A stretch of 64,000 bases of DNA, taken from contig CAJVGD010000011.1 in assembly GCA_910890315.1 (NCBI GenBank), positions 248,001 through 312,000 of the forward strand, in the 5' to 3' direction. Shown one piece after another: positions 1 to 64,000 of the stretch. The position numbers and the translations under genes were made by a program. The first letter of the stretch is position 1; each line of letters begins with the position of its first letter. The DNA is from Serendipita indica DSM 11827 (Eukaryota > Basidiomycota > Agaricomycetes > Sebacinales > Serendipitaceae). The notes beneath the pieces were generated by a model, which had not been told where the DNA came from, searched no databases, and worked only from the letters and a program-made list of their open reading frames with translations.

Positions 1-508
1 GGGACGCACTCAGCTCGGTCGCGGCGCAGTTTCGGCCCCTGGAGCATCCCGAGAGGACTGGAAGATCATCAGGTCAGCCGGATATCCTTGACTGGTGATA
101 GCCGTGTTGACATTGACATCTAGGGCGATTTCGGAGTTCGCGGGTAACCCACTTCCGTACGATGACATCTTGGCCCTGAGGGACAGAATGTGGGAAATTT
201 CGCCTTCTCTCATCCGCTACGGTGTCACAGAGAGGACGTCTCCCGAGGTTGCACTTGCGGGATTGGCTCCTCTGGGTACCAAGACGAAGGATGTTGCTGT
301 CTCAGGGGCGGCGTTCAAGAAGCCGATTTCCAACTTCTATCAAACTGACCCCATTTCGAGAGCGTGAGTCGGCATCAACCAGTAACTTGACCGAGACTGA
401 CGGTTTCACAGTTCTGTCACCATGGCCCAATGCACTCGATCGTTCGTGCAAGGCAAGGACTTTGGCATGTCAGGTAGTGACAAAGCATCGCAGGCCAGTT
501 TCGCGTAA
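1..508 (+). CDS. NDUFS1: NADH:ubiquinone oxidoreductase 75/78-kDa subunit, C-terminal part
   Basis: This is the 3' end of the complex I iron-sulfur subunit that works in the peripheral arm in the mitochondrial matrix. The gene begins before the window. Three exons are seen: 1-72, 124-363 and 412-508, joined across introns of 51 and 48 bp with GT..AG ends. The joined frame reads GRTQLGRGAVSAPGASRED, then a WKIIRAISEFAG-like junction, and ends near ISNFYQTDPISRAS and MAQCTRSFVQGKDFG. These match the family's known C-terminal pattern (REDWKIIRA.SE, FY.TD.ISRAS..MA.C). The iron-sulfur cluster motifs lie upstream, outside the window. The frame is continuous with no defect. Confidence 0.93.
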
Positions 509-808
509 TGTACATGTTTGATAGGCAATTGAGGATGATTAAACGCATAGACCTCGTGGAATCCCATGGAAATACTACGGGCGACTCAAAGCCGTATCCT
601 TGATCAGTTGCTAACTTCGACCCTATTGAGCACGTGCAGCAGTCTAGAGCGCGATTTTGACGGCTGAGTCGAATCGCCGACATTCAACGGTCCGGTGAGA
701 AAACTGGGCTTGTGTTGGGCAGCTGGCCGCCTGGTTGTCCATATGCAGAGGAAACTGGCAAATAAGCAACTTATTTTGAATCCCTATTGCTATCCTGGAG
801 TCACCCGG
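509..808. other. Intergenic region
   Basis: This is the 3' flank of the complex I gene and the presumed promoter of the downstream DUF6533 gene. I see no conserved reading frame or repeat in it. Confidence 0.5.
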
Positions 809-2287
809 ATGTCCTCAGATGCTGCAGACGAGGTCCTCCGGCAGCTAGGGGTCTCCAAGGATTACCTGATTGAATTTGAACGAGAACGGGTCGAGGGGAA
901 GCGGGTATGTACCCAAAAAGTCCCTTAATAATGCAATCGTGGCTGAAAGTCATTCCAAGCTTCTATTTGCCTGCCTTACGGTTCTCCTCTACGATTATTG
1001 TCTCACGTTGTAAGGCTGCCGGCCACGCCTTCTGTCGCATACTCAAGCGTACCCTTTAGCGGCGACGAGATCACGTTTGTTTGGCTCAAAGGAACGGCGT
1101 TTAGCGTCGCAAAGGCCTTGTTTTGGTTGGTGAGTGGCTAGAACTGAAAGTGGAAAGGAGAGGCTCATGACAAGTCCAGAATCGATATTGGCCCATAGCA
1201 AACTATGTAGTACGCGCATGGTTGTTCTCGCATAGCTTTTTATCCCCATATGTACGTTTTCTCTTCACCGTAGATGAGCGCTAACCCGGGATCCTAGCTG
1301 TCAGTGATGAAGTGCGACTCAAACTCTCGTTGACATAATTATAGATGTAAAATCCTTCCATTCACCGGCTGGTCGAGCGTGGTTCGTGCGTCTTGCCAAT
1401 CATCGAGGCTAGTTTGACATGGTCTGATAGATCAACTTTGCGGTCGTTGAGATTGTGCTCATGCTCAGAGTATGGGCGCTTTACGATCGTTCAAGATGGG
1501 TAATCGTCTTCTTTGGCTTTCTCTTTGTTGGTGGTCTCTCTGGAAGCTTTGCATTGCGCAAGGTGCGGCCAGAGGTGCGTGTTCGGGTTTGACACAAGGA
1601 CATATCTCATATAAAGTGGAGGGAGTTGACCTAGCAGAACCACGTACGCGAGTAACTCACCTTTACGGCCAACCTAATCGCGACGATAGCTCCTATTAGC
1701 CTTACGCGATGCGTCCGTTCAGGACCTGATGAGTACTTTTTCCTCTATACTATTGGTTTGATAATAGAGGTCAGTGGATTCCTAAAGAAAGGACAAGTTC
1801 TGACTTTGTTAGACGACGATCTTCATCTTTCTCGTCTCAAAGGCATGGACTCATGCTGTTGGACCACACAAAACCCCCATGATCACGGTTTTGCTACGGC
1901 AGTACGCATATTCTTTGCGATAATGATCCACTCTGACTCCACGACTAGAGGAGCCATATACTATGCAGTCGTCCTCTGTGTGTATGCACGGAATCTCTCT
2001 GCCATTACTAATTATCTACAGTAACCCTCACGGTCGTTATAATATCAACTGTGGTGCAACCTATGTTTGCTCCGGTGGCAGATTCAAAGTTGGTGGTCTC
2101 ACAATCATACGTCGACGTCCGGCTAACATGTTGCAGTTTGATTGTCGCCATTACATCAATTGCATGTAATCGTCTCATTCTCTCCTTGCGTGGGGTGTAC
2201 TTTAAGCAAAGGTCGGACTTTACGTCAGCGAATACAGCCGTTGACGTCCCCATGAGTCAGTACTTCGCTATTGATCCATCAGGCTGA
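809..2287 (+). CDS. DUF6533-type seven-helix membrane protein
   Basis: This is a multi-exon member of the large Agaricomycete family of DUF6533 membrane proteins, whose function is unknown. The start ATG at 809 gives MSSDAADEVLRQLGVSKDY. Exons I can place are 809-904, 960-1009, 1060-1129 and 1180-1251, and later ones are visible by motif. The DUF6533 signature LLFACLTVLLYDYCLTL is followed by DEITFVW and a FWLNRYWPIANYVV helix. Next come CKILPFTGW, EIVLMLRVWALYDRSRWV and a further hydrophobic helix near 1500-1560. The end reads SIACNRLILSLRGVYFK, the family's usual C-terminal motif, and stops at 2287. Introns between about 1250 and 1450 and between 1590 and 2130 are not all resolved by hand. 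Earlier small frames here are single exons of this gene, not separate genes. Confidence 0.82.
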
Positions 2288-2622
2288 TTCTAACAGCAAC
2301 AAGGTCCAAATGACATTCAAATGAACCGATACCCCGTCGCCCGTGCACATTCTTCTAGGTTAAAGTCACCTCGCCATTTGCGGTACTTTACCACATTTTC
2401 TGAAGATGAACAGGGAGGCGTCTCAGTCTCTCATGTTGGCAGACATACATAACTTATACTCATTTTGTACCACGTCCTTGGCAGTAGAAACAAAGTATAT
2501 ACTAAAAGCAACATGAACAACAGATTAATGAAGTGAGAAATCCGTAAAAGCAATGCAGATATACAAACGTAAAATCATAATGGTCCAAAAAAAAAGGAGG
2601 AGAGCATAAACCAGACGGTGGT
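2288..2622. other. Convergent 3' region
   Basis: The region lies between the ends of the convergent DUF6533 gene and the coiled-coil gene and is AT-rich near 2450-2600. A run of about ten A at 2587 lies just outside the stop of the minus-strand gene. I see no gene in it. Confidence 0.5.
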
Positions 2623-4815
2623 CTACTTCTTGTCGCCATCGAAGAATGCCAATAGATCTCCAAAGTTTGCTTTACCTTTTGGCACAGGAAGCTTCGGCGG
2701 TCCGCCTTGCTCCCGCTCCTGTCGCCGCCGCACAAGTGGATCGACAAATTTATTATCCTTGCTAACGCTTCCAAGCTTCCCTGGGGGTCCGCCATCACTC
2801 ATAGCGCCAAATTCGGCCCCCAGGTCTCCACTTCGTCGTCGAGGTCTGAGTGGCTGAGTCGTGCCAAGGCTCTGTGAGATGGAGTTCCATCCAGCTGGTG
2901 CACCGTACGCAGATTGTGCGCGAATTCTCGAAGAGCCGGGTGAACTCTCTGTACCCCGCATACGCGACGCAGACGTGAGTGAACCTGGTGGCGAAACAGT
3001 GGCGACGCGTGCAAGATCGATCGGCGTCCCGCCAATCGTGTCCTCTTTGGCGTGTCCATTCGGCGAAGGTGAGTCTCGCGAAAATGCCGAAGAGCTGAAT
3101 GGGTTTCCTCGAGGCGGGCTATCGTCAACGTGCCCAGTGTCCATGTCCTTGTTCGCCTCTTCATAGTCTTGTGCCAGTCTATCAAGTGGAGACGTCAGAG
3201 GTCCACCCAATGCAACCGTGTACCTCTTGCGATTTCGTGGGGTAGGCGAGGTCGAGGACGGTCGTGGTTCAGCCTTTGGTGGGAGGGAAAGAGACGTGTA
3301 AGAGCTTGTGGTCTCTGGCTGCGGTCTCATCGCATTGAGTGATGTATAGGAGCTTGAGCTGTGAAGTGCTGGCGTGGTGGGAGGCGATCCGACAAAGCTT
3401 CTGCTGCCATTGCTGGTAAGTGGAGGAGGCGATGCGGGAGGCGTCACTCCGTCACCAGCTGCGTAGTCTCCAGATGGATATGGAAGTCGTGACCTTGATG
3501 AGACCGATCCAGGGGCACCGCCAGTGGAATGGGATTGGACAAGGGCTGGAGAGTGCGAACGAGGGGCATCTCCACTCTTGCTCGAGCTCGCAGACATTCT
3601 GGAAAGTTCCGTGTACTTTGTCTGCAATTGAGCAAGTGAATCTCTGATGGAGCCGACCTCAGACGTGAGGCGTTGAATGTCCTTTTTGGTGAAGTCGTTG
3701 TCTCTTGAACCAGAATCAGAGTATGAAGGAATGCGAACTTTGGCCACCGCCTTGTCCACCTCTGTTTCGATATTCTGCTGAATGCTTCTGGTTGTTTGCT
3801 GTGCACTTCTCTTCGCTTCGTCTGCCAGGCGTCGAATCTCATCCACCTTTGTATTCAGTTCATCCAGCATCCGCTTCTGTTCGGCTTTATCCCGCTCTCG
3901 TGCTTCTTCCGCCGCCTGCCTAGCTTCCTCTTTATCGACGAGCCATTTTTCAACATCGCCGACACGGTCCTCGAGAGCTCGTACATGCCCGACTGTCCAC
4001 CTCTCCAGCTTCTCAAAGCGCTTTGTGATGGTCAACAAAGTCTCGTTGACATCCAAAGAACCAAGTGCCGTATACTTGGCATATACGGGTCGATTGTCGT
4101 CGTCCTTGAGCGATTTCGCCGGAGAAATACCAGGAACACCGGGAGATGCGCCTGTCCGTGCACTCGAGGGGATTTCACGATGCGGCGTGAGCTGATGCTC
4201 CTGGGTCGGCGAGGGGGATGTATCGCGGCGGTAACCACCACCACCTGAGGGGATGTCGAGATGCAACAACGAAGTATCGCTGCTCCTCTTGGTAGGAGTC
4301 TTGGGCTCCTTGCCCTTATTCTTCTTCGCCTCTTTTTCCTTGACTTTGGAGTCTTGAATGATTTGTTGGGCCGGAGTCAAGTCTTTCGACGTCGAAAGGC
4401 GGTTCTTGGCAGTTTGCCACCATCCCTGCTGTTCTTCTTTACTCTTGCCGTTATCCGCATTGCTCCCAGATTGAGAAAGTGCGAGGCTCGTCTGAGAGGT
4501 TGTGCGCCCACGCATAGCGAGAATCTTCTCCTCCATAACCCTCCTCTCCTCAGCTTCACGAGTCAAAATCCGTTCTGCCTCTCTCCTCGAATGCTCGCGC
4601 TCCCGAATCGCCTGTGCCTCTATCTCATCGTCGGTCTGCATGTTGACCGACTGGGAGCGCAACGACGAGACGAGCGAGTTTGCGACACGCGCAAATGTCG
4701 CTCCAAGCGTTGGCGAGCCAGGTTGAGCGTAATCCCCCCACGATCCTGAATCGTAGCGGCCAGGCAGAGGCGAACCGTCCTCGCTCTGCGGACTGGCGGT
4801 GATACTGTGGCGCAA
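2623..4815 (-). CDS. Large Ser/Pro-rich coiled-coil protein, unknown function
   Basis: A single uninterrupted frame of 730 residues, unusual in this intron-rich window. An acidic, Arg/Glu-rich coiled coil is predicted around residues 60-110 and a second long one around residues 265-410 (many heptad-like Glu/Lys/Leu patches). Between and after them are low-complexity Ser/Pro/Thr stretches typical of disordered scaffold proteins. A block WWQTAKNRLSTSKDLTPAQQ near residue 130 and the extreme C-terminus FGDLLAFFDGDKK look like conserved short motifs. There are no membrane segments or signal peptide. This composition suits a cytoskeletal or polarity scaffold, but that is only a guess; I do not recognise the family with confidence. 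Confidence 0.85.
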   Translation of the reverse strand: MRHSITASPQSEDGSPLPGRYDSGSWGDYAQPGSPTLGATFARVANSLVSSLRSQSVNMQTDDEIEAQAIREREHSRREAERILTREAEERRVMEEKILAMRGRTTSQTSLALSQSGSNADNGKSKEEQQGWWQTAKNRLSTSKDLTPAQQIIQDSKVKEKEAKKNKGKEPKTPTKRSSDTSLLHLDIPSGGGGYRRDTSPSPTQEHQLTPHREIPSSARTGASPGVPGISPAKSLKDDDNRPVYAKYTALGSLDVNETLLTITKRFEKLERWTVGHVRALEDRVGDVEKWLVDKEEARQAAEEARERDKAEQKRMLDELNTKVDEIRRLADEAKRSAQQTTRSIQQNIETEVDKAVAKVRIPSYSDSGSRDNDFTKKDIQRLTSEVGSIRDSLAQLQTKYTELSRMSASSSKSGDAPRSHSPALVQSHSTGGAPGSVSSRSRLPYPSGDYAAGDGVTPPASPPPLTSNGSRSFVGSPPTTPALHSSSSYTSLNAMRPQPETTSSYTSLSLPPKAEPRPSSTSPTPRNRKRYTVALGGPLTSPLDRLAQDYEEANKDMDTGHVDDSPPRGNPFSSSAFSRDSPSPNGHAKEDTIGGTPIDLARVATVSPPGSLTSASRMRGTESSPGSSRIRAQSAYGAPAGWNSISQSLGTTQPLRPRRRSGDLGAEFGAMSDGGPPGKLGSVSKDNKFVDPLVRRRQEREQGGPPKLPVPKGKANFGDLLAFFDGDKK

Positions 4816-5176
4816 AGGAGATCCAGATCGTTCTTTGCTACGTTGTGTATTTGTGTCGGGCTGGTTAAATCAACGACGGGGCCGCTCGAGATCAGCATCG
4901 AACATGGTCAAAACCTAGACGGGGGTACGAACAGATGGTGGGAAGAGATTTGGCTGGGTCATGCGACGCGTATTCGCATTTGTGGGCTTGCTGTAGCCAC
5001 TGGAGAGGCTGTCTTGGCTGCCGTTGACGCGATGGAACATCGAGACGTCGCGTTGGTCAAGCTCAACTTGGGCAGATGTTTGGCCCACCATTCTTCCACG
5101 ACCGGATGGCTTTGGGAAAGTCGTTTTATTATGCTACAATTGCAAAAACAAATACATAGCGTCGATAATGTTACAT
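4816..5176. other. Intergenic region (promoter of coiled-coil gene)
   Basis: It lies upstream of the minus-strand coiled-coil gene and downstream of the minus-strand Clp1-like gene. Open frames here are short and show no family signature. Confidence 0.45.
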
Positions 5177-6132
5177 CTACACTATCGCGTGGGCGACCGC
5201 TCGGTGCCTTTGACGAAGCTGATAGACGCCGAGTCGCAAAGCATTACGAAGTATCAATGATACCAGTTGGAGAGTCGTATATAACCTAGGCTCGTGAATG
5301 CCCAACGCGCGGCAGTTGGCCAATAGCCCGTTGAGACGCGATATTAGTCGCCTTTGATGTGTCACCGAGCATGAAGCAATTGCATGCTGCAGTTCAGTGA
5401 TGCTTTGTTGGTACGTGGTTGGTTCTTGCTCCTTGGCTACAAGAATGAGCGTCTCGACGTGCCGGGAGAGTATGCCAGATGCACTGCATCGTCGAACAAT
5501 CCGTCTACCAGAAGATGCTAGCAGATATCGAATGATATCGTCAATGTTGTGGGTATAAAGGTAGCGATGAACGATGTCAAATGAGGATGGATGCGGGATG
5601 GTAATGGGTGCAGCCGTAAATGTCGGACTCTCGCACGACAAACGGTATTTTGCCGGGATGGGTGGGAGTTTGGAACATTGCGAGTAGAGGATGATGTCGT
5701 GTACAGGTTGAAGGAAGAAGGAAGACTTTGCATTCTTATTGGGAGTATGGATTGCAAGGATGTGGGATGGTGGAAAGTCGATATCGTATGCCGTAATGCT
5801 GCCTTGGAGGGAATCGTAAAGGAGGTCGCGCGAAGCGTCAAGGCTTTGAAGCAACCTGGATGATATAAGTTGAGTAAAATGAAGCGGGAATAAACCCACC
5901 GAGGACCAAGTTGGTCAAGTCGGTCGAGGACGTAGTCTGACGGTATAGTGACCTTGCATGGAGTGCTGGGTGCATGTACGATGCCCATGGCTCCCGAACT
6001 GAGTGTAGGGCACACCCTAATCGCTGTTGGCCTCGGAGGCTCACACGTTCTGTTGGGAAGGGGCGAGCGACGAGAGGAGAAGGGTAGCGCCCACTTTGGG
6101 TCCGGCAGGGTTGATATACGCGAGGGACACAA
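5177..6132 (-). CDS. Clp1-like (clampless-1 family) protein
   Basis: Two exons, 6132-5900 and 5855-5177, separated by a 44-bp intron with GT..AG ends; the junction restores LGPR-LLQSLD in frame and gives 303 residues. The N-terminal motif is LPDPKWALP. The core contains PPSHILAIHTP, a LQPVHDIILYSQCSKLPPIP block and a YLYTHNIDDIIRYLL block. The C-terminal half ends in a helix around NGLLANCRALGIHEPRLY. This order matches the basidiomycete Clp1-like family. Its founder, Coprinopsis clp1, acts downstream of the A mating-type genes in clamp-cell formation; Ustilago Clp1 acts in dikaryon growth. Agaricomycete genomes carry several family members, so this one need not be the clp1 ortholog. Family recognition is from memory of motifs. 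Confidence 0.6.
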
Positions 6133-6633
6133 TTGTCATTGCAAAAGAGGGTTGTTATTGCTGGCGCTGTGGCCATTGTTCCTCGAGATACGGCACTTCC
6201 AACCGCTTTCAGCGACCTGGCCATTGTCTCGCCGGGTGCTTCATTTTAGCCACAGGGCACGTGCAATCCCCCCACATTAGAAAAAGTTAGACTTGAATGC
6301 TCGTCACGAGTACTGTTGACGATCATATGCGGCCTTCTCGCCCGTTCTTGTGCTTCACGTCTTGCGCCTGCCGGAACTAGCATCCCCCGAGAGGACTAGT
6401 TTGAGCTCTCAGAGGTCTGTGATCGTGATCACGTCAGTTTTCATTTGATTTGGCGCGCGACGCCACGTCAAAAGCTTGTTAAGAGGGTCTCCAACCCCAC
6501 AACTAGTCCCATTTAACGTGCTTTACGATAATTTGACCAATAGTCCACTAAATAACATGAATGGACGAGAGCGGGACGTCGTCGTGAATATGGTCGGTGG
6601 CAAAGCTTCGCTTGTGGCCACTTTTGCGAATTT
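6133..6633. promoter_or_regulatory. Divergent promoter region, Clp1-like / SUZ gene
   Basis: About 500 bp between two genes that start away from each other. It should hold both promoters. I could not assign a TATA box or operator with confidence. Confidence 0.4.
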
Positions 6634-7400
6634 ATGAGCACAACGGTGCAGGATGACTGGGATAACACAGATGTAGTTTACACGTCTTTTCATCTTCTGA
6701 TATGGAGACTAACTGTGCCTGTATAATAGGTATCAAGCGACTTTTCACCTCAACAAGTGCCGAGAGACTCCATGGGGATAGGGAGACGCAAAGAAAAGGT
6801 CAAGGACGATTGGGACGCAGACGACGAGGACGCAGAAGATACCACCAACACTGAGCCAAGCAGGCGTCTTGTCCAACAGGACGAATGGCCGTATGTCATG
6901 GCCATCCACCAGCTGCGATCATCTTATACGCATACAGATCTCTTTCTGAGAGTAGAGGAGTAGCAAATACTCGCCAGATTGCCAAGCCGCGACCAAATAC
7001 ACAGAATGCGATGCCCAGCCTTCCTCCAGAGGTCTTTGAGCCTCCAATGCGCATCCTCAAGCGCCCAAAGGGATCTGGAACGCAAACCCCAACGTCTCCT
7101 GCAGCGAAGAGTGACAAAGAGACGCTCCAAGAACGCGAGGAAAAGTACAAGATTGCCCGGGAGAAGATCTTTGGGACCCCATCGCCTGGACCCGTCTCTT
7201 CCTCTCCACCAAGAGTTGCATCACCTGGAGTAGTCAAGATGGGCAACTCTGGCGGTTTGTCGACAAAGCCGTCTCGAGCTGTCCGCGAGCCACTTGGCCC
7301 TGAGACACAGACTGCATTCGCCAGGAAACCTGGCAATCCTGGGCGCGGACAAATTCAATTGCAAACGAAACCCGCCCGTCCTCGGTCTGAGGGACCCTAG
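6634..7400 (+). CDS. SUZ-domain RNA-binding protein (SZRD1-like)
   Basis: Three exons, 6634-6672, 6730-6890 and 6938-7400, join in frame to 220 residues. The N-terminus MSTTVQDDWDNTD is acidic, followed by RRKEKVKDDWDADDED. The SUZ motif lies near residues 105-150: MRILKRPKGSG, then LQEREEKYKIAREKIFG. SUZ domains bind RNA and help place proteins on ribonucleoprotein granules. The tail is Pro/Ser/Gly-rich with basic patches. The third exon start at 6938 was preferred over the later AG at 6963 because only 6938 keeps the frame. Small SUZ-only proteins of this size are widespread in fungi. Confidence 0.8.
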
Positions 7401-7637
7401 GGCGTTTACCTTACTGGCACTGGTTGTGGATAGCTATCGGCGAGGCAAGGCCAGTTCTATTATTTATTGTGCAGTGTAACAAATGTATGTTTGATGGAGA
7501 TTCCGTTGAATATATCCAGGCATTTGTGGACGCCCGTTGACACTGCCCTCCGCGCGCCAAGCGGGTCGTACTTTATCTCTTAGACCCGACTCCTACCCCT
7601 CCGTCCTACGACCTCCCCCCCCGTCTCTCCTTTCATC

Positions 7638-9015
7638 ATGAAACTCCAGTCAAAGACGAAAAAAATTCTCTTCGTCGCTGCCGTTGTCGCATCGTTGGCG
7701 ATCGTCGGTCAGTTGGTTTCAGTATTTCGACGGCGCGGGCTGACACAAACTCCGCACCCCCCGTGCTTTGGACTCCCTGCATTTAGGCACTGTCGTTGGT
7801 GTAGTCGTTGTTGAAGTCAAGAAAAATCGCCAAAGCAACGCGACATCCACCCCCTCCGACTCAAACAGCTCAGTCTCTGGCTCCAGCACCCAAGGAAACA
7901 CGGCGTCTGCAACGTCCACCTCTGGGGCATCCTCTCCTGTTGCAACAGATTTCCCATTGGACCCTAATCTTCACAAGTCGTTTTATGGCTTGGCGTACAC
8001 CCCAAAGGGAGCCATCATGCCCGAATGCGGCGCTAATATCGCTGATGTCCGCAAAGACATGGAGAAACTCAGTCAATTGACGACCCGTCTTCGTCTGTAC
8101 GGTTCCGACTGCAACGTTACCTCGCTCGTCCTTCAAGCAATCGATGATCTCAAAGTCGATGTCCAGGTGTTCCCGGGCATCTACCTCGAGCGAGAGGAAC
8201 TTTCCTACACTCGCCAGAAGAGGATTCTTGAGGACGCACTCACTGTCTACGGAACATCGCGCGTTTTGGGAGTGACTGTTGGAAACGAGTATTTGCTCAT
8301 TTCAGCAATGCAGGAGACACGATTGACAACGCTACGACCCGCCTCGTGGAGAAGATGAACGAGGTCCGGACCGATCTTACCGCTTTGAACTTCAATATCC
8401 CCGTTGGAACGAGCGAGACTGGTGGAGGAACGTCGCAGACCTTGGCCGACAATGCAGACTAGTAAGTTTCACTCATCATGTCTCGGAACCCGCTGACCTT
8501 TTGCCCAGCATCTTTGCCAACATTCACGTACGTTGCCGCCTCTTCTTCCTAATTCATTGCTCACCCATTGTTTAGCCATGGTTCTCCTCCAACACGGTCG
8601 AACAAGCCGCCACCTTTGCCAACAATCAGTTTACGAATCAAATTCTCCCCTTGGCCACAGCGAGCACGCGCACGCCTCCTCCGGTAATGTATCAAGGTGA
8701 ATACGGCTGGCCATCGGGCTCGGACACACCTGGAGACACCAATTCTGCTGGAAGCGCGGCATCCTTGGCCAACTTACAGCTTGCCCTGGACGATTGGGTA
8801 TGCGCCGCGAACAGGGCTGGAACGTGAGGACACTTTCCTTTATGTCCCTTTCTTCTCTGCTGACGATCACTCGTAGGAGGTACTGGTGGTTTGAGCCATT
8901 CGACGCGACGTGGAAGGCAACGACGACGACTCTGGGCGTTGAACCACATTGGGGACTCTTCGACGGAGAAGGAAACCTGAAAGACATTACGATTCCGGAT
9001 TGCGTGGCAAACTAA
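7638..9015 (+). CDS. Membrane-anchored GH17 beta-1,3-glucanase
   Basis: Cell-wall glucan enzyme of glycoside hydrolase family 17. Exons are 7638-7707, 7787-8461, 8509-8527, 8576-8823 and 8877-9015. The N-terminus has a type II membrane anchor (KKILFVAAVVASLAIVG, continued by GVVVVEV after the first intron) and then a Ser/Thr-rich linker. The catalytic domain starts at FYGLAYTPKGA. The acid/base Glu is in VGNEYLL and the nucleophile Glu in MYQGEYGWPSGSD; RYWWFEPFDATWK is the usual end of the barrel. Just after VGNEYLL (about 8293-8312) the frame jumps by one base: the continuation GDTIDNATTRLVEKMNEVR is clear but in another frame, and no normal-length intron fits. See findings. Confidence 0.85.
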
Positions 9016-9469
9016 AAGGCTGCCTTCGGATGCCCGCTGGACCTCATGGACACTGTTTTGATTCTCTTGGTCTTCAAGATGGACAATAGCGATGTCTTGT
9101 GACATTCCCCATCCCACTCATTCACCATCACACTCTCTATAGAACACTGTTCCGTAACATATTTGCCGAACGAACCCTGTTTGTTGTTAATCAGACTCGA
9201 GAATATATTCTTGGTCTCAGAAATAGCGCTACTCTGAGCGTGTCCCGGCTGACACTTATGAAGCCAAAAGGTGGCTCCTAATGGTATGATTCACCCAGAT
9301 TGGCTCGCCCCTCAGTTAGAGAGCCTGAGTAAAGCAATCAAATATTGGTAAAATGGACAAGATGATCATCCAAAAAGACATCTCAGCGATTTATCGTCAT
9401 TTTAATAGAACGGCGGGAGGGTTCTGGCAGAGAGTAATCTCAGATGACTCCAGAGTCTTTCAAGCACTT
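9016..9469. other. Intergenic region
   Basis: The region lies between the convergent 3' ends of the GH17 gene and the left NLR copy. I see no coding pattern. Confidence 0.45.
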
Positions 9470-12400
9470 CTACTTGAAATTCACGAAGGAAGTAATGATG
9501 GACATTAAGAGAGCACTCTCTCCGTATTCTATAGAAAGATGGGAACAGAAGAGTGCCTTTATTGGCTGAACATCCGTTCGAACATTAGTCCATGAGGGCC
9601 CACACTGAAACCGGTTGAAATCAATTGTGGTTGGACGGAAGCGAGGAATTGGCGGCATAGTCTGAAGAAGACAAGGATATTGCAGTCCATGCCGATTGTT
9701 TGGCGGCACCCAAAAGAGATATTTACCAGAAGAGAGGACCCAACCATCCTGCGAAAGTGAACATTTCTCGAACCCAGGTACCGGGATTCCTAGAAGGATA
9801 CCTCTAGGTTCGTCCTCGGAGTGAGAGCTTGAAGGCGCATTATCTCTGTTATTCGAGTTTCCAATGCTTGCAGCTAAAGATTTTTGTTAGATTATCTCCA
9901 TAGCTAGCAACAGGCCGGAACTACAACTGACCAATCTCTGTATCCCACAGACGAACCGTCTTATCGAGCGAGCCAGAAGCAATGCGCAAGCCGTCAGGCG
10001 AGAATACGAGAGTACAGATGTCCCTTTCATGACCCCGAAGAGGTTCCCCCAATGGCTCGCCAGTATTTGCGTCCCAAAGTTGAATCGTCCCGTCATAGGA
10101 GCCAGAGACAATTCGTGAGTTGTCTGGCGACAAACTAGCGACAATAAGTGGAGCTCCACGACCTTTCAATGGCTCTCCCAAAGGGTGACCAGTCTCTGCG
10201 TCCCACAGTCGAATCGTCGAGTCGGACGAGACAGAGACGATTCGTGAGCCATCTGGCGAGAACGTCACAGCCGAGACCCAACCTTGATAACCTCGTAGGG
10301 GCTCTCCCACCGCCTGGCCAGTATCTGCATCCCATAATTGAAACGGCGCCATAAGCGATCCAGAAACGACTCGGGAACCGTCTGGCGATATTGAGACAAT
10401 CGAAGGTGCTGGTTGAGGACCTTGAGGACCTCGGACTGGCTCTCCCAATGGCTGGCCGGACTCTGCATCCCACAGCCGAATCACGTTGTCACTTGAGCCA
10501 GAGAGGATTTTTGACCCGTCTCGCGAGAACCTGACAGTCGAGACCCGATCTGCATGGCCTCGTAGTGGTAGTCCCACTGGCTGACCAGTGGTCGCGTCCC
10601 ACTGTCGAATTGTCTTGTCTTGCGAGCCAGAGACGATTCGCGAACCATCTGGTGAGAAGGCAACTGCCATAACGCAATCTTCATGGCCTCGGAGTGGTTC
10701 TCCCAGCGGCTGGCCAGTGGCTGCGTCCCACAGTTGAATCGTTTTTTCTCTAGTCCCGGAGACAATTTGCGAGCGATCAGAGGAGAATGCGAGAGCCACC
10801 ACCGAGCTATCGTAATCTCGGAGTAGCTCTCCCAACGGCTGAGCATTGTCTGCGTCCCACAATCTGATTGTCCCATCAAACGAGCCTGAGACGATGCGTG
10901 AGCCATCTGGCAAGAATGCGACAGCATTGACATGGCCTTCGTGCCCTTGGAGTGGCTCCCCCAACGGTTGACCAGTCTCTGCGTCCCAAAGTCGAATTGT
11001 CTTGTCCTCCGAGCTAGAGACGATGCGCGAACCGTCTGGTGAAAATCCGACGGCGCATACTTGACCTTTGTGCCCTCGGAGTGGTTCTCCCAATGGCTGA
11101 CCAGTGTCTGCGTCCCAAAGTCGAACCGTCTTGTCATGAGATCCGGAGACAATTCGTGAACCATCTGGTGAAAAACCGACAGCCATCACCCAGAATTCAT
11201 GACCCTCAAGTGGTTCTCCCAATGGCTGGCCATTTTCTGCATCCCATAATTGAATTAGCCTATCACGCGACCCGGAGACAATTCGGAAGCCATCTGGCGA
11301 GAATGCGACGGCAAATACGTCTTGTTCATGACGTCGCAGTGGCCCTCCCAAAGGCTGACCAGTATCTGCATCCCATAGTCGAATTGTTTTATCCTCCGAG
11401 CCGGAGACAATTCTCGAGCCGTCTGACGAGAATCCAACAGCCAAGACAGCTCCTTCATGCCCTCGAAATGGCTCTCCCAGAGGCTGGCCATTGTCCGCCT
11501 CCCACCGTCGAATAGTCCCATCTCTTGAACCAGAGACGATTCGCGACCCGCTCGGCGAGAACGCAACAGCCGTTACGCAATCCTCATGACCTCGAAGGGG
11601 CTCCCCCAGCGGCTGCCCTGTTTCTGCGTCCCATAGTCGAATCGTCCTGTCTCCTGACCCCGATAAGATGCGTGATCCATCTGGGGAGGTTCCGACGGTG
11701 TAGAACCTTCCCCCGTGACCACGAAGAGCCCTGGGAAGCCCAGGATACGTCTCCTCGTATCCCTGGGTCACATTGAGAGTATTGGCATGCCGCTTCAGTC
11801 TCTCGCTGTGAAGGATTGACTTCCTCGGACTGAACGCTAATGCTGAGATGTAGATGTGCGGAGCACTGTCTTGAATCGGCACCGAAAATGCCATTAGAAA
11901 CCGTCGAACCTCCGTCATCATCGTCCTCGTCTCCTCTTCAATCTACTTCTGCGTAAGGCACTATATTATGTATTTATAGACTACTCACTCTTTTATGGCG
12001 TGCAACAGCTCGAAGTCCCGCTATCGCCCTTGGTACCCCTCCCGTGAAACTCAGAACCTCCATCCAGTATAGGACATATGGGCTTTTGATCACGTGTTCG
12101 ATTCCGTCCTTTAGCCTAGTTCGCCACCCGTCATCCGTTTCCGCCAAATGAAATAACCAATGCAAACCAGCATATCGAAGCCGCCTTGGAATGAACTTTG
12201 AAATTCTCTCTTCCAGATCCGGAATCTGCCTGTTCAGGAAGAAAGAGGATTCGATTTCACATATGTTGAACTTGAGTCCTCCAATCGGCAACCTGAACCG
12301 CTTCAAACACCACGATGCTGTTTGACCGTGAGCATTGCCGATATCGATATATAGTTTATTTCGGTTATCGCCACCTCGGGGGATCGAGCACCGTCGAAGG

Positions 12401-14321
12401 TACTCGACCAGCGTTGGGTGGTGAAATTGGATCAGATCCGTCTTTGAATCCACACTGAGTACGCTTCCTAGGTTCTGTACCAGTGCCCTAGCACTTCCCC
12501 GTACTTTTGCATGTTTTACTAGATCGTCCAGATCGTCCACTGTCAGCGGTTCAAATGCACCGTGCAGCAGTGCCAGCATTGAACACATGACCGCGTAGTA
12601 CTCGGGGTCTGTCCGCTCGAAGACAAGATTGTATAGGTCGTCGATCACTCCTGGCTGGTCCAGAGAGATCAAACGGTCATATACGTCCTCGGCTGAACTC
12701 AATCTGGTTTCACTCGTGAGCATTCGACATGCGGTGCTCGCCCAGATGAACAATCCGTTGGCCTTTTCGGCCAGACGCGGTCTCTTGTCCTGCGGTAGGA
12801 CTTCATGCAACGAATGATGCATACACCGCGATATCGTTTGTGATATCCGGGTGTTTCTACATCGTGAAGCCGGTTTTCCAACTTTTCCTTGATCAAAAGT
12901 CCTGCAAGACCGCCTCGATGACGGGATCTGGCCGACTGGTGAGAAAGATTTTGAGGTTCGCAACTCGCGAGCAGCGGTAGCAAGCGCCTCGAGAAGTTCT
13001 TCGCTGTGATCCAGATTTGCATTCGTCGATAGCGTCGATGACGAGGATCACGCGCTTGCCTGACTGGAGGAGTGGATTCGTGATGAGTGTCCGGAAGTTG
13101 CTCATCCACAGAACTTCGCATGAAAGAAGGGTTCTGTTCCACAGCTTTGGCAATGTGGGGTCTGAGATCAGGGAAATAATGGACAAGGTCTCTTGCGATG
13201 GTCGAACAGAACTTGTCCGTGGTCGATGCGTCGTTGTTTGCCGCGGAGAAGAAGAATCGACCCTAACACTCCTTCGTTCCGCCATGATTCGACTACGGAC
13301 ATTGCGACTGTAGACTTGCGGACCCGGCTATATCACACAGCCAAAATATCGGCTTCTCCGACGGCACCTCACTGGCCCAGCGCCAGATCATCTGAAGGAC
13401 TGCCTCACGCGTTCTTTTCAGACAGGTCGTATGAACCGAGGACGCGGCGAATGCGACTGTCGGCAATAGACGAAGAATAGTTGCAGTCTCGACTAGAAAC
13501 GGCTAAGCAAGCCTCTCTACAAAGATGTTAGACTTACTCTTTCGTTCGATGCCTTGAGTACGCAGTGCAGTAAAAATACCTAACGCTTCCTGTGTATATA
13601 GTGAGATTGCGAAGAAGACTGAAGAAACCCGCACCATGAAATGCCGATGTCCGTCCTCGATGTCTCTATTGAGTTCACGAATCTCTCCAGCATCGATCTT
13701 CACTTTGCTCATAGATTTCAAGAACCCAAGTTTGCTGCGACTTCGTTTCTCCCTCACTTCGACCACCGTATCATGGATATCTTCGAGAGCTCTGTATCGA
13801 TCAGCTTGCTGAAGAAATTTAGAATCCTCACGTACTTGAAATAGTGCATCAGTGGCTGTCTCAGTGCCTCGTCGAAAGCCCTATCGTTTGCGGCATATGC
13901 CTCGAACAAAGTGGTTTGCTTCTCGAGTCCGCTCATGTATCCCTTCAGACGCTGTGTTAGGTTCGTCCATTCTTCCTGGTTGCTCTCGATAGCCTGCCCA
14001 TATCCGTCAGTTGATGCCGTTAAGCGAGTTGGGCCGATTTACCTGCATGATATCAAGGACAGATTTCGTCGTTCGACATGCTGCTTTGAGAGGAGCAAGT
14101 ACATCTGAACCCTCGGATATATTTCCCAATGCATCGAGGCCAAAGTTGACTTTGTCGTACACTTGATTCTTCCTGGAAGACGAGCTTTGGGCGACAGAGA
14201 AAGATTCGGGTGGATTGACAGTTTCATGTGATTTCTTGGACTTGTCCCGCCGTTTGGCCGACATCCGTGGATGCGGATGGATCCAAGATGGGCGGCGTCG
14301 TGTGTCAAAGAGTGTCGGCAC
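9470..14321 (-). pseudogene. NACHT-WD40 (NLR-like) gene, left copy, many frameshifts
   Basis: Same architecture as the right copy. Exon 1 is 14321-14043 (279 bases, identical length to the partner). The N-terminal helical domain, NACHT, a helical linker and 14 WD40 repeats follow. Exons 9932 to about 11943 and 9873-9470 carry the WD40 array and a C-terminal block ending in [17 protein letters not shown] and a longer tail than the partner. Between about 12,830 and 13,840 at least eight 1-2 base length differences from the partner break the frame, one of them inside the P-loop GSGKS. Base substitutions there are few. The WD40 exon is fully open. It may be a recently inactivated gene, or partly a consensus artefact (see findings); if expressed from an internal start, only the WD40 half would be made. 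Confidence 0.7.
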
Positions 14322-14688
14322 AACACAGAGCTGAACACAAGAGTGGAGAAGAGTAAGACTTGGGATTCATAGGGTATCTTTGGACTCGTTAGGTGGTTCA
14401 GTTTCATGGAAGCAGGAATGCAGGTGACTCTTGTCGTGTATCTCTAATGCGGTATGGTCAAGGTTTGATAGAGAATGCGATAGGCAATGTATTGCAAATG
14501 TCATTTATACACGTTAGGCTCAACTCCTGCGCAGCCCAAGTACCTTCTGAGCCTTTGGACTACTCGATTATCTACCCTTGGTGTTACACAGAATCAGTAA
14601 GCCCTACTGTTAGACAGAAGGGTGGTACGGCGAAAATGTATATATATATACGGTAGATACTACACCTACACTCAATCCAAGCGACATG
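9569..14688 (-). repeat. Left arm of large inverted duplication
   Basis: About 5.1 kb that matches 17405-22558 in opposite orientation. The inner edge is sharp: the shared sequence begins at CATGTCGCTTGG (14688 going down; 17405 going up) and the bases beyond differ. The outer edge falls near the C-terminal RTDV codons of the NLR genes. Coding exons and short introns are shared in order. Similarity is very high in the inner half (promoter, N-terminal domain, NACHT) and falls at the WD40 half. Confidence 0.9.
9932..11735 (-). repeat. WD40 repeat array, 14 units, left copy
   Basis: Fourteen tandem units of about 129 bp (43 residues), consensus [16 protein letters not shown] then SGS.D.TIRLWDA and TGQPLGEP. 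Unit 11 is irregular (contains QGPQPAPS) and units 8 and 13 have lost the GH dipeptide. Fourteen units fit two seven-bladed propellers. Confidence 0.9.
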
Positions 14689-14942
14689 GAGCCATACCCC
14701 TCAGTTTCTATGGCTCCGTAGAAGGATGCGAGGTTCTTCGGTGCGGCCTTCACGTACACTTTAATGAAAAGCAACTCGAAGGTCCGTTGAAAAATGTTTA
14801 TAGGATCCTCTATCTGGGCGCGGCAGAAAGGGCGCATGGCTAGGAAGATGTCGCGCCATAATTTGTACGGTAACCGGTTGAGATAGTCCATACCATTGAT
14901 GCGTACGATTATATGTGCGTCATTGATGGTCGTGTCGGTCAT
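14688..14942 (-). pseudogene. Truncated F-box gene fragment abutting the arm
   Basis: The frame starting MTDTTINDAHI continues MDYLNRLPYKLWRDIFLA and then ELLFIKVYVKAAP. It matches the neighbouring intact F-box protein (DYLGRLPDELWRLIFLAT ... ELLFTDVQLN) but lacks about 30 residues between the F-box and the ELLF motif. It then runs straight into the duplicated arm at 14688. It is a decayed paralog, cut by the duplication boundary. Confidence 0.65.
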
Positions 14943-15057
14943 TTTATACCGAATGTCTGATGAGGTCAGGTCCAAACGGAACTCGAATAAGAAATCCAGG
15001 ATTAAACGTCGACTTTGACGGAGTGACGACGTAGGACGATACATCAAATTTAAGAGG

Positions 15058-16350
15058 TCATTCTAGGACAATTTCGGTACCATACATCGTGCAAAACTTT
15101 CCGATGAGACCCAGCGTCTCCGCTTTGATTTTTTGGTAGACCTCACTATTGTGAGGCAAGGAGCAAGTTAGACGGAGGATCACCCTTTTAAAGTGAGGAT
15201 ATCGCTGTTGGGGCCGATGGAAACCCCACGAGTGGAGAGTCCCTGTAGCATGGTACGATCCATGGGTCGTAAATATCCCAGTATGAAGTGAAGGGTGTGG
15301 CTCATAGTTGCGACTTGAAGTCATTCGATTATTCCCCGGACTATAAAGTCCCTTCCATGAATCTGAGAGGTATACCGTCTCAAGGTTTGGGCAGAGATAG
15401 ATGAAATCAAGGACCGCGTCCATGTTGTTGGATCCCCCGAGCTTGCGGCGTGATTGAATTTGTAGGAAAGTTAGATGGAGACAATTGGCGCTGATAAAGT
15501 TGACGATCCTCGGCTTCAGTTCCATGTCCACAAACTCAAGGTTAAGCCATCGTACATTGGGTACGGAGAGTGAGCCAATATCCGAGACACCGTCTCCAGT
15601 GAGCTGGAGGTGCTTCAGGTGAGGGAGGTGGATGGTTGGCTGGGATTCGTTGGGCCATCGAAAAAGAGTCGTGTCGGAGGTCCCGGTTTCCACCAGGAGG
15701 TCCTCTATCTGCGCATTTCGAGCCAATATACGAGAGATTCCGCCCATATGAGCATAGCCGCCTTGCCAAATGAGCGAGTTTATGCTAGGAAGCCAGTCGA
15801 GAGTGAACTCTGACTGAGATTTGAGGGAAGCTTCGACCTCGACCGTACCCACGTTAGGGCATAGCTTGAAAATTTCGCGTAGAGGTTGATAGTATCTCGC
15901 CTCCTTCCACGCGTTGACTTTGCCAAGCTTGTACAGCTTAAACGTGAGGCACCTGGTAAAAAGGCCAGCGTGTCTCGACAGAGATCCGCCGAGTTCCACA
16001 GCCTTGAGAAAAAGTACGGGAGAATTCGACACTATATTGAGTTGTACATCTGTAAAGAGCAGCTCGAGCGCAATGGACTGAAGTGCTTTGCAGATCAATC
16101 GCATGTTCGCACGCTGTTTCTGTGTTTGGCCCAGAACTTGGTTATCCAAGGTGGTAAGACCGTTGAAGAAGGTAATCGGGTCGCCTGCCAACCCTCGGCG
16201 AGGTGGGAGTGTCGCAAGGAAGATGAGGCGCCACAGCTCATCGGGCAAGCGTCCTAGGTAGTCGACTCCATCGGTTTCTGTCGGTATAGTGTCCTCAATC
16301 GCCGCCGTCTCGGGCATTTCGACGAGAGATGGGGTGGAGGTCAGAACCAA
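15058..16350 (-). CDS. F-box protein, Agaricomycete LRR-like family
   Basis: A single open frame of 430 residues lying in the spacer between the two NLR arms. The F-box is at residues 28-45 (DYLGRLPDELWRLIFLAT), followed by RLICKALQSIALELLFTDVQ, the usual post-F-box motif of this expanded mushroom family. The C-terminal two thirds hold irregular leucine-rich segments such as LPHLKHLQLTGDG and CPNLETVYLSD. F-box proteins of this type link SCF ubiquitin ligases to unknown targets. Two damaged relatives lie on either side, in opposite orientations. Confidence 0.8.
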   Translation of the reverse strand: MVLTSTPSLVEMPETAAIEDTIPTETDGVDYLGRLPDELWRLIFLATLPPRRGLAGDPITFFNGLTTLDNQVLGQTQKQRANMRLICKALQSIALELLFTDVQLNIVSNSPVLFLKAVELGGSLSRHAGLFTRCLTFKLYKLGKVNAWKEARYYQPLREIFKLCPNVGTVEVEASLKSQSEFTLDWLPSINSLIWQGGYAHMGGISRILARNAQIEDLLVETGTSDTTLFRWPNESQPTIHLPHLKHLQLTGDGVSDIGSLSVPNVRWLNLEFVDMELKPRIVNFISANCLHLTFLQIQSRRKLGGSNNMDAVLDFIYLCPNLETVYLSDSWKGLYSPGNNRMTSSRNYEPHPSLHTGIFTTHGSYHATGTLHSWGFHRPQQRYPHFKRVILRLTCSLPHNSEVYQKIKAETLGLIGKFCTMYGTEIVLE

Positions 16351-16380
16351 CCGTCATGACACAGAGGTTTTGGAATTCCT

Positions 16381-16760
16381 TGACTTTGCCGCACCTAGAA
16401 GAAGCCACGATGACTTCTCCCAGCGGTCAACACGAAAAAGTGCGCAAATCTGCGGCTGATCTGCAAAGCACTCGAGCCTCTTGCACTCGAGCTGCTCTTC
16501 ACGGACGTGTACTTGAGACCATGCTGGGAACTCTTGCATCCTGCTATAGGACTATAGATTCTGAGGTATATGGGTCCAAAAACGCTGGCGTTTTTACACG
16601 CTACATCGTCCATTTTCTTGTATATAGAGCGTCCCAGAACCCAGCCCTCGACACTCTATTGGTGGACGCACAGGTGCTCAATACGACGTTCCCTTGGCTT
16701 GGCACTTGTTTTGCGACTCTTAGGCCAGTTGAACGCAATGTCATTCACATAAATGCCTAG
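16381..16760 (+). pseudogene. F-box gene fragment, plus strand
   Basis: In one frame the plus strand reads LRLICKALEPLALELLF then TDVYLRP, clearly related to RLICKALQSIALELLFTDVQ of the adjacent minus-strand F-box gene. A shifted frame reads NAGVFTRYIVHFLVYRA, matching HAGLFTRCLTFKLYKL. The F-box itself is missing. It is a broken copy in inverted orientation to 15058-16350. Confidence 0.6.
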
Positions 16761-16899
16761 CATAACCGAACTCTAACCACCACCTCCTGAAGTATTGAGG
16801 GCAGCATGCCGGGTGATCCATCTATGCGCCGTCAACAGTATCATACTTAAAAATAGGGAGAACAACCCTTTATACATATATGAGCAGCGTCATGCGGTC

Positions 16900-17200
16900 A
16901 AGCCCTGGTCACGGGTCAGAGGGCTTTGAATTCGAGGGATGTAGTGACCATATCTGTTTTGAGGCTGCAGCACGGAGTTCATAAAGGATGAAGGGATAGC
17001 TGTCGACGACTCGGGTGACGAGCCAGGCAATTACGAGCACCAACCTGATCTTGACTATCACTCGGATAGTTCGTGTCAAACGAATATTGCGTCGTATTGA
17101 CGAATTGGCTATATTCCGTCATTTGAAAGAGCAAATGCTACGGCTCAATGACCGCAACTTGAGTTTACTCCTGTCGCGGCAGTCAAGCTTTGGAAAATAG
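16900..17200 (+). repeat. Decayed coding fragment, copy A
   Basis: About 270 bp that resembles 23090-23345 in the same orientation (shared blocks around GAATTCGAGGGATGTAGTGA, GACGACTCGG.TGACGA and GAGCACCA.CCTGATC). One frame gives an acidic tail GNYEHQPDLDYHSDSS and a basic helix LRRIDELAIFRHLKEQ follows. Both copies are damaged. The two copies bracket the right NLR gene as imperfect direct repeats. Confidence 0.55.
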
Positions 17201-17404
17201 TATAAGAAGGCTACCCAAGGAGATACATTATCCAGCTTTGTTCGCTGAGAGGAATGTCACTCACGATCGGATATAATCAAGACGGATTCTGTCTATATAA
17301 TAATCTACTGGTGGGATCTTAGGGAACAGTCGTCCAAGCAAGGTCACGTTGAAAATGGTGCGCCTCATTGGCAGCATCGAATTGGCAAAAGAGTAGCCGC
17401 AGTT

Positions 17405-20400
17405 CATGTCGCTTGGATTGAGTGTAGGTGTAGTATCTACCGTGTATATATATACATTTTCGCCGTACCACCCTTCTGTCTAACAGTAGGGCTTACTGAT
17501 TCTGTGTAACACCAAGGGTAGATAATCGAGTAGTCCAAAGGCTCAGAAGGTACTTGGGCTGCGCAGGAGTTGAGCCTAACGTGTATAAATGACATTTGCA
17601 ATACATTGCCTATCGCATTCTCTATCAAACCTTGACCATACCGCATTAGAGATACACGACAGTAGTCACCTTGATTCCTGCTTCCATGCAACTGAACCAC
17701 CTAACGAGTCCAAAGATACCCTATGAATCCCAAGTCTTACTCTTCCCCACTGTTGTGTTCGGCGCTTTACTATGCCGACACTCTTTGACACACGATGCCG
17801 CCCATCTTGGATCCATCCGCATCCACGGATGTCGGCCAAACGGCGGGACAAGTCCAAGAAATCACATGAAACTGTCAATCCACCCGAATCTTCTTCTGTC
17901 GCCCAAAGCTCGTCTTCCAGGAAGAATCAAGTGTACGACACAGTCAACTTTGGCCTCGATGCATTGGGAAATATATCCGAGGGTTCAGATGTACTTGCTC
18001 CTCTCAAAGCAGCATGTCGAACGACGAAATCTGTCCTTGATATCATGCAGGTAAATCGGCCCAACTCGTTTAACGGCATCAACTGACGGATATGGGCAGG
18101 CTATCGAGAGCAACCAGGAAGAATGGACGAACCTAACACAGCGTCTGAAGGAATACATGAGCGGACTCGAAAAGCAAACCACTTTGTTCGAGGCATATGC
18201 CGCAAACGATAGGGCTTTCGACGAGGCACTGAGACAGCCACTGATGCACTATTTCGAGTACGTGATCATTCCACGTTTTCTTCAGCAAGCTGATCGATAC
18301 AGAGCTCTCAAAGATATCCATGATACGGTGGTCGAAGTGAGGGAGAAACGAAGTCGCAGCAAACTTGGGTTCTTGAAATCTATGAGCAAAGTGAAGATCG
18401 ATGCTGGAGAGATTCGTGAACTGAACAGAGATATCGAGGACGGACATCGGCAGTTCATGGTGCGGGTTTCTTCAGTCTTCTTCGCAATCTCACTATATAC
18501 ACAGGAAGCGTTAGGTATTTTTACTGCACTACGTACTCAAGCCATCGAACGAAGGAGTAAGTCTAACATCTTTGTGAGAGGCTTGCTTAGCCGTTTCTAG
18601 TCGAGACTGCAACTATTCTTCAGTCTATTCTTCAGTTGCCGACAGTCGCATTCGCCGCGTCCTCGGTTCATACGACCTGTCTGAAAGGAACGCGTGAGGC
18701 AGTCCTTCAGATGATCTGGCGCTGGGCCAGTGAGGTGCCGTCGGAGAAGCCGATATTTTGGCTGTGTGATATAGCCGGGTCCGGCAAGTCCACAGTCGCA
18801 ATGTCCGTAGTCGAATCATGGCGGAACGAAGGAGTGTTAGGGGGTCGATTCTTCTTCTCCATGGCAAACAACGACGCATCGACCACGGACAAGTTCTGTT
18901 CGACCATCGCAAGAGACCTTGTCCATTATTTCCCTGATCTCAGACCCCACATTGCCAAAGCTGTGGAACAGAACCCTTCTTTCATGCGAAGTTCTGTGGA
19001 TGAGCAACTCCGGACACTCATCACGAATCCACTCCTCCAGTCAGGCAAGCGCGTGATCCTCGTCATCGACGCTATCGACGAATGCAAATCTGGATCACAG
19101 CGAAGAGAACTTCTCGAGGCGCTTGCTACCGCTGCTCGAGAGTGCGCGAACCTCAAAATCTTTCTCACCAGTCGGCCAGATCCCGTCATCGAGGCGGTCT
19201 TGCAGGGACTTTTGATCAAGGAAAAGTTGGAAAACCGGCTTCACGATGTGAAACACCCGGATATCACAAACGATATCGCGGTGTATGTGCATCATTCGTT
19301 GCATGAAGTCCTACCGCAGGACAAGAGACCGCGTCTGGCCGAAAAGGCCAACGGATTGTTCATCTGGGCGAGCACCGCATGTCGAATGCTCACGAGTGAA
19401 ACCAGATTGAGTTCAGCCGAGGACGTATATGACCGTTTGATCTCTCTGGACCAGCCAGGAGTGATCGACGACCTATACAATCTTGTCTTCGAGCGGACAG
19501 ACCCCGAGTACTACGCGGTCATGTGTTCAATGCTGGCACTGCTGCACGGTGCATTTGAACCGCTGACGGTGGACGATCTGGACGATCTAGTAAAACATGC
19601 AAAAGTACGGGGAAGTGCCAAGGCACTGGTACAGAACCTAGGAAGCGTACTCAGTGTGGATTCAAAGACGGATCTGATCCAATTTCGCCACCCAACGCTG
19701 GTCGAGTACCTTCGACGGTGCTCGATCCCCCGAGGTGGCGATAACCGAAATAAACTATATATCGATATCGGCAATGCTCACGGTCAAACAGCATCATGGT
19801 GTCTGAAGCGGTTTAAGTCGCCTATTGGAGGACTCAAGTTCAACATATGTGAAATCGAATCCTCTTTCTTCCTAAACAGGCAGATTCCGGATCTGGAAGA
19901 GAGAATTTCAAAGTTCATCCCAAGAAGACTTCGGTACGCTGGCTTACATTGGCTGTTTCATCTGGCGGAAACAGACGACGAGTGGCGAACTAGGCTGAAG
20001 GACGGAATCGAACATGTGATCAAAAGCCCATATGTTCTATACTGGATGGAGGTCCTGAGTTTCACGGAAGGGGTACCACGGGCGATAGCGGGACTTCGAG
20101 CTGTTGCGCGCCATAGAAGAGTGAGTAGTCTATACGTACATATTATAGTGACTTACACAGATGCAGATTGAAGAGGAGACTAGGACGATGATGACGGAGG
20201 TTCGACGGTTTCTAATGGCATTTTCGGTGCCGATTCAAGACAGTGCTCCGCACATCTACATCTCAGCACTAGCATTCAGTCCGAGGCAGTCAATACTACA
20301 TAACGAACGGCTGAAGTGGCATGCAAATACACTCAGTGTGACGCAAGGTTTCGAAGAGAGATATCCCCAACTTCCCAGGACTCTCCGAGGCCATGAATGG

Positions 20401-22558
20401 TGGATATACGCCGTTCAATTCTCACCAGACGGATCAAAAATTGTCTCTTGCTCGGGAGATAATACGATTCGCCTTTGGGATGCCGAAAGCGGGCAGGCAT
20501 TAGGAGAGCCGCTCCGAGGTCATACTTCGGAGGTGTTCTGTGTCAACTTTTCGCCAGATGGTCACCGGATCGTTTCAGGTTCGATGGACAAGATGATTCG
20601 ATTATGGGAGGCGGATAATGGTCAGCCGTTGGGCGAGCCACTCCGAGGTCATGAAGATGGCGTCTTCGCTGTCGAGTTTTCGCCAGATGGCTCGAAAATT
20701 GTCTCTGGCTCCTACGATACAACGATTCGACTGTGGGACGCGGACACAGGTCAGCCGTTAGGATATCCACTTCGAGGTCATGACGGTTGGGTCTACTGCG
20801 TTAAATTTTCTCCAGACGGTTCAAGAATTGTCTCTGGCTCATTTGACGAGACAATTCGAATGTGGAACGCTGATACCGGTCAACCGGTGGGAGAGCCACT
20901 GCGAGGTCACAAAAGCCGGGTCTCAGCGGTCGGATTCTCTCCAGACGGCTCGACAGTTGCCTCTGGCTCGTGGGACCAGACAATTCGATTGTGGGATGCA
21001 GACACTGGTCAGTCGCTAGGAGAACCTCTCCGAGGGCACAAAGACACAATCGCTGCCCTCGCATTTTCGCCCGACGGCTCGAAGATCGCCTCTGCTTCTC
21101 ATGATAGGACGCTTCGACTGTGGGAGGCGCATACTGCTCACCCATTGGGCGAACCACTTCAAGGCCATGAAGCTGCGATCAATGCAGTTGGGTTTTCACC
21201 AGACGGCTCCCGAATCGTCTCTGGTTCCACCGACAAGACGATTCGACTATGGAACGCAGGAACCGGTAAGCCATTGGGAGAGCCCCTACAAGGTCATGAA
21301 GTTTCAGTAACGGCTGTCGCATATTCTCCGGATGGCTCGCGAATCGTCTCAGGATCAAAAGAAAAGACGATTCAACTATGGGACGCGGAGAGTGGTCAGC
21401 TTTTGGGAGAGCCACTGAGAGGTCACGAAGATTCAGTGAGCTCAGTCGCGTTCTCGCAAGATGCCTCCCGAGTCATCTCTGGCTCGAACGACAACACCAT
21501 TCGGCTTTGGGAGGTAAAGACTGGTCAACCTCTGGGAGAGCCATTTCGAGGCCATGAAGACTGGGTCTATAGTGTCGGATCTACTCCAGATGGCTCTAAA
21601 ATTATCTCTGGCTCCCGCGATAATACCATTCGGCTGTGGGATAGCGAGACCGGTCGGCCGCTGGGAGAGCCACTTCGCGGTCCTGGAGAAAAGGTATGGG
21701 CCCTCGCGGTCTCACCGGACGGCTCTCGAATTATCTCCGGCTCCCGCATCGTGCCTGCCCACCAATTCTTCTCTGAAACGACGATGCAACTGTGGGAGGC
21801 AGCTACTGGTCTGCCGGTGGGAGAGCCACTAAGAGGGCATACTGCTCCGGTTGTTGCCATCGCGTTCTCACAAGATGGCTCCCGGATTGTATCGGGCTCG
21901 TGGGACCTTACGATACGCCTATGGGATGCTGACACTGGTCAGCCGTTGGGTGGGCCGCTACGAGGTCATGAAGCTGCAGTAATAGTCGTCGGATTCTCGC
22001 CAGACGGCTCGCGAGTCGTCTCTGGCTCTCTTGACGGAACGATTCGGCTGTGGGATGCGAACACTGGGCAGCTGCTGGGAGACCCACTTCGAGGTCACGA
22101 AGACTCCATCGACGCGATTGCATTCTCGGCAGATGGCTTCCGTATTGTCTCTGGCTCAAAGGACAAGACCATTCGAGTATGGGACGCAAACATTGGTAAG
22201 TACAGGGTTGGCCTGTTATTGACTCTGTGATATGAATTGAAAATTATCGTTAGATCCAACCCTGGATGTCACCACCGACCGAGAAAGACAACCTTCAAAC
22301 ACCAGCCCCGGGGACAGTATAGCGGCTACTTCCCCAGGCATCCATATACCTGGATTCAATTATTGCTCACTCTCTCAGGACGGCTGGGTTCAATCTTCCG
22401 GAAACTATCTCTTCTGGGTGCCGCCGGACAATCGGCATGGACTACAATATCCGCGTCCTCTTCTGACCATGCCGATAAACAGTCGGTTTCGTGCGACCAA
22501 AATTGACTATAGTCGTTTTCACTGTGGGCCTTCTTGGACAAGCGTTCGAACAGACGTT
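17405..22558 (+). repeat. Right arm of large inverted duplication
   Basis: Partner of 9569-14688. It contains the promoter region, the whole intact NLR gene up to its RTDV codons, and a 250-bp stretch upstream (17437-17700) that is almost base-for-base identical to the left arm. Confidence 0.9.
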
Positions 22559-22567
22559 AACGAATGA
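17772..22567 (+). CDS. NACHT-WD40 NLR-like (STAND) protein, intact copy
   Basis: Five exons join without a break: 17772-18050, 18100-18556, 18601-20120, 20167-22195 and 22254-22567, giving 1,532 residues. Residues 1-250 form an alpha-helical domain ([15 protein letters not shown], a [12 protein letters not shown] patch) like the N-terminal four-helix domains of fungal STAND proteins; no HET domain is seen. NACHT follows: [11 protein letters not shown], Walker [11 protein letters not shown], Walker [12 protein letters not shown] and the sensor-like IFLTSRPDP. After a helical region ending YWMEVLSF come 14 WD40 repeats and a conserved tail with [16 protein letters not shown]. Family members act as signal-sensing switches in fungal self/non-self recognition; the ligand of this one is unknown. 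An internal ATG at 17832 (MSAKRRD) is an alternative start. Confidence 0.9.
20380..22195 (+). repeat. WD40 repeat array, 14 units, right copy
   Basis: Fourteen units of about 129 bp, nearly all with the GH and WD dipeptides at fixed spacing. Unit 11 is longer than the rest (extra residues after IISGSR, around VPAHQFFSE), and the left copy is also irregular at unit 11. Variable residues concentrate in the stretch right after RGH and before AV.FSPDG, on the propeller face. Confidence 0.92.
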
Positions 22568-23561
22568 TCTGGTGCGGCGGCTATGGTTATGAATACGCTC
22601 CCTTCTGTCCAGAACTAGCTCCCATCTTCCTATAGAATATATAATGCAGAATTAGTAAGGTACTCGTTACATTCTCGCCGACGTGGATAATCAGGAGTGA
22701 TCTTCGCGTTATCTGGTAATTTCCAGCAGGCTACTACCTGTTTTAATTAATTTATTCGTTTCATATCGACTGAATAATTATCGGGATATTGACTAGACCT
22801 GACCATATCTGCAAACTTTCCTTTCATCTTATCTATTTATCTCGACCAACGGCGCCCTTGATTCCACCGGAATGGTTCGGCAACTGTCCTCCGTGCTCTG
22901 GTCCCGACTCGGAATCCAATGATATGTAGAATGTCGCAAACTATACAACGAGGCACGGATACTGTAAATTATTCATCACAGCTCCCAAAGGCGTCAACAG
23001 CCCGCTTGTCGGGCCATTAAGGCATTAGGTTCACCAATAAGAGAACGAGCCTCTACACTGTGAGGAACAACGACAGACAGTCAAGCTCTGGAGACAGATA
23101 CTCTCCAGCGACAAAGGACCAGAGGCCCCTGAATCCGAGGGAAGTAGTGAGAATCTGGTTTGGGGCTGCAGACCGGGATCATACGAAGTTTACTGAGGAT
23201 GAAGGGTCGTTTACCGACGACTCGGATGACGAAGCATACAATTAAGAGCACCACCCTGATCACTCGGACAGCTTGTCATCAGAAATTATGGACACTGCGT
23301 CGGATTGACGATTGAGGCATACCGTCGCTTAGACGAGCAAAATATCATCCTTGGGTCGAGACTTTGAAATTGACTTTCGCTATACTTTATGAGGATAGGT
23401 GCAGGTCGTCGGGATGACGCCGAGTGCGTAACTGATCGCCAAGGGTTTATTCGTTTTTAATTTTCAGATAAACTTGTTTCTTCTTTGAATGGTGTGCTCT
23501 ACTAGCGAAAGAAACACAACTAGTCGTAAAATGGCGAGTTATCTGGCTCGTAAATCAGGAC
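22568..23561. other. Gene-poor region with decayed fragment copy B (23090-23345)
   Basis: About 1 kb, AT-rich between 22600 and 22850. The stretch 23090-23345 is the second copy of the fragment at 16900-17200, with an acidic frame reading EDEGSFTDDSDDEAYN. The rest shows no gene. The 3' end of profilin lies just beyond. Confidence 0.55.
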
Positions 23562-24254
23562 CTAGTAGTTCATCTTCCTGAGGTAGTCTGCCAATCCTTC
23601 TACGGCAGCGGCGCATTGCTTCTGGTCTATAGAGGAGTCGCAAATGGCTAAGATGATTGTCCTGGCCGACTTTACGATTATACATCCCTCTCCCTACCGC
23701 CGGCTCGTGAGTTGTGTATTCAGTTGGAAGGTCAGAAGGACTACGTACCGACTTGCTTCCGTAAAGGTGATGACCTCCTTCAAATCTGGTCATAATGTAC
23801 TTGGTCCCTTTGAAGCGGAAACCATTGGATTGCAACTGTCCTCGCGCCTGTTCGTAGTTTGGATTTTGGAGAATATCGATGATAGCCAACACATCTGGAT
23901 CATCACGTGTGGGCACCTGAAGACACTCCGGTTAGATGGTAATAGATTATATGAGGACATAAAGCCGAGCTTTATGAACACAAGTTTGGAAGGGATGGGA
24001 CTGCTACTGACCCCTAGATCCGCCGACTGAGTCCAAACCGCCCCTTTTTGATTTTCTTCTGCAAGTATACCGATGATGGCCGCTTTGGTGGCCGCTTTGG
24101 ACCCGACGAGATTATCAATGTAGGCTGAGCGGCGGGCGACGGGAATCGGGGCGGCAAAAATAGGAGAAAACCAGAAAGACAAGCATCAGCAGATCGATCA
24201 ATATTGGAGATAGTAGCGAACAGAGACGGGCGTACGTTTCCAGGGGTCCGCCAT
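23562..24254 (-). CDS. Profilin
   Basis: Actin-monomer-binding protein of the cytoplasm that feeds actin to formins. Four exons, 24254-24236, 24124-24012, 23916-23749 and 23693-23562, total 143 residues with no frame defect. It starts MADPWKPYIDNLVGS, the profilin N-terminal pattern (W..Y.D.L...) that helps form the poly-proline site. The middle reads FKGTKYIMTRFEGGHHLYG and the end CAAAVEGLADYLRKMNY, matching the profilin C-terminal helix. The length is slightly above the usual 125-140, through a DDPDVLAIIDILQN insertion-like segment after the second exon. Confidence 0.9.
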
Positions 24255-24588
24255 CGTCTTGTGCGTCTGAGCTTTGGCCGAGTTCAAGTTGGAGTTTCCT
24301 AAAAAGGCGCTGGCCTGTGGCTCTCGCCCGCTGGCGTCCTGGGACAACTCCAAGTTGCTGAAATGAGATTTAAAGGTTTAGAGGTCCTATAGTTTCCAGA
24401 TGAGACGTCTGGATTAGCCAGATCCGTTAAAGCAAGTCTACCTGCTGGCTGCCAGATGCACTCTCCTATCAAATATCCTGTTAAATTGAATGAACCGACA
24501 CGAAATACGCAGTATATGACTGTATTCCCGCCACCACTTACCAGCCTGTTGTTTGGCCAAACAATCCATCCCAACCAAAACCTCGACC
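24255..24588. promoter_or_regulatory. Bidirectional promoter, profilin / ribosomal uS11
   Basis: A 334-bp interval between two strongly expressed, divergently transcribed genes. It must contain both start regions. No element is assigned with confidence. Confidence 0.45.
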
Positions 24589-25224
24589 ATGGTACGAATA
24601 CCCTGATAGCATCGCGCGAGACAGCTGATGAAGAGGTTTTATAGCCACCAAAGAAAGGAAAGGTTGTCAGGGAAGAAGCTACTGTCTCGCTCGGTCCTCA
24701 AGTCGCAGAGGGCGAGCTCGTCTTTGGCGTCGCGCACATCTACGCGTCTTTCAACGACACTTTTGTACATGTTACCGATCTTTCGGGCAAGGAAACCATC
24801 TCGCGTGTCACCGGTCAGTCCTTGCTCTTTTTCCCACTTTCTTGACCAAAACCATCCAGAGTGGCTGACTGACCGTTCGTTCTAGGTGGCATGAAAGTCA
24901 AGGCTGATCGTGACGAATCGTCTCCATACGCCGCTATGTTGGCCGCTCAGGATGTTGCTGCTCGCTGCAAGGAAGTCGGCATTACCGCTCTTCATATCAA
25001 GCTCCGTGCTACTGGAGGAACCGGAACAAAGACACCTGGTCCAGGTGGACAGTCGGCTCTCAGGGCTCTCGCTCGTGCTGGCATGAAGATTGGTCGTATC
25101 GAGGACGTGACACCTGTCCCGACTGACTGCACTCGCCGCAAGGTTGGTCTCGGTTCTCATATCCATCTTATTTCCCATATTGAATCATTCTATCTAGGGT
25201 GGTCGTCGTGGTCGTCGTCTCTAG
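24589..25224 (+). CDS. RPS14: 40S ribosomal protein uS11 (S14)
   Basis: Small-subunit ribosomal protein that sits on the platform near 18S rRNA. Exons are 24589-24591, 24645-24813, 24886-25142 and 25198-25224, total 151 residues. The first coding exon is only the ATG; the intron starts straight after it. The protein reads [12 protein letters not shown], then [59 protein letters not shown] and ends in the basic tail GGRRGRRL, all diagnostic of the family. There is no frame defect. Confidence 0.96.
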
Positions 25225-25500
25225 ATTCAAAAACTCGCATTTTCCGTGGTGCATGCTTGTGTATGTGCTCTTGTCTGTGCGCGTGGTTTCAATTGTCGCC
25301 GCACGACACGCAGCAAGTCATCCTCGATGTCTTGTCCCGTGGTCGTGCCCATTCTGACCTCTGTTGTTTACAGTGTCCAATGGTATGTTGCCTTGGACGT
25401 TTCATACTATTAGGCGCCATGTATACATAAGAGAAGATCCAATTGCTCCCAAACTGCGTGTGGTCTCGAGTCTATTCTAGTATCGTGCTCCCTGGTCGGC

Positions 25501-31116
<5,616 letters not shown>

Positions 31117-31499
31117 TTGAGGGGAAATAGGGGGAGATGGGAGGGATCAAGGGCCACTTTATAAGCTCTGAGAGGATGCGAAAGACGCGGGGAGAGTGTA
31201 TAGCGGAAGCTGACCAACTGATGCCGAGCACATGCGCTTCAGGGCCATCGAGTAGATGGACACATCACAATAAGTCAGTCCAAGTCATTGAAACTGTGTA
31301 GACATACGTGTAGCTCGGCAGAAGCCCGAGTTATTTATGACTTAATTCACACCTGGACCCGACTCCGACACGACTCCGACTGGTATTTACCAAATTTGCA
31401 CTACAACTATACATACCAACGCAAGCAGCTAACCGATCGGGCAATGCTTGCACATCATACATTCTAGGCGCTGGTCAGCCCTTGATCCTGTCCACGATA
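31117..31499. promoter_or_regulatory. Divergent promoter region, ABC transporter / F-box gene
   Basis: The interval lies between two genes starting in opposite directions. I see no open frame of interest and no clear drug-response element. Confidence 0.4.
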
Positions 31500-33247
31500 A
31501 TGATCCAACAAACACTCATGGATGTCCTTCCAAACGAAATGATGATAGAATCCCTTTGGTTCTGTGCTGCCATAGACATTCTCCATGTCCGCCTCGTCAG
31601 TTTCATCTCCGCTCGAGCTTTCCAAGCAAATTGATCAATCTTCCAGCTCAACAAGTTTCACAGGGAACTTGTCGACAAATCTCCAGAGCTTCAGCTCATC
31701 ATCCAACTCGCCAAAGATGGCATGGCGCCGGCACATCGCGCAAGCTCCGCGTCGATCCACTCCATGCTCACCAACTGTACCATGACCCGCCGGAGATGGA
31801 ACGCACTTGCACCTTTGGACCCGGTGTTATCCCCACCAACGGCTCAAGACTTTAACATCTACGAGTTTGGCGGCAGTATTCTGGCGTATTGTACTACTTA
31901 TCCCGGCGAATCTGATTGCGTGAAATTCATCTCACTGGATCATCCAAAGAAGACGGTAGTTGAGCCCGTTATACTTTCGTTCAAGTGCTTCGAACTCTCC
32001 TGCGATCCTGGCCAGCACTTGCTCGTCGTTGTCGAGGACGCTGCGACGTGAGTATAATTCGAATATGCTTCTTTCAAACTGATCACATAGCGCAGAGACT
32101 ATCCAGTACACTTGATGAGCATGCAGACTGGCGAGTACCACCATCGTGCCGCCACTCGGATCTTCCACAATCTGAATGTCGCAGGGTATACATCACCTGA
32201 CATTGCGACATGCATATCTGGAGATATCATATCTTTTGTTTACTCGCTTACCGAGGCTAGAGCCGAAATAGGTGTCTCTGTCGTCAACTGGGCCACTGGG
32301 GCAATTCTCGTGCGTTCTTTCCTGGCCCTCATTCATTGCTAATATGTCAGGAAACAGTTGAGTTGCACATTCATCGGCGCACTCCATACGACATTGCTCT
32401 CGTCGCGCTTCCTCATAGTCGCCTTTTGCACCACTACCGTCGCACCCGACGACGCACACCTCAAACTTTTCGACCTCGAAACACCAAGTCCACGAGATAC
32501 ATCTCTCGTCCTTCGTCTCCCAGCCTTTACGCAACATTCGACCCGTCGCTACTCTGCATCCTACTTTCTCCACGGCTCGAACAACGCCATATTATCCCAA
32601 CGCACTGATGGAACGATGAGAACGGGTGAACGTGACATTGTAACGCTCTTTATTAAGGCCACCACCGTCGACTCGGATGCCGTCGTTCGCAAAATGCTCG
32701 TGTTCATCTCACGCGCTCGTTTACTCTCATTGGCATTCGAGTGGTCCCAAATGCCACATCATAGCCGCCCAAAGAGACACGTTCTGGCCTATGAGACGTG
32801 GACAGGCCACGGCAAACATACACGGTGGATTGACATTCGGGGTACGGCTCATGAGCCACAAGAGCATCTATGGATCCAAGTGCGTTTGCTTGGCTAATCC
32901 AGCCGATATGGGTGCGATATTACCGTTGGGTCAAGAAGGAATTCGACAGATTTATGCGTGCTCGAGTTTAATGTAGGCCGCGACTTACTCCATCGAATCC
33001 GGCAGAAAAGTCGTTTCTGGTGCGCTCGACGGACAAAGATGGATGGATCACACGCGAGCTGGATCAAGATGTACGTGGGGGGCTACCATTTCGGGTGCGT
33101 TGGACGCAGATGGATAATGCAGCTCAATGGCAAGACCTGTTCGTGGATCAGGAGTATCTGATGGCGAGATTGGTGGGCCCTTTCCTTTTTGTTTCGCATC
33201 TGTGCTGACAAGCTTAGGATGAGGGCTTTGCAATTTATAGGGTGTAA
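31500..33247 (+). CDS. F-box-like protein
   Basis: Starts MIQQTLMDVLPNEMMIESLW at 31500, an F-box-like motif that continues across a short intron into KFHRELVDKSPELQLIIQLA, typical of a mushroom F-box family whose members begin with a short F-box followed by beta-rich repeats. Later exons read FNIYEFGGSILAYCTTYPGE, MSMQTGEYHHRAATRIFHN and LSCTFIGALHTTLLSSRFL, with a final exon DEGFAIYRV ending at 33247. Exon joins after about 32890 are not clear; a stretch there either has an extra intron or a frame break. The role is presumably as an SCF adaptor; no target can be read from sequence. Confidence 0.6.
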
Positions 33248-33309
33248 GGTACAGTCATTGTAAACCAGCTGCTTCATATATTCATAATACACGACTATTA
33301 CTTTCGTGT

Positions 33310-33966
33310 CTATGCTCCTCGTCCACTGTCCAGGAACTTCTTGATGTCCAGCCCATAATATTCGCCTTCCTTGCTCTCCATCTTCTCGAACCCGATTGCC
33401 TTGTAAAACTGACGACCGTTGTCGTTCCTACTATCGATACCCACCCACAACCCCTTTTCACCGTCTGCCTGGACCTGCAGCGCCGCCTGTCGAATCATCT
33501 TGGTGCCCCACCCCTTTCCCTGGTGTGGTGGGAGGATATTGATATGAAGAAAAGCCGGGTAAACATCGAGAACTTCTTGACCCGTCAAAGCTGGGTTAGC
33601 AATGAAATCCAGATAATACAGCTCTGCGCCCGTGTAGGCGTCGCGGTCTGCATCTTCGGGCTTAGGGTAGCGTGGGCGAAGGGGTGGCCACCAATTCTTC
33701 TCTGCATCCGCTTCGAATGCACGGCAGTTGGATGAGCCGACGACGTAGCCGACGACATCCTTTTCCACGCCGGCATCGTCGGTCTCGACGAGGACGTAGC
33801 GCCATGCGCTGTCGAGATGGAGGTATGGGACGGCGTAGACGAGACCTGGCATTTCTGGTTTTTTGAAGAGATGTTCGGCAGACTTGCCAGCGTCGCCTGT
33901 CAACAAACAGATGCGCGACACGGCTCCTTCGTCTGCGAGTGTGGCCTTGCGGAGGTGGAGTGGCAT
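33310..33966 (-). CDS. GNAT-family acetyltransferase
   Basis: Single-exon, about 218 residues from the internal ATG at 33966 (MPLHLRKATLADEGAVSRIC); an upstream in-frame ATG at 34029 would add 21 residues without family likeness, so I prefer 33966. The acetyl-CoA-binding motif A is LHINILPPHQGKGWGTKMIR and motif B is VGIDSRNDNGRQFYKAIGF, both classical for GNAT enzymes. The long insertion around ADAEKNWWPPLRPRYPKPED is seen in fungal relatives of the small-molecule acetyltransferases. The substrate is not predictable. It is the convergent neighbour of the F-box gene, 63 bp away. Confidence 0.85.
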   Translation of the reverse strand: MPLHLRKATLADEGAVSRICLLTGDAGKSAEHLFKKPEMPGLVYAVPYLHLDSAWRYVLVETDDAGVEKDVVGYVVGSSNCRAFEADAEKNWWPPLRPRYPKPEDADRDAYTGAELYYLDFIANPALTGQEVLDVYPAFLHINILPPHQGKGWGTKMIRQAALQVQADGEKGLWVGIDSRNDNGRQFYKAIGFEKMESKEGEYYGLDIKKFLDSGRGA

Positions 33967-34358
33967 TGTCGATGGGACGTTGCTAATCCTGAGAGGACAA
34001 AGAGGAGTTAAAGTAGGTGAACTGGACACGACCTGTCTATAAGTACCTTGTGTGCGAGGTAGTCGAACCGGTGGAGAGTTGTTGGCGGGAGTCTGTCACT
34101 CCACCATCGCTTGGAGTGGGTAGAGGGTTTTTATAAGCGTGAACAGCCTTGACGCACATGCTCAGAGGCGGCTCATTTAGCTCCAGCTTCGTCCGGGAAT
34201 CGCTCGCAGCCAGCTGTATAAGCAGCCATCGCGCCCGTAGAGATGACTTACGAAATGCTTCCAATCGACACGACGAAACCTCGGATAATCTTTATCTTTT
34301 TGATGGTGCGGTGGGTGCGGCGAACTTGGATCGTTTAGACTTGACCATCACTGCGGTC

Positions 34359-34697
34359 ATGAAAGCCGTCAAGGGCGTCTTGATCACTTGGTGAGCTGAG
34401 ATGACAAATGGGCTGCTACGTCGTTCTAATCAGTTTTTCCGCGCGCGGGGTTTGGACCGAACCAATCACAGCGATGCAGCCGTCAAGCAAATTCTGTTGC
34501 AAATGAACGAGAGGCGGAGGGACGAGGATAGATTTGTCATCGAGGACCTTGACCAAACTCATTTGCTGATCAAAGCGGACGGGAGGAGAACATGAGGGCC
34601 GAGCTGGAGTCCGAGGTGAGTGGGGAACCCAGGGGCGTAGTGGGCAATCTGACCACAGTATCAGCTCGAAAAGAACACGTATAGCTTGGAGCCATAG
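34359..34697 (+). CDS. TFB5: TFIIH core subunit Tfb5 (TTDA/GTF2H5-like)
   Basis: Smallest subunit of transcription and repair factor TFIIH; it stabilises the p52 (Tfb2) subunit. Exon 1 (34359-34390) encodes MKAVKGVLITC, joined to exon 2 (34472-34615) with DAAVKQILLQMNE, then DRFVIEDLDQTHLLIKAD. This matches the family pattern M..V.KGVLI.CD...KQ...L.......F.I.DLD.TH. The expected C-terminus (EENMRAELESE and LEKNTYSLEP) is present but one base out of frame after KAD (about 34579-34584, in a G run). As given, the frame would stop early at GRRT. The last exon ends at 34697. Confidence 0.85.
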
Positions 34698-34943
34698 TGT
34701 CGAGGAATCGGAGAGCAGACCGTATCAATTTTGGTCGGCCACAGTTGCAACCCCCGCATTACCAAGGCCCAAACTGCGAGGAAATTCCGAGCATCACATC
34801 GAGTGCCATCTTTTGCATACCATTCGAGATGCGAACGCAGGTTTCCTGATGCCTGTACAAGTACAATAATGATATTTTATCAAGTCACGGGTTGCGCCAT
34901 CATATTGATACTTCTAAGAGGTACAGGATTGCGTGATTGAGGA

Positions 34944-35354
34944 CTACGAAGGTGGTTTCGTGAGCAGGTCGGTAACCTTTTGCTCGACTTGTTCTGCAGA
35001 GAGACCTTCAAGCTCGACGTGACGCTCTACTCCTCGTTCTGTAAGATGCAAAAGAATGTCGTTAGCTTCATAGACAGAGAACACCAACCACATACCAAAG
35101 CGGGCAAAGGCACGAGCTGGCGTTCCTTGGGCTTCTCGAATGAGCACAGGAGATCAGGATTATTCTTCTTGATGAGTGGATATGCGGAAAGAACAAAGTG
35201 CCTGCTCAACCAGTCTCGTTTTAGCGCATTTGCTCTGTCGAAACAAAGCCACAAGTACAAATACGGACCTTGTACCAGCAGAAGCTGTTCCAGTTTGACA
35301 AAAGAGTAGACGGATTTCTCTCAGTGCTGGCGAGAGGACAGCGTTCAACGACAT
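34944..35354 (-). CDS. NDUFA2: Complex I subunit NDUFA2 (B8), thioredoxin-like
   Basis: Accessory subunit of mitochondrial complex I with a thioredoxin fold. From ATG at 35354 the first exon reads MSLNAVLSPALREIRLLFCQ then TGTASAGTR. After an intron come HFVLSAYPLIKKNNPD and, after a second one, RGVERHVELEGLSAEQVEQK; between them is VLIREAQGTPARAFARF. The order matches human NDUFA2 (LREIR...CQ.S..S.G.R.F....Y..LKK.NP..PILIRE). An upstream ATG at 35420 would add 22 residues. The step from NNPDL to VLIRE is one base short (about 35148-35153, a CC where CCC is expected), so the frame is broken in this sequence. Confidence 0.87.
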
Positions 35355-35529
35355 GGCGAGGTCCAAGGTTACTTTACTCGTCGGCGGAAGTCTACGACCG
35401 CTCGAAGGTAGACTAGACATATATCAAAAAGTTGATAATCATTGCAATCTAAACGAAGCTGGTCATGGTAACCTTATCGTCTTCACTTGAACCCGTTCAC
35501 ATTACTTTCGACCTTTTGGGCTCCACAAC

Positions 35530-36660
35530 ATGTCGTCCATTGTCGCCCACAGACTGCTCATGCGCAGTGCCTTGCACGCAAAACCTTTCGGAATCTCATC
35601 TAGGCGCGTATTTAGCCGATCCGCGATGCACAACCTTGCCGTCGTAAACGCACGCGGGTTCGCCATCTCTGCGCGTCTTGCGTCACCCGCAGCGAAGCCA
35701 AAGTCCAAAACAACAGCTGCAAAGCCTAAGACGGTGAAAAAGAGTGAGTAGTCATGGGACTTTTCAAGCGCGAGACGATTGGGGATTGATGGTTCGGTGG
35801 TTACACCTCGTAGGTACGACGACAAAGGCGAAGAAGACGACGAGGAAGAAGGCTGCTCCCAAGCGCAAGACTGCTACAACTGCTGCAAAGAAGAAGGCGG
35901 CACCAAAGAAGAAAAAGGCGGCTCCCAAGAAGGAGGAGAAAGCTCCAACGCCACGTACCGATCGTGAGTGAATAACAGACGTGCATAGAATTGGACAAAC
36001 TGACATGATGTCACGTGTAGCTTCACTTCGTCCCCCTCCGCGCCGTGTCTCTGCCTTGACCATGTTCGTCAAGCGCATGTATCCGACTCTCCAGCCCAAG
36101 CCTGAGAGCGCTACAGCGGGGTTGATTCAACTTACTTCAATGTGGAGTGGAATGACAGATGCGGAGAAGAAGGTGTGCTCTGTCCACTGCCGACGAGGTT
36201 TTTTAGCACTAAGCCGTCGATAGCCTTTCGAGGAGGAAGCCGCTACGGAGCGAGTCAAGCGTGCCCAAATTTACGAAAAGTGGCGTGCGGATCTTACACA
36301 GGGAGAGGTCAGAACCATCAACGAGTATCTCACAAAGAAGGGTGCCCATAAAAAGCTTGGAGCTGTGACCGACCGTAAGTACACAAACAGTTTATAAAGC
36401 CGTCGTGCATAACATGCTGGTTTAGCTACGAAGAAGAGGGCCCCTACCGGATTCGTCAAGTTTTACGCCGAGTCAATGAAGAATGGGACGATCGATATGT
36501 CAAAGGCACCCGCAGGCCAGAGACCGGTTACGTATGCGGCAATAGAAGCTGCAAAGCTCTGGAAGAGCATGACCGAGGCCCAAAAGGCGGTATGTTCACA
36601 CCTTCTATTCAAACTTGAAGCCTTTTGTCTCACGACTCGTTGCAGGTTTACAAGGCTTAA
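35530..36660 (+). CDS. Mitochondrial two-box HMG protein (Abf2/TFAM-like)
   Basis: Probable mitochondrial DNA-packaging protein. The N-terminus MSSIVAHRLLMRSALHAKPF and the following SSRRVFSRSAMHN are rich in Arg/Ser with no acids, a mitochondrial presequence. A Lys/Ala-rich linker (AAPKRKTATTAAKKKAAP) follows. Box 1 begins VSALTMFVKRMYPTLQPKPE and continues through ERVKRAQIYEKWRADL; box 2 is APTGFVKFYAESMKNGTI to AIEAAKLWKSMTEAQKA. Five or more short introns with GT..AG ends separate these, and the last exon (VYKA) stops at 36660. Two degenerate HMG boxes after a presequence is the Abf2/TFAM plan. Confidence 0.78.
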
Positions 36661-37007
36661 GGACGCTGGGTGACGGTCGACTCTTTTGTACACTATTGTC
36701 CAAGTGTTTGCCATCTGGCCGCGGTTCCGCCCAGCTCAAGGATAGCCATCAAATAGTAACTCCATCTCGATTTATAACTTTGGACCGAATGTGGCTCGTA
36801 TACCTATGCTAGTCATTCGAATATCGAATGAAACCAATTCTCCTTCTGCCAAAGTCTGGCGTGTTCCGCCACTTAGATGAAACAAAGTTTGTGCATGCGG
36901 CATACGTTTTCATTGTGCATGGGAGTGCGTATGCGAAGCGATACCGATAACGTACAAGAAGGTTGCTAGCTGCTACGAACGGCGAGAGACCAAAAGTAAA
37001 GGCACAT
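36661..37007. other. Convergent 3' region
   Basis: The region separates the HMG-box gene from the ribosomal eL31 gene, which end towards each other. There is no coding pattern. Confidence 0.45.
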
Positions 37008-37633
37008 CTACTCGGCGTCGACGACGGTTGTTTGCAGACCCTACCGACAACGTGAGCATGAATCAAGGTGACAGACAGAAAGAGAATGTACCTTGAACGA
37101 CTCGACCGGGACGTACGAGGCATAAGTGTACAGCTTTTCTTTTGCACCCTCGTCGTCATTTCGCTTTCCTGTAAATCAATGTAAACGTGGATTTGATACA
37201 AATAGACATGGGACGCACGCTCGCTTGAGACGCATGCGATGGGGACGCTCTTGACGCCACGGCTCCAGAGCTGTTGGTTGAGTTTTGGGTCAATGCGAAC
37301 GTCTGAAGTACCCATGTGCTTTCGAGCAAACTCGACGACGGACTGGTCGGGGATTGTGTGAGTTGGGTGCATCGCAGATCGAGTTGAGAGGATCCAACGT
37401 ACCTTGACGGCCCATGGTGCACGCTTCTTAAAGGATCGACCGTGTACGCGCTTGTGGAGGTGGATAGTGTACTCGCGGGTGACAACGTCGGCGAGAGCGC
37501 TGCGCTTGCCGGTCTATGGGATGAACATATTGCAGTATTGGTACGATTAAAAGAGTAAAGAGCAGGATCTGTTAGCCAGATTCATTGAAACGCCATAATG
37601 TAAACTGACCTTTTTCTTCTTTTCGGTGGGGGC
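37008..37633 (-). CDS. RPL31: 60S ribosomal protein eL31
   Basis: Large-subunit protein near the peptide exit tunnel. Exons seen on the minus strand: APTEKKKK from 37633, then [20 protein letters not shown] and [37 protein letters not shown] and [35 protein letters not shown] and finally [10 protein letters not shown] with stop at 37008. These follow the family exactly. The first coding exon is not fixed: the piece at 37633 begins after an AG acceptor, so the start is probably a tiny ATG exon upstream, as in uS11 above; an ATG followed by GTGCAG on the minus strand at about 38022 is one candidate. Confidence 0.9.
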
Positions 37634-38190
37634 CTGTCGTCGTCCAATAAGTCCAGTGCATGATAGGTTTATACAGTGATTCGTTGCGTAAGAGCGTCAT
37701 GGCGAGTCGTTTGAATCATCCAAGTGGTATATCGTGCAAAAAGCCGGCATAGGTGACAATGTGAGATTCCAAAGGTATTAACAGTCAGTATACAGCTGAT
37801 CAATAATGATTTGATGAATTTTGCTTGCCATTTGTGCAGATGGGCGGCGGGAGTGGTGGTCGAGGGATCGGTGTAAGGGCGACAAAGTTTGGTGGACCCC
37901 GGCGGCCGGCCTGACCCCAGTTCTCTGTACTCTGTGCGCATCCATAAAGTCGACGAGTTTGCTAGAATTCCCATGCGACTGAAAGTGTCTCAATCTTTGA
38001 GCTGCACAGATGCTGCACCATGACAATGCTGGATGCGTGCGCTCGTTCTCGTTCATCTAGTCGAGGAAGCGTCAAGGTCTCTAGTTCTACGAGAATAATT
38101 CTATCCGATCGTGCGTACCAAGTCGTCTGTACTCTCCTTCGCTGACCACGTAGTCACTGCCAACGTTGGACAACGCCAAATCAATACTAG
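37634..38190. other. Probable 5' intron/promoter of eL31 and unassigned sequence
   Basis: This stretch is probably the long first intron and promoter of the ribosomal gene on the minus strand. On the plus strand it leads into the transmembrane fragment at 38191. A Ser-rich plus-strand piece around 38040-38100 may belong to that gene. Confidence 0.35.
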
Positions 38191-38714
38191 GGCCATCATT
38201 GGAGGAGCCGTTGGAGTTGTCGTTCTTTAAGCGTGATTGTTATTGGATTTTCCATCCTCTTCTCTCGTCAATCCCGAAAGAGGCACTTGACAGAACGTGG
38301 AACCCCCAACGCCTCATTCGTGCCGGCTTCCCAGTCATACGCATACCCTTCAACGATGTCCTATGGTTAACCACTAGGCGCACATCCTCTCCATATCCAT
38401 CTAATACTCAATCTCCTGCTCCTCCATCCTACAGCGAGCCAAACGAGACCAGATTGACGTTCCCAGTGTTACAAAACCGACCTAACGAAATAAAGTTACA
38501 CGAGCCATCAGGTAGCATATCCGAACGAGTGGTCACCGACATCATCGGGCAGTATGCTCAAGCCAAGAGAGACCTCATCTCGCTGGAGAGTAAATTGCGC
38601 GCTGCAAGCTACCTTCCAACGGACAACTCAAGTGAGATTCCAATGTCAGATTGGCAGACAGCTGGAGTGACAACACTCGAGCTAAGAAGATTGCAAGAGG
38701 CGTACGACCGGTAG
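38191..38714 (+). CDS. Single-pass membrane protein, C-terminal part, frame-broken
   Basis: The plus strand encodes AIIGGAVGVVVL, then in a second frame SVIVIGFSILFSRQSRKRH, together one transmembrane helix with a basic cytoplasmic stop-transfer. A cytosolic tail follows, partly in this frame (NASFVPASQSYAYPSTMSY) and partly in a third frame (SPYPSNTQSPAPPSYSEPNE, ending ELRRLQEAYDR at 38714). The one-base slips at about 38230 (T run) and 38363 (GG) would each be explained by a missing base. This helix-plus-Pro/Ser-tail plan is common in mushroom single-pass wall-sensor-like proteins. The extracellular part was not found. Confidence 0.5.
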
Positions 38715-39402
38715 GTCAACAATGTGGTGTACTACAGGAACAAGCCGCTGGGAAATAAAGAAGAGGACGTTCATTCCACTGGACAAGGAGGATATTCGTG
38801 GTGTCCCCCTTGATCGAAATCTCGGTGCATGAACAAGTCTAGTTTGGACCGCCGAAACAGAAGCCAATGAGGACTGACTTGGGTTATGTCGGCTGACGGG
38901 GATCATCCAGTCTGATTGGTATTGAATTTTGTCTCGGAGGAACAGACTATGACCTGTTGGGAGTGGCGACGAGATCACAAAGCCAAGGTTGAGCCCCTCG
39001 CGGCGGCCGGGGTAACGGTTTGTGAGGGTAAAAAAGTTGACTGGACGGTGTCTGAAAAAAGCAAAATTAGACAAGCGACAGCGGCGGAGAGAATAGGAGT
39101 TCATCACGGGTCTGACCGAATGAGCAGACGGAGCGCACGGCTGGAATGGGCCGACCTTTGACTTGTCCCAGTCTTTATTCGACGCTATTGTCCTCCTCCT
39201 GCTACCGCCGCCAGGCACCACACAGACGCCAAATGGGCCCCTAGAGGCGAGCAAATAGCATAAATACCCACAGAGTCTCCATGCCCCCCCGAGGCCGCAG
39301 AGGCTTGTACCCGCCCTCGATCCCCCCCTTTTACTCTACCCTCGCAAACCAGAGTCTACACCAACGACTCTACGTGTAACCTATCTGTACAAGATCAACA
39401 TC
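38715..39402. other. Intergenic region upstream of CFEM gene
   Basis: About 690 bp with no conserved frame. A TATA-like AGCATAAATACCC lies at about 39255, some 145 bp before the CFEM start, with pyrimidine-rich sequence after it, as is common in strong fungal promoters. Confidence 0.45.
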
Positions 39403-39993
39403 ATGCGCACTTTTACGTTTGCCGTCCTCTCCCTCGCCGCCGTCGCCTCTGCGGCCAACATCGGACGACGCCAAAGCCAACCGCCAGCCTGTGCGACCCG
39501 CTGCTTGAACACGGGCACAAATAATGTTCCAACGGGTAGTTGCGACCCAGCAAACTTTGCGTGTCTGTGCTCCTCGGTAGAATATGTTCAGGGCGTTATC
39601 AACTGCCTCGCCACGGTATGCATCCTTGTTTTATTCTGTTTTTCCCCTTTTCTCACTGCTTTCTCAGGACTGCGCAGACCACCAGGACCTACTTACGTCC
39701 ATTCAGTACTCGGCTGGATTCTGCGGAGTCGCTGTACGTCTCTTCTACCACGATTATAGAATATCATGACTGACTACAAAATACAGGGCGTTAACTCGCA
39801 ACTTCCTGTAACCACTCCGACCGCCCAGCTCACGCCTACGTCGACCGGGAGCCATTCTACATCGTCGAGTGGTACCTCTTCCGCTTCGTCGTCCAGCAGC
39901 AGTGGAAGCTCTGGAGCTGCGATGAACAAGGCTACCCTTTCCGGGGCAACTCTTGGTGCCCTTGCCCTCGCCGCTGTCGGTCTCGCCTTTTAG
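39403..39993 (+). CDS. CFEM-domain GPI-anchored protein
   Basis: Exons 39403-39615, 39668-39733 and 39787-39993 give 161 residues. The signal peptide is MRTFTFAVLSLAAVASA. The CFEM domain has eight cysteines in the expected order: ACATRC, SCDPANFACLCSS, NCLAT-DC and GFCG. A Ser/Thr-rich stalk (STSSSGTSSASSSSSSGSSG) follows, then a GPI-attachment end with a hydrophobic tail GATLGALALAAVGLAF. CFEM proteins are extracellular; some bind heme or act in host interaction, but the Asp used in heme binding by yeast members cannot be assigned here by eye. Confidence 0.92.
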
Positions 39994-40641
39994 ACCTCTA
40001 CACGACCATGAAAAGACTACAATGACCATTCACTTTTCTCTAAAGGATGTCGCTCTCACTCTCCTTGTCATCACGCCACCAAGGACAACAGGGACAACGC
40101 TTTCGATTCGTTGTGTGCCATACTTTAGCCGTGTACTTTCTTCGTTCTGCTATCTGCAACACGCACAAAAAAGAGTGACATATACACAACTTGTGAAGCA
40201 AGTCCCGAGAAAAATTTGTCAAGATGGTTCGACCCGCTGTCCTCGGGTGTGTAACAGGCTGGTTACCCACGTTCCTTATGTGTCCAGGTGGATGCAAATG
40301 ATGCACCTTTACCTGGGGACATGTTCACCCAAACCATAAAGGTGAAACGCGCGCCCACTGATTCTGCCGTGCGAACGTGTCGGTACAAGAATCGGACATC
40401 CTCAACACAGACGGAGCAACCTCTGGTAACCCAACAAAAGGAGAAGAAATAACCATCTGGTTCGTCTTATCGAGAAGGATGCTGACGTCTAGGAGATTGC
40501 CGGCTAACGAGAACCGGTCGACTGGCAGCGGCGCGCCTCGTGTTCGCCCAACTAGGCCACTTGGAGCCAAAAGGTGCCCGAACGATGGATTCGGTCATCA
40601 AAAGCACAGGCGTAAAGGGTTCATTTCAAAAGATAACTGTA
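39994..40641. other. Intergenic region between convergent CFEM and epimerase genes
   Basis: About 650 bp without a supported gene. Short frames lack codon pattern and family likeness. Confidence 0.45.
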
Positions 40642-41774
40642 TCAGTACAAGAGTGTTGAGATGGATCCTTTGTACGCCTCGAGATAGGTCACCATGCCAT
40701 CTACCAAACCCGCCTTGCGAGGCTCCCATCCCAAGAGCGCACGAGCCAATGTCGGTCGCAGTCTCGTCCTGCAAAAGAATCCAATCAGTCAAACGCTAAA
40801 TTTTATAATTAACAGGGAAACACTTACGTAACAGCCATAGCCTCTTCGAGCACGTTGGCGGGTGGTCGATAGGTCACCTTGTCGAGTGATACACCCACCA
40901 CCGTGGCAAATGCATACAAGATACCGTCCACAGACTCGGTTCGTTCATTAGTGCAGTCGAGGATAAGACCACTGATCAGATGATTCTGTAATTATAGCAG
41001 TCAAGCCCCTCTTCTCGAAAGGAAGAACCGGACCGGACTCACCTTTTCGACTGCTCGAAGAAAACAATCCGCCAGATCATCAACGTGGACGAGGGCATAG
41101 GACCCTCCCGGCGTTCCAAACCATTCCACCTTTTCCACCGACGGAGTAGCTTGGGCGAATAAAGACGAGAACAGGCTCCCCTGTCGACCATAGACCAAAC
41201 TCGGCCTGATGACAATCCCCCTGACAATCTCACTCTTTACCACCTCGTCTTCCACAGCTGGACGCCAGGCTACAAGTAAAGGCGGGGTCGGAAGGGACGC
41301 GTCGGAGCGTAGCTGGCTACGCTCCTCACCGTGCACCCACGTTCCAGAGGTGTAGATGTACGCCAGTTTGGAATATGTCCCCCGATTGCCAGGACGGATC
41401 CGAGCGGCAGAAGAGGTGACGACCTGGAAGAGACGACGAGCATTCGTGGCAATGTCGCCTGCTGCACAGTCGACTACAACGTCTGCGTCGACAAGATGCT
41501 TTTCCCATGTTGCAGGATCAAAAATATCACCAATGAGTGGGATGACTGCAAATATCGTCAGCGATATGAAGACGAGGAGAGAACAAGGTACATACTTTCG
41601 TTTGCACGCATGAGCTGCGCATTCTTCTCACTACGCGATACGCCGTAGACTTGATGTCCGTTGCGTACAAGTGCATGTGCTACAAGGAATTTAGGTCACA
41701 TCCCTCTGATAGTCAAGTCACGTACCGACAGGTAGCCCAATGAAGCCAGTACTTCCGAATACGATCACTTTCAT
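40642..41774 (-). CDS. NAD(P)-binding epimerase-like protein, copy A
   Basis: Extended short-chain dehydrogenase/epimerase fold. It starts at 41774; the first exon reads IVFGSTGFIGLPVAHALVRN with the Rossmann GxxGxxG motif, followed by GHQVYGVSRSEKNAQLM. Later parts read DPATWEKHLVDADVVVDCAA, IYTSGTWVHGEERSQLRSD, GIVIRPSLVYGRQGSLFSSL and VDDLADCFLRAVEK. The C-terminal exon ends LVDGMVTYLEAYKGSISTLL at 40642. About three introns. The usual YxxxK pair is not obvious; the SGTWVHG block replaces it, as in the NmrA/epimerase-like fungal group. The substrate is unknown. Its tandem partner lies 315 bp upstream. Confidence 0.82.
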
Positions 41775-42089
41775 TTCGACTTGTCTTCAAATCTGTCGTC
41801 CTTTCGAGATGAGAGGTGCCCCAATGGTACTTATACTCATGAAAGCGACTATATGAGCGCGGGTGAGCTCATCTTCCGATGTTTATCTGTCATCTTCGGC
41901 TTGCGCGCTCCGCACACGGCAGCCCTTTCCACCACAGTTTACCTATCGGACGTCCGATGACCCAAGGTCAAATGTTTACTCTGAGCGCTCAAACCTCTTG
42001 ACTAGAATAGATATGCAATAGGCCTATAATCAACTAGGTACATTCTCGACCGCAGAATTTACGTATCACATGGACTAGCTGATAAACCG
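41775..42089. promoter_or_regulatory. Spacer and promoter between tandem epimerase genes
   Basis: 315 bp between the stop of copy B and the start of copy A, both on the minus strand. No open frame is supported. Confidence 0.4.
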
Positions 42090-43213
42090 TTACTTTGATT
42101 TAGACGCGTTGATTGCCTTCCACGCTTCAAAATAGGCCGCCATTCCGTCTGTCAACGAGGCCTTGCGAGGTTCCCAGCCAAGTAGACTGCGCGCGAGCGT
42201 TGGACGAAGTTTGGTCCTGTCATGAATTGTCACTGAGGGATCGCTTTCAAGAATAGTGGTACATACGTGACGGACATTGCCCCTTCGAGTGGATTCGCAG
42301 GCGCTCGATAGCTGACATCGCTATGCGAAAGCCCCATCAAATGTGCAAACGAATATAAGAATCCATCGACGGATTCCATGCGCTCATTGGTCACATCGAT
42401 GACTAGACCAGAGACCAAATGGTTCTATACAACCGTCAGCAGACCAGAAAAGACGTGATGTACGGTGCTCACCTTTTCGACAGCGAGGAGGTAGCATTCC
42501 GCCAGGTCGTCGACATGGACAGTCGCATACGTGCCACCGGGAACGCCAAACCATTCGACTTTGCCGCTCCCAGCTTGGGAGAAGAGCATTGGCCACAGCC
42601 CGCCCGCACGTCCGTAGACTGTGCTCGACCGGATGACAATTCCGCTCACGACGCTGCTGTTAACGACGGCTTGTTCAAGTTTTGGACGCCATGCGACAAT
42701 CTAGTTGATGTCTGTATCAGTATATATATCGTGGGCGGTGAGAGCCGCTTACCATTGGAGGATTCAAAGGTGCATTGTCACTTCGCAGGACAGAGCGATT
42801 ATCACCATGGACCCAGGTACCAGAAGTGTAAAAGTAGGCAATCTTGGGGACGCCCGTGGTCGGAGCCGCACGAATAGATGGGTCGACGACGAGCGATTCA
42901 ATGAGCGCAAAGCGCCGTGGCCCATCGTGTAGCATGTCGCCAGATGCAACATCAATGACTACGTCGGCGTCGGCAAGATGTGCGGAAAACGTTTCTGCAG
43001 CAAATGGATCCCCAACGGCTGGGATCACTAAAAGCCCGTTAGTACAAGGGATGTAGAGACGGAACGGAGAAGTGGCGCACCTTCTTCTGCAAGTAGCTTT
43101 CTCGCTTGTTCTGCGTTGCGGGTCACGCCCACGACGATATGACCGTTGCGAATAAGCGCATGGGAAATGGCACTACCAAGGTAGCCAGTGGCACCGAACA
43201 TGATGACCTTCAT
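42090..43213 (-). CDS. NAD(P)-binding epimerase-like protein, copy B
   Basis: Paralog of copy A with the same exon plan. It starts MKVIMFGATGYLGSAISHAL at 43213. Matching blocks are FSAHLADADVVIDVASGDM, YFYTSGTWVHGDNRSVLRSD, GIVIRSSTVYGRAGGLWPML, EWFGVPGGTYATVHVDDLAE and the end DGMAAYFEAWKAINASKSK at 42090. The ATG at 43213 was preferred over one 23 codons upstream because it aligns with copy A and starts right at the Rossmann strand. The two genes clearly arose by tandem duplication, but protein identity is only moderate by eye, so it is not recent. Confidence 0.82.
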
Positions 43214-43626
43214 GTTTGTATATGGGTTGGATGCTAGAGACGAAGAGTTGTAGAGTAGCAAAGGAGCTGATGATACCTCCATGGCACCTCCAAGCGCCTT
43301 TTATGCCATTCTCAACCCTCCAGACGATTAAAAATAGTCACTTGATGCATTGTCGTCCGCGCCTGTTGCGATTGAAGTGTTCGAAGTCGGTAGAAAATAT
43401 CGGAGGTCAGTACGCGAGATGGCGCATTCAGTCCCGACTGAATTGATCGAAGCCGGGGGTTAAAGCTGAGTTGAAGACGGGGACGCTGACAAAGATGGTG
43501 GATAATATTGGAGAAAAGTGGTTATCAAACAAAGTGCGGTGATGCCTCCGAGTGACATGAGCGTGCCGCAGTACGCTGTTGGTAGCCATCAAGGACATGC
43601 TATATATAGATACGATCAACTACACC
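43214..43626. other. Intergenic region
   Basis: It lies between the start of epimerase copy B and the end of GST copy A, both minus strand, and presumably holds the promoter of copy B. No gene is seen. Confidence 0.4.
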
Positions 43627-44626
43627 TTAATCAACCGTTTTCCACTGCTCAAGTGCTTGTGTGAGACGAGCCCATCTGCCGCCATGCCAAGTCGCAATCT
43701 TCTCCCACACCTCGTTCTTTCCAGCTCCAATTCGCACGGCTACAGATTCTCCGGTACCACCACTTGTAGCTTCGGTCTCATTCTCGTCCCTGCAAACGAT
43801 CCTCACCCAAAGGAGCAACGCGCCGATACCAAAATCTGCAAATGTAGGGCCAAAGGATCCCATGACCCATTCATTTTGCGCCTCCATCGCTGAAGTAGCA
43901 CCATCCACTTTCACCGTCATTCCCTCCTGACGATTATATTCGAGGAAGCGGTTAATTACGTCGAGAACTCCGTGTATCTTGTCGAGCTGGGCTTGAAACG
44001 CTTCAGGTGAGCGTGGATAGTATTCGTCTAGTTGAATGTTGAACCACTTTTCGCGTGTAGACTTGTAGTACTCTGCACCCCGCGGGTCGAGGGTCGCTGG
44101 CATACGTGGGAGGATGAATGGGAATATTGCAGGTGCGAGAGTAGAAATGACAACGTTTTGCGCAAATGCGATTTGCAACGCGCGCGTGTTTGGTGGTAAG
44201 ACGCGAGGTGTGTCTGGATACTCGGCGTCTAGAAAACTGTGGATAGTCAGCCAGGGATTGGAAGCAGATGGCGGGCTTACATGGCTATATTGATAGAGTC
44301 AGCAATGACGCTTGGAGGTCCGCCGTCTTCAGACGGAACAGAGATGACTGGGAGAAACGTCTTTGGTCTATTTGGACCTTGATCCATTGGCGAAAGTCCG
44401 AGACGAATCCATAGGGCATCAATGTCGGGATAGGAGACGTAGACAGTCTTGTAGGGCAAGCGTTTATAGTTGAGAATATATCTAAACAGAGGTTAAAATG
44501 GGTATCCCAATGCGTTTCGACCGACCTTGCTCGCCAAGTGCTGGGGGAAGATGCTTGTGGCTTCAGACCAGATGCAACATCGTAGAGAGTAATCTGTTTG
44601 ATTTCATCGTGTTGTTGGTGTTCCAT
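43627..44626 (-). CDS. Glutathione S-transferase-like protein, copy A
   Basis: Fungal GST-like protein. The start at 44626 gives MEHQQHDEIKQITLYDVASG, then WRAR joins across an intron to YILNYKRLPYKTVYVSYPDI, the N-terminal thioredoxin-like part. The exon goes on to PVISVPSEDGGPPSVIADSI, a typical GST motif (VPSEDG..P.IADS). The C-terminal helical domain contains FLDAEYPDTPRVLPPNTRAL, GSFGPTFADFGIGALLLWVR and ends LTQALEQWKTVD at 43627. The SP.SxK.R pattern places it with mushroom GSTs of the Ure2p-like or etherase-like sets; the exact class is uncertain. There is no frame defect. Confidence 0.83.
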
Positions 44627-44926
44627 GTTTGTCGTTTGTGCGCAAGACGGTTTGGAAGTGGCCGCGTAATATACTGGAGACGGCTCCAAGTCGACTCTCG
44701 GCCACCGGCATGCCGAAATACAATCATGACCCAGCCACAACTACAGCAAGGGAAGGACTTCTATTGGTAAAGCGCTCATGGGAGGGCCAGCCGATGGAAA
44801 AGGGGGACTTTTCTGTAGAGAATCATGTAGTCTCTCCGAGAAATCATCCTATCCAGCGCTTGTGAGCGGTGTAAAATTGTGTATTCCACCAAGTACGTTC
44901 GTCGCTCGGACGAAGGAGGGATCAAG

Positions 44927-45964
44927 TTATACTATCGTCTCCCATTCCTCTAGTGCCTTGGCAAATCGTGCCCAACGACCTCCGTTCCATGTAGAGATAT
45001 TTTTCCAGAGATCGTTATTCCCACCTTTCCCATCTGGACCCTCGAGACCTTCTCCACCAACAGTTCGCACCCAGACAAGGATTCCTCCCAGACAAAAGTC
45101 TGCAAAAGTCGGACCATCCGTTCCCATGACCCAGTGTCGGTAACCTGAAGGAGAGCTTGTCAACGGGGAGGATGGATAGTTTTCGAGCAACGGGCTCATG
45201 GCGTCGTCCTCAAGTTGGCCATTGGAGAGGAGGAAGCCATTGATCGTGTTCAATCCAGCACGCAACTTTTCCATTTGTTGTTTATATTTTCGGATCCAGG
45301 AGGGCATAGCTCCTTGATGGATACACCCTCTGGACAGTACCATTTTTGGCGTGTGCGGGTGAAATATTCCGCTCCTCGCTCGTCTAATTTTTCCAGAACA
45401 CGCTGGAGAATCATGGGACGGAGATGTGCGACAAATGTGGTCGCAAGGACGTGCTGGACGAACGCGGCTTGGAGAGCGACTGTATTGGGTGGCAGGACAC
45501 GAGGAGTGTCTGGATACTCGCGATCTAGAAATCTATTCGTTGATTAAAATCGAGAACACGCGAATTCTATATCGATGGCTCGCGTACAGCGCAATCTTGA
45601 ACGAGTCGGCGATGACCGAAGGGGGCCCGCCGTCTTTGGAAGGGACAGAGATGACCGGAAGAGTCGAATTGGGCTCATTTTCAAGTAGAGATAGACCCAA
45701 TTTCTGCCAAAGAGCGGCAATGTCGGGATAGGACACCCAGTGAGTTTCGTAAGCCAGGCGCTTGTAGTTGAGGACATAACTTGGCCAATGTTATCAGGCC
45801 TTTTTCTGGAGCAGAACAGGGCGAATTACCGTGCTTTCCAAGGGTTTGGAGCCCACGCCTGCGGGGATAGCCGTGATGGAATGTCGTACAGAATAATCTT
45901 GACATTGATACGTTGCCGGGAACAAAAGCGCCGAAGATTGTTTGGGAATGCTGTTTGGCGGCAT
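44927..45964 (-). CDS. Glutathione S-transferase-like protein, copy B
   Basis: Tandem paralog of copy A. It reads VKIILYDIPSRLSPQAW, then PNPWKAR joined to YVLNYKRLAYETHWVSYPDI, PVISVPSKDGGPPSVIADSF and FADFCLGGILVWVRTVGGEG, ending RFAKALEEWETIV at 44927. The start is not resolved: the ATG at 45964 is in another frame from VKIILYD, and the next ATG in frame lies far upstream at 46173. In the helical domain (about 45300-45325) the frame also slips by one base between EGVSIK and AMPSWIRKYKQQMEKL. Both problems could be missing bases, or this copy may be decaying. Confidence 0.7.
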
Positions 45965-46209
45965 TGTCCCGGAGCGCAAGTGGCAGTGCACAATGGGCCT
46001 CTATGGTTCTCCCTTTTTGGCCACCCAACCTCCTTTGTATATATCTCGACCTCGAGATCAGTTGGCCGGAGATCACCTCTCTCCCTTCCTCTCTCCCGCC
46101 TCCTCGTTCCCTTTTGTTCCCTTTTCTCCTCCTTCTCGTAAGTGGCACAGCCCATTGTATATAAGATACTCATTCATCCTCTGCAGACTCTCCGTTACGA
46201 TCCACCACC

Positions 46210-46629
46210 ATGCCTTTTGCACAAGGAGACATCTTCACCGCCACCCTCGACGACAATCAAGTCTTCCAGCGTCCAGGCGCTTCCTCCTCTCGCTCGTCCT
46301 CGCTGTTGTACGTCTATCGTGCCTCATCCAAAGGCTATCGACTCACCACAACCCTCTAGTTCCAGCATCCACTCGTCCCAATTCTTCATCATCTCCTTCC
46401 TCCTTGTCGGCACTGCCTCCAGGCATACTTTGCCCCCGCTTCTTCCGTCCAATTCGCAGTGGCAGGCACCGACACTTTCCAATCCTTTGCAAGAGATGCC
46501 GTCCTCGTCATCTCAGACATGCTCTCGCCGCTCATGCTCCTCGCCATTGGCGTTGGCATGGCGGGTACCCTCTGCCGTGGATTGGAAGTGGTGATTGAAT
46601 CTGCAGCATTCAGAGGTCGCGCTCTATGA
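46210..46629 (+). CDS. Small two-helix membrane protein, unknown
   Basis: It starts MPFAQGDIFTATLDDNQVF at 46210; an intron of about 53 bp then joins to SSIHSSQFFIISFLLVGTAS, a likely first membrane helix. The continuation AYFAPASSVQFAVAGTDTFQ, SFARDAVLVISDMLSPLMLL and AIGVGMAGTLCRGLEVV, which carries a second helix and stops at 46629, lies one base out of frame at about 46420. Either a base is missing at that point or there is a second splice site I cannot place. I do not recognise the family. It is divergent from GST copy B. Confidence 0.45.
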
Positions 46630-47168
46630 GCAATATCCTCGACGCTGCCCTCTGGGATTTCGCCTCTTCTTGACGACTATCAAGTCAAGTGAGCGTCCCG
46701 ACGAGCATTATGGACGACACACCCTCATGACCCTTACGACTCACGACCCGTTTACGATCCGATACCACCCCCCCTCCATCTACTGTATCCCTACCCTTCC
46801 TCCCCTCCACACTTTGCTTGTGCATACTTCGTTACTTCGCCCAGCTTCCGTATCTCGAAATTATTCTTCGGGTTCCTTGGAGCTTATTTTTTTGGCCTTG
46901 TATCAATGCAATTGTTTGACCATGCCTCGTCGTGGTCCCCTAGCCAATCTTTCGTGTGCCGCTGAGTGTGAAACTCTATCATCTCCGCAAATGAGAATCT
47001 GAAGAAATCGTGAACTCCAATTCTTCTGACCGTCTTCGATCTTCAATCGCTGACACTGTACTTTAGACTTTTCAATGGCCGTTCGCCGGTTGGCCAAAGC
47101 CAACCGCAAGTTGAGCTCGACCAACAACTGACTACGACTGACTATAAGCCTTTTTCATAGTCGCAGGT
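46630..47168. other. Intergenic region
   Basis: No conserved frame is visible. The end at 47169 is the F-box gene start. Confidence 0.4.
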
Positions 47169-49098
47169 ATGTCAAGGCCTGTTCGAATTTCATCCACTAA
47201 GTCCAGTAAGACAGCCATGCGGCGTTCAACGAGACGAAAACAGCCCCCAAAAGGCGTCAAACCGCAACTTTATACAGAAAAATCTGATGTAGACTCGGCG
47301 TCGGAACCACCAGAGACCATCGCAGAAACAGGGTCGCGAAGAACGCTCTCCAACGAACCGGTATGCCTCTTATTGCGCCTTCTTGCTTTTATATCTAATC
47401 CCATATTCAGGAAGAGGTCATGGAGACTGTAACGCAGCTATCCAACTTTCTCCCGAGCGAACAAGAAGTCCGACAAGCGCAAACACTCATTTCCCAATAC
47501 GAAAGAGAATACGAGGCGGCTCAGGCAGAGTACCAAGTCAAGAAGCAGGAACTAGACGCATTGGCTCATCGAATGTCGACGATCCAATCTCGCATTTTCG
47601 AGAAAAGGGCCTCGATAGCCCCCATCCGTCGCGTCCCACAAGACGTTTTGTCAATGATCTTTGGCCTTTGCGTACGGGAGAATGCCACTTCCCCATGGAC
47701 TCTAATGCACGTCTGCCGGTCCTGGAGAGCTGCCGCCATGCACACGGCAATGCTTTGGAACCGGATCATGATTGCGCCTTCCAATTGGGCTGGAAGGCGT
47801 AAAGGTGCCCCCAAGTTTTACGAAGGAATGGAAGTCTGTACCTCTGCGGGTCAACTCGAGCGTGCGATCAAGCAAGCGGGCTCAACCCCACTCGAAGTGC
47901 GTTTACTCATAAGTGGGACCGTGTATAGACGCTGGGTATGGGCGTTTAGTAATTATGATCCCAACGAATATTCGAATCAGGAACGCGAGGTGCATAAACT
48001 CCTCGGCCATCTCAACGACTTGAACATCCGAGTTCCGTTGCGGGCCCTGGAGATTGACACTGGCGAGAGATTTTCCATCCCGGAAAAGTATCTACAGTGC
48101 TTCGTATGGACAGACATCGAACGCCTCGTACTCGATGGAGAGTACCCAATGATCCTTTCGGCCGTAGTCGAAAGCGGAGCGAGGAATCTCAAGGTTCTGA
48201 GCTTGGACTATCCTGATATCATCGATGCGATTGACACCATTCCATGGGCACAACTCAAAGAACTGGGTGTCATCAACTCTACCGATCCTCTCGAGTCTCC
48301 TCTATTGATTGATGCATTACGACGATGCAGCAATGTGGAAACTTTGACTCTCAAAGACGTACGCGTCGGTAATCAGGATAGAGCAGACCACCCACTCGTC
48401 GAGATGCCTTCGGTCACCCGATTGACACTAGACTTGGTTGTACCCTCTGGCCCATCCATTGCCCCAATCTAACTCATCTCTCCATTCAAAATCCAGAACA
48501 AATTCACACCACGCGGATAATCCGTCTCCCAAACCTGGTTTGGCTCGGGTTCAACGGGTCAGTCCTGAACCGCCTCAACTGTTTTGACGCTCCAAAGCTA
48601 CATACATTCGAATGGACGTCCGGTGGAGGAAAATCTGACAATCTCAGCGGGTTACGGGACTTGTGGCTTCATAATAACCCCATTGTCATTGATCCCATCG
48701 TCGTCAAAGTTTGCGACATGACGCTGACCTCGAAATACTTTGCGCTAGCACTCTTTAGGCTCGTTCGCTGCCAACGACTTCACGCGATACGCACGCCTCT
48801 TGGACCCGAGTTTTTCGAGACTCCTGTCCCTGCCGCCCTGGTTGGCAAACGCAAAGGTGGCGCAGGGTCCGGTACCACGATCCCACTTCGTAGTTTCCGA
48901 GAGTTTATCTTCGATTTTATGGGTGGCAAAAAGGTGGAGGACGGACCGCTTCAAGAAGCCGCCAAGTCGTTTATCAGGAGAAGAGAGGAACTTGGCGCAC
49001 CCATTCAGAAACTGGACATTCGAACGCAAGATGGCACATGGCACGACCTCGTCGAACTTGTGCATAACGAGCAGGCAGGTGAAGTGTCGGATGAATAG
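47169..49098 (+). CDS. F-box/LRR-like protein with N-terminal coiled coil, one frame slip
   Basis: Exon 1 (47169-47360) encodes a basic N-terminus (TAMRRSTRRKQPPKG); exon 2 from 47411 continues EEVMETVTQLSNFLP. A coiled coil (SQYEREYEAAQAEYQVKKQE) precedes the F-box IRRVPQDVLSMIFGLCVREN and CRSWRAAAM. Leucine-rich segments follow (DIERLVLDGEYP, NVETLTLKDVRV). The frame stops at 48472 but goes on one base out of phase as CPNLTHLSIQNPEQIH and LPNLVWLGFNGSVL, to QKLDIRTQDGTWHDLVELVH, stop 49098. The clean continuation of LRR text across the slip suggests one gene. This coiled coil-F-box-LRR order is the commonest F-box plan in Agaricomycetes. Confidence 0.75.
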
Positions 49099-49253
49099 AA
49101 TGTATATACACGTACATATCGCGTATCCGGTCCTATTTTGCATCCTCTTAACTTATCATATTCCAACTAGTTTCCATAATCCACACCTTCGTATTAGCGC
49201 CTGTTACTATAAATCGTTACTTGTACTCGAATGTCTATGCATGATTCCTGCGT

Positions 49254-50471
49254 TCATTTCATGTCCGAACTTTCCGAGACGGGCTCTACGGTGTTTGCGA
49301 TTGCAGCGGGGCGATTCAGATAATGCTTCGCCCGCTCCTCGCTCTGCACGAGGTGAGCATACTTGGGCTGAACGAAGAGGGCTCTGATCAATAAGCCGTC
49401 AGAATTTTTCATATTTTGAGCAAGGTCGATACGTACTCTGCTTTGACGAGCAGATTCCCTTCCAAGTCTTCCATATGTCCAGACAAAAAGACCTTGCGGC
49501 CCTCTGCCTTGTCGACCTTGGTCTTGAACACTACAAATTGATCTGCCCTCGTAGGCGCCTTGTATTCGATCCTGAGCCACGCCGTCACTCCAATTTTAGC
49601 CGGAAAGCTCATGACTCCCTAAAAAGATGAGTCAACAACACTCAGAAGAAGTTTGATACTCACTGTCCTGAAAAAAGCGTCGTCGAACATTGTTGCAATA
49701 GCACCTCCATGTACGATGCCATCATGTCCACAGATGCTCCTACCGAGATGGATAACACCAGTCAAGGCCTTTTCGTTTGTTTCGATGAAGAGGAGAGGGG
49801 GGATGGCCATCTTCCCGGGGCCCTGCATCAATCCAGCCGTAAACGAGTGGCGACTGAACGACTCGGACAGGTTCAGATATGGCCGCACCATATAATGCGT
49901 TGGAACCTCTGTCCCCGGATTGTCGGTGGTCGAGGCATTCAAATTCTTCCGGCTATTCACACCAGCAATGTCCTTTGGGCCTAGGAACTGAGCCGGGACA
50001 GTATCCGCGTTGAGAGGATACGACTTTTGTGCGAGCTCTCTAACGAGCGGAATTTGCCAGAGTTGTTTCTCTAACTCTGCTGCGGCCCGGAGCGCTTCTT
50101 TGGAACCCTTCTCTGGTGACGGAGGTGCTTCGCGAGGGTAGACCAAGGTGTAGAGATCGGGTGGGTAGAGTACTCCCAGTGTATACGTAATAGAGAGTAG
50201 CGCAAAGCCGAGGGCTACGTAGTGGATGAGTCATGATAGCAAAAACTCATTGAACCGCACCTGCTCGTAATCCAGTTCGAGAGGCTGCCTGAGCAGGAGC
50301 TTCACCCGATACGCTCGCTGTTGACGCATGTCGGAGCTGTGATGGAAATTGTGGAGTGGCTGTTCTTTCCTTTACAACTTGCGGCGCTCTACATATCATT
50401 GAATTCCTTGTCGGAAGCAGAGCACGGTGGACAGTTGCCGATCCATTCCGGAGGAGTCTGTGAAGAGACAT
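49254..50471 (-). CDS. Mitochondrial hotdog-fold acyl-CoA thioesterase-like protein
   Basis: The start at 50471 gives MSLHRLLRNGSATVHRALLP, a basic presequence, then a membrane helix ALGFALLSITYTLGVLYP after a short intron. The middle carries AELEKQLWQIPLVRELAQK and, further on, the 4HBT core GHDGIVHGGAIATMFDDAFF, whose HGG and following helix are the hotdog thioesterase signature. Then come KIGVTAWLRIEYKAPTRADQ and KVFLSGHMEDLEGNLLVKAE, ending at 49254. It is likely to hydrolyse acyl-CoA in or at mitochondria; chain length cannot be told. Several short introns, no frame defect noted. Confidence 0.82.
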
Positions 50472-50994
50472 CTTAAAAGCAAGGGGTGCTGTTGGTCTTC
50501 GAGGTAAATAGATAAAATGAAAAGAAAAGTTTGCAGATGCGGTCGGGTCCAAGGTTAGCCGGCTGGTCAATAGCCGGGTAATTCATCCGCACTGAATACA
50601 TTAAGTAAGACAATAGCCTATTGGAAATTACCGAATAATGCGGGGATAACCTCAGATTATCCATGACTAGGATGTAAAGAGCACCTTACACATTCTACAA
50701 GAAGACGAGAGCCAGTACATGATAGAAGAAAGTATACCAATGGCCATAGAAACCGCAATAGACCATTGGTCAATGTCTGTCGAAGGTTGGACCCAGCCAT
50801 CCTGCCAAAGTGAGCTAGGTACAAGGCTTTTCTTCTGATTCACTTGTTGGGCAGGTCGAGTCTGGTCTTTGACTTCAACTATGTCTATCCTATACTACTA
50901 ACAGTACCCACGTACGGAAATTCGAAAAGCGAGGAACCGAGGATTGTGCCCGTCGGTTCTAGAAACTCGATAGATTCAAATCGGGATACACAGT
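50472..50994. other. Intergenic region
   Basis: It lies between the start of the thioesterase gene and the end of F-box copy A, both minus strand. AT-rich at 50560-50660. A piece near 50930-50990 resembles the 3' flank of F-box copy B near 52840-52890 (the shared block GACTC.AAAT.GGGATACA), so the tandem duplication includes some 3' sequence. Confidence 0.5.
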
Positions 50995-52661
50995 TTACTC
51001 CTGATCACTCCATTGATCCTTTTCCCAATCAATATTATGCGAGTCGAGGTCGTGCCTGTGCTGATAGGTGTAGGCCCTGTCCTGTGAATCGTCACTAATA
51101 GTTGCATCGTCAGATCCGGGTCCGTCTGCTTCTGTATCTTCCTCAAACCAATCCCCTTCATCGCTCTCAGGCGCATCTCCGTCATCACCCTCCGCAAGTA
51201 GCGGTTTGACGGAATGGCGCTCTTCCCAGAGGTGGAGCGCCTCATCCTTCTCATTGATGAATGCCACTTGTTTGACGCTGCATAGCGTGATTGCCATTTT
51301 CCAGATGTCACGAATGCGTGGCGGAAGAACCTGGTTGGAGTCGATGCATCCATCTGGATAGTTTCCTACCAATCTGATGCTCCTCATCGAAGGAAGACCA
51401 TCCTTCCCCAAAAGGTTGAATAGGGGCCAAATGAGAGCAAATGCGTGCCACGAATAACTGTGCTGGATAATGGCGGTGATGGACTCTAGATTATGGTGAA
51501 CAATATCGCTCAATCTCTCTGTGAGCATCAAATTGTCGAAGCCTACGGCAGGGACTGTCAGGATAAGATACCTGAGGTTTGGGACCTGAGGTAGAAATAT
51601 GTCCAATCGATCAAGGACTGTCAAGAGGGCAGCACTCCCAATATGTACGGAGGTAAGATTGGAAGCATGTAGAAAGAATAGAGAATCTTCTCCGTATCCA
51701 CTATCATCCAAATTATCAAATCGTAGAGTTTGTAGCGTTTCGAGTGAAGGGACGATTTCGCATAGTAGCCTCATTGTCACAGAGGCGGAAAAGGATGGAT
51801 GACTAGACCCTCTTCCACTCGCGAGATGCAGTGTACGGAGGACTGGAAGTGGGAGCGAGTTTGGTTGGAGCTTGTCGAATGGTGTGCCTGTCCATTGGGC
51901 GTGTGCGTGGTCCCTCGAAATCCGCAGGTTCTTCAAACTCGAAGAGTGCCATGGTAGCGCAAGGTAGAGGATTTGTTCGCCCCCATACAAGGGGAGGAGG
52001 TCGATTGAAAGGGTGATGAGATGTCCTTGAGGGATCCGGATCAATAGTTGTGTGCAATCCTCGATGTAATCATCGTAGGATACCCCTCGCTCCTTGCACA
52101 GAACCGATATGTTTGGAACGATTTCAACAGCCGCTATCCTCCCCATTATCTGTTGTACTCTGTCCCCGGAATCGGTTGGAGCAAGGAGCTGATTGAGTCT
52201 ACTCGCTTGACCCGCTGTTTGGAGCACAATATGCTCGTAGATGAGTTGCCATCCAATGCTGTGCCATCTTCGAGAAACAAGAGGGATAGATCGTCGCGCA
52301 AGGGACGAAATTACCCAGCGCTGCGGGTCTTCTTGGAAAGCTTCAGAGCCAAATGCGAACCCATCTATATGTGTCGCATATTGGAAGATGTGTGTGAGAA
52401 TCTCAGTTGGTAAGAATGGCATCGTTGTCATCGACACTCTAAAGTAGACGGTTCAGCAGGTGCAGTAAAGATACAAAAATACCGTTACTTGGATCGCTCT
52501 TTCCATTTTGAAACTCTTAATTGCTCTTCTAGCTGTCCACAATGCGCCCGAAGCTCGGCATTCTGAAGTTGAGAATGTTCCAACTTTTCCATCAGTCTCC
52601 GGATCAGCGATGCTTGCTCAGGAATGACCTGTTCAAATGTATCATCGAAGAAGTATCCCAT
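50995..52661 (-). CDS. Coiled-coil F-box protein, tandem copy A
   Basis: Two exons: a first exon starting at 52661 (IPEQASLIRRLMEKLEHSQ, LQNAELRAHCGQLEEQLRVS, a coiled coil) joins after KWKERS through a 50-bp intron to the F-box exon. The F-box is MPFLPTEILTHIFQYATHID and the next motif RSIPLVSRRWHSIGWQLIYE. The rest has LRR-like blocks and an acidic tail (DEGDWFEEDTEADGPGSDD). The large exon alone is 480 codons. The coiled-coil exon is easily missed because an in-frame ATG begins the F-box exon; it is conserved in the neighbour, which supports it. Confidence 0.83.
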
Positions 52662-52892
52662 ATTTTTAAAGGAATATGAGGTGGATAAACAGAATTGTGG
52701 TCAGGTGCAAGATGCAAACGAGGGTACCATACCCCCCTATTCAATTCTAAACGTTAAGGTTGAAATAGAACGAGTTTAGCAAATCGTTGACTTCTACATA
52801 TATACAACGCATCAGATCGGAGTGCAGAACAACTATGGTGGGTGCCGGGATTGTGTCCATGAGCTCGACTGGTTCAAATTGGGATACATGGT

Positions 52893-54559
52893 TTAGTCCT
52901 GATCACTCCATCGATCCTTCTCCCAATCAATCTTATGCGAGTCAAGGTCGTACCTGTGCTGATATTTGTAGACTCCGTCCTGTGAATCGTCGCTAATCGC
53001 TCCATAGTCCGGGTCAGGCGCGTATTCTTCCGCATCCTCTTCAAACCAATCCCCTTCATCGCTCTCTGATGCATCTCCGTCATCACCCTCCGTAAGTAGC
53101 GGTTTGACGGAATGGCGCTCTTCCCAGAGGTGGAGCGCCTCATCCTTCTCATTGATGAATGCCACTTGTTTGACGCTGCAAAGCGTGATGGCCTTTTTCC
53201 AGATGTCACGAATGGGCAACGGAAACACCTGGTTGGAGTCAATGCATCCATTGGGGTAGTTTCCTATCAATCTGATGCTCTTCATCGAAGGAACACCATC
53301 CTTCTCCAAAAGATTGAATAGAGGCCAAATGAGAGCAAATGCGTGCCACGAATAACTGTGCTGGATAATGGCGGTGATGGACTCTAGATTATGGTGAATA
53401 ATATCGCTCGATACCTCTTTGAGCACCGAGTTGTCCGAGTCTTCGGCATTGACTATCAGGATAAGACGCCTGAGGTTTGGGACCTGAGGCAGAAATATGT
53501 CCAATTGACCGAGGACTTGCGTGAGGGCAGCACTCCCAATATGTACGGAGGTAAGATTGGAAGCATGTCGGAAGAATAGAGCGACTCCTACGTATCCAAG
53601 AGCATCCAACCTATCAAATCGTAGAGTTCGTAGCGTGTCAAGCGAGGGAACGATTTCGCACAGTAGCGTCATCGTCACAGAGGCCGAAAAGGATGGATGA
53701 ATGCACCCTCTGCCACTTGCGAGATGGAGTGTACGGAGGAATGGGAAGGGTAGCGAGTTTGGTTGTGGCTGCCGGAATTGCGTGCTTTCCCATTGGGCGT
53801 GTGCATGATCTATGGAGATCCGCAAGTTTTTCAAGCTCGATGAGTGTCGTGGTAATGCAAAGTCTAGGATTTCCTGGCACTTCTGCGAGGCGAAGAGGTC
53901 GACTGAGAAGGTAAGGAGACGTCCTTGAGGGATCTGGAGAAGGATTCTTTTACAATCCTCGATGTAGGCGTCGTAGGATATCCCTAGATCATCACGCAGG
54001 ACTGATGAGTTCGGAACAAATTCAACAGCCGCTATCCTCTCCATTATCCTTTGTACTCTGTCCTCGAAATTGATTGAAGAGAGGAGTTGATTGAGCCTAC
54101 TCGCTTGACGTGCTGTTTGGAGCACGATATGTTCGTAAAGATGTTGCCACCCGATGCTGTGCCATCTTCGAGAAACAAGGGGAATCGACCGTCGCGCAAG
54201 GGACGAAATTACCCAGTGCTCTGACTCGTCGCGGAGAGTTTCAGAGCCAAATGCAAATCCGTCTATATACGTCGCATATTGGAAGATGTGTGCAAGAATC
54301 TCTGTTGGTAAGGATGGCATCGTTGCCACCGAGATTCTGAAGTTGGCGGTTCAGAAGATGCAATAAAGGGAAAGACACGCCATTACCTGGATCGCTCTTT
54401 CCATTTTGAAACTCTTAATTGCTCTTCTAGCTGCTCACAATGCGCCCGAAGCTCGGCGTTCTGAAGTTGAGCATGTTCCAGCCTTTCCATCAGTCTCCGG
54501 ATCAGCGTTGCTTGCTTAGGAATGACCTGTTCGCATATACCGTCGCAGAAGTATCCCAT
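52893..54559 (-). CDS. Coiled-coil F-box protein, tandem copy B
   Basis: Same plan as copy A and very similar along the whole length. Exon 1 starts at 54559 (MGYFCDGICEQVIPKQATLI then a coiled coil) and the F-box exon has MPSLPTEILAHIFQYATYID, RSIPLVSRRWHSIGWQHLYE and HEIVPSL-type LRR text. A long block in the C-terminal third, from HNLESITAIIQHSYSWHAFA through DEALHLWEERHSVKPLL, is almost unchanged between the copies. Most differences lie in the middle LRR part and the acidic tail. Confidence 0.83.
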
Positions 54560-54937
54560 ATCTTTAAAGGAATCTGAAGTGGGTAAACAAAAGTTGTCGT
54601 CGGGTGCAAGATGCAACGAGATTACCAAAGTGCCCTAATCGATTCTAAGCGTTTCCAAAGGACGCATATAGTTGGAATGAAATGAGTTTAGTGGGTTTAT
54701 CGAATTCCGAAATGTACAACGTCCCAGGTCGGAGTGCAGGACAAATATATTGGGTGCATTCAATCACGAGATTATCGTGAGAAGTATTCAATGAAGTAGC
54801 CTTCTGGTCAAAGTCAAGAAGAAACGATGCGACGCGCGTGCAACTTGACCCCGTCTTGAATAGCCCATCATGGTGATTTCTTGTTTATCTGTCGAAGATG
54901 TGTACAAGGACTGATACAAGACTTATGAAAGTCGATA
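54560..54937. promoter_or_regulatory. Divergent promoter region, F-box copy B / proteasome beta3
   Basis: 378 bp between divergent genes. I could not confirm a proteasome-associated control element (GGTGGCAAA) in it by eye. Confidence 0.4.
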
Positions 54938-55857
54938 ATGGAATATAACGGAGGGTCCGTAGTGGCCATGGCGGGTAAAGACTGCGTGGCCATTGCGTCC
55001 GATTTGCGACTGGGCAATCAAGCGTTGACAATCGCGACAAATTTCGAAAAGGTGCATCATTATCTTCAATTTTACAGTTCATTCCACCCCAAATTTTGTC
55101 TCGACCTCTGGACGCGACGCGTCAGGCCTCTAGTCGTAAACGCGCGTACTGATCAGGAAATTCGATAGGTGTTTCCCGTGACAGAGAGGATCATGCTAGG
55201 GATGGCAGGACTGGCGACAGATGTTCTCACCCTGTACGCATCTTTCGTTTCTATCTACTTACGCCGTCACTCATGCCTTGTATAGACGAGATCGTTTCCG
55301 CTTCCGTGTGAATATGTACACCATCAAAGAGGAAAGAGAGATTGAACCAGAAACGTTTGCGCACCTGGTCAGCTCGACACTCTATGAACGCCGGTACGCC
55401 CCACGCGGCACTGCGTGCGTTCAAGATCCTAACAGGTTCGCAGGTTTGGACCGTACTTTATTGAGCCGGTTATCGCTGGTCTGGGTAAAGGCACAAACAA
55501 GCCCTTCATCGCCTCGACGGATGTGATTGGGTGCATCAACTTTGCCAAAGACTTTGTTGTTGCTGGTACGGCGACGGACAAACTGTTTGGTGTTGCAGAG
55601 TCTCTATGGGAACCTGATCTGGTGAGAGGGATTGAGAATCATGGGCGTTTGCTGACCTCGTCAAGGAACCTGAGGATCTCTTTGAGACGATTTCGCAGAC
55701 GCTAATGAATGCGGTGGACCGTGATGCATTCTCTGGCTGGGGGGCTGTCGTACATATAATGTGGGTTCTACATTCAGACTGAATGGAATCTGGCTAACTC
55801 AGGGGTAGCACGCCTGAAAAGGTGATCACACGACATCTGAAGGCTCGTATGGACTAG
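54938..55857 (+). CDS. PUP3: 20S proteasome subunit beta3
   Basis: Non-catalytic beta ring subunit of the 20S proteasome. The exons join to [145 protein letters not shown] and [15 protein letters not shown], stop 55857. This follows human PSMB3 and yeast Pup3 block by block. The N-terminus lacks the processed catalytic Thr, as expected for beta3. Five introns of ordinary length; the frame is clean throughout. Confidence 0.96.
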
Positions 55858-56257
55858 AAAATGCGATGAACTCTTGCTGGGATTGTATGCAATTGTACGC
55901 ATGGTTTCAGCATGTCTGTTTGCTTCACGCGCCCCTCGCTGTGTGAGAAGACTCGACCAGGCCAGGTCGGCGCATCCTGAAAGTTACCAGCATTTAGTTA
56001 TGAAGCGCCGTGACATGCGATCCTTGAGAATTCTAAGCGAGCGCCTGGGATTCCCAGACGGGTTTATTAGCGGGCCTCCGTTGCTAGCCATTCTTCCACT
56101 CTAACCTCGACCAAGTCGACCGTCCTGCTCGTTTTACGCCTCCAAACTACACGGTTCAGCTTCGTCTGCGATTCCTAGTCTTGTCTGTCGAGCTACTTTC
56201 TGGATCAGTCTTCTGCCCTTGCCATTCGGCGATAGAGCGCGATGCAAGACTCGCACT
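55858..56257. other. Intergenic region
   Basis: It lies downstream of the proteasome gene and upstream of the bestrophin-like gene. A frame in it (55874-56104) shows no family signature and I do not call it. Confidence 0.4.
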
Positions 56258-58544
56258 ATGTCTCAGGTTTCACAACCGTGGATCCCTTTTCCCGAGGGGA
56301 AAACCGCCCATTCTTTTCAAAACTCTGTGAGTTGTCTACTCCTTTGCCTTGCTCAGCTCGAGATACGGTGATATCTGCTAAAGGCAGCCTTGTGTAACAC
56401 TCTAGCATCCTACTGCTACACCGAATATCATCTATAACCTATCCCTGGACGCTAAATTGTCATCGTGTATCGCGGCGCTGGGCATCCTCCGTGTTCCACC
56501 GGCGCGCCAACCAACGCGGGGGCGGGGGGAAATGCTGGCCATCCGATTTATCAGAGACTGACACACCCGCTCAGTAAATGCCTTTATGGCCACGGCCCTG
56601 TTTCAAGTTTGGCACTTTATCCTTGGTTTCTCACTCGAAGCGACTGCGGTTGTCCTAATCTCGAAAAATGTTAAGGATATCTCCTTTCAACCCACTCGTA
56701 AGTCCACTCTCAGCCCATGAGGTCCTACAACTGATCCATCCCTTAGTCCTCACGGTTTTGGGTACTGTTTTGGGTTCGTTTATCCGCTAAAGAGTTAGCG
56801 AGTACTCACATTATTTAGGTTTCGTTATCTCATACCGTACATCCTCCTCATTCGAACGTTACAATGGTGCGTATACAATCCCTGGTCCACAAATACCGCT
56901 CATATTCCTTCCAGAGGGCCGTCGTTATTGGTCGACCATTATTCTCAACGCCCGTACTATGGCTAGGACCGTTTGGTTCCACGTCCCGGGTAAGAAGAAC
57001 CAAATGCTTTCGAAACTAAACTCAATATCTTATTCTAGATGTTGCGACGACCGTCGGTGCAACCGAAGAAGAGAAGCGAGCACGAACTCTTGTTGAGAAG
57101 AAGACAATCCTCAACTTGACCGAAGCCTTTGCGTAAGTGGTTTATGTGTTCCGGGGGAACTCGAATTCACAGCCCTGTTCAGCGTCGCTGTGAAGCACTA
57201 TCTCAGAGGAGAAGAGGGCATTCGCTACGAGGATTTGTACCACCTCACCAAGTTCCTTCCGGCCTACGCACTCCCAGCTGGCATGCCCGAACCTATCAGA
57301 AGAGCCGGAACCCATCAGCATCACAGCGAGGAAGGGACTTCGACAGCAACTGCAACGAACCTTCCATTCCCAGCGACCAGCCCAGGTGGCCGCAATGCCA
57401 AATTCAGCGTTGGTCCGGATGGTGGCCCCCCGCTTCTTCCTTCGAGGAACCCTCCCAGGACATCCATTTTCGATATCTGGCCATTCACACTTCTCGTCAG
57501 GCCCCTGACCAAGCGAGGCAAGAAACTCGGTGGAAAGACTGCGATGCGTGCCCGTGCAAAGCTCGGTCTAGGGAGGGGTGAAGACCACCAGGTAGTTTCT
57601 GGAAACATTCCGCTTGAGATTTGTAAGTGTTGCCTTGTCTCCCTCGGATAAGCACTGACCTCGGTGACCAGCTCTCTACATTTCGGCATACATCTCTGCA
57701 CTCCAGCAACGAAAGTGCTGTGATGTCCCCACAATCAACTTGCTGATCAACTCGCTAAACGCTATGGTCGATTCCTTGACTGGACTCGAGCGTATCTTGA
57801 CAACCCCCATCCCGTTCTCCTTCAGCGTCCATCTATGGTCTGTCACGCTTCTCTACTGCGCGTTTTTGCCATTCCAGCTGTACAAGTCGTTGAACTGGTA
57901 TGTTTATAATCCTTCGCGAGACCTTGCTGCTCACCTCTTGCTTTTAGGTTGACCATTCCAGGCACTGCTCTCGCCGCGTTCATCTTCACTGGGTATGTAG
58001 ACATGTTATTATTATTTTTTACCGGGTTTTCTTATCAATGCCTAGATTCATTGTCGCCGGAGAGGAAATTGAAGATCCCTTCGGATTCGATCGCAACGAT
58101 CTCAACTTGGACCACTTTACTGCGAATATCATCCGCGTGGAGCTCAACTCCATTGCATCAGTTCCTGTCCCTGATCCTGCGGTGTATGCGTTCCGCGACG
58201 ATAATGACGCGCTCTTCTCCAACGATGCAAACCGTCAAGCCATGACACCAGAGCTTTGGGTCGCCCAGGGTGTTCAGAACATTCGTGCTCAGCTCGGCCG
58301 CATGACGAGCCACCCAACACCGCCAGACGAAAAGGTCAAGAATATCACCAAGAAGAAGAACGCTGCGGAAAACACCCCTGCCAATGAAGCTCCAGCCTGG
58401 CCAAGCTACTGCTGCTGGAATGGCTGGCGCGGCTGGTGCGGCCGGAGGAGCTGCTGGAGATGGAGCTGCGAGCCCCTCAGAGTAATAGGACCCGAAAATG
58501 ACGTGCCCAAGATCTTGCTGGGACACTTCTATGGTGCTCTTTAG
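56258..58544 (+). CDS. Bestrophin-family anion channel
   Basis: Fungal bestrophin/UPF0187 membrane channel. It starts MSQVSQPWIPFPEGKTAHSF at 56258. The core has LISKNVKDISFQPT then LTVLGTVLGFVISYRTSSSF and ERYNEGRRYWSTIILNARTM, the family's hallmark. More exons read AVAVKHYLRGEEGIRYEDLY, PLEISLYISAYISALQQRK, LTGLERILTTPIPFSFSVHL, LPFQLYKSLNWLTIPGTALA and GEEIEDPFGFDRNDLNLDHF, which carries the conserved acidic patch. The C-terminal tail after NEAPAWPS is Trp/Cys-rich and stops at 58544. Read in another frame, the tail becomes an Ala/Gly run (GMAGAAGAAGGAAGDGAASP) with a stop at about 58485, which looks more natural (see findings). Exon joins at 56330-56640 are not all fixed. Confidence 0.85.
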
Positions 58545-58693
58545 TATTCAACCTAGAAATTATTATTCTCACTCGTTATTTGTTACAAAATATGGCATTC
58601 TTTGTTGACAAATTGCAAAACACCGCGTGTCACGTGAGGTTTTCAAGCTTGGACCCGACCGCGACCTTTGCCACTCGTCTGCAGTAGAGCGAA

Positions 58694-59730
58694 AATGCCT
58701 CCACGCAAGAAGGCTGAAACCACAGAGGCGCAGAGCCCGAGAGACGCTCGACGCGCATCCGAGAGATGCCTGAAAAGCCAGCGCCAGCGCCCACCGCGCC
58801 CAAGCCCGTCAAACGTGCAAAGAAAGTCGATCCTGAGCTTTCTGAATGGAAACCGACCAAGAAGACGGCCTCGAAGAAGAGGAAGAAGGCTGACGACGAT
58901 GTTGAAGACAAAGAAGGTCAGGCGGTTGAAGAGGAAACCAAGCCAAAGAAAAAGGTAGATTCTATTTACTTTTGCTGATAGTGTTGTTGACGCGTCGGAC
59001 AGGTCAAAAAGTCTGAGGAAACGAAAGAGCCTGCTGAAGAGGCGAAAGCTTCCACTACGGTATGTAGGACTATTCCAATTGTTTGTGGTACTCATTTTGT
59101 TCTCCAGACTCGCACCGAGAGACGTCGCAGCGGGGCCGTCACCGTCCAGCCCACCATTGAAGAGGGGAGCGAGGGCAAGACTTTGGAGGAAAACCTCGTC
59201 GTGGGCTCGTTCCTGCCCGACTTGACTCTTCACAAGGAGAATGGAGATGAGATCAACCTCAATACTCTCGCCAGCCAGACCGGTGTGGTCATCTTTGCGG
59301 CTCCCAAGGCGGATACCCGTGAGTCGCACACAAGTTGGCTTTCAACTTTGATTTGACCTCTGTTCTAGCGGGATGCAACAAGCAATCTTGCCATTTCCGC
59401 GACTCTGCAGCAGACTTCCGCGAGCTCGGGTACACCGTCTGGGGATTGACGTCTGATTCTCCAAAGGCCCTGTCTCGTTGGCAAGAGAAGAACAAGTTTG
59501 GCTACTCGTTACTCTCCGACCCCGAGCGCAAGTTTATCAAGATGCTTGGAGCCCTGAACGGTACGAGCACCAAGAGGAGCCACTTTGTGTTTGAGAAGGG
59601 AACGGGCAAACTGTTGAATGCATCCATTGGCGTCAAGCCAGACGAAAGGTGCGTCTAGTCTACATGTAATAGTCATGACTGATCGCTCAATAGCCACCGT
59701 GTTGCTCTGGAGTTTGTCAAGAGCCTCTAA
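58694..59730 (+). CDS. Nuclear-type peroxiredoxin (Dot5/PrxQ-BCP family)
   Basis: Thiol peroxidase with a basic N-terminal extension. MPPRKKAETTEAQSPRDARR from 58694 and, one base out of frame, MPEKPAPAPTAPKPVKRAKK are both Lys/Pro-rich and may form one nuclear-targeting tail if a base is missing at about 58765; otherwise translation starts at 58766. The catalytic part reads LVVGSFLPDLTLHKENGDEI, APKADTPGCNKQSCHFRDSA with peroxidatic and resolving Cys five residues apart, as in PrxQ, and GYTVWGLTSDSPKALSRWQE. The end is HRVALEFVKSL, stop 59730. The catalytic domain is intact across four or five exons. Confidence 0.88.
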
Positions 59731-59982
59731 AGACTAGAATTAGGATCCAAGCTCAGATCTGCCTCACAATCTCTTCGTACATGACACAACGCTCTGCACG
59801 GTACATACCCCTGTAATCCACGGTGTACCTTCAAACATGTACATGGTATATAGTTCATTCGGATACGTGTGATATAACGTCTTTCCATCATCAAAATCCG
59901 ACGTCGATATTAAGCTGCTATACCTAGTGCGTACATGAAAGTCCAGAGTAGCTACCAGAACAAAGTCGAATGAGAAAGCATA

Positions 59983-62900
59983 TCACGGCACCTTGGGTGC
60001 TCGAGGGATAGGAGGAGACATCAGTTGCTGATGTTCAGGGATCGGATCACCCTCCTCGTCAACGTCGAGAATGCGTGCTGGTGGTCGTTCTACCTCTGCC
60101 TCGAGCAGCTCGATACGAAGGTCGTCTCCGGCAAAGTCACCCAGCTCGCCTTCCATCTTCTCGGGTGTGAGCAAAGCCACTCCCTTGCGGAAGACTTCAC
60201 CCTCTTCTTCCACCCATATTCGGCTCCTTCACACAAACATCAGCCAATTTGAATAGTTAACGACGATTCGTTACCTTGAATCCGTTGGAGAGCCTGCAAT
60301 CTCATCGGTGCTGGCAGATTTTGGTTCTGGAATAATCTTGCCATCCTCACCGACGAGAGAGACATCCTCGTGATGTATCGCCTTGCCTTTGCCCTTGTCC
60401 AATCTCGGCGTGATGGGCCGTCATCTTCGTCCTGAATTGCCAGAGGAGAGCTCACGCTCGAAATGGACGAAAGCGATTGGCTGAGGCTCGGAGAGCGAAT
60501 GCCAGCCGAAAATGACGGTGTACCTGGCGTCGAACCCGTGAGCTCAGAGCTCAAGAATGAGCCGTTGAGTCCGCTCAAACGGAGGGATGGTCTTCGAGGC
60601 TTCAAGGCTTCGAATTTCTTGACCAAGTCGGTGATCGTGTCATTGAGGATCAGCATCTCCTCTAGCTTGTTCGGATCGTTGGACGCCTCGATGGCAGCGA
60701 CCAAGGCTGGAAGCGTTGCCTTGGCTCGGTCAAGGAGACCAATCTCTGCAGCAATGGATAGACCGCTTTCCTGGGTGTCCTCCTGAAGAGATTGCTCGAG
60801 CTGTCTTTGTATTTCTCGAGCACTTTCTAGAGTGTCTAGCTCAATCTACCAAACGGTGGTCAGAATTCCGGATAGAGAAAAGGGGATATACTAACCCTCT
60901 TCCCCTCTCCTTTTCTCACATCTCTGGCGAGCGCAGAATCCTCGATCATTCCCCAGATCCCCTTGCCTCGGGGTTGGATGCCTTCGCTCCGAGCCCGAGC
61001 ATCCGCGCGCTCGGTGTTTCTGACGCACCAGTTGAGAATTTCCCTGCATAGCCTGAGAGTGCTTTAGTATGCGCAACATTTGAATCGAATACTGCCACTA
61101 ACCGCGCCATCTCTTCGTCCCCGGGAGGAATATTCAAATCTAGACAGCGCATCACCTCGTTCGCCTACACAGAGCATAAGCTACCGTTTCGCAGAGACAT
61201 CAGATATACCTTGAGACCATTACTCAGTGCCATTACTCCCGCCATGCCCAGATTGTTCTGGGTCAAGTCGAGATGCAAAAGACTGGTGGATTCCGGCAGG
61301 AACTCGGCCAGCATGATCGCCCCATCGTCCGTGAGAGCAGTCGAAGAGAGGAAAAGTCTCCTCAGAGCCGTGTTCAGGGTAAACGCGGTACGAAGAGACG
61401 TTATCTAATGAAAAGGTCAGACGAAGTCTCACTACTGTTAGCGTGACTGACCCCTTCTACACCTGGGCCACAGCAAGGGTTACGACTGAGATCCAGAGTC
61501 TCGAGGGAGTTATTGTATTTCTGAAGAGGGTTAGCCATCGCCACTCTTTGCTAGTGGACATACGAGAGCATCAGCAATGTACACAAGACCCTCGACTCCA
61601 ATCTTATTATCAGCCAAGTTGAGAATCTTGAGAGTGCGATTCCGCTTGAGGACCTGAGAAATGGAGCTCACGCCATTCTAGTCACGTCAGCTCACGCCGC
61701 ACGATTATAAAACAAGTTTACGCACCCTTAAATCATTCCCTCTCAAGTCCAACGTCTTGAGCGCACCAAGTCGCGGTAGATTATCCAGCGCGCGGACCTT
61801 GTCCAGCAGCGCAATACTCGGGCCGGCAGCACGCGCTGCTGCCGTCGCAGCAGATACAACCTCGCTGGGTGACTGCGTTGGAAGATGACGCGTAGTCACT
61901 CCGCCTCCTTGAGACGTCGAAAACCGCGGCACCTGTCGTTCCTCCCGATCTACAGATGCCGGTGCAGTCACGACTGCAATTGCAGACGCGCGTTTCGAGC
62001 GTGGAATATAGGGCGTATACGTCGTCCCCGGTGTCGCTTGTTGTGTTGGTGCTGGCGCTGGTGGGATCGCGGCTTGTCGGACTGCTGTTGCGGGACTGAT
62101 GACAGTCGAACGCGGCGTGGGAGGTGGTGAGAGGGGCATGGACTGCGAAATGCTTGGCGATGAAGGTACGGATCCGATCCCATTCGTTGCATGGGGAACT
62201 GTATCTGGATAGTCCTTGATCATGAGAGCTAAGGCGACGGCTCCAGACGGTGCTATGCGGTTATTCCGCAGTGAAATGTGTTGCAATGGCGCAGTGCGGA
62301 CGGCATGAGCGAGCGCTTCCAGCGCTGCTGGTCTCAGGTTACAGCCATCCATGCGCAGGGAGACGAGCTGCGGTTTGCCGGTGGATTGAAAGGATAGATC
62401 CACCTTTTCCAAGATGGGAGTTGACACGGTAGAAGCGGGTGCTGAAGGGGGAAGAGAAGGAGGTATGCTTCCGAGGGCACTGACAATGTACTCGACTGCG
62501 CGTTTGTCTAAAAAGTTTTGTGACACGTCGAGGAATTGGAGCGTGACGGCCTTGGACAAAAAGACGCCAACCAGTCTCCATGAAGTGTTCTTGAGGTTCT
62601 TGTTCGACGCGATAGATAGGTAGGATATAGAGTTTGGGATGAGGAGCGAATGCAAAATGGGTTTGAGTGCCTAGAGTTTGGACGTTAGGCCGGCGCGTTG
62701 GCCATATAGAACATACAAGGTCATCCAAATCGCATTCCTTGAGAGCGAGTTTCCGCAGCCCCCACTCGATAGTCAGCAGATCAGATAGAGCTGTCGCTGA
62801 ATTGACGTCTAGATGCGTGCCAGACAAGTCCAAGGTTCTGGGCATCGCTCCAGCAGCCTGTATATATGTCAATATCACGTATGGAATCATCATAGTTTGC

Positions 62901-63458
62901 GTGCACCTTGATAGCGTTGACGACACGCAAATCAATCGGCTCCTCCCTGCCGAGACAGCATTCTTTATAAAACTGCTCGACTCTATCCAGTGACCAAAAG
63001 TTGTCTGCATGCGTATTGCCGTTTTGTGCGAGCGAACGGAGCGAGCTGACCGAGTTTCCACGAACGAGACGAGCTCGTCGCGTCCGTTCGCGTTCTTCAA
63101 TCTCTGCCTTTTCCTGATTCAATGAGGGACTCGCGGGTGGGTTTCCGGACCATATTGGATAGGTGGTACTGAGCGAGGGGAGGATAAAGTGAGCTCGTTT
63201 CAGCGGTGTACCTCGAATGCCCTTGCCGCCATCGTCCGTGACCTCGTTTGCGGCTGGAGACTGAGACTGGGTCGGGAGAAATGTCTTGATGGTAGAAAAG
63301 GAGAAGAATTTTGGCTGCGGGGGCGGCGGTTGCTTGAGGATGGAGCGGCCGGGCTTGCGGAATGGAATGGGCGGTGGAGGTGGCAAATTTGAGACTCCTT
63401 GGCCAATAAAGGAACCTCCTGGACTCGATGGACCCGCCTGAGCAGAGCTCGTCGCCAT
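59983..63458 (-). CDS. Leucine-rich repeat protein, PPP1R37-like
   Basis: A ribonuclease-inhibitor-type LRR protein. The N-terminal region is disordered and Pro-rich (PPPPPIPFRKPGRSILKQPP), then REEPIDLRVVNAIK begins the LRRs: GAMPRTLDLSGTHLDVNSAT, EWGLRKLALKECDLDD, NSISYLSIASNKNLKNTSWR, VTLQFLDVSQNFLDKRAVEY, PQLVSLRMDGCNLRPAALEA and LGALKTLDLRGNDLRV. A Pro/Thr/Ala-rich insertion interrupts the repeats around 61900-62200. The C-terminal end holds SFLSSELTGSTPGTPSFSAG and a Glu-rich tail to 59983. The repeat text resembles human PPP1R37, a PP1 inhibitor; PP1 binding (RVxF) is not proven here. ATG 63458 is preferred, 63518 is possible; either overlaps the ORC5 start on the other strand. Confidence 0.7.
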
Positions 63459-64000
63459 CGAGCGTGGTAGAGTCGCTCTCCAAGTTTGGTTCTCCACGCT
63501 ATCCGGGTTATATGACACTCGAACTCGTCCGCGCTCATCCAGGCAGAGAGACGCTCATCACGAGATTACACACATACTGGGCATCCTCTTCACCACCATT
63601 TGTGCACATTTACGATCCCACAACGCCCCAGGACACAAGCCAGATTATCCAGACACTGCTCTCTCAGTTACAAGAACAATCTTCGGTTGTCCTGGATGCC
63701 ACGGAATGTGTGACACCAAAACTCGTCTTTGATCGAATCCTCAATGGCCTCGCAGAATGGACGCCCGACTGGGATGCAGGATCTACAAACTGGGCATCAA
63801 ATGCGTCTGGAGAGAGATACAACGGCAGTATAGATGCGTTTATTCATGGACTACGCGTCTTACATCGAGAAAAGCAAAAGCCCATGATCATCGTAGTCAC
63901 GCACGCAGAACGCCTCAAGGAAAATATTGCAGGAGTTGTCATCCCATTGAGTCGGTTACGTGACCTTGTGCGTGTCCACTACGCGTCATTCCACAAAGGT
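63428..64000 (+). CDS. ORC5: Origin recognition complex subunit 5, N-terminal part
   Basis: AAA+-like subunit of the replication-origin complex. The gene runs off the window. From ATG 63428 it reads MDPPEQSSSPSSVVESLSKF, then TLELVRAHPGRETLITRLHT, PPFVHIYDPTTPQDTSQI, VVLDATECVTPKLVFDRILN, GSIDAFIHGLRVLHREKQKP and MIIVVTHAERLKENIAGVV. The CxT/ECxTxRLxxDxILN and AFxxGL blocks mark Orc5. The place where human Orc5 has the Walker A GHTASGKT reads DPTTPQDT here, so the P-loop is lost; Walker B is also weak (VVTHAER). An ATG at 63512 (MTLELV) is a shorter alternative start. Confidence 0.85.
   Translation, partial: MDPPEQSSSPSSVVESLSKFGSPRYPGYMTLELVRAHPGRETLITRLHTYWASSSPPFVHIYDPTTPQDTSQIIQTLLSQLQEQSSVVLDATECVTPKLVFDRILNGLAEWTPDWDAGSTNWASNASGERYNGSIDAFIHGLRVLHREKQKPMIIVVTHAERLKENIAGVVIPLSRLRDLVRVHYASFHKG

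Follow-up and report, generated by a model that had tools for sequence, protein, structure and literature searches.

How can two neighbouring receptor genes be nearly identical along one half and distantly related along the other? The question is raised by an inverted repeat in the window analysed here, a 64,000-nucleotide stretch (C11:248001-312000) of a 24.7-Mb assembly in 55 contigs. Arm A (9569-14688, minus strand) and arm B (17405-22558, plus strand) each carry a NACHT-WD40 gene and lie on either side of a spacer (14689-17404), the right part of which is also found on a second contig, C46. The arms align with 84.06% identity over 5,174 columns. Their inner edges are sharp, with CATGTCGCTTGG at both, as an earlier sequence-only reading had claimed. 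High identity is limited to the inner 2.9 kb (A 11827-14688, minus strand; B 17405-20282, plus strand), where it is about 97% overall and 86-100% per 100-column window; 89 substitutions separate A from B over B 17405-20290. This 5' common tract takes in approximately 425 bp of upstream DNA, the introns, the N-terminal exons, and the NACHT exon, and the alignment bears out the earlier description of introns and upstream DNA as near-identical between the arms. Identity falls sharply where the WD40 region begins, and the WD40 exon is about 68% identical overall (54-79% per 100 columns). The inverted duplication described earlier is present, but it is not one uniform 5.1-kb duplication. By eye, homology stops three codons before the stop codon of B (22565-22567), so the outer edge reflects where coding sequence ends and is no joint of the duplication. 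In the compared paralog loci L012-L028, nothing matches the arm's first 400 bp, and matches begin at arm position 390 at the earliest.

The gene in arm B, modelled from splice consensus and allele comparison, is intact: it has a start codon at 17829, six introns (18051-18099, 18258-18302, 18460-18504, 18557-18600, 20121-20160, and 22196-22253, plus strand), and a frame that stays open over all 1,483 codons modelled. Its NACHT exon (18601-20120, plus strand), placed by Pfam and the gene model, matches NPHP3_N (E 4.7e-28) and NACHT (E 8.7e-11), both beyond cut-off, and contains the P-loop GSGKST. The WD40 exon (20161-22195, plus strand) consists mostly of 43-residue repeats and is hypervariable between alleles; Pfam finds 13 WD40 stretches per arm, and the tryptophan register gives 14 blades. 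A NACHT ATPase with a P-loop (in arm B) followed by C-terminal superstructure-forming repeats is the architecture by which fungal NLRs are recognized, and both genes belong, as linked members, to a large NACHT-WD40 NLR-like family of fungi, laid out as an N-terminal region of about 200 residues, a NACHT ATPase, and a 14-blade WD40 sensor. The N-terminal region is less clear. PF17111 (PigL_N), which we take to be the former HeLo-like N-terminal model, scores 15.9 bits over residues 49-185, under its cut-off of 27.2, and is outscored by LepB_N (19.5) and a Nuf2_DHR10-like match (17.2), both also under cut-off; for the N-terminal 226 residues, Pfam gave 11 matches at E 5 or below, none of them to a HET family. 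Against solved structures the best E value for the NACHT exon is 0.33, and its predicted structure (mean pLDDT 57.6) is too poor for use.

Two further contigs are collinear with C11 and are further haplotypes of locus B: C46 (53.5 kb), from window position 15945 to about 49.4 kb, and C47 (58.1 kb), from 17447 to about 55.2 kb. The gene model of B transferred to C47 is likewise without a stop, while the C46 allele is frameshifted in its N-terminal part and late in the WD40 region. Over 24138-40916, substitutions among the three contigs amount to 0.57-0.89%. Between 20283 and 24136 (plus strand), C11 differs from C46 and C47 in a hypervariable allelic block that ends abruptly in 97-99% identical flank; within it, C46 and C47 are patchily related (70-100% identity per 150 columns). 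Synonymous divergence among the three alleles (B11, B46, and B47) is 0.60-1.15 in the WD40 block and 0.11-0.15 in the NACHT exons. The region at 28-33 kb is present in three copies in the assembly. A single copy is seen of the left flank (4500-9500), of a 3-kb locus on C40, and, save for one 88-base match at 78%, of 55.3-64 kb. Locus B is thus present in three versions in an assembly that has one copy of each of the other regions examined. The presence of three diverged versions together also argues against simple mutual incompatibility of the alleles.

The 5' half of A reads as a patchwork of these alleles. The comparison used the 2,811 columns of that half that are gap-free in all four sequences, columns gapped in any of them having been removed before sites were counted; A is represented by one haplotype only, and codon counts and trees used B46 only up to its WD40 frameshift. 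There are 42 informative 5' sites, which group A with B11 (26), B46 (10), or B47 (6) and fall in eight runs, where the null mean is 23.7 and none of 20,000 shuffles was as low; such clustering shows that the four sequences have recombined. Where columns are free of gaps, A is identical to B46 over 18105-18404 and to B11 over 19205-19504, and differs from B47 at a single position over 19905-20104. The WD40 half behaves differently. Across all six pairs, dS is 0.048-0.152 in the NACHT exon and 0.60-1.31 in the WD repeats. Private sites in the 5' half number 27 for A (27/143) and 40, 45, and 31 for the B alleles; in the WD40 half they number 203 for A (203/475) and 138, 80, and 54, and the contrast for A between halves is significant (Fisher P 1.3e-7). 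It is this contrast between the 5' and WD40 halves that suggests that recombination crosses loci.

The same figures bear on a simpler account, in which A arose when a fourth B haplotype, not sampled here, was recently duplicated once in inverted orientation, and both its mosaic and its WD40 divergence are ordinary diversity among B alleles. In the 5' half A is indeed no more distinct than a B allele, and the B alleles by themselves already combine mosaic 5' halves with WD40 divergence. When trees of the 5' half are rooted with distant outgroups, AU tests give no grounds to reject a monophyletic B (P 0.285 over the entire half, and 0.146, 0.323, and 0.079 in three separate tracts) and are compatible with either placement of A. 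The sensor half speaks against this account: in nucleotide and protein trees of the part before the B46 frame break, rooted with the paralogs C5, ins47, and C18, B11, B46, and B47 group together to the exclusion of A with support of 100; a nine-residue insertion is common to the three B alleles and absent from A, C5, and ins47; and the excess of WD40 private sites in A is far from its standing in the 5' half. We consider a fourth haplotype rather unlikely on these grounds. The earlier view, that the duplication is recent unless gene conversion has kept the copies uniform, applies to the 5' half only: in the WD40 region, A and B separated before B split into its alleles. Duplication of the whole gene in one recent step is not the favoured account.

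A domain swap would fit the abrupt change in identity at the WD40 start: the promoter-to-NACHT half of B would have been copied once onto an older neighbouring WD40 gene, leaving A as a chimera without continuing exchange. The A and B WD40 arrays share 66% of residues, as against the 69-71% that each shares with the unlinked paralog C5, which fits this proposal. Against it, successive 5' tracts of A match different B haplotypes, so that a single event would need a donor that was already mosaic, and the arrays of A and the B alleles are more similar in register than out of it (P 0.0002-0.0054), as expected if the A and B arrays are old relatives. One such swap seems to us improbable, and a shared signalling half maintained by recombination remains the preferred reading. 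Two other sources of WD40 divergence were considered. A shift of register was rejected, as in-register identity is higher than that of the best shift in all six pairs, narrowly so for A and B46 (0.685 versus 0.680). Recent import from another locus is unsupported: unlinked WD40 matches of at least 1 kb reach 74% for B11 (40 scored of 190 candidates) and 76% for A (40 scored of 186), and short unlinked fragments among the candidates scored reach 81% over 89 bases.

The sequence-only reading had placed a complete gene in each arm, which is true of B; the assembled arm A loses its frame at the P-loop. It reads open for 262 residues and is then broken by a cluster of indels private to A (12822-13320, minus strand, coordinates by alignment). 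The NACHT exon of A has six private deletions and two private insertions, and none there is private to B11, B46, or B47. In B11 coordinates the indels span 18783-19286, where A/B11 substitutions are few; the longest substitution-free stretch between the two is 423 bp (19145-19568). The dN/dS of the NACHT exon of A is 0.10-0.25, and the WD40 region of A, diverged from the three B alleles, retains an open frame of 666 aa (9921-11921, minus strand). Private deletions and insertions number 114 and 5 in 16.6 kb of C46, 9 and 6 in C47, and 16 and 12 in C11, so the deletion excess among the indels of A resembles that of the error-rich C46. Because the indels show this bias and fall in a stretch with hardly any difference between the arms, consensus error is a plausible cause of the frameshifts; recent decay is possible.

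A broader possibility is that the inversion, arm A, or the extra contigs derive from misjoined or error-laden long-read contigs. C46 and C47 both start at or near the repeat, the right flank is in three copies while the left flank is in one, and the small deletions of C46 and the position of the indels in A are as described above. The junction of arm A at 14688 is supported by C11 alone. The junction of the spacer with arm B is independently present in C46, which starts within the spacer and so carries both spacer and arm B, and an open frame runs across the C46 start point. The arms differ by 3% to 30% and their outer flanks are unlike, which also rules out a missed-adapter palindrome, and the WD40 differences preserve frame and blades save for one late frameshift in C46. 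An artefact on this scale is very hard to credit.

If the sensors are what differs, the positions at which they differ are informative. Mean internal repeat identity is 62-64% in A, B11, B46, and B47, below the threshold of >85% taken for HNWD/het-type repeats from the accessible text of PMC4986451. The WD40 repeats of the paralogs C5 and C18 look nearly identical internally, unlike the A and B arrays. With W as position 1 of the repeat, entropy is highest at positions 37, 21, 19, 39, 18, 24, 4, and 17 (entropy and identity from 12 repeats, pN/pS from 10). Positions 19, 21, 37, and 39 have a mean entropy of 3.32 versus 1.15 and differ in 68% of in-register pairs of A and the B alleles, versus 30% for all positions (P 1e-4); positions 18, 24, 17, and 4 are as variable as 39. 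Positions 19 and 21 flank V20, and 37 and 39 flank D38. Podospora NWD codons 7, 9, 25, and 27 similarly flank the conserved codons 8 and 26 in the part of PMC1805685 available, and because the flanking pattern is alike these codons probably correspond to positions 19, 21, 37, and 39. On that register, the hypervariable positions would include the equivalents of four positively selected codons of Podospora NWD/het genes. A predicted structure of the B exon (P0002; mean pLDDT 74.4, four sequences) puts 17-21 before or at strand a, in the d-a loop, and 37-39 at the b-c turn, apparently the same placement of variable positions as in Podospora NWD (PMC1805685, accessible sections). By analogy with Podospora, sensor variation would be concentrated at the positions that face the ligand in NWD receptors. 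The dN/dS of the WD40 region is about 0.2, and pN exceeds pS at only three of 43 positions: 24, 37, and 41, the last not an HNWD site, so that 37 alone qualifies among 19, 21, 37, and 39. Hypervariation is therefore claimed here, and positive selection is not.

The divergent orientation of A and B had also suggested a working pair driven from one regulatory centre, as in the head-to-head sensor/helper pairs of plants, which are alike in consisting of two divergently oriented NLR genes. About 3.6 kb separates the two start codons, and a 430-aa open frame lies in between (15058-16350, minus strand), so that a shared promoter is unsupported. This frame is F-box/LRR-like by eye; it has no Pfam match above cut-off, and comparison with the F-box-like open frame at 50995-52437 showed no relation (best E 0.58). 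In a set of 85 loci, made up of arm A and the 84 candidates scored out of 320, ten pairs of NLR neighbours lie within 20 kb: six tandem, three head-to-head, and one tail-to-tail. Head-to-head NLRs are called rare in Sordariales, at 13 of 225 two-NLR clusters (PMC12258605, as far as its text is available). Both genes here have the same architecture, which with the intervening frame sets them apart from the plant pairs, and a plant-style NLR pair is not supported.

What best accounts for the locus, we judge with some confidence, is that two loci share one signalling half by recombination while their sensors diverge. In sequence, the upstream DNA and the N-terminal and NACHT exons can stand in for one another across loci and haplotypes, and the WD40 sensors are anciently diverged, even between B alleles. 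Exchange between the inverted arms, by ectopic recombination or gene conversion, would keep the promoter and signalling half common, and ordinary recombination among haplotypes would help to maintain it; such exchange would halt at the WD40 block, where divergence is too great for pairing. Selection may preserve many sensor versions, as in non-self recognition receptors, and balancing selection is usual for het genes (PMC12881547, in part). Binding of a ligand by the propeller might then release NACHT oligomerization and, through it, an N-terminal, possibly HeLo-like, death effector. More tentatively, the inverted repeat could be a recombination device that gives both linked receptors, in every haplotype, the same promoter-effector-NACHT module, with the sensor propellers as ancient balanced alleles, several per mycelium; the locus would then be a candidate for allorecognition, or for recognition of symbionts or parasites, in a basidiomycete. 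The cues that activate fungal NLR sensors are described as a crucial open question (PMC10197012, accessible text). Alleles with common flanks, promoter, and NACHT exon but WD40 dS near 1 amount to a natural sensor-swap experiment.

The literature searched, which was partly accessible and did not extend to subscription papers or preprints, yielded no earlier account of this locus, and it is not described in the available portions of two papers on Piriformospora (Serendipita) indica (PMC3192844, PMC4986451). These portions report a 25-Mb genome judged most likely heterokaryotic, with 99 NACHT-WD ORFs and 274 NLRs, an expansion like that in the 24.7-Mb assembly, where all 84 scored of 320 candidates have NACHT, the C46 and C47 alleles included. 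Genome size and NWD expansion would suit this species or a relative; a comparison by 5.8S rRNA gave no match among the 39 scored of 783 candidates. The SNP density they give (2.6 per kb) is below the 6-9 per kb between contigs here, and a heterokaryon of two nuclei would yield two haplotypes where three are present. In the zebrafish NLR-B30.2 family, NACHT and sensor exons are likewise treated differently by gene conversion, with positive selection on the sensor (PMC4852459, accessible part); that family comprises nearly 400 genes with a B30.2 sensor in a fish, whereas this locus is a two-gene inverted repeat with allelic sensor variation. There is also a close likeness to the NWD/HNWD genes of Podospora anserina (het-d, het-e, and het-r), also a gene family with NACHT, a 14-blade WD40 sensor, and polymorphic alleles, in which functional het-d/e alleles have 11 conserved and three cryptic blades (PMC1805685, PMC2873952, and PMC12222747, each in part). 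HNWD repeats are internally near-identical, shuffle, and change in number, while the A and B arrays keep their register at the lower internal identity given above. Unlike HNWD proper, these genes have no HET-domain match and come from a genome that appears to be of basidiomycete type. The locus thus presents an NWD type in which the signalling half, homogenized between two loci, takes the place that the repeat array has in HNWD.

Variation between the haplotypes of locus B does not stop at the arm-B gene: it remains high for 1.6 kb past the gene (window 22559-24136) and ends abruptly at 24136. Among the other contigs of the assembly that carry this locus, C46 has 114 private deletions of 1-5 bases versus 5 private insertions over the 16.6 kb compared, and this bias points to an unpolished long-read consensus.

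In the haplotype comparison, C46 (24743-40006) and C47 (23452-38660) share a segment of roughly 15 kb that is absent from C11, the contig of the window; the repeat at window 40778-40916 is found at both ends of this segment. In C47 the segment includes a further NACHT-WD40 gene, whose repeats are similar, as well as an ORF of 362 aa whose cytidine-deaminase-like matches are below the cut-off. C47 also has a 5-kb insertion (41059-46059, L041) at window 43174, encoding frames assigned by eye as Ty1/copia-like; C46 has an insertion at the matching place, and C11 has neither.

The right part of the window has an F-box-like ORF at 47420-48472 and a tandem duplication (84%) at 50966-54653 with two ORFs, of which the first (480 aa) has an F-box-like Pfam match just under the cut-off and the second (478 aa) one above it.

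Elsewhere in the same genome, the WD40 repeats of the paralogs at C5:456900-459250 (L049) and C18:119500-121800 (L048) are highly uniform. Judged by these repeats, one genome holds both homogenised and non-homogenised putative NACHT-WD40 sensors side by side.
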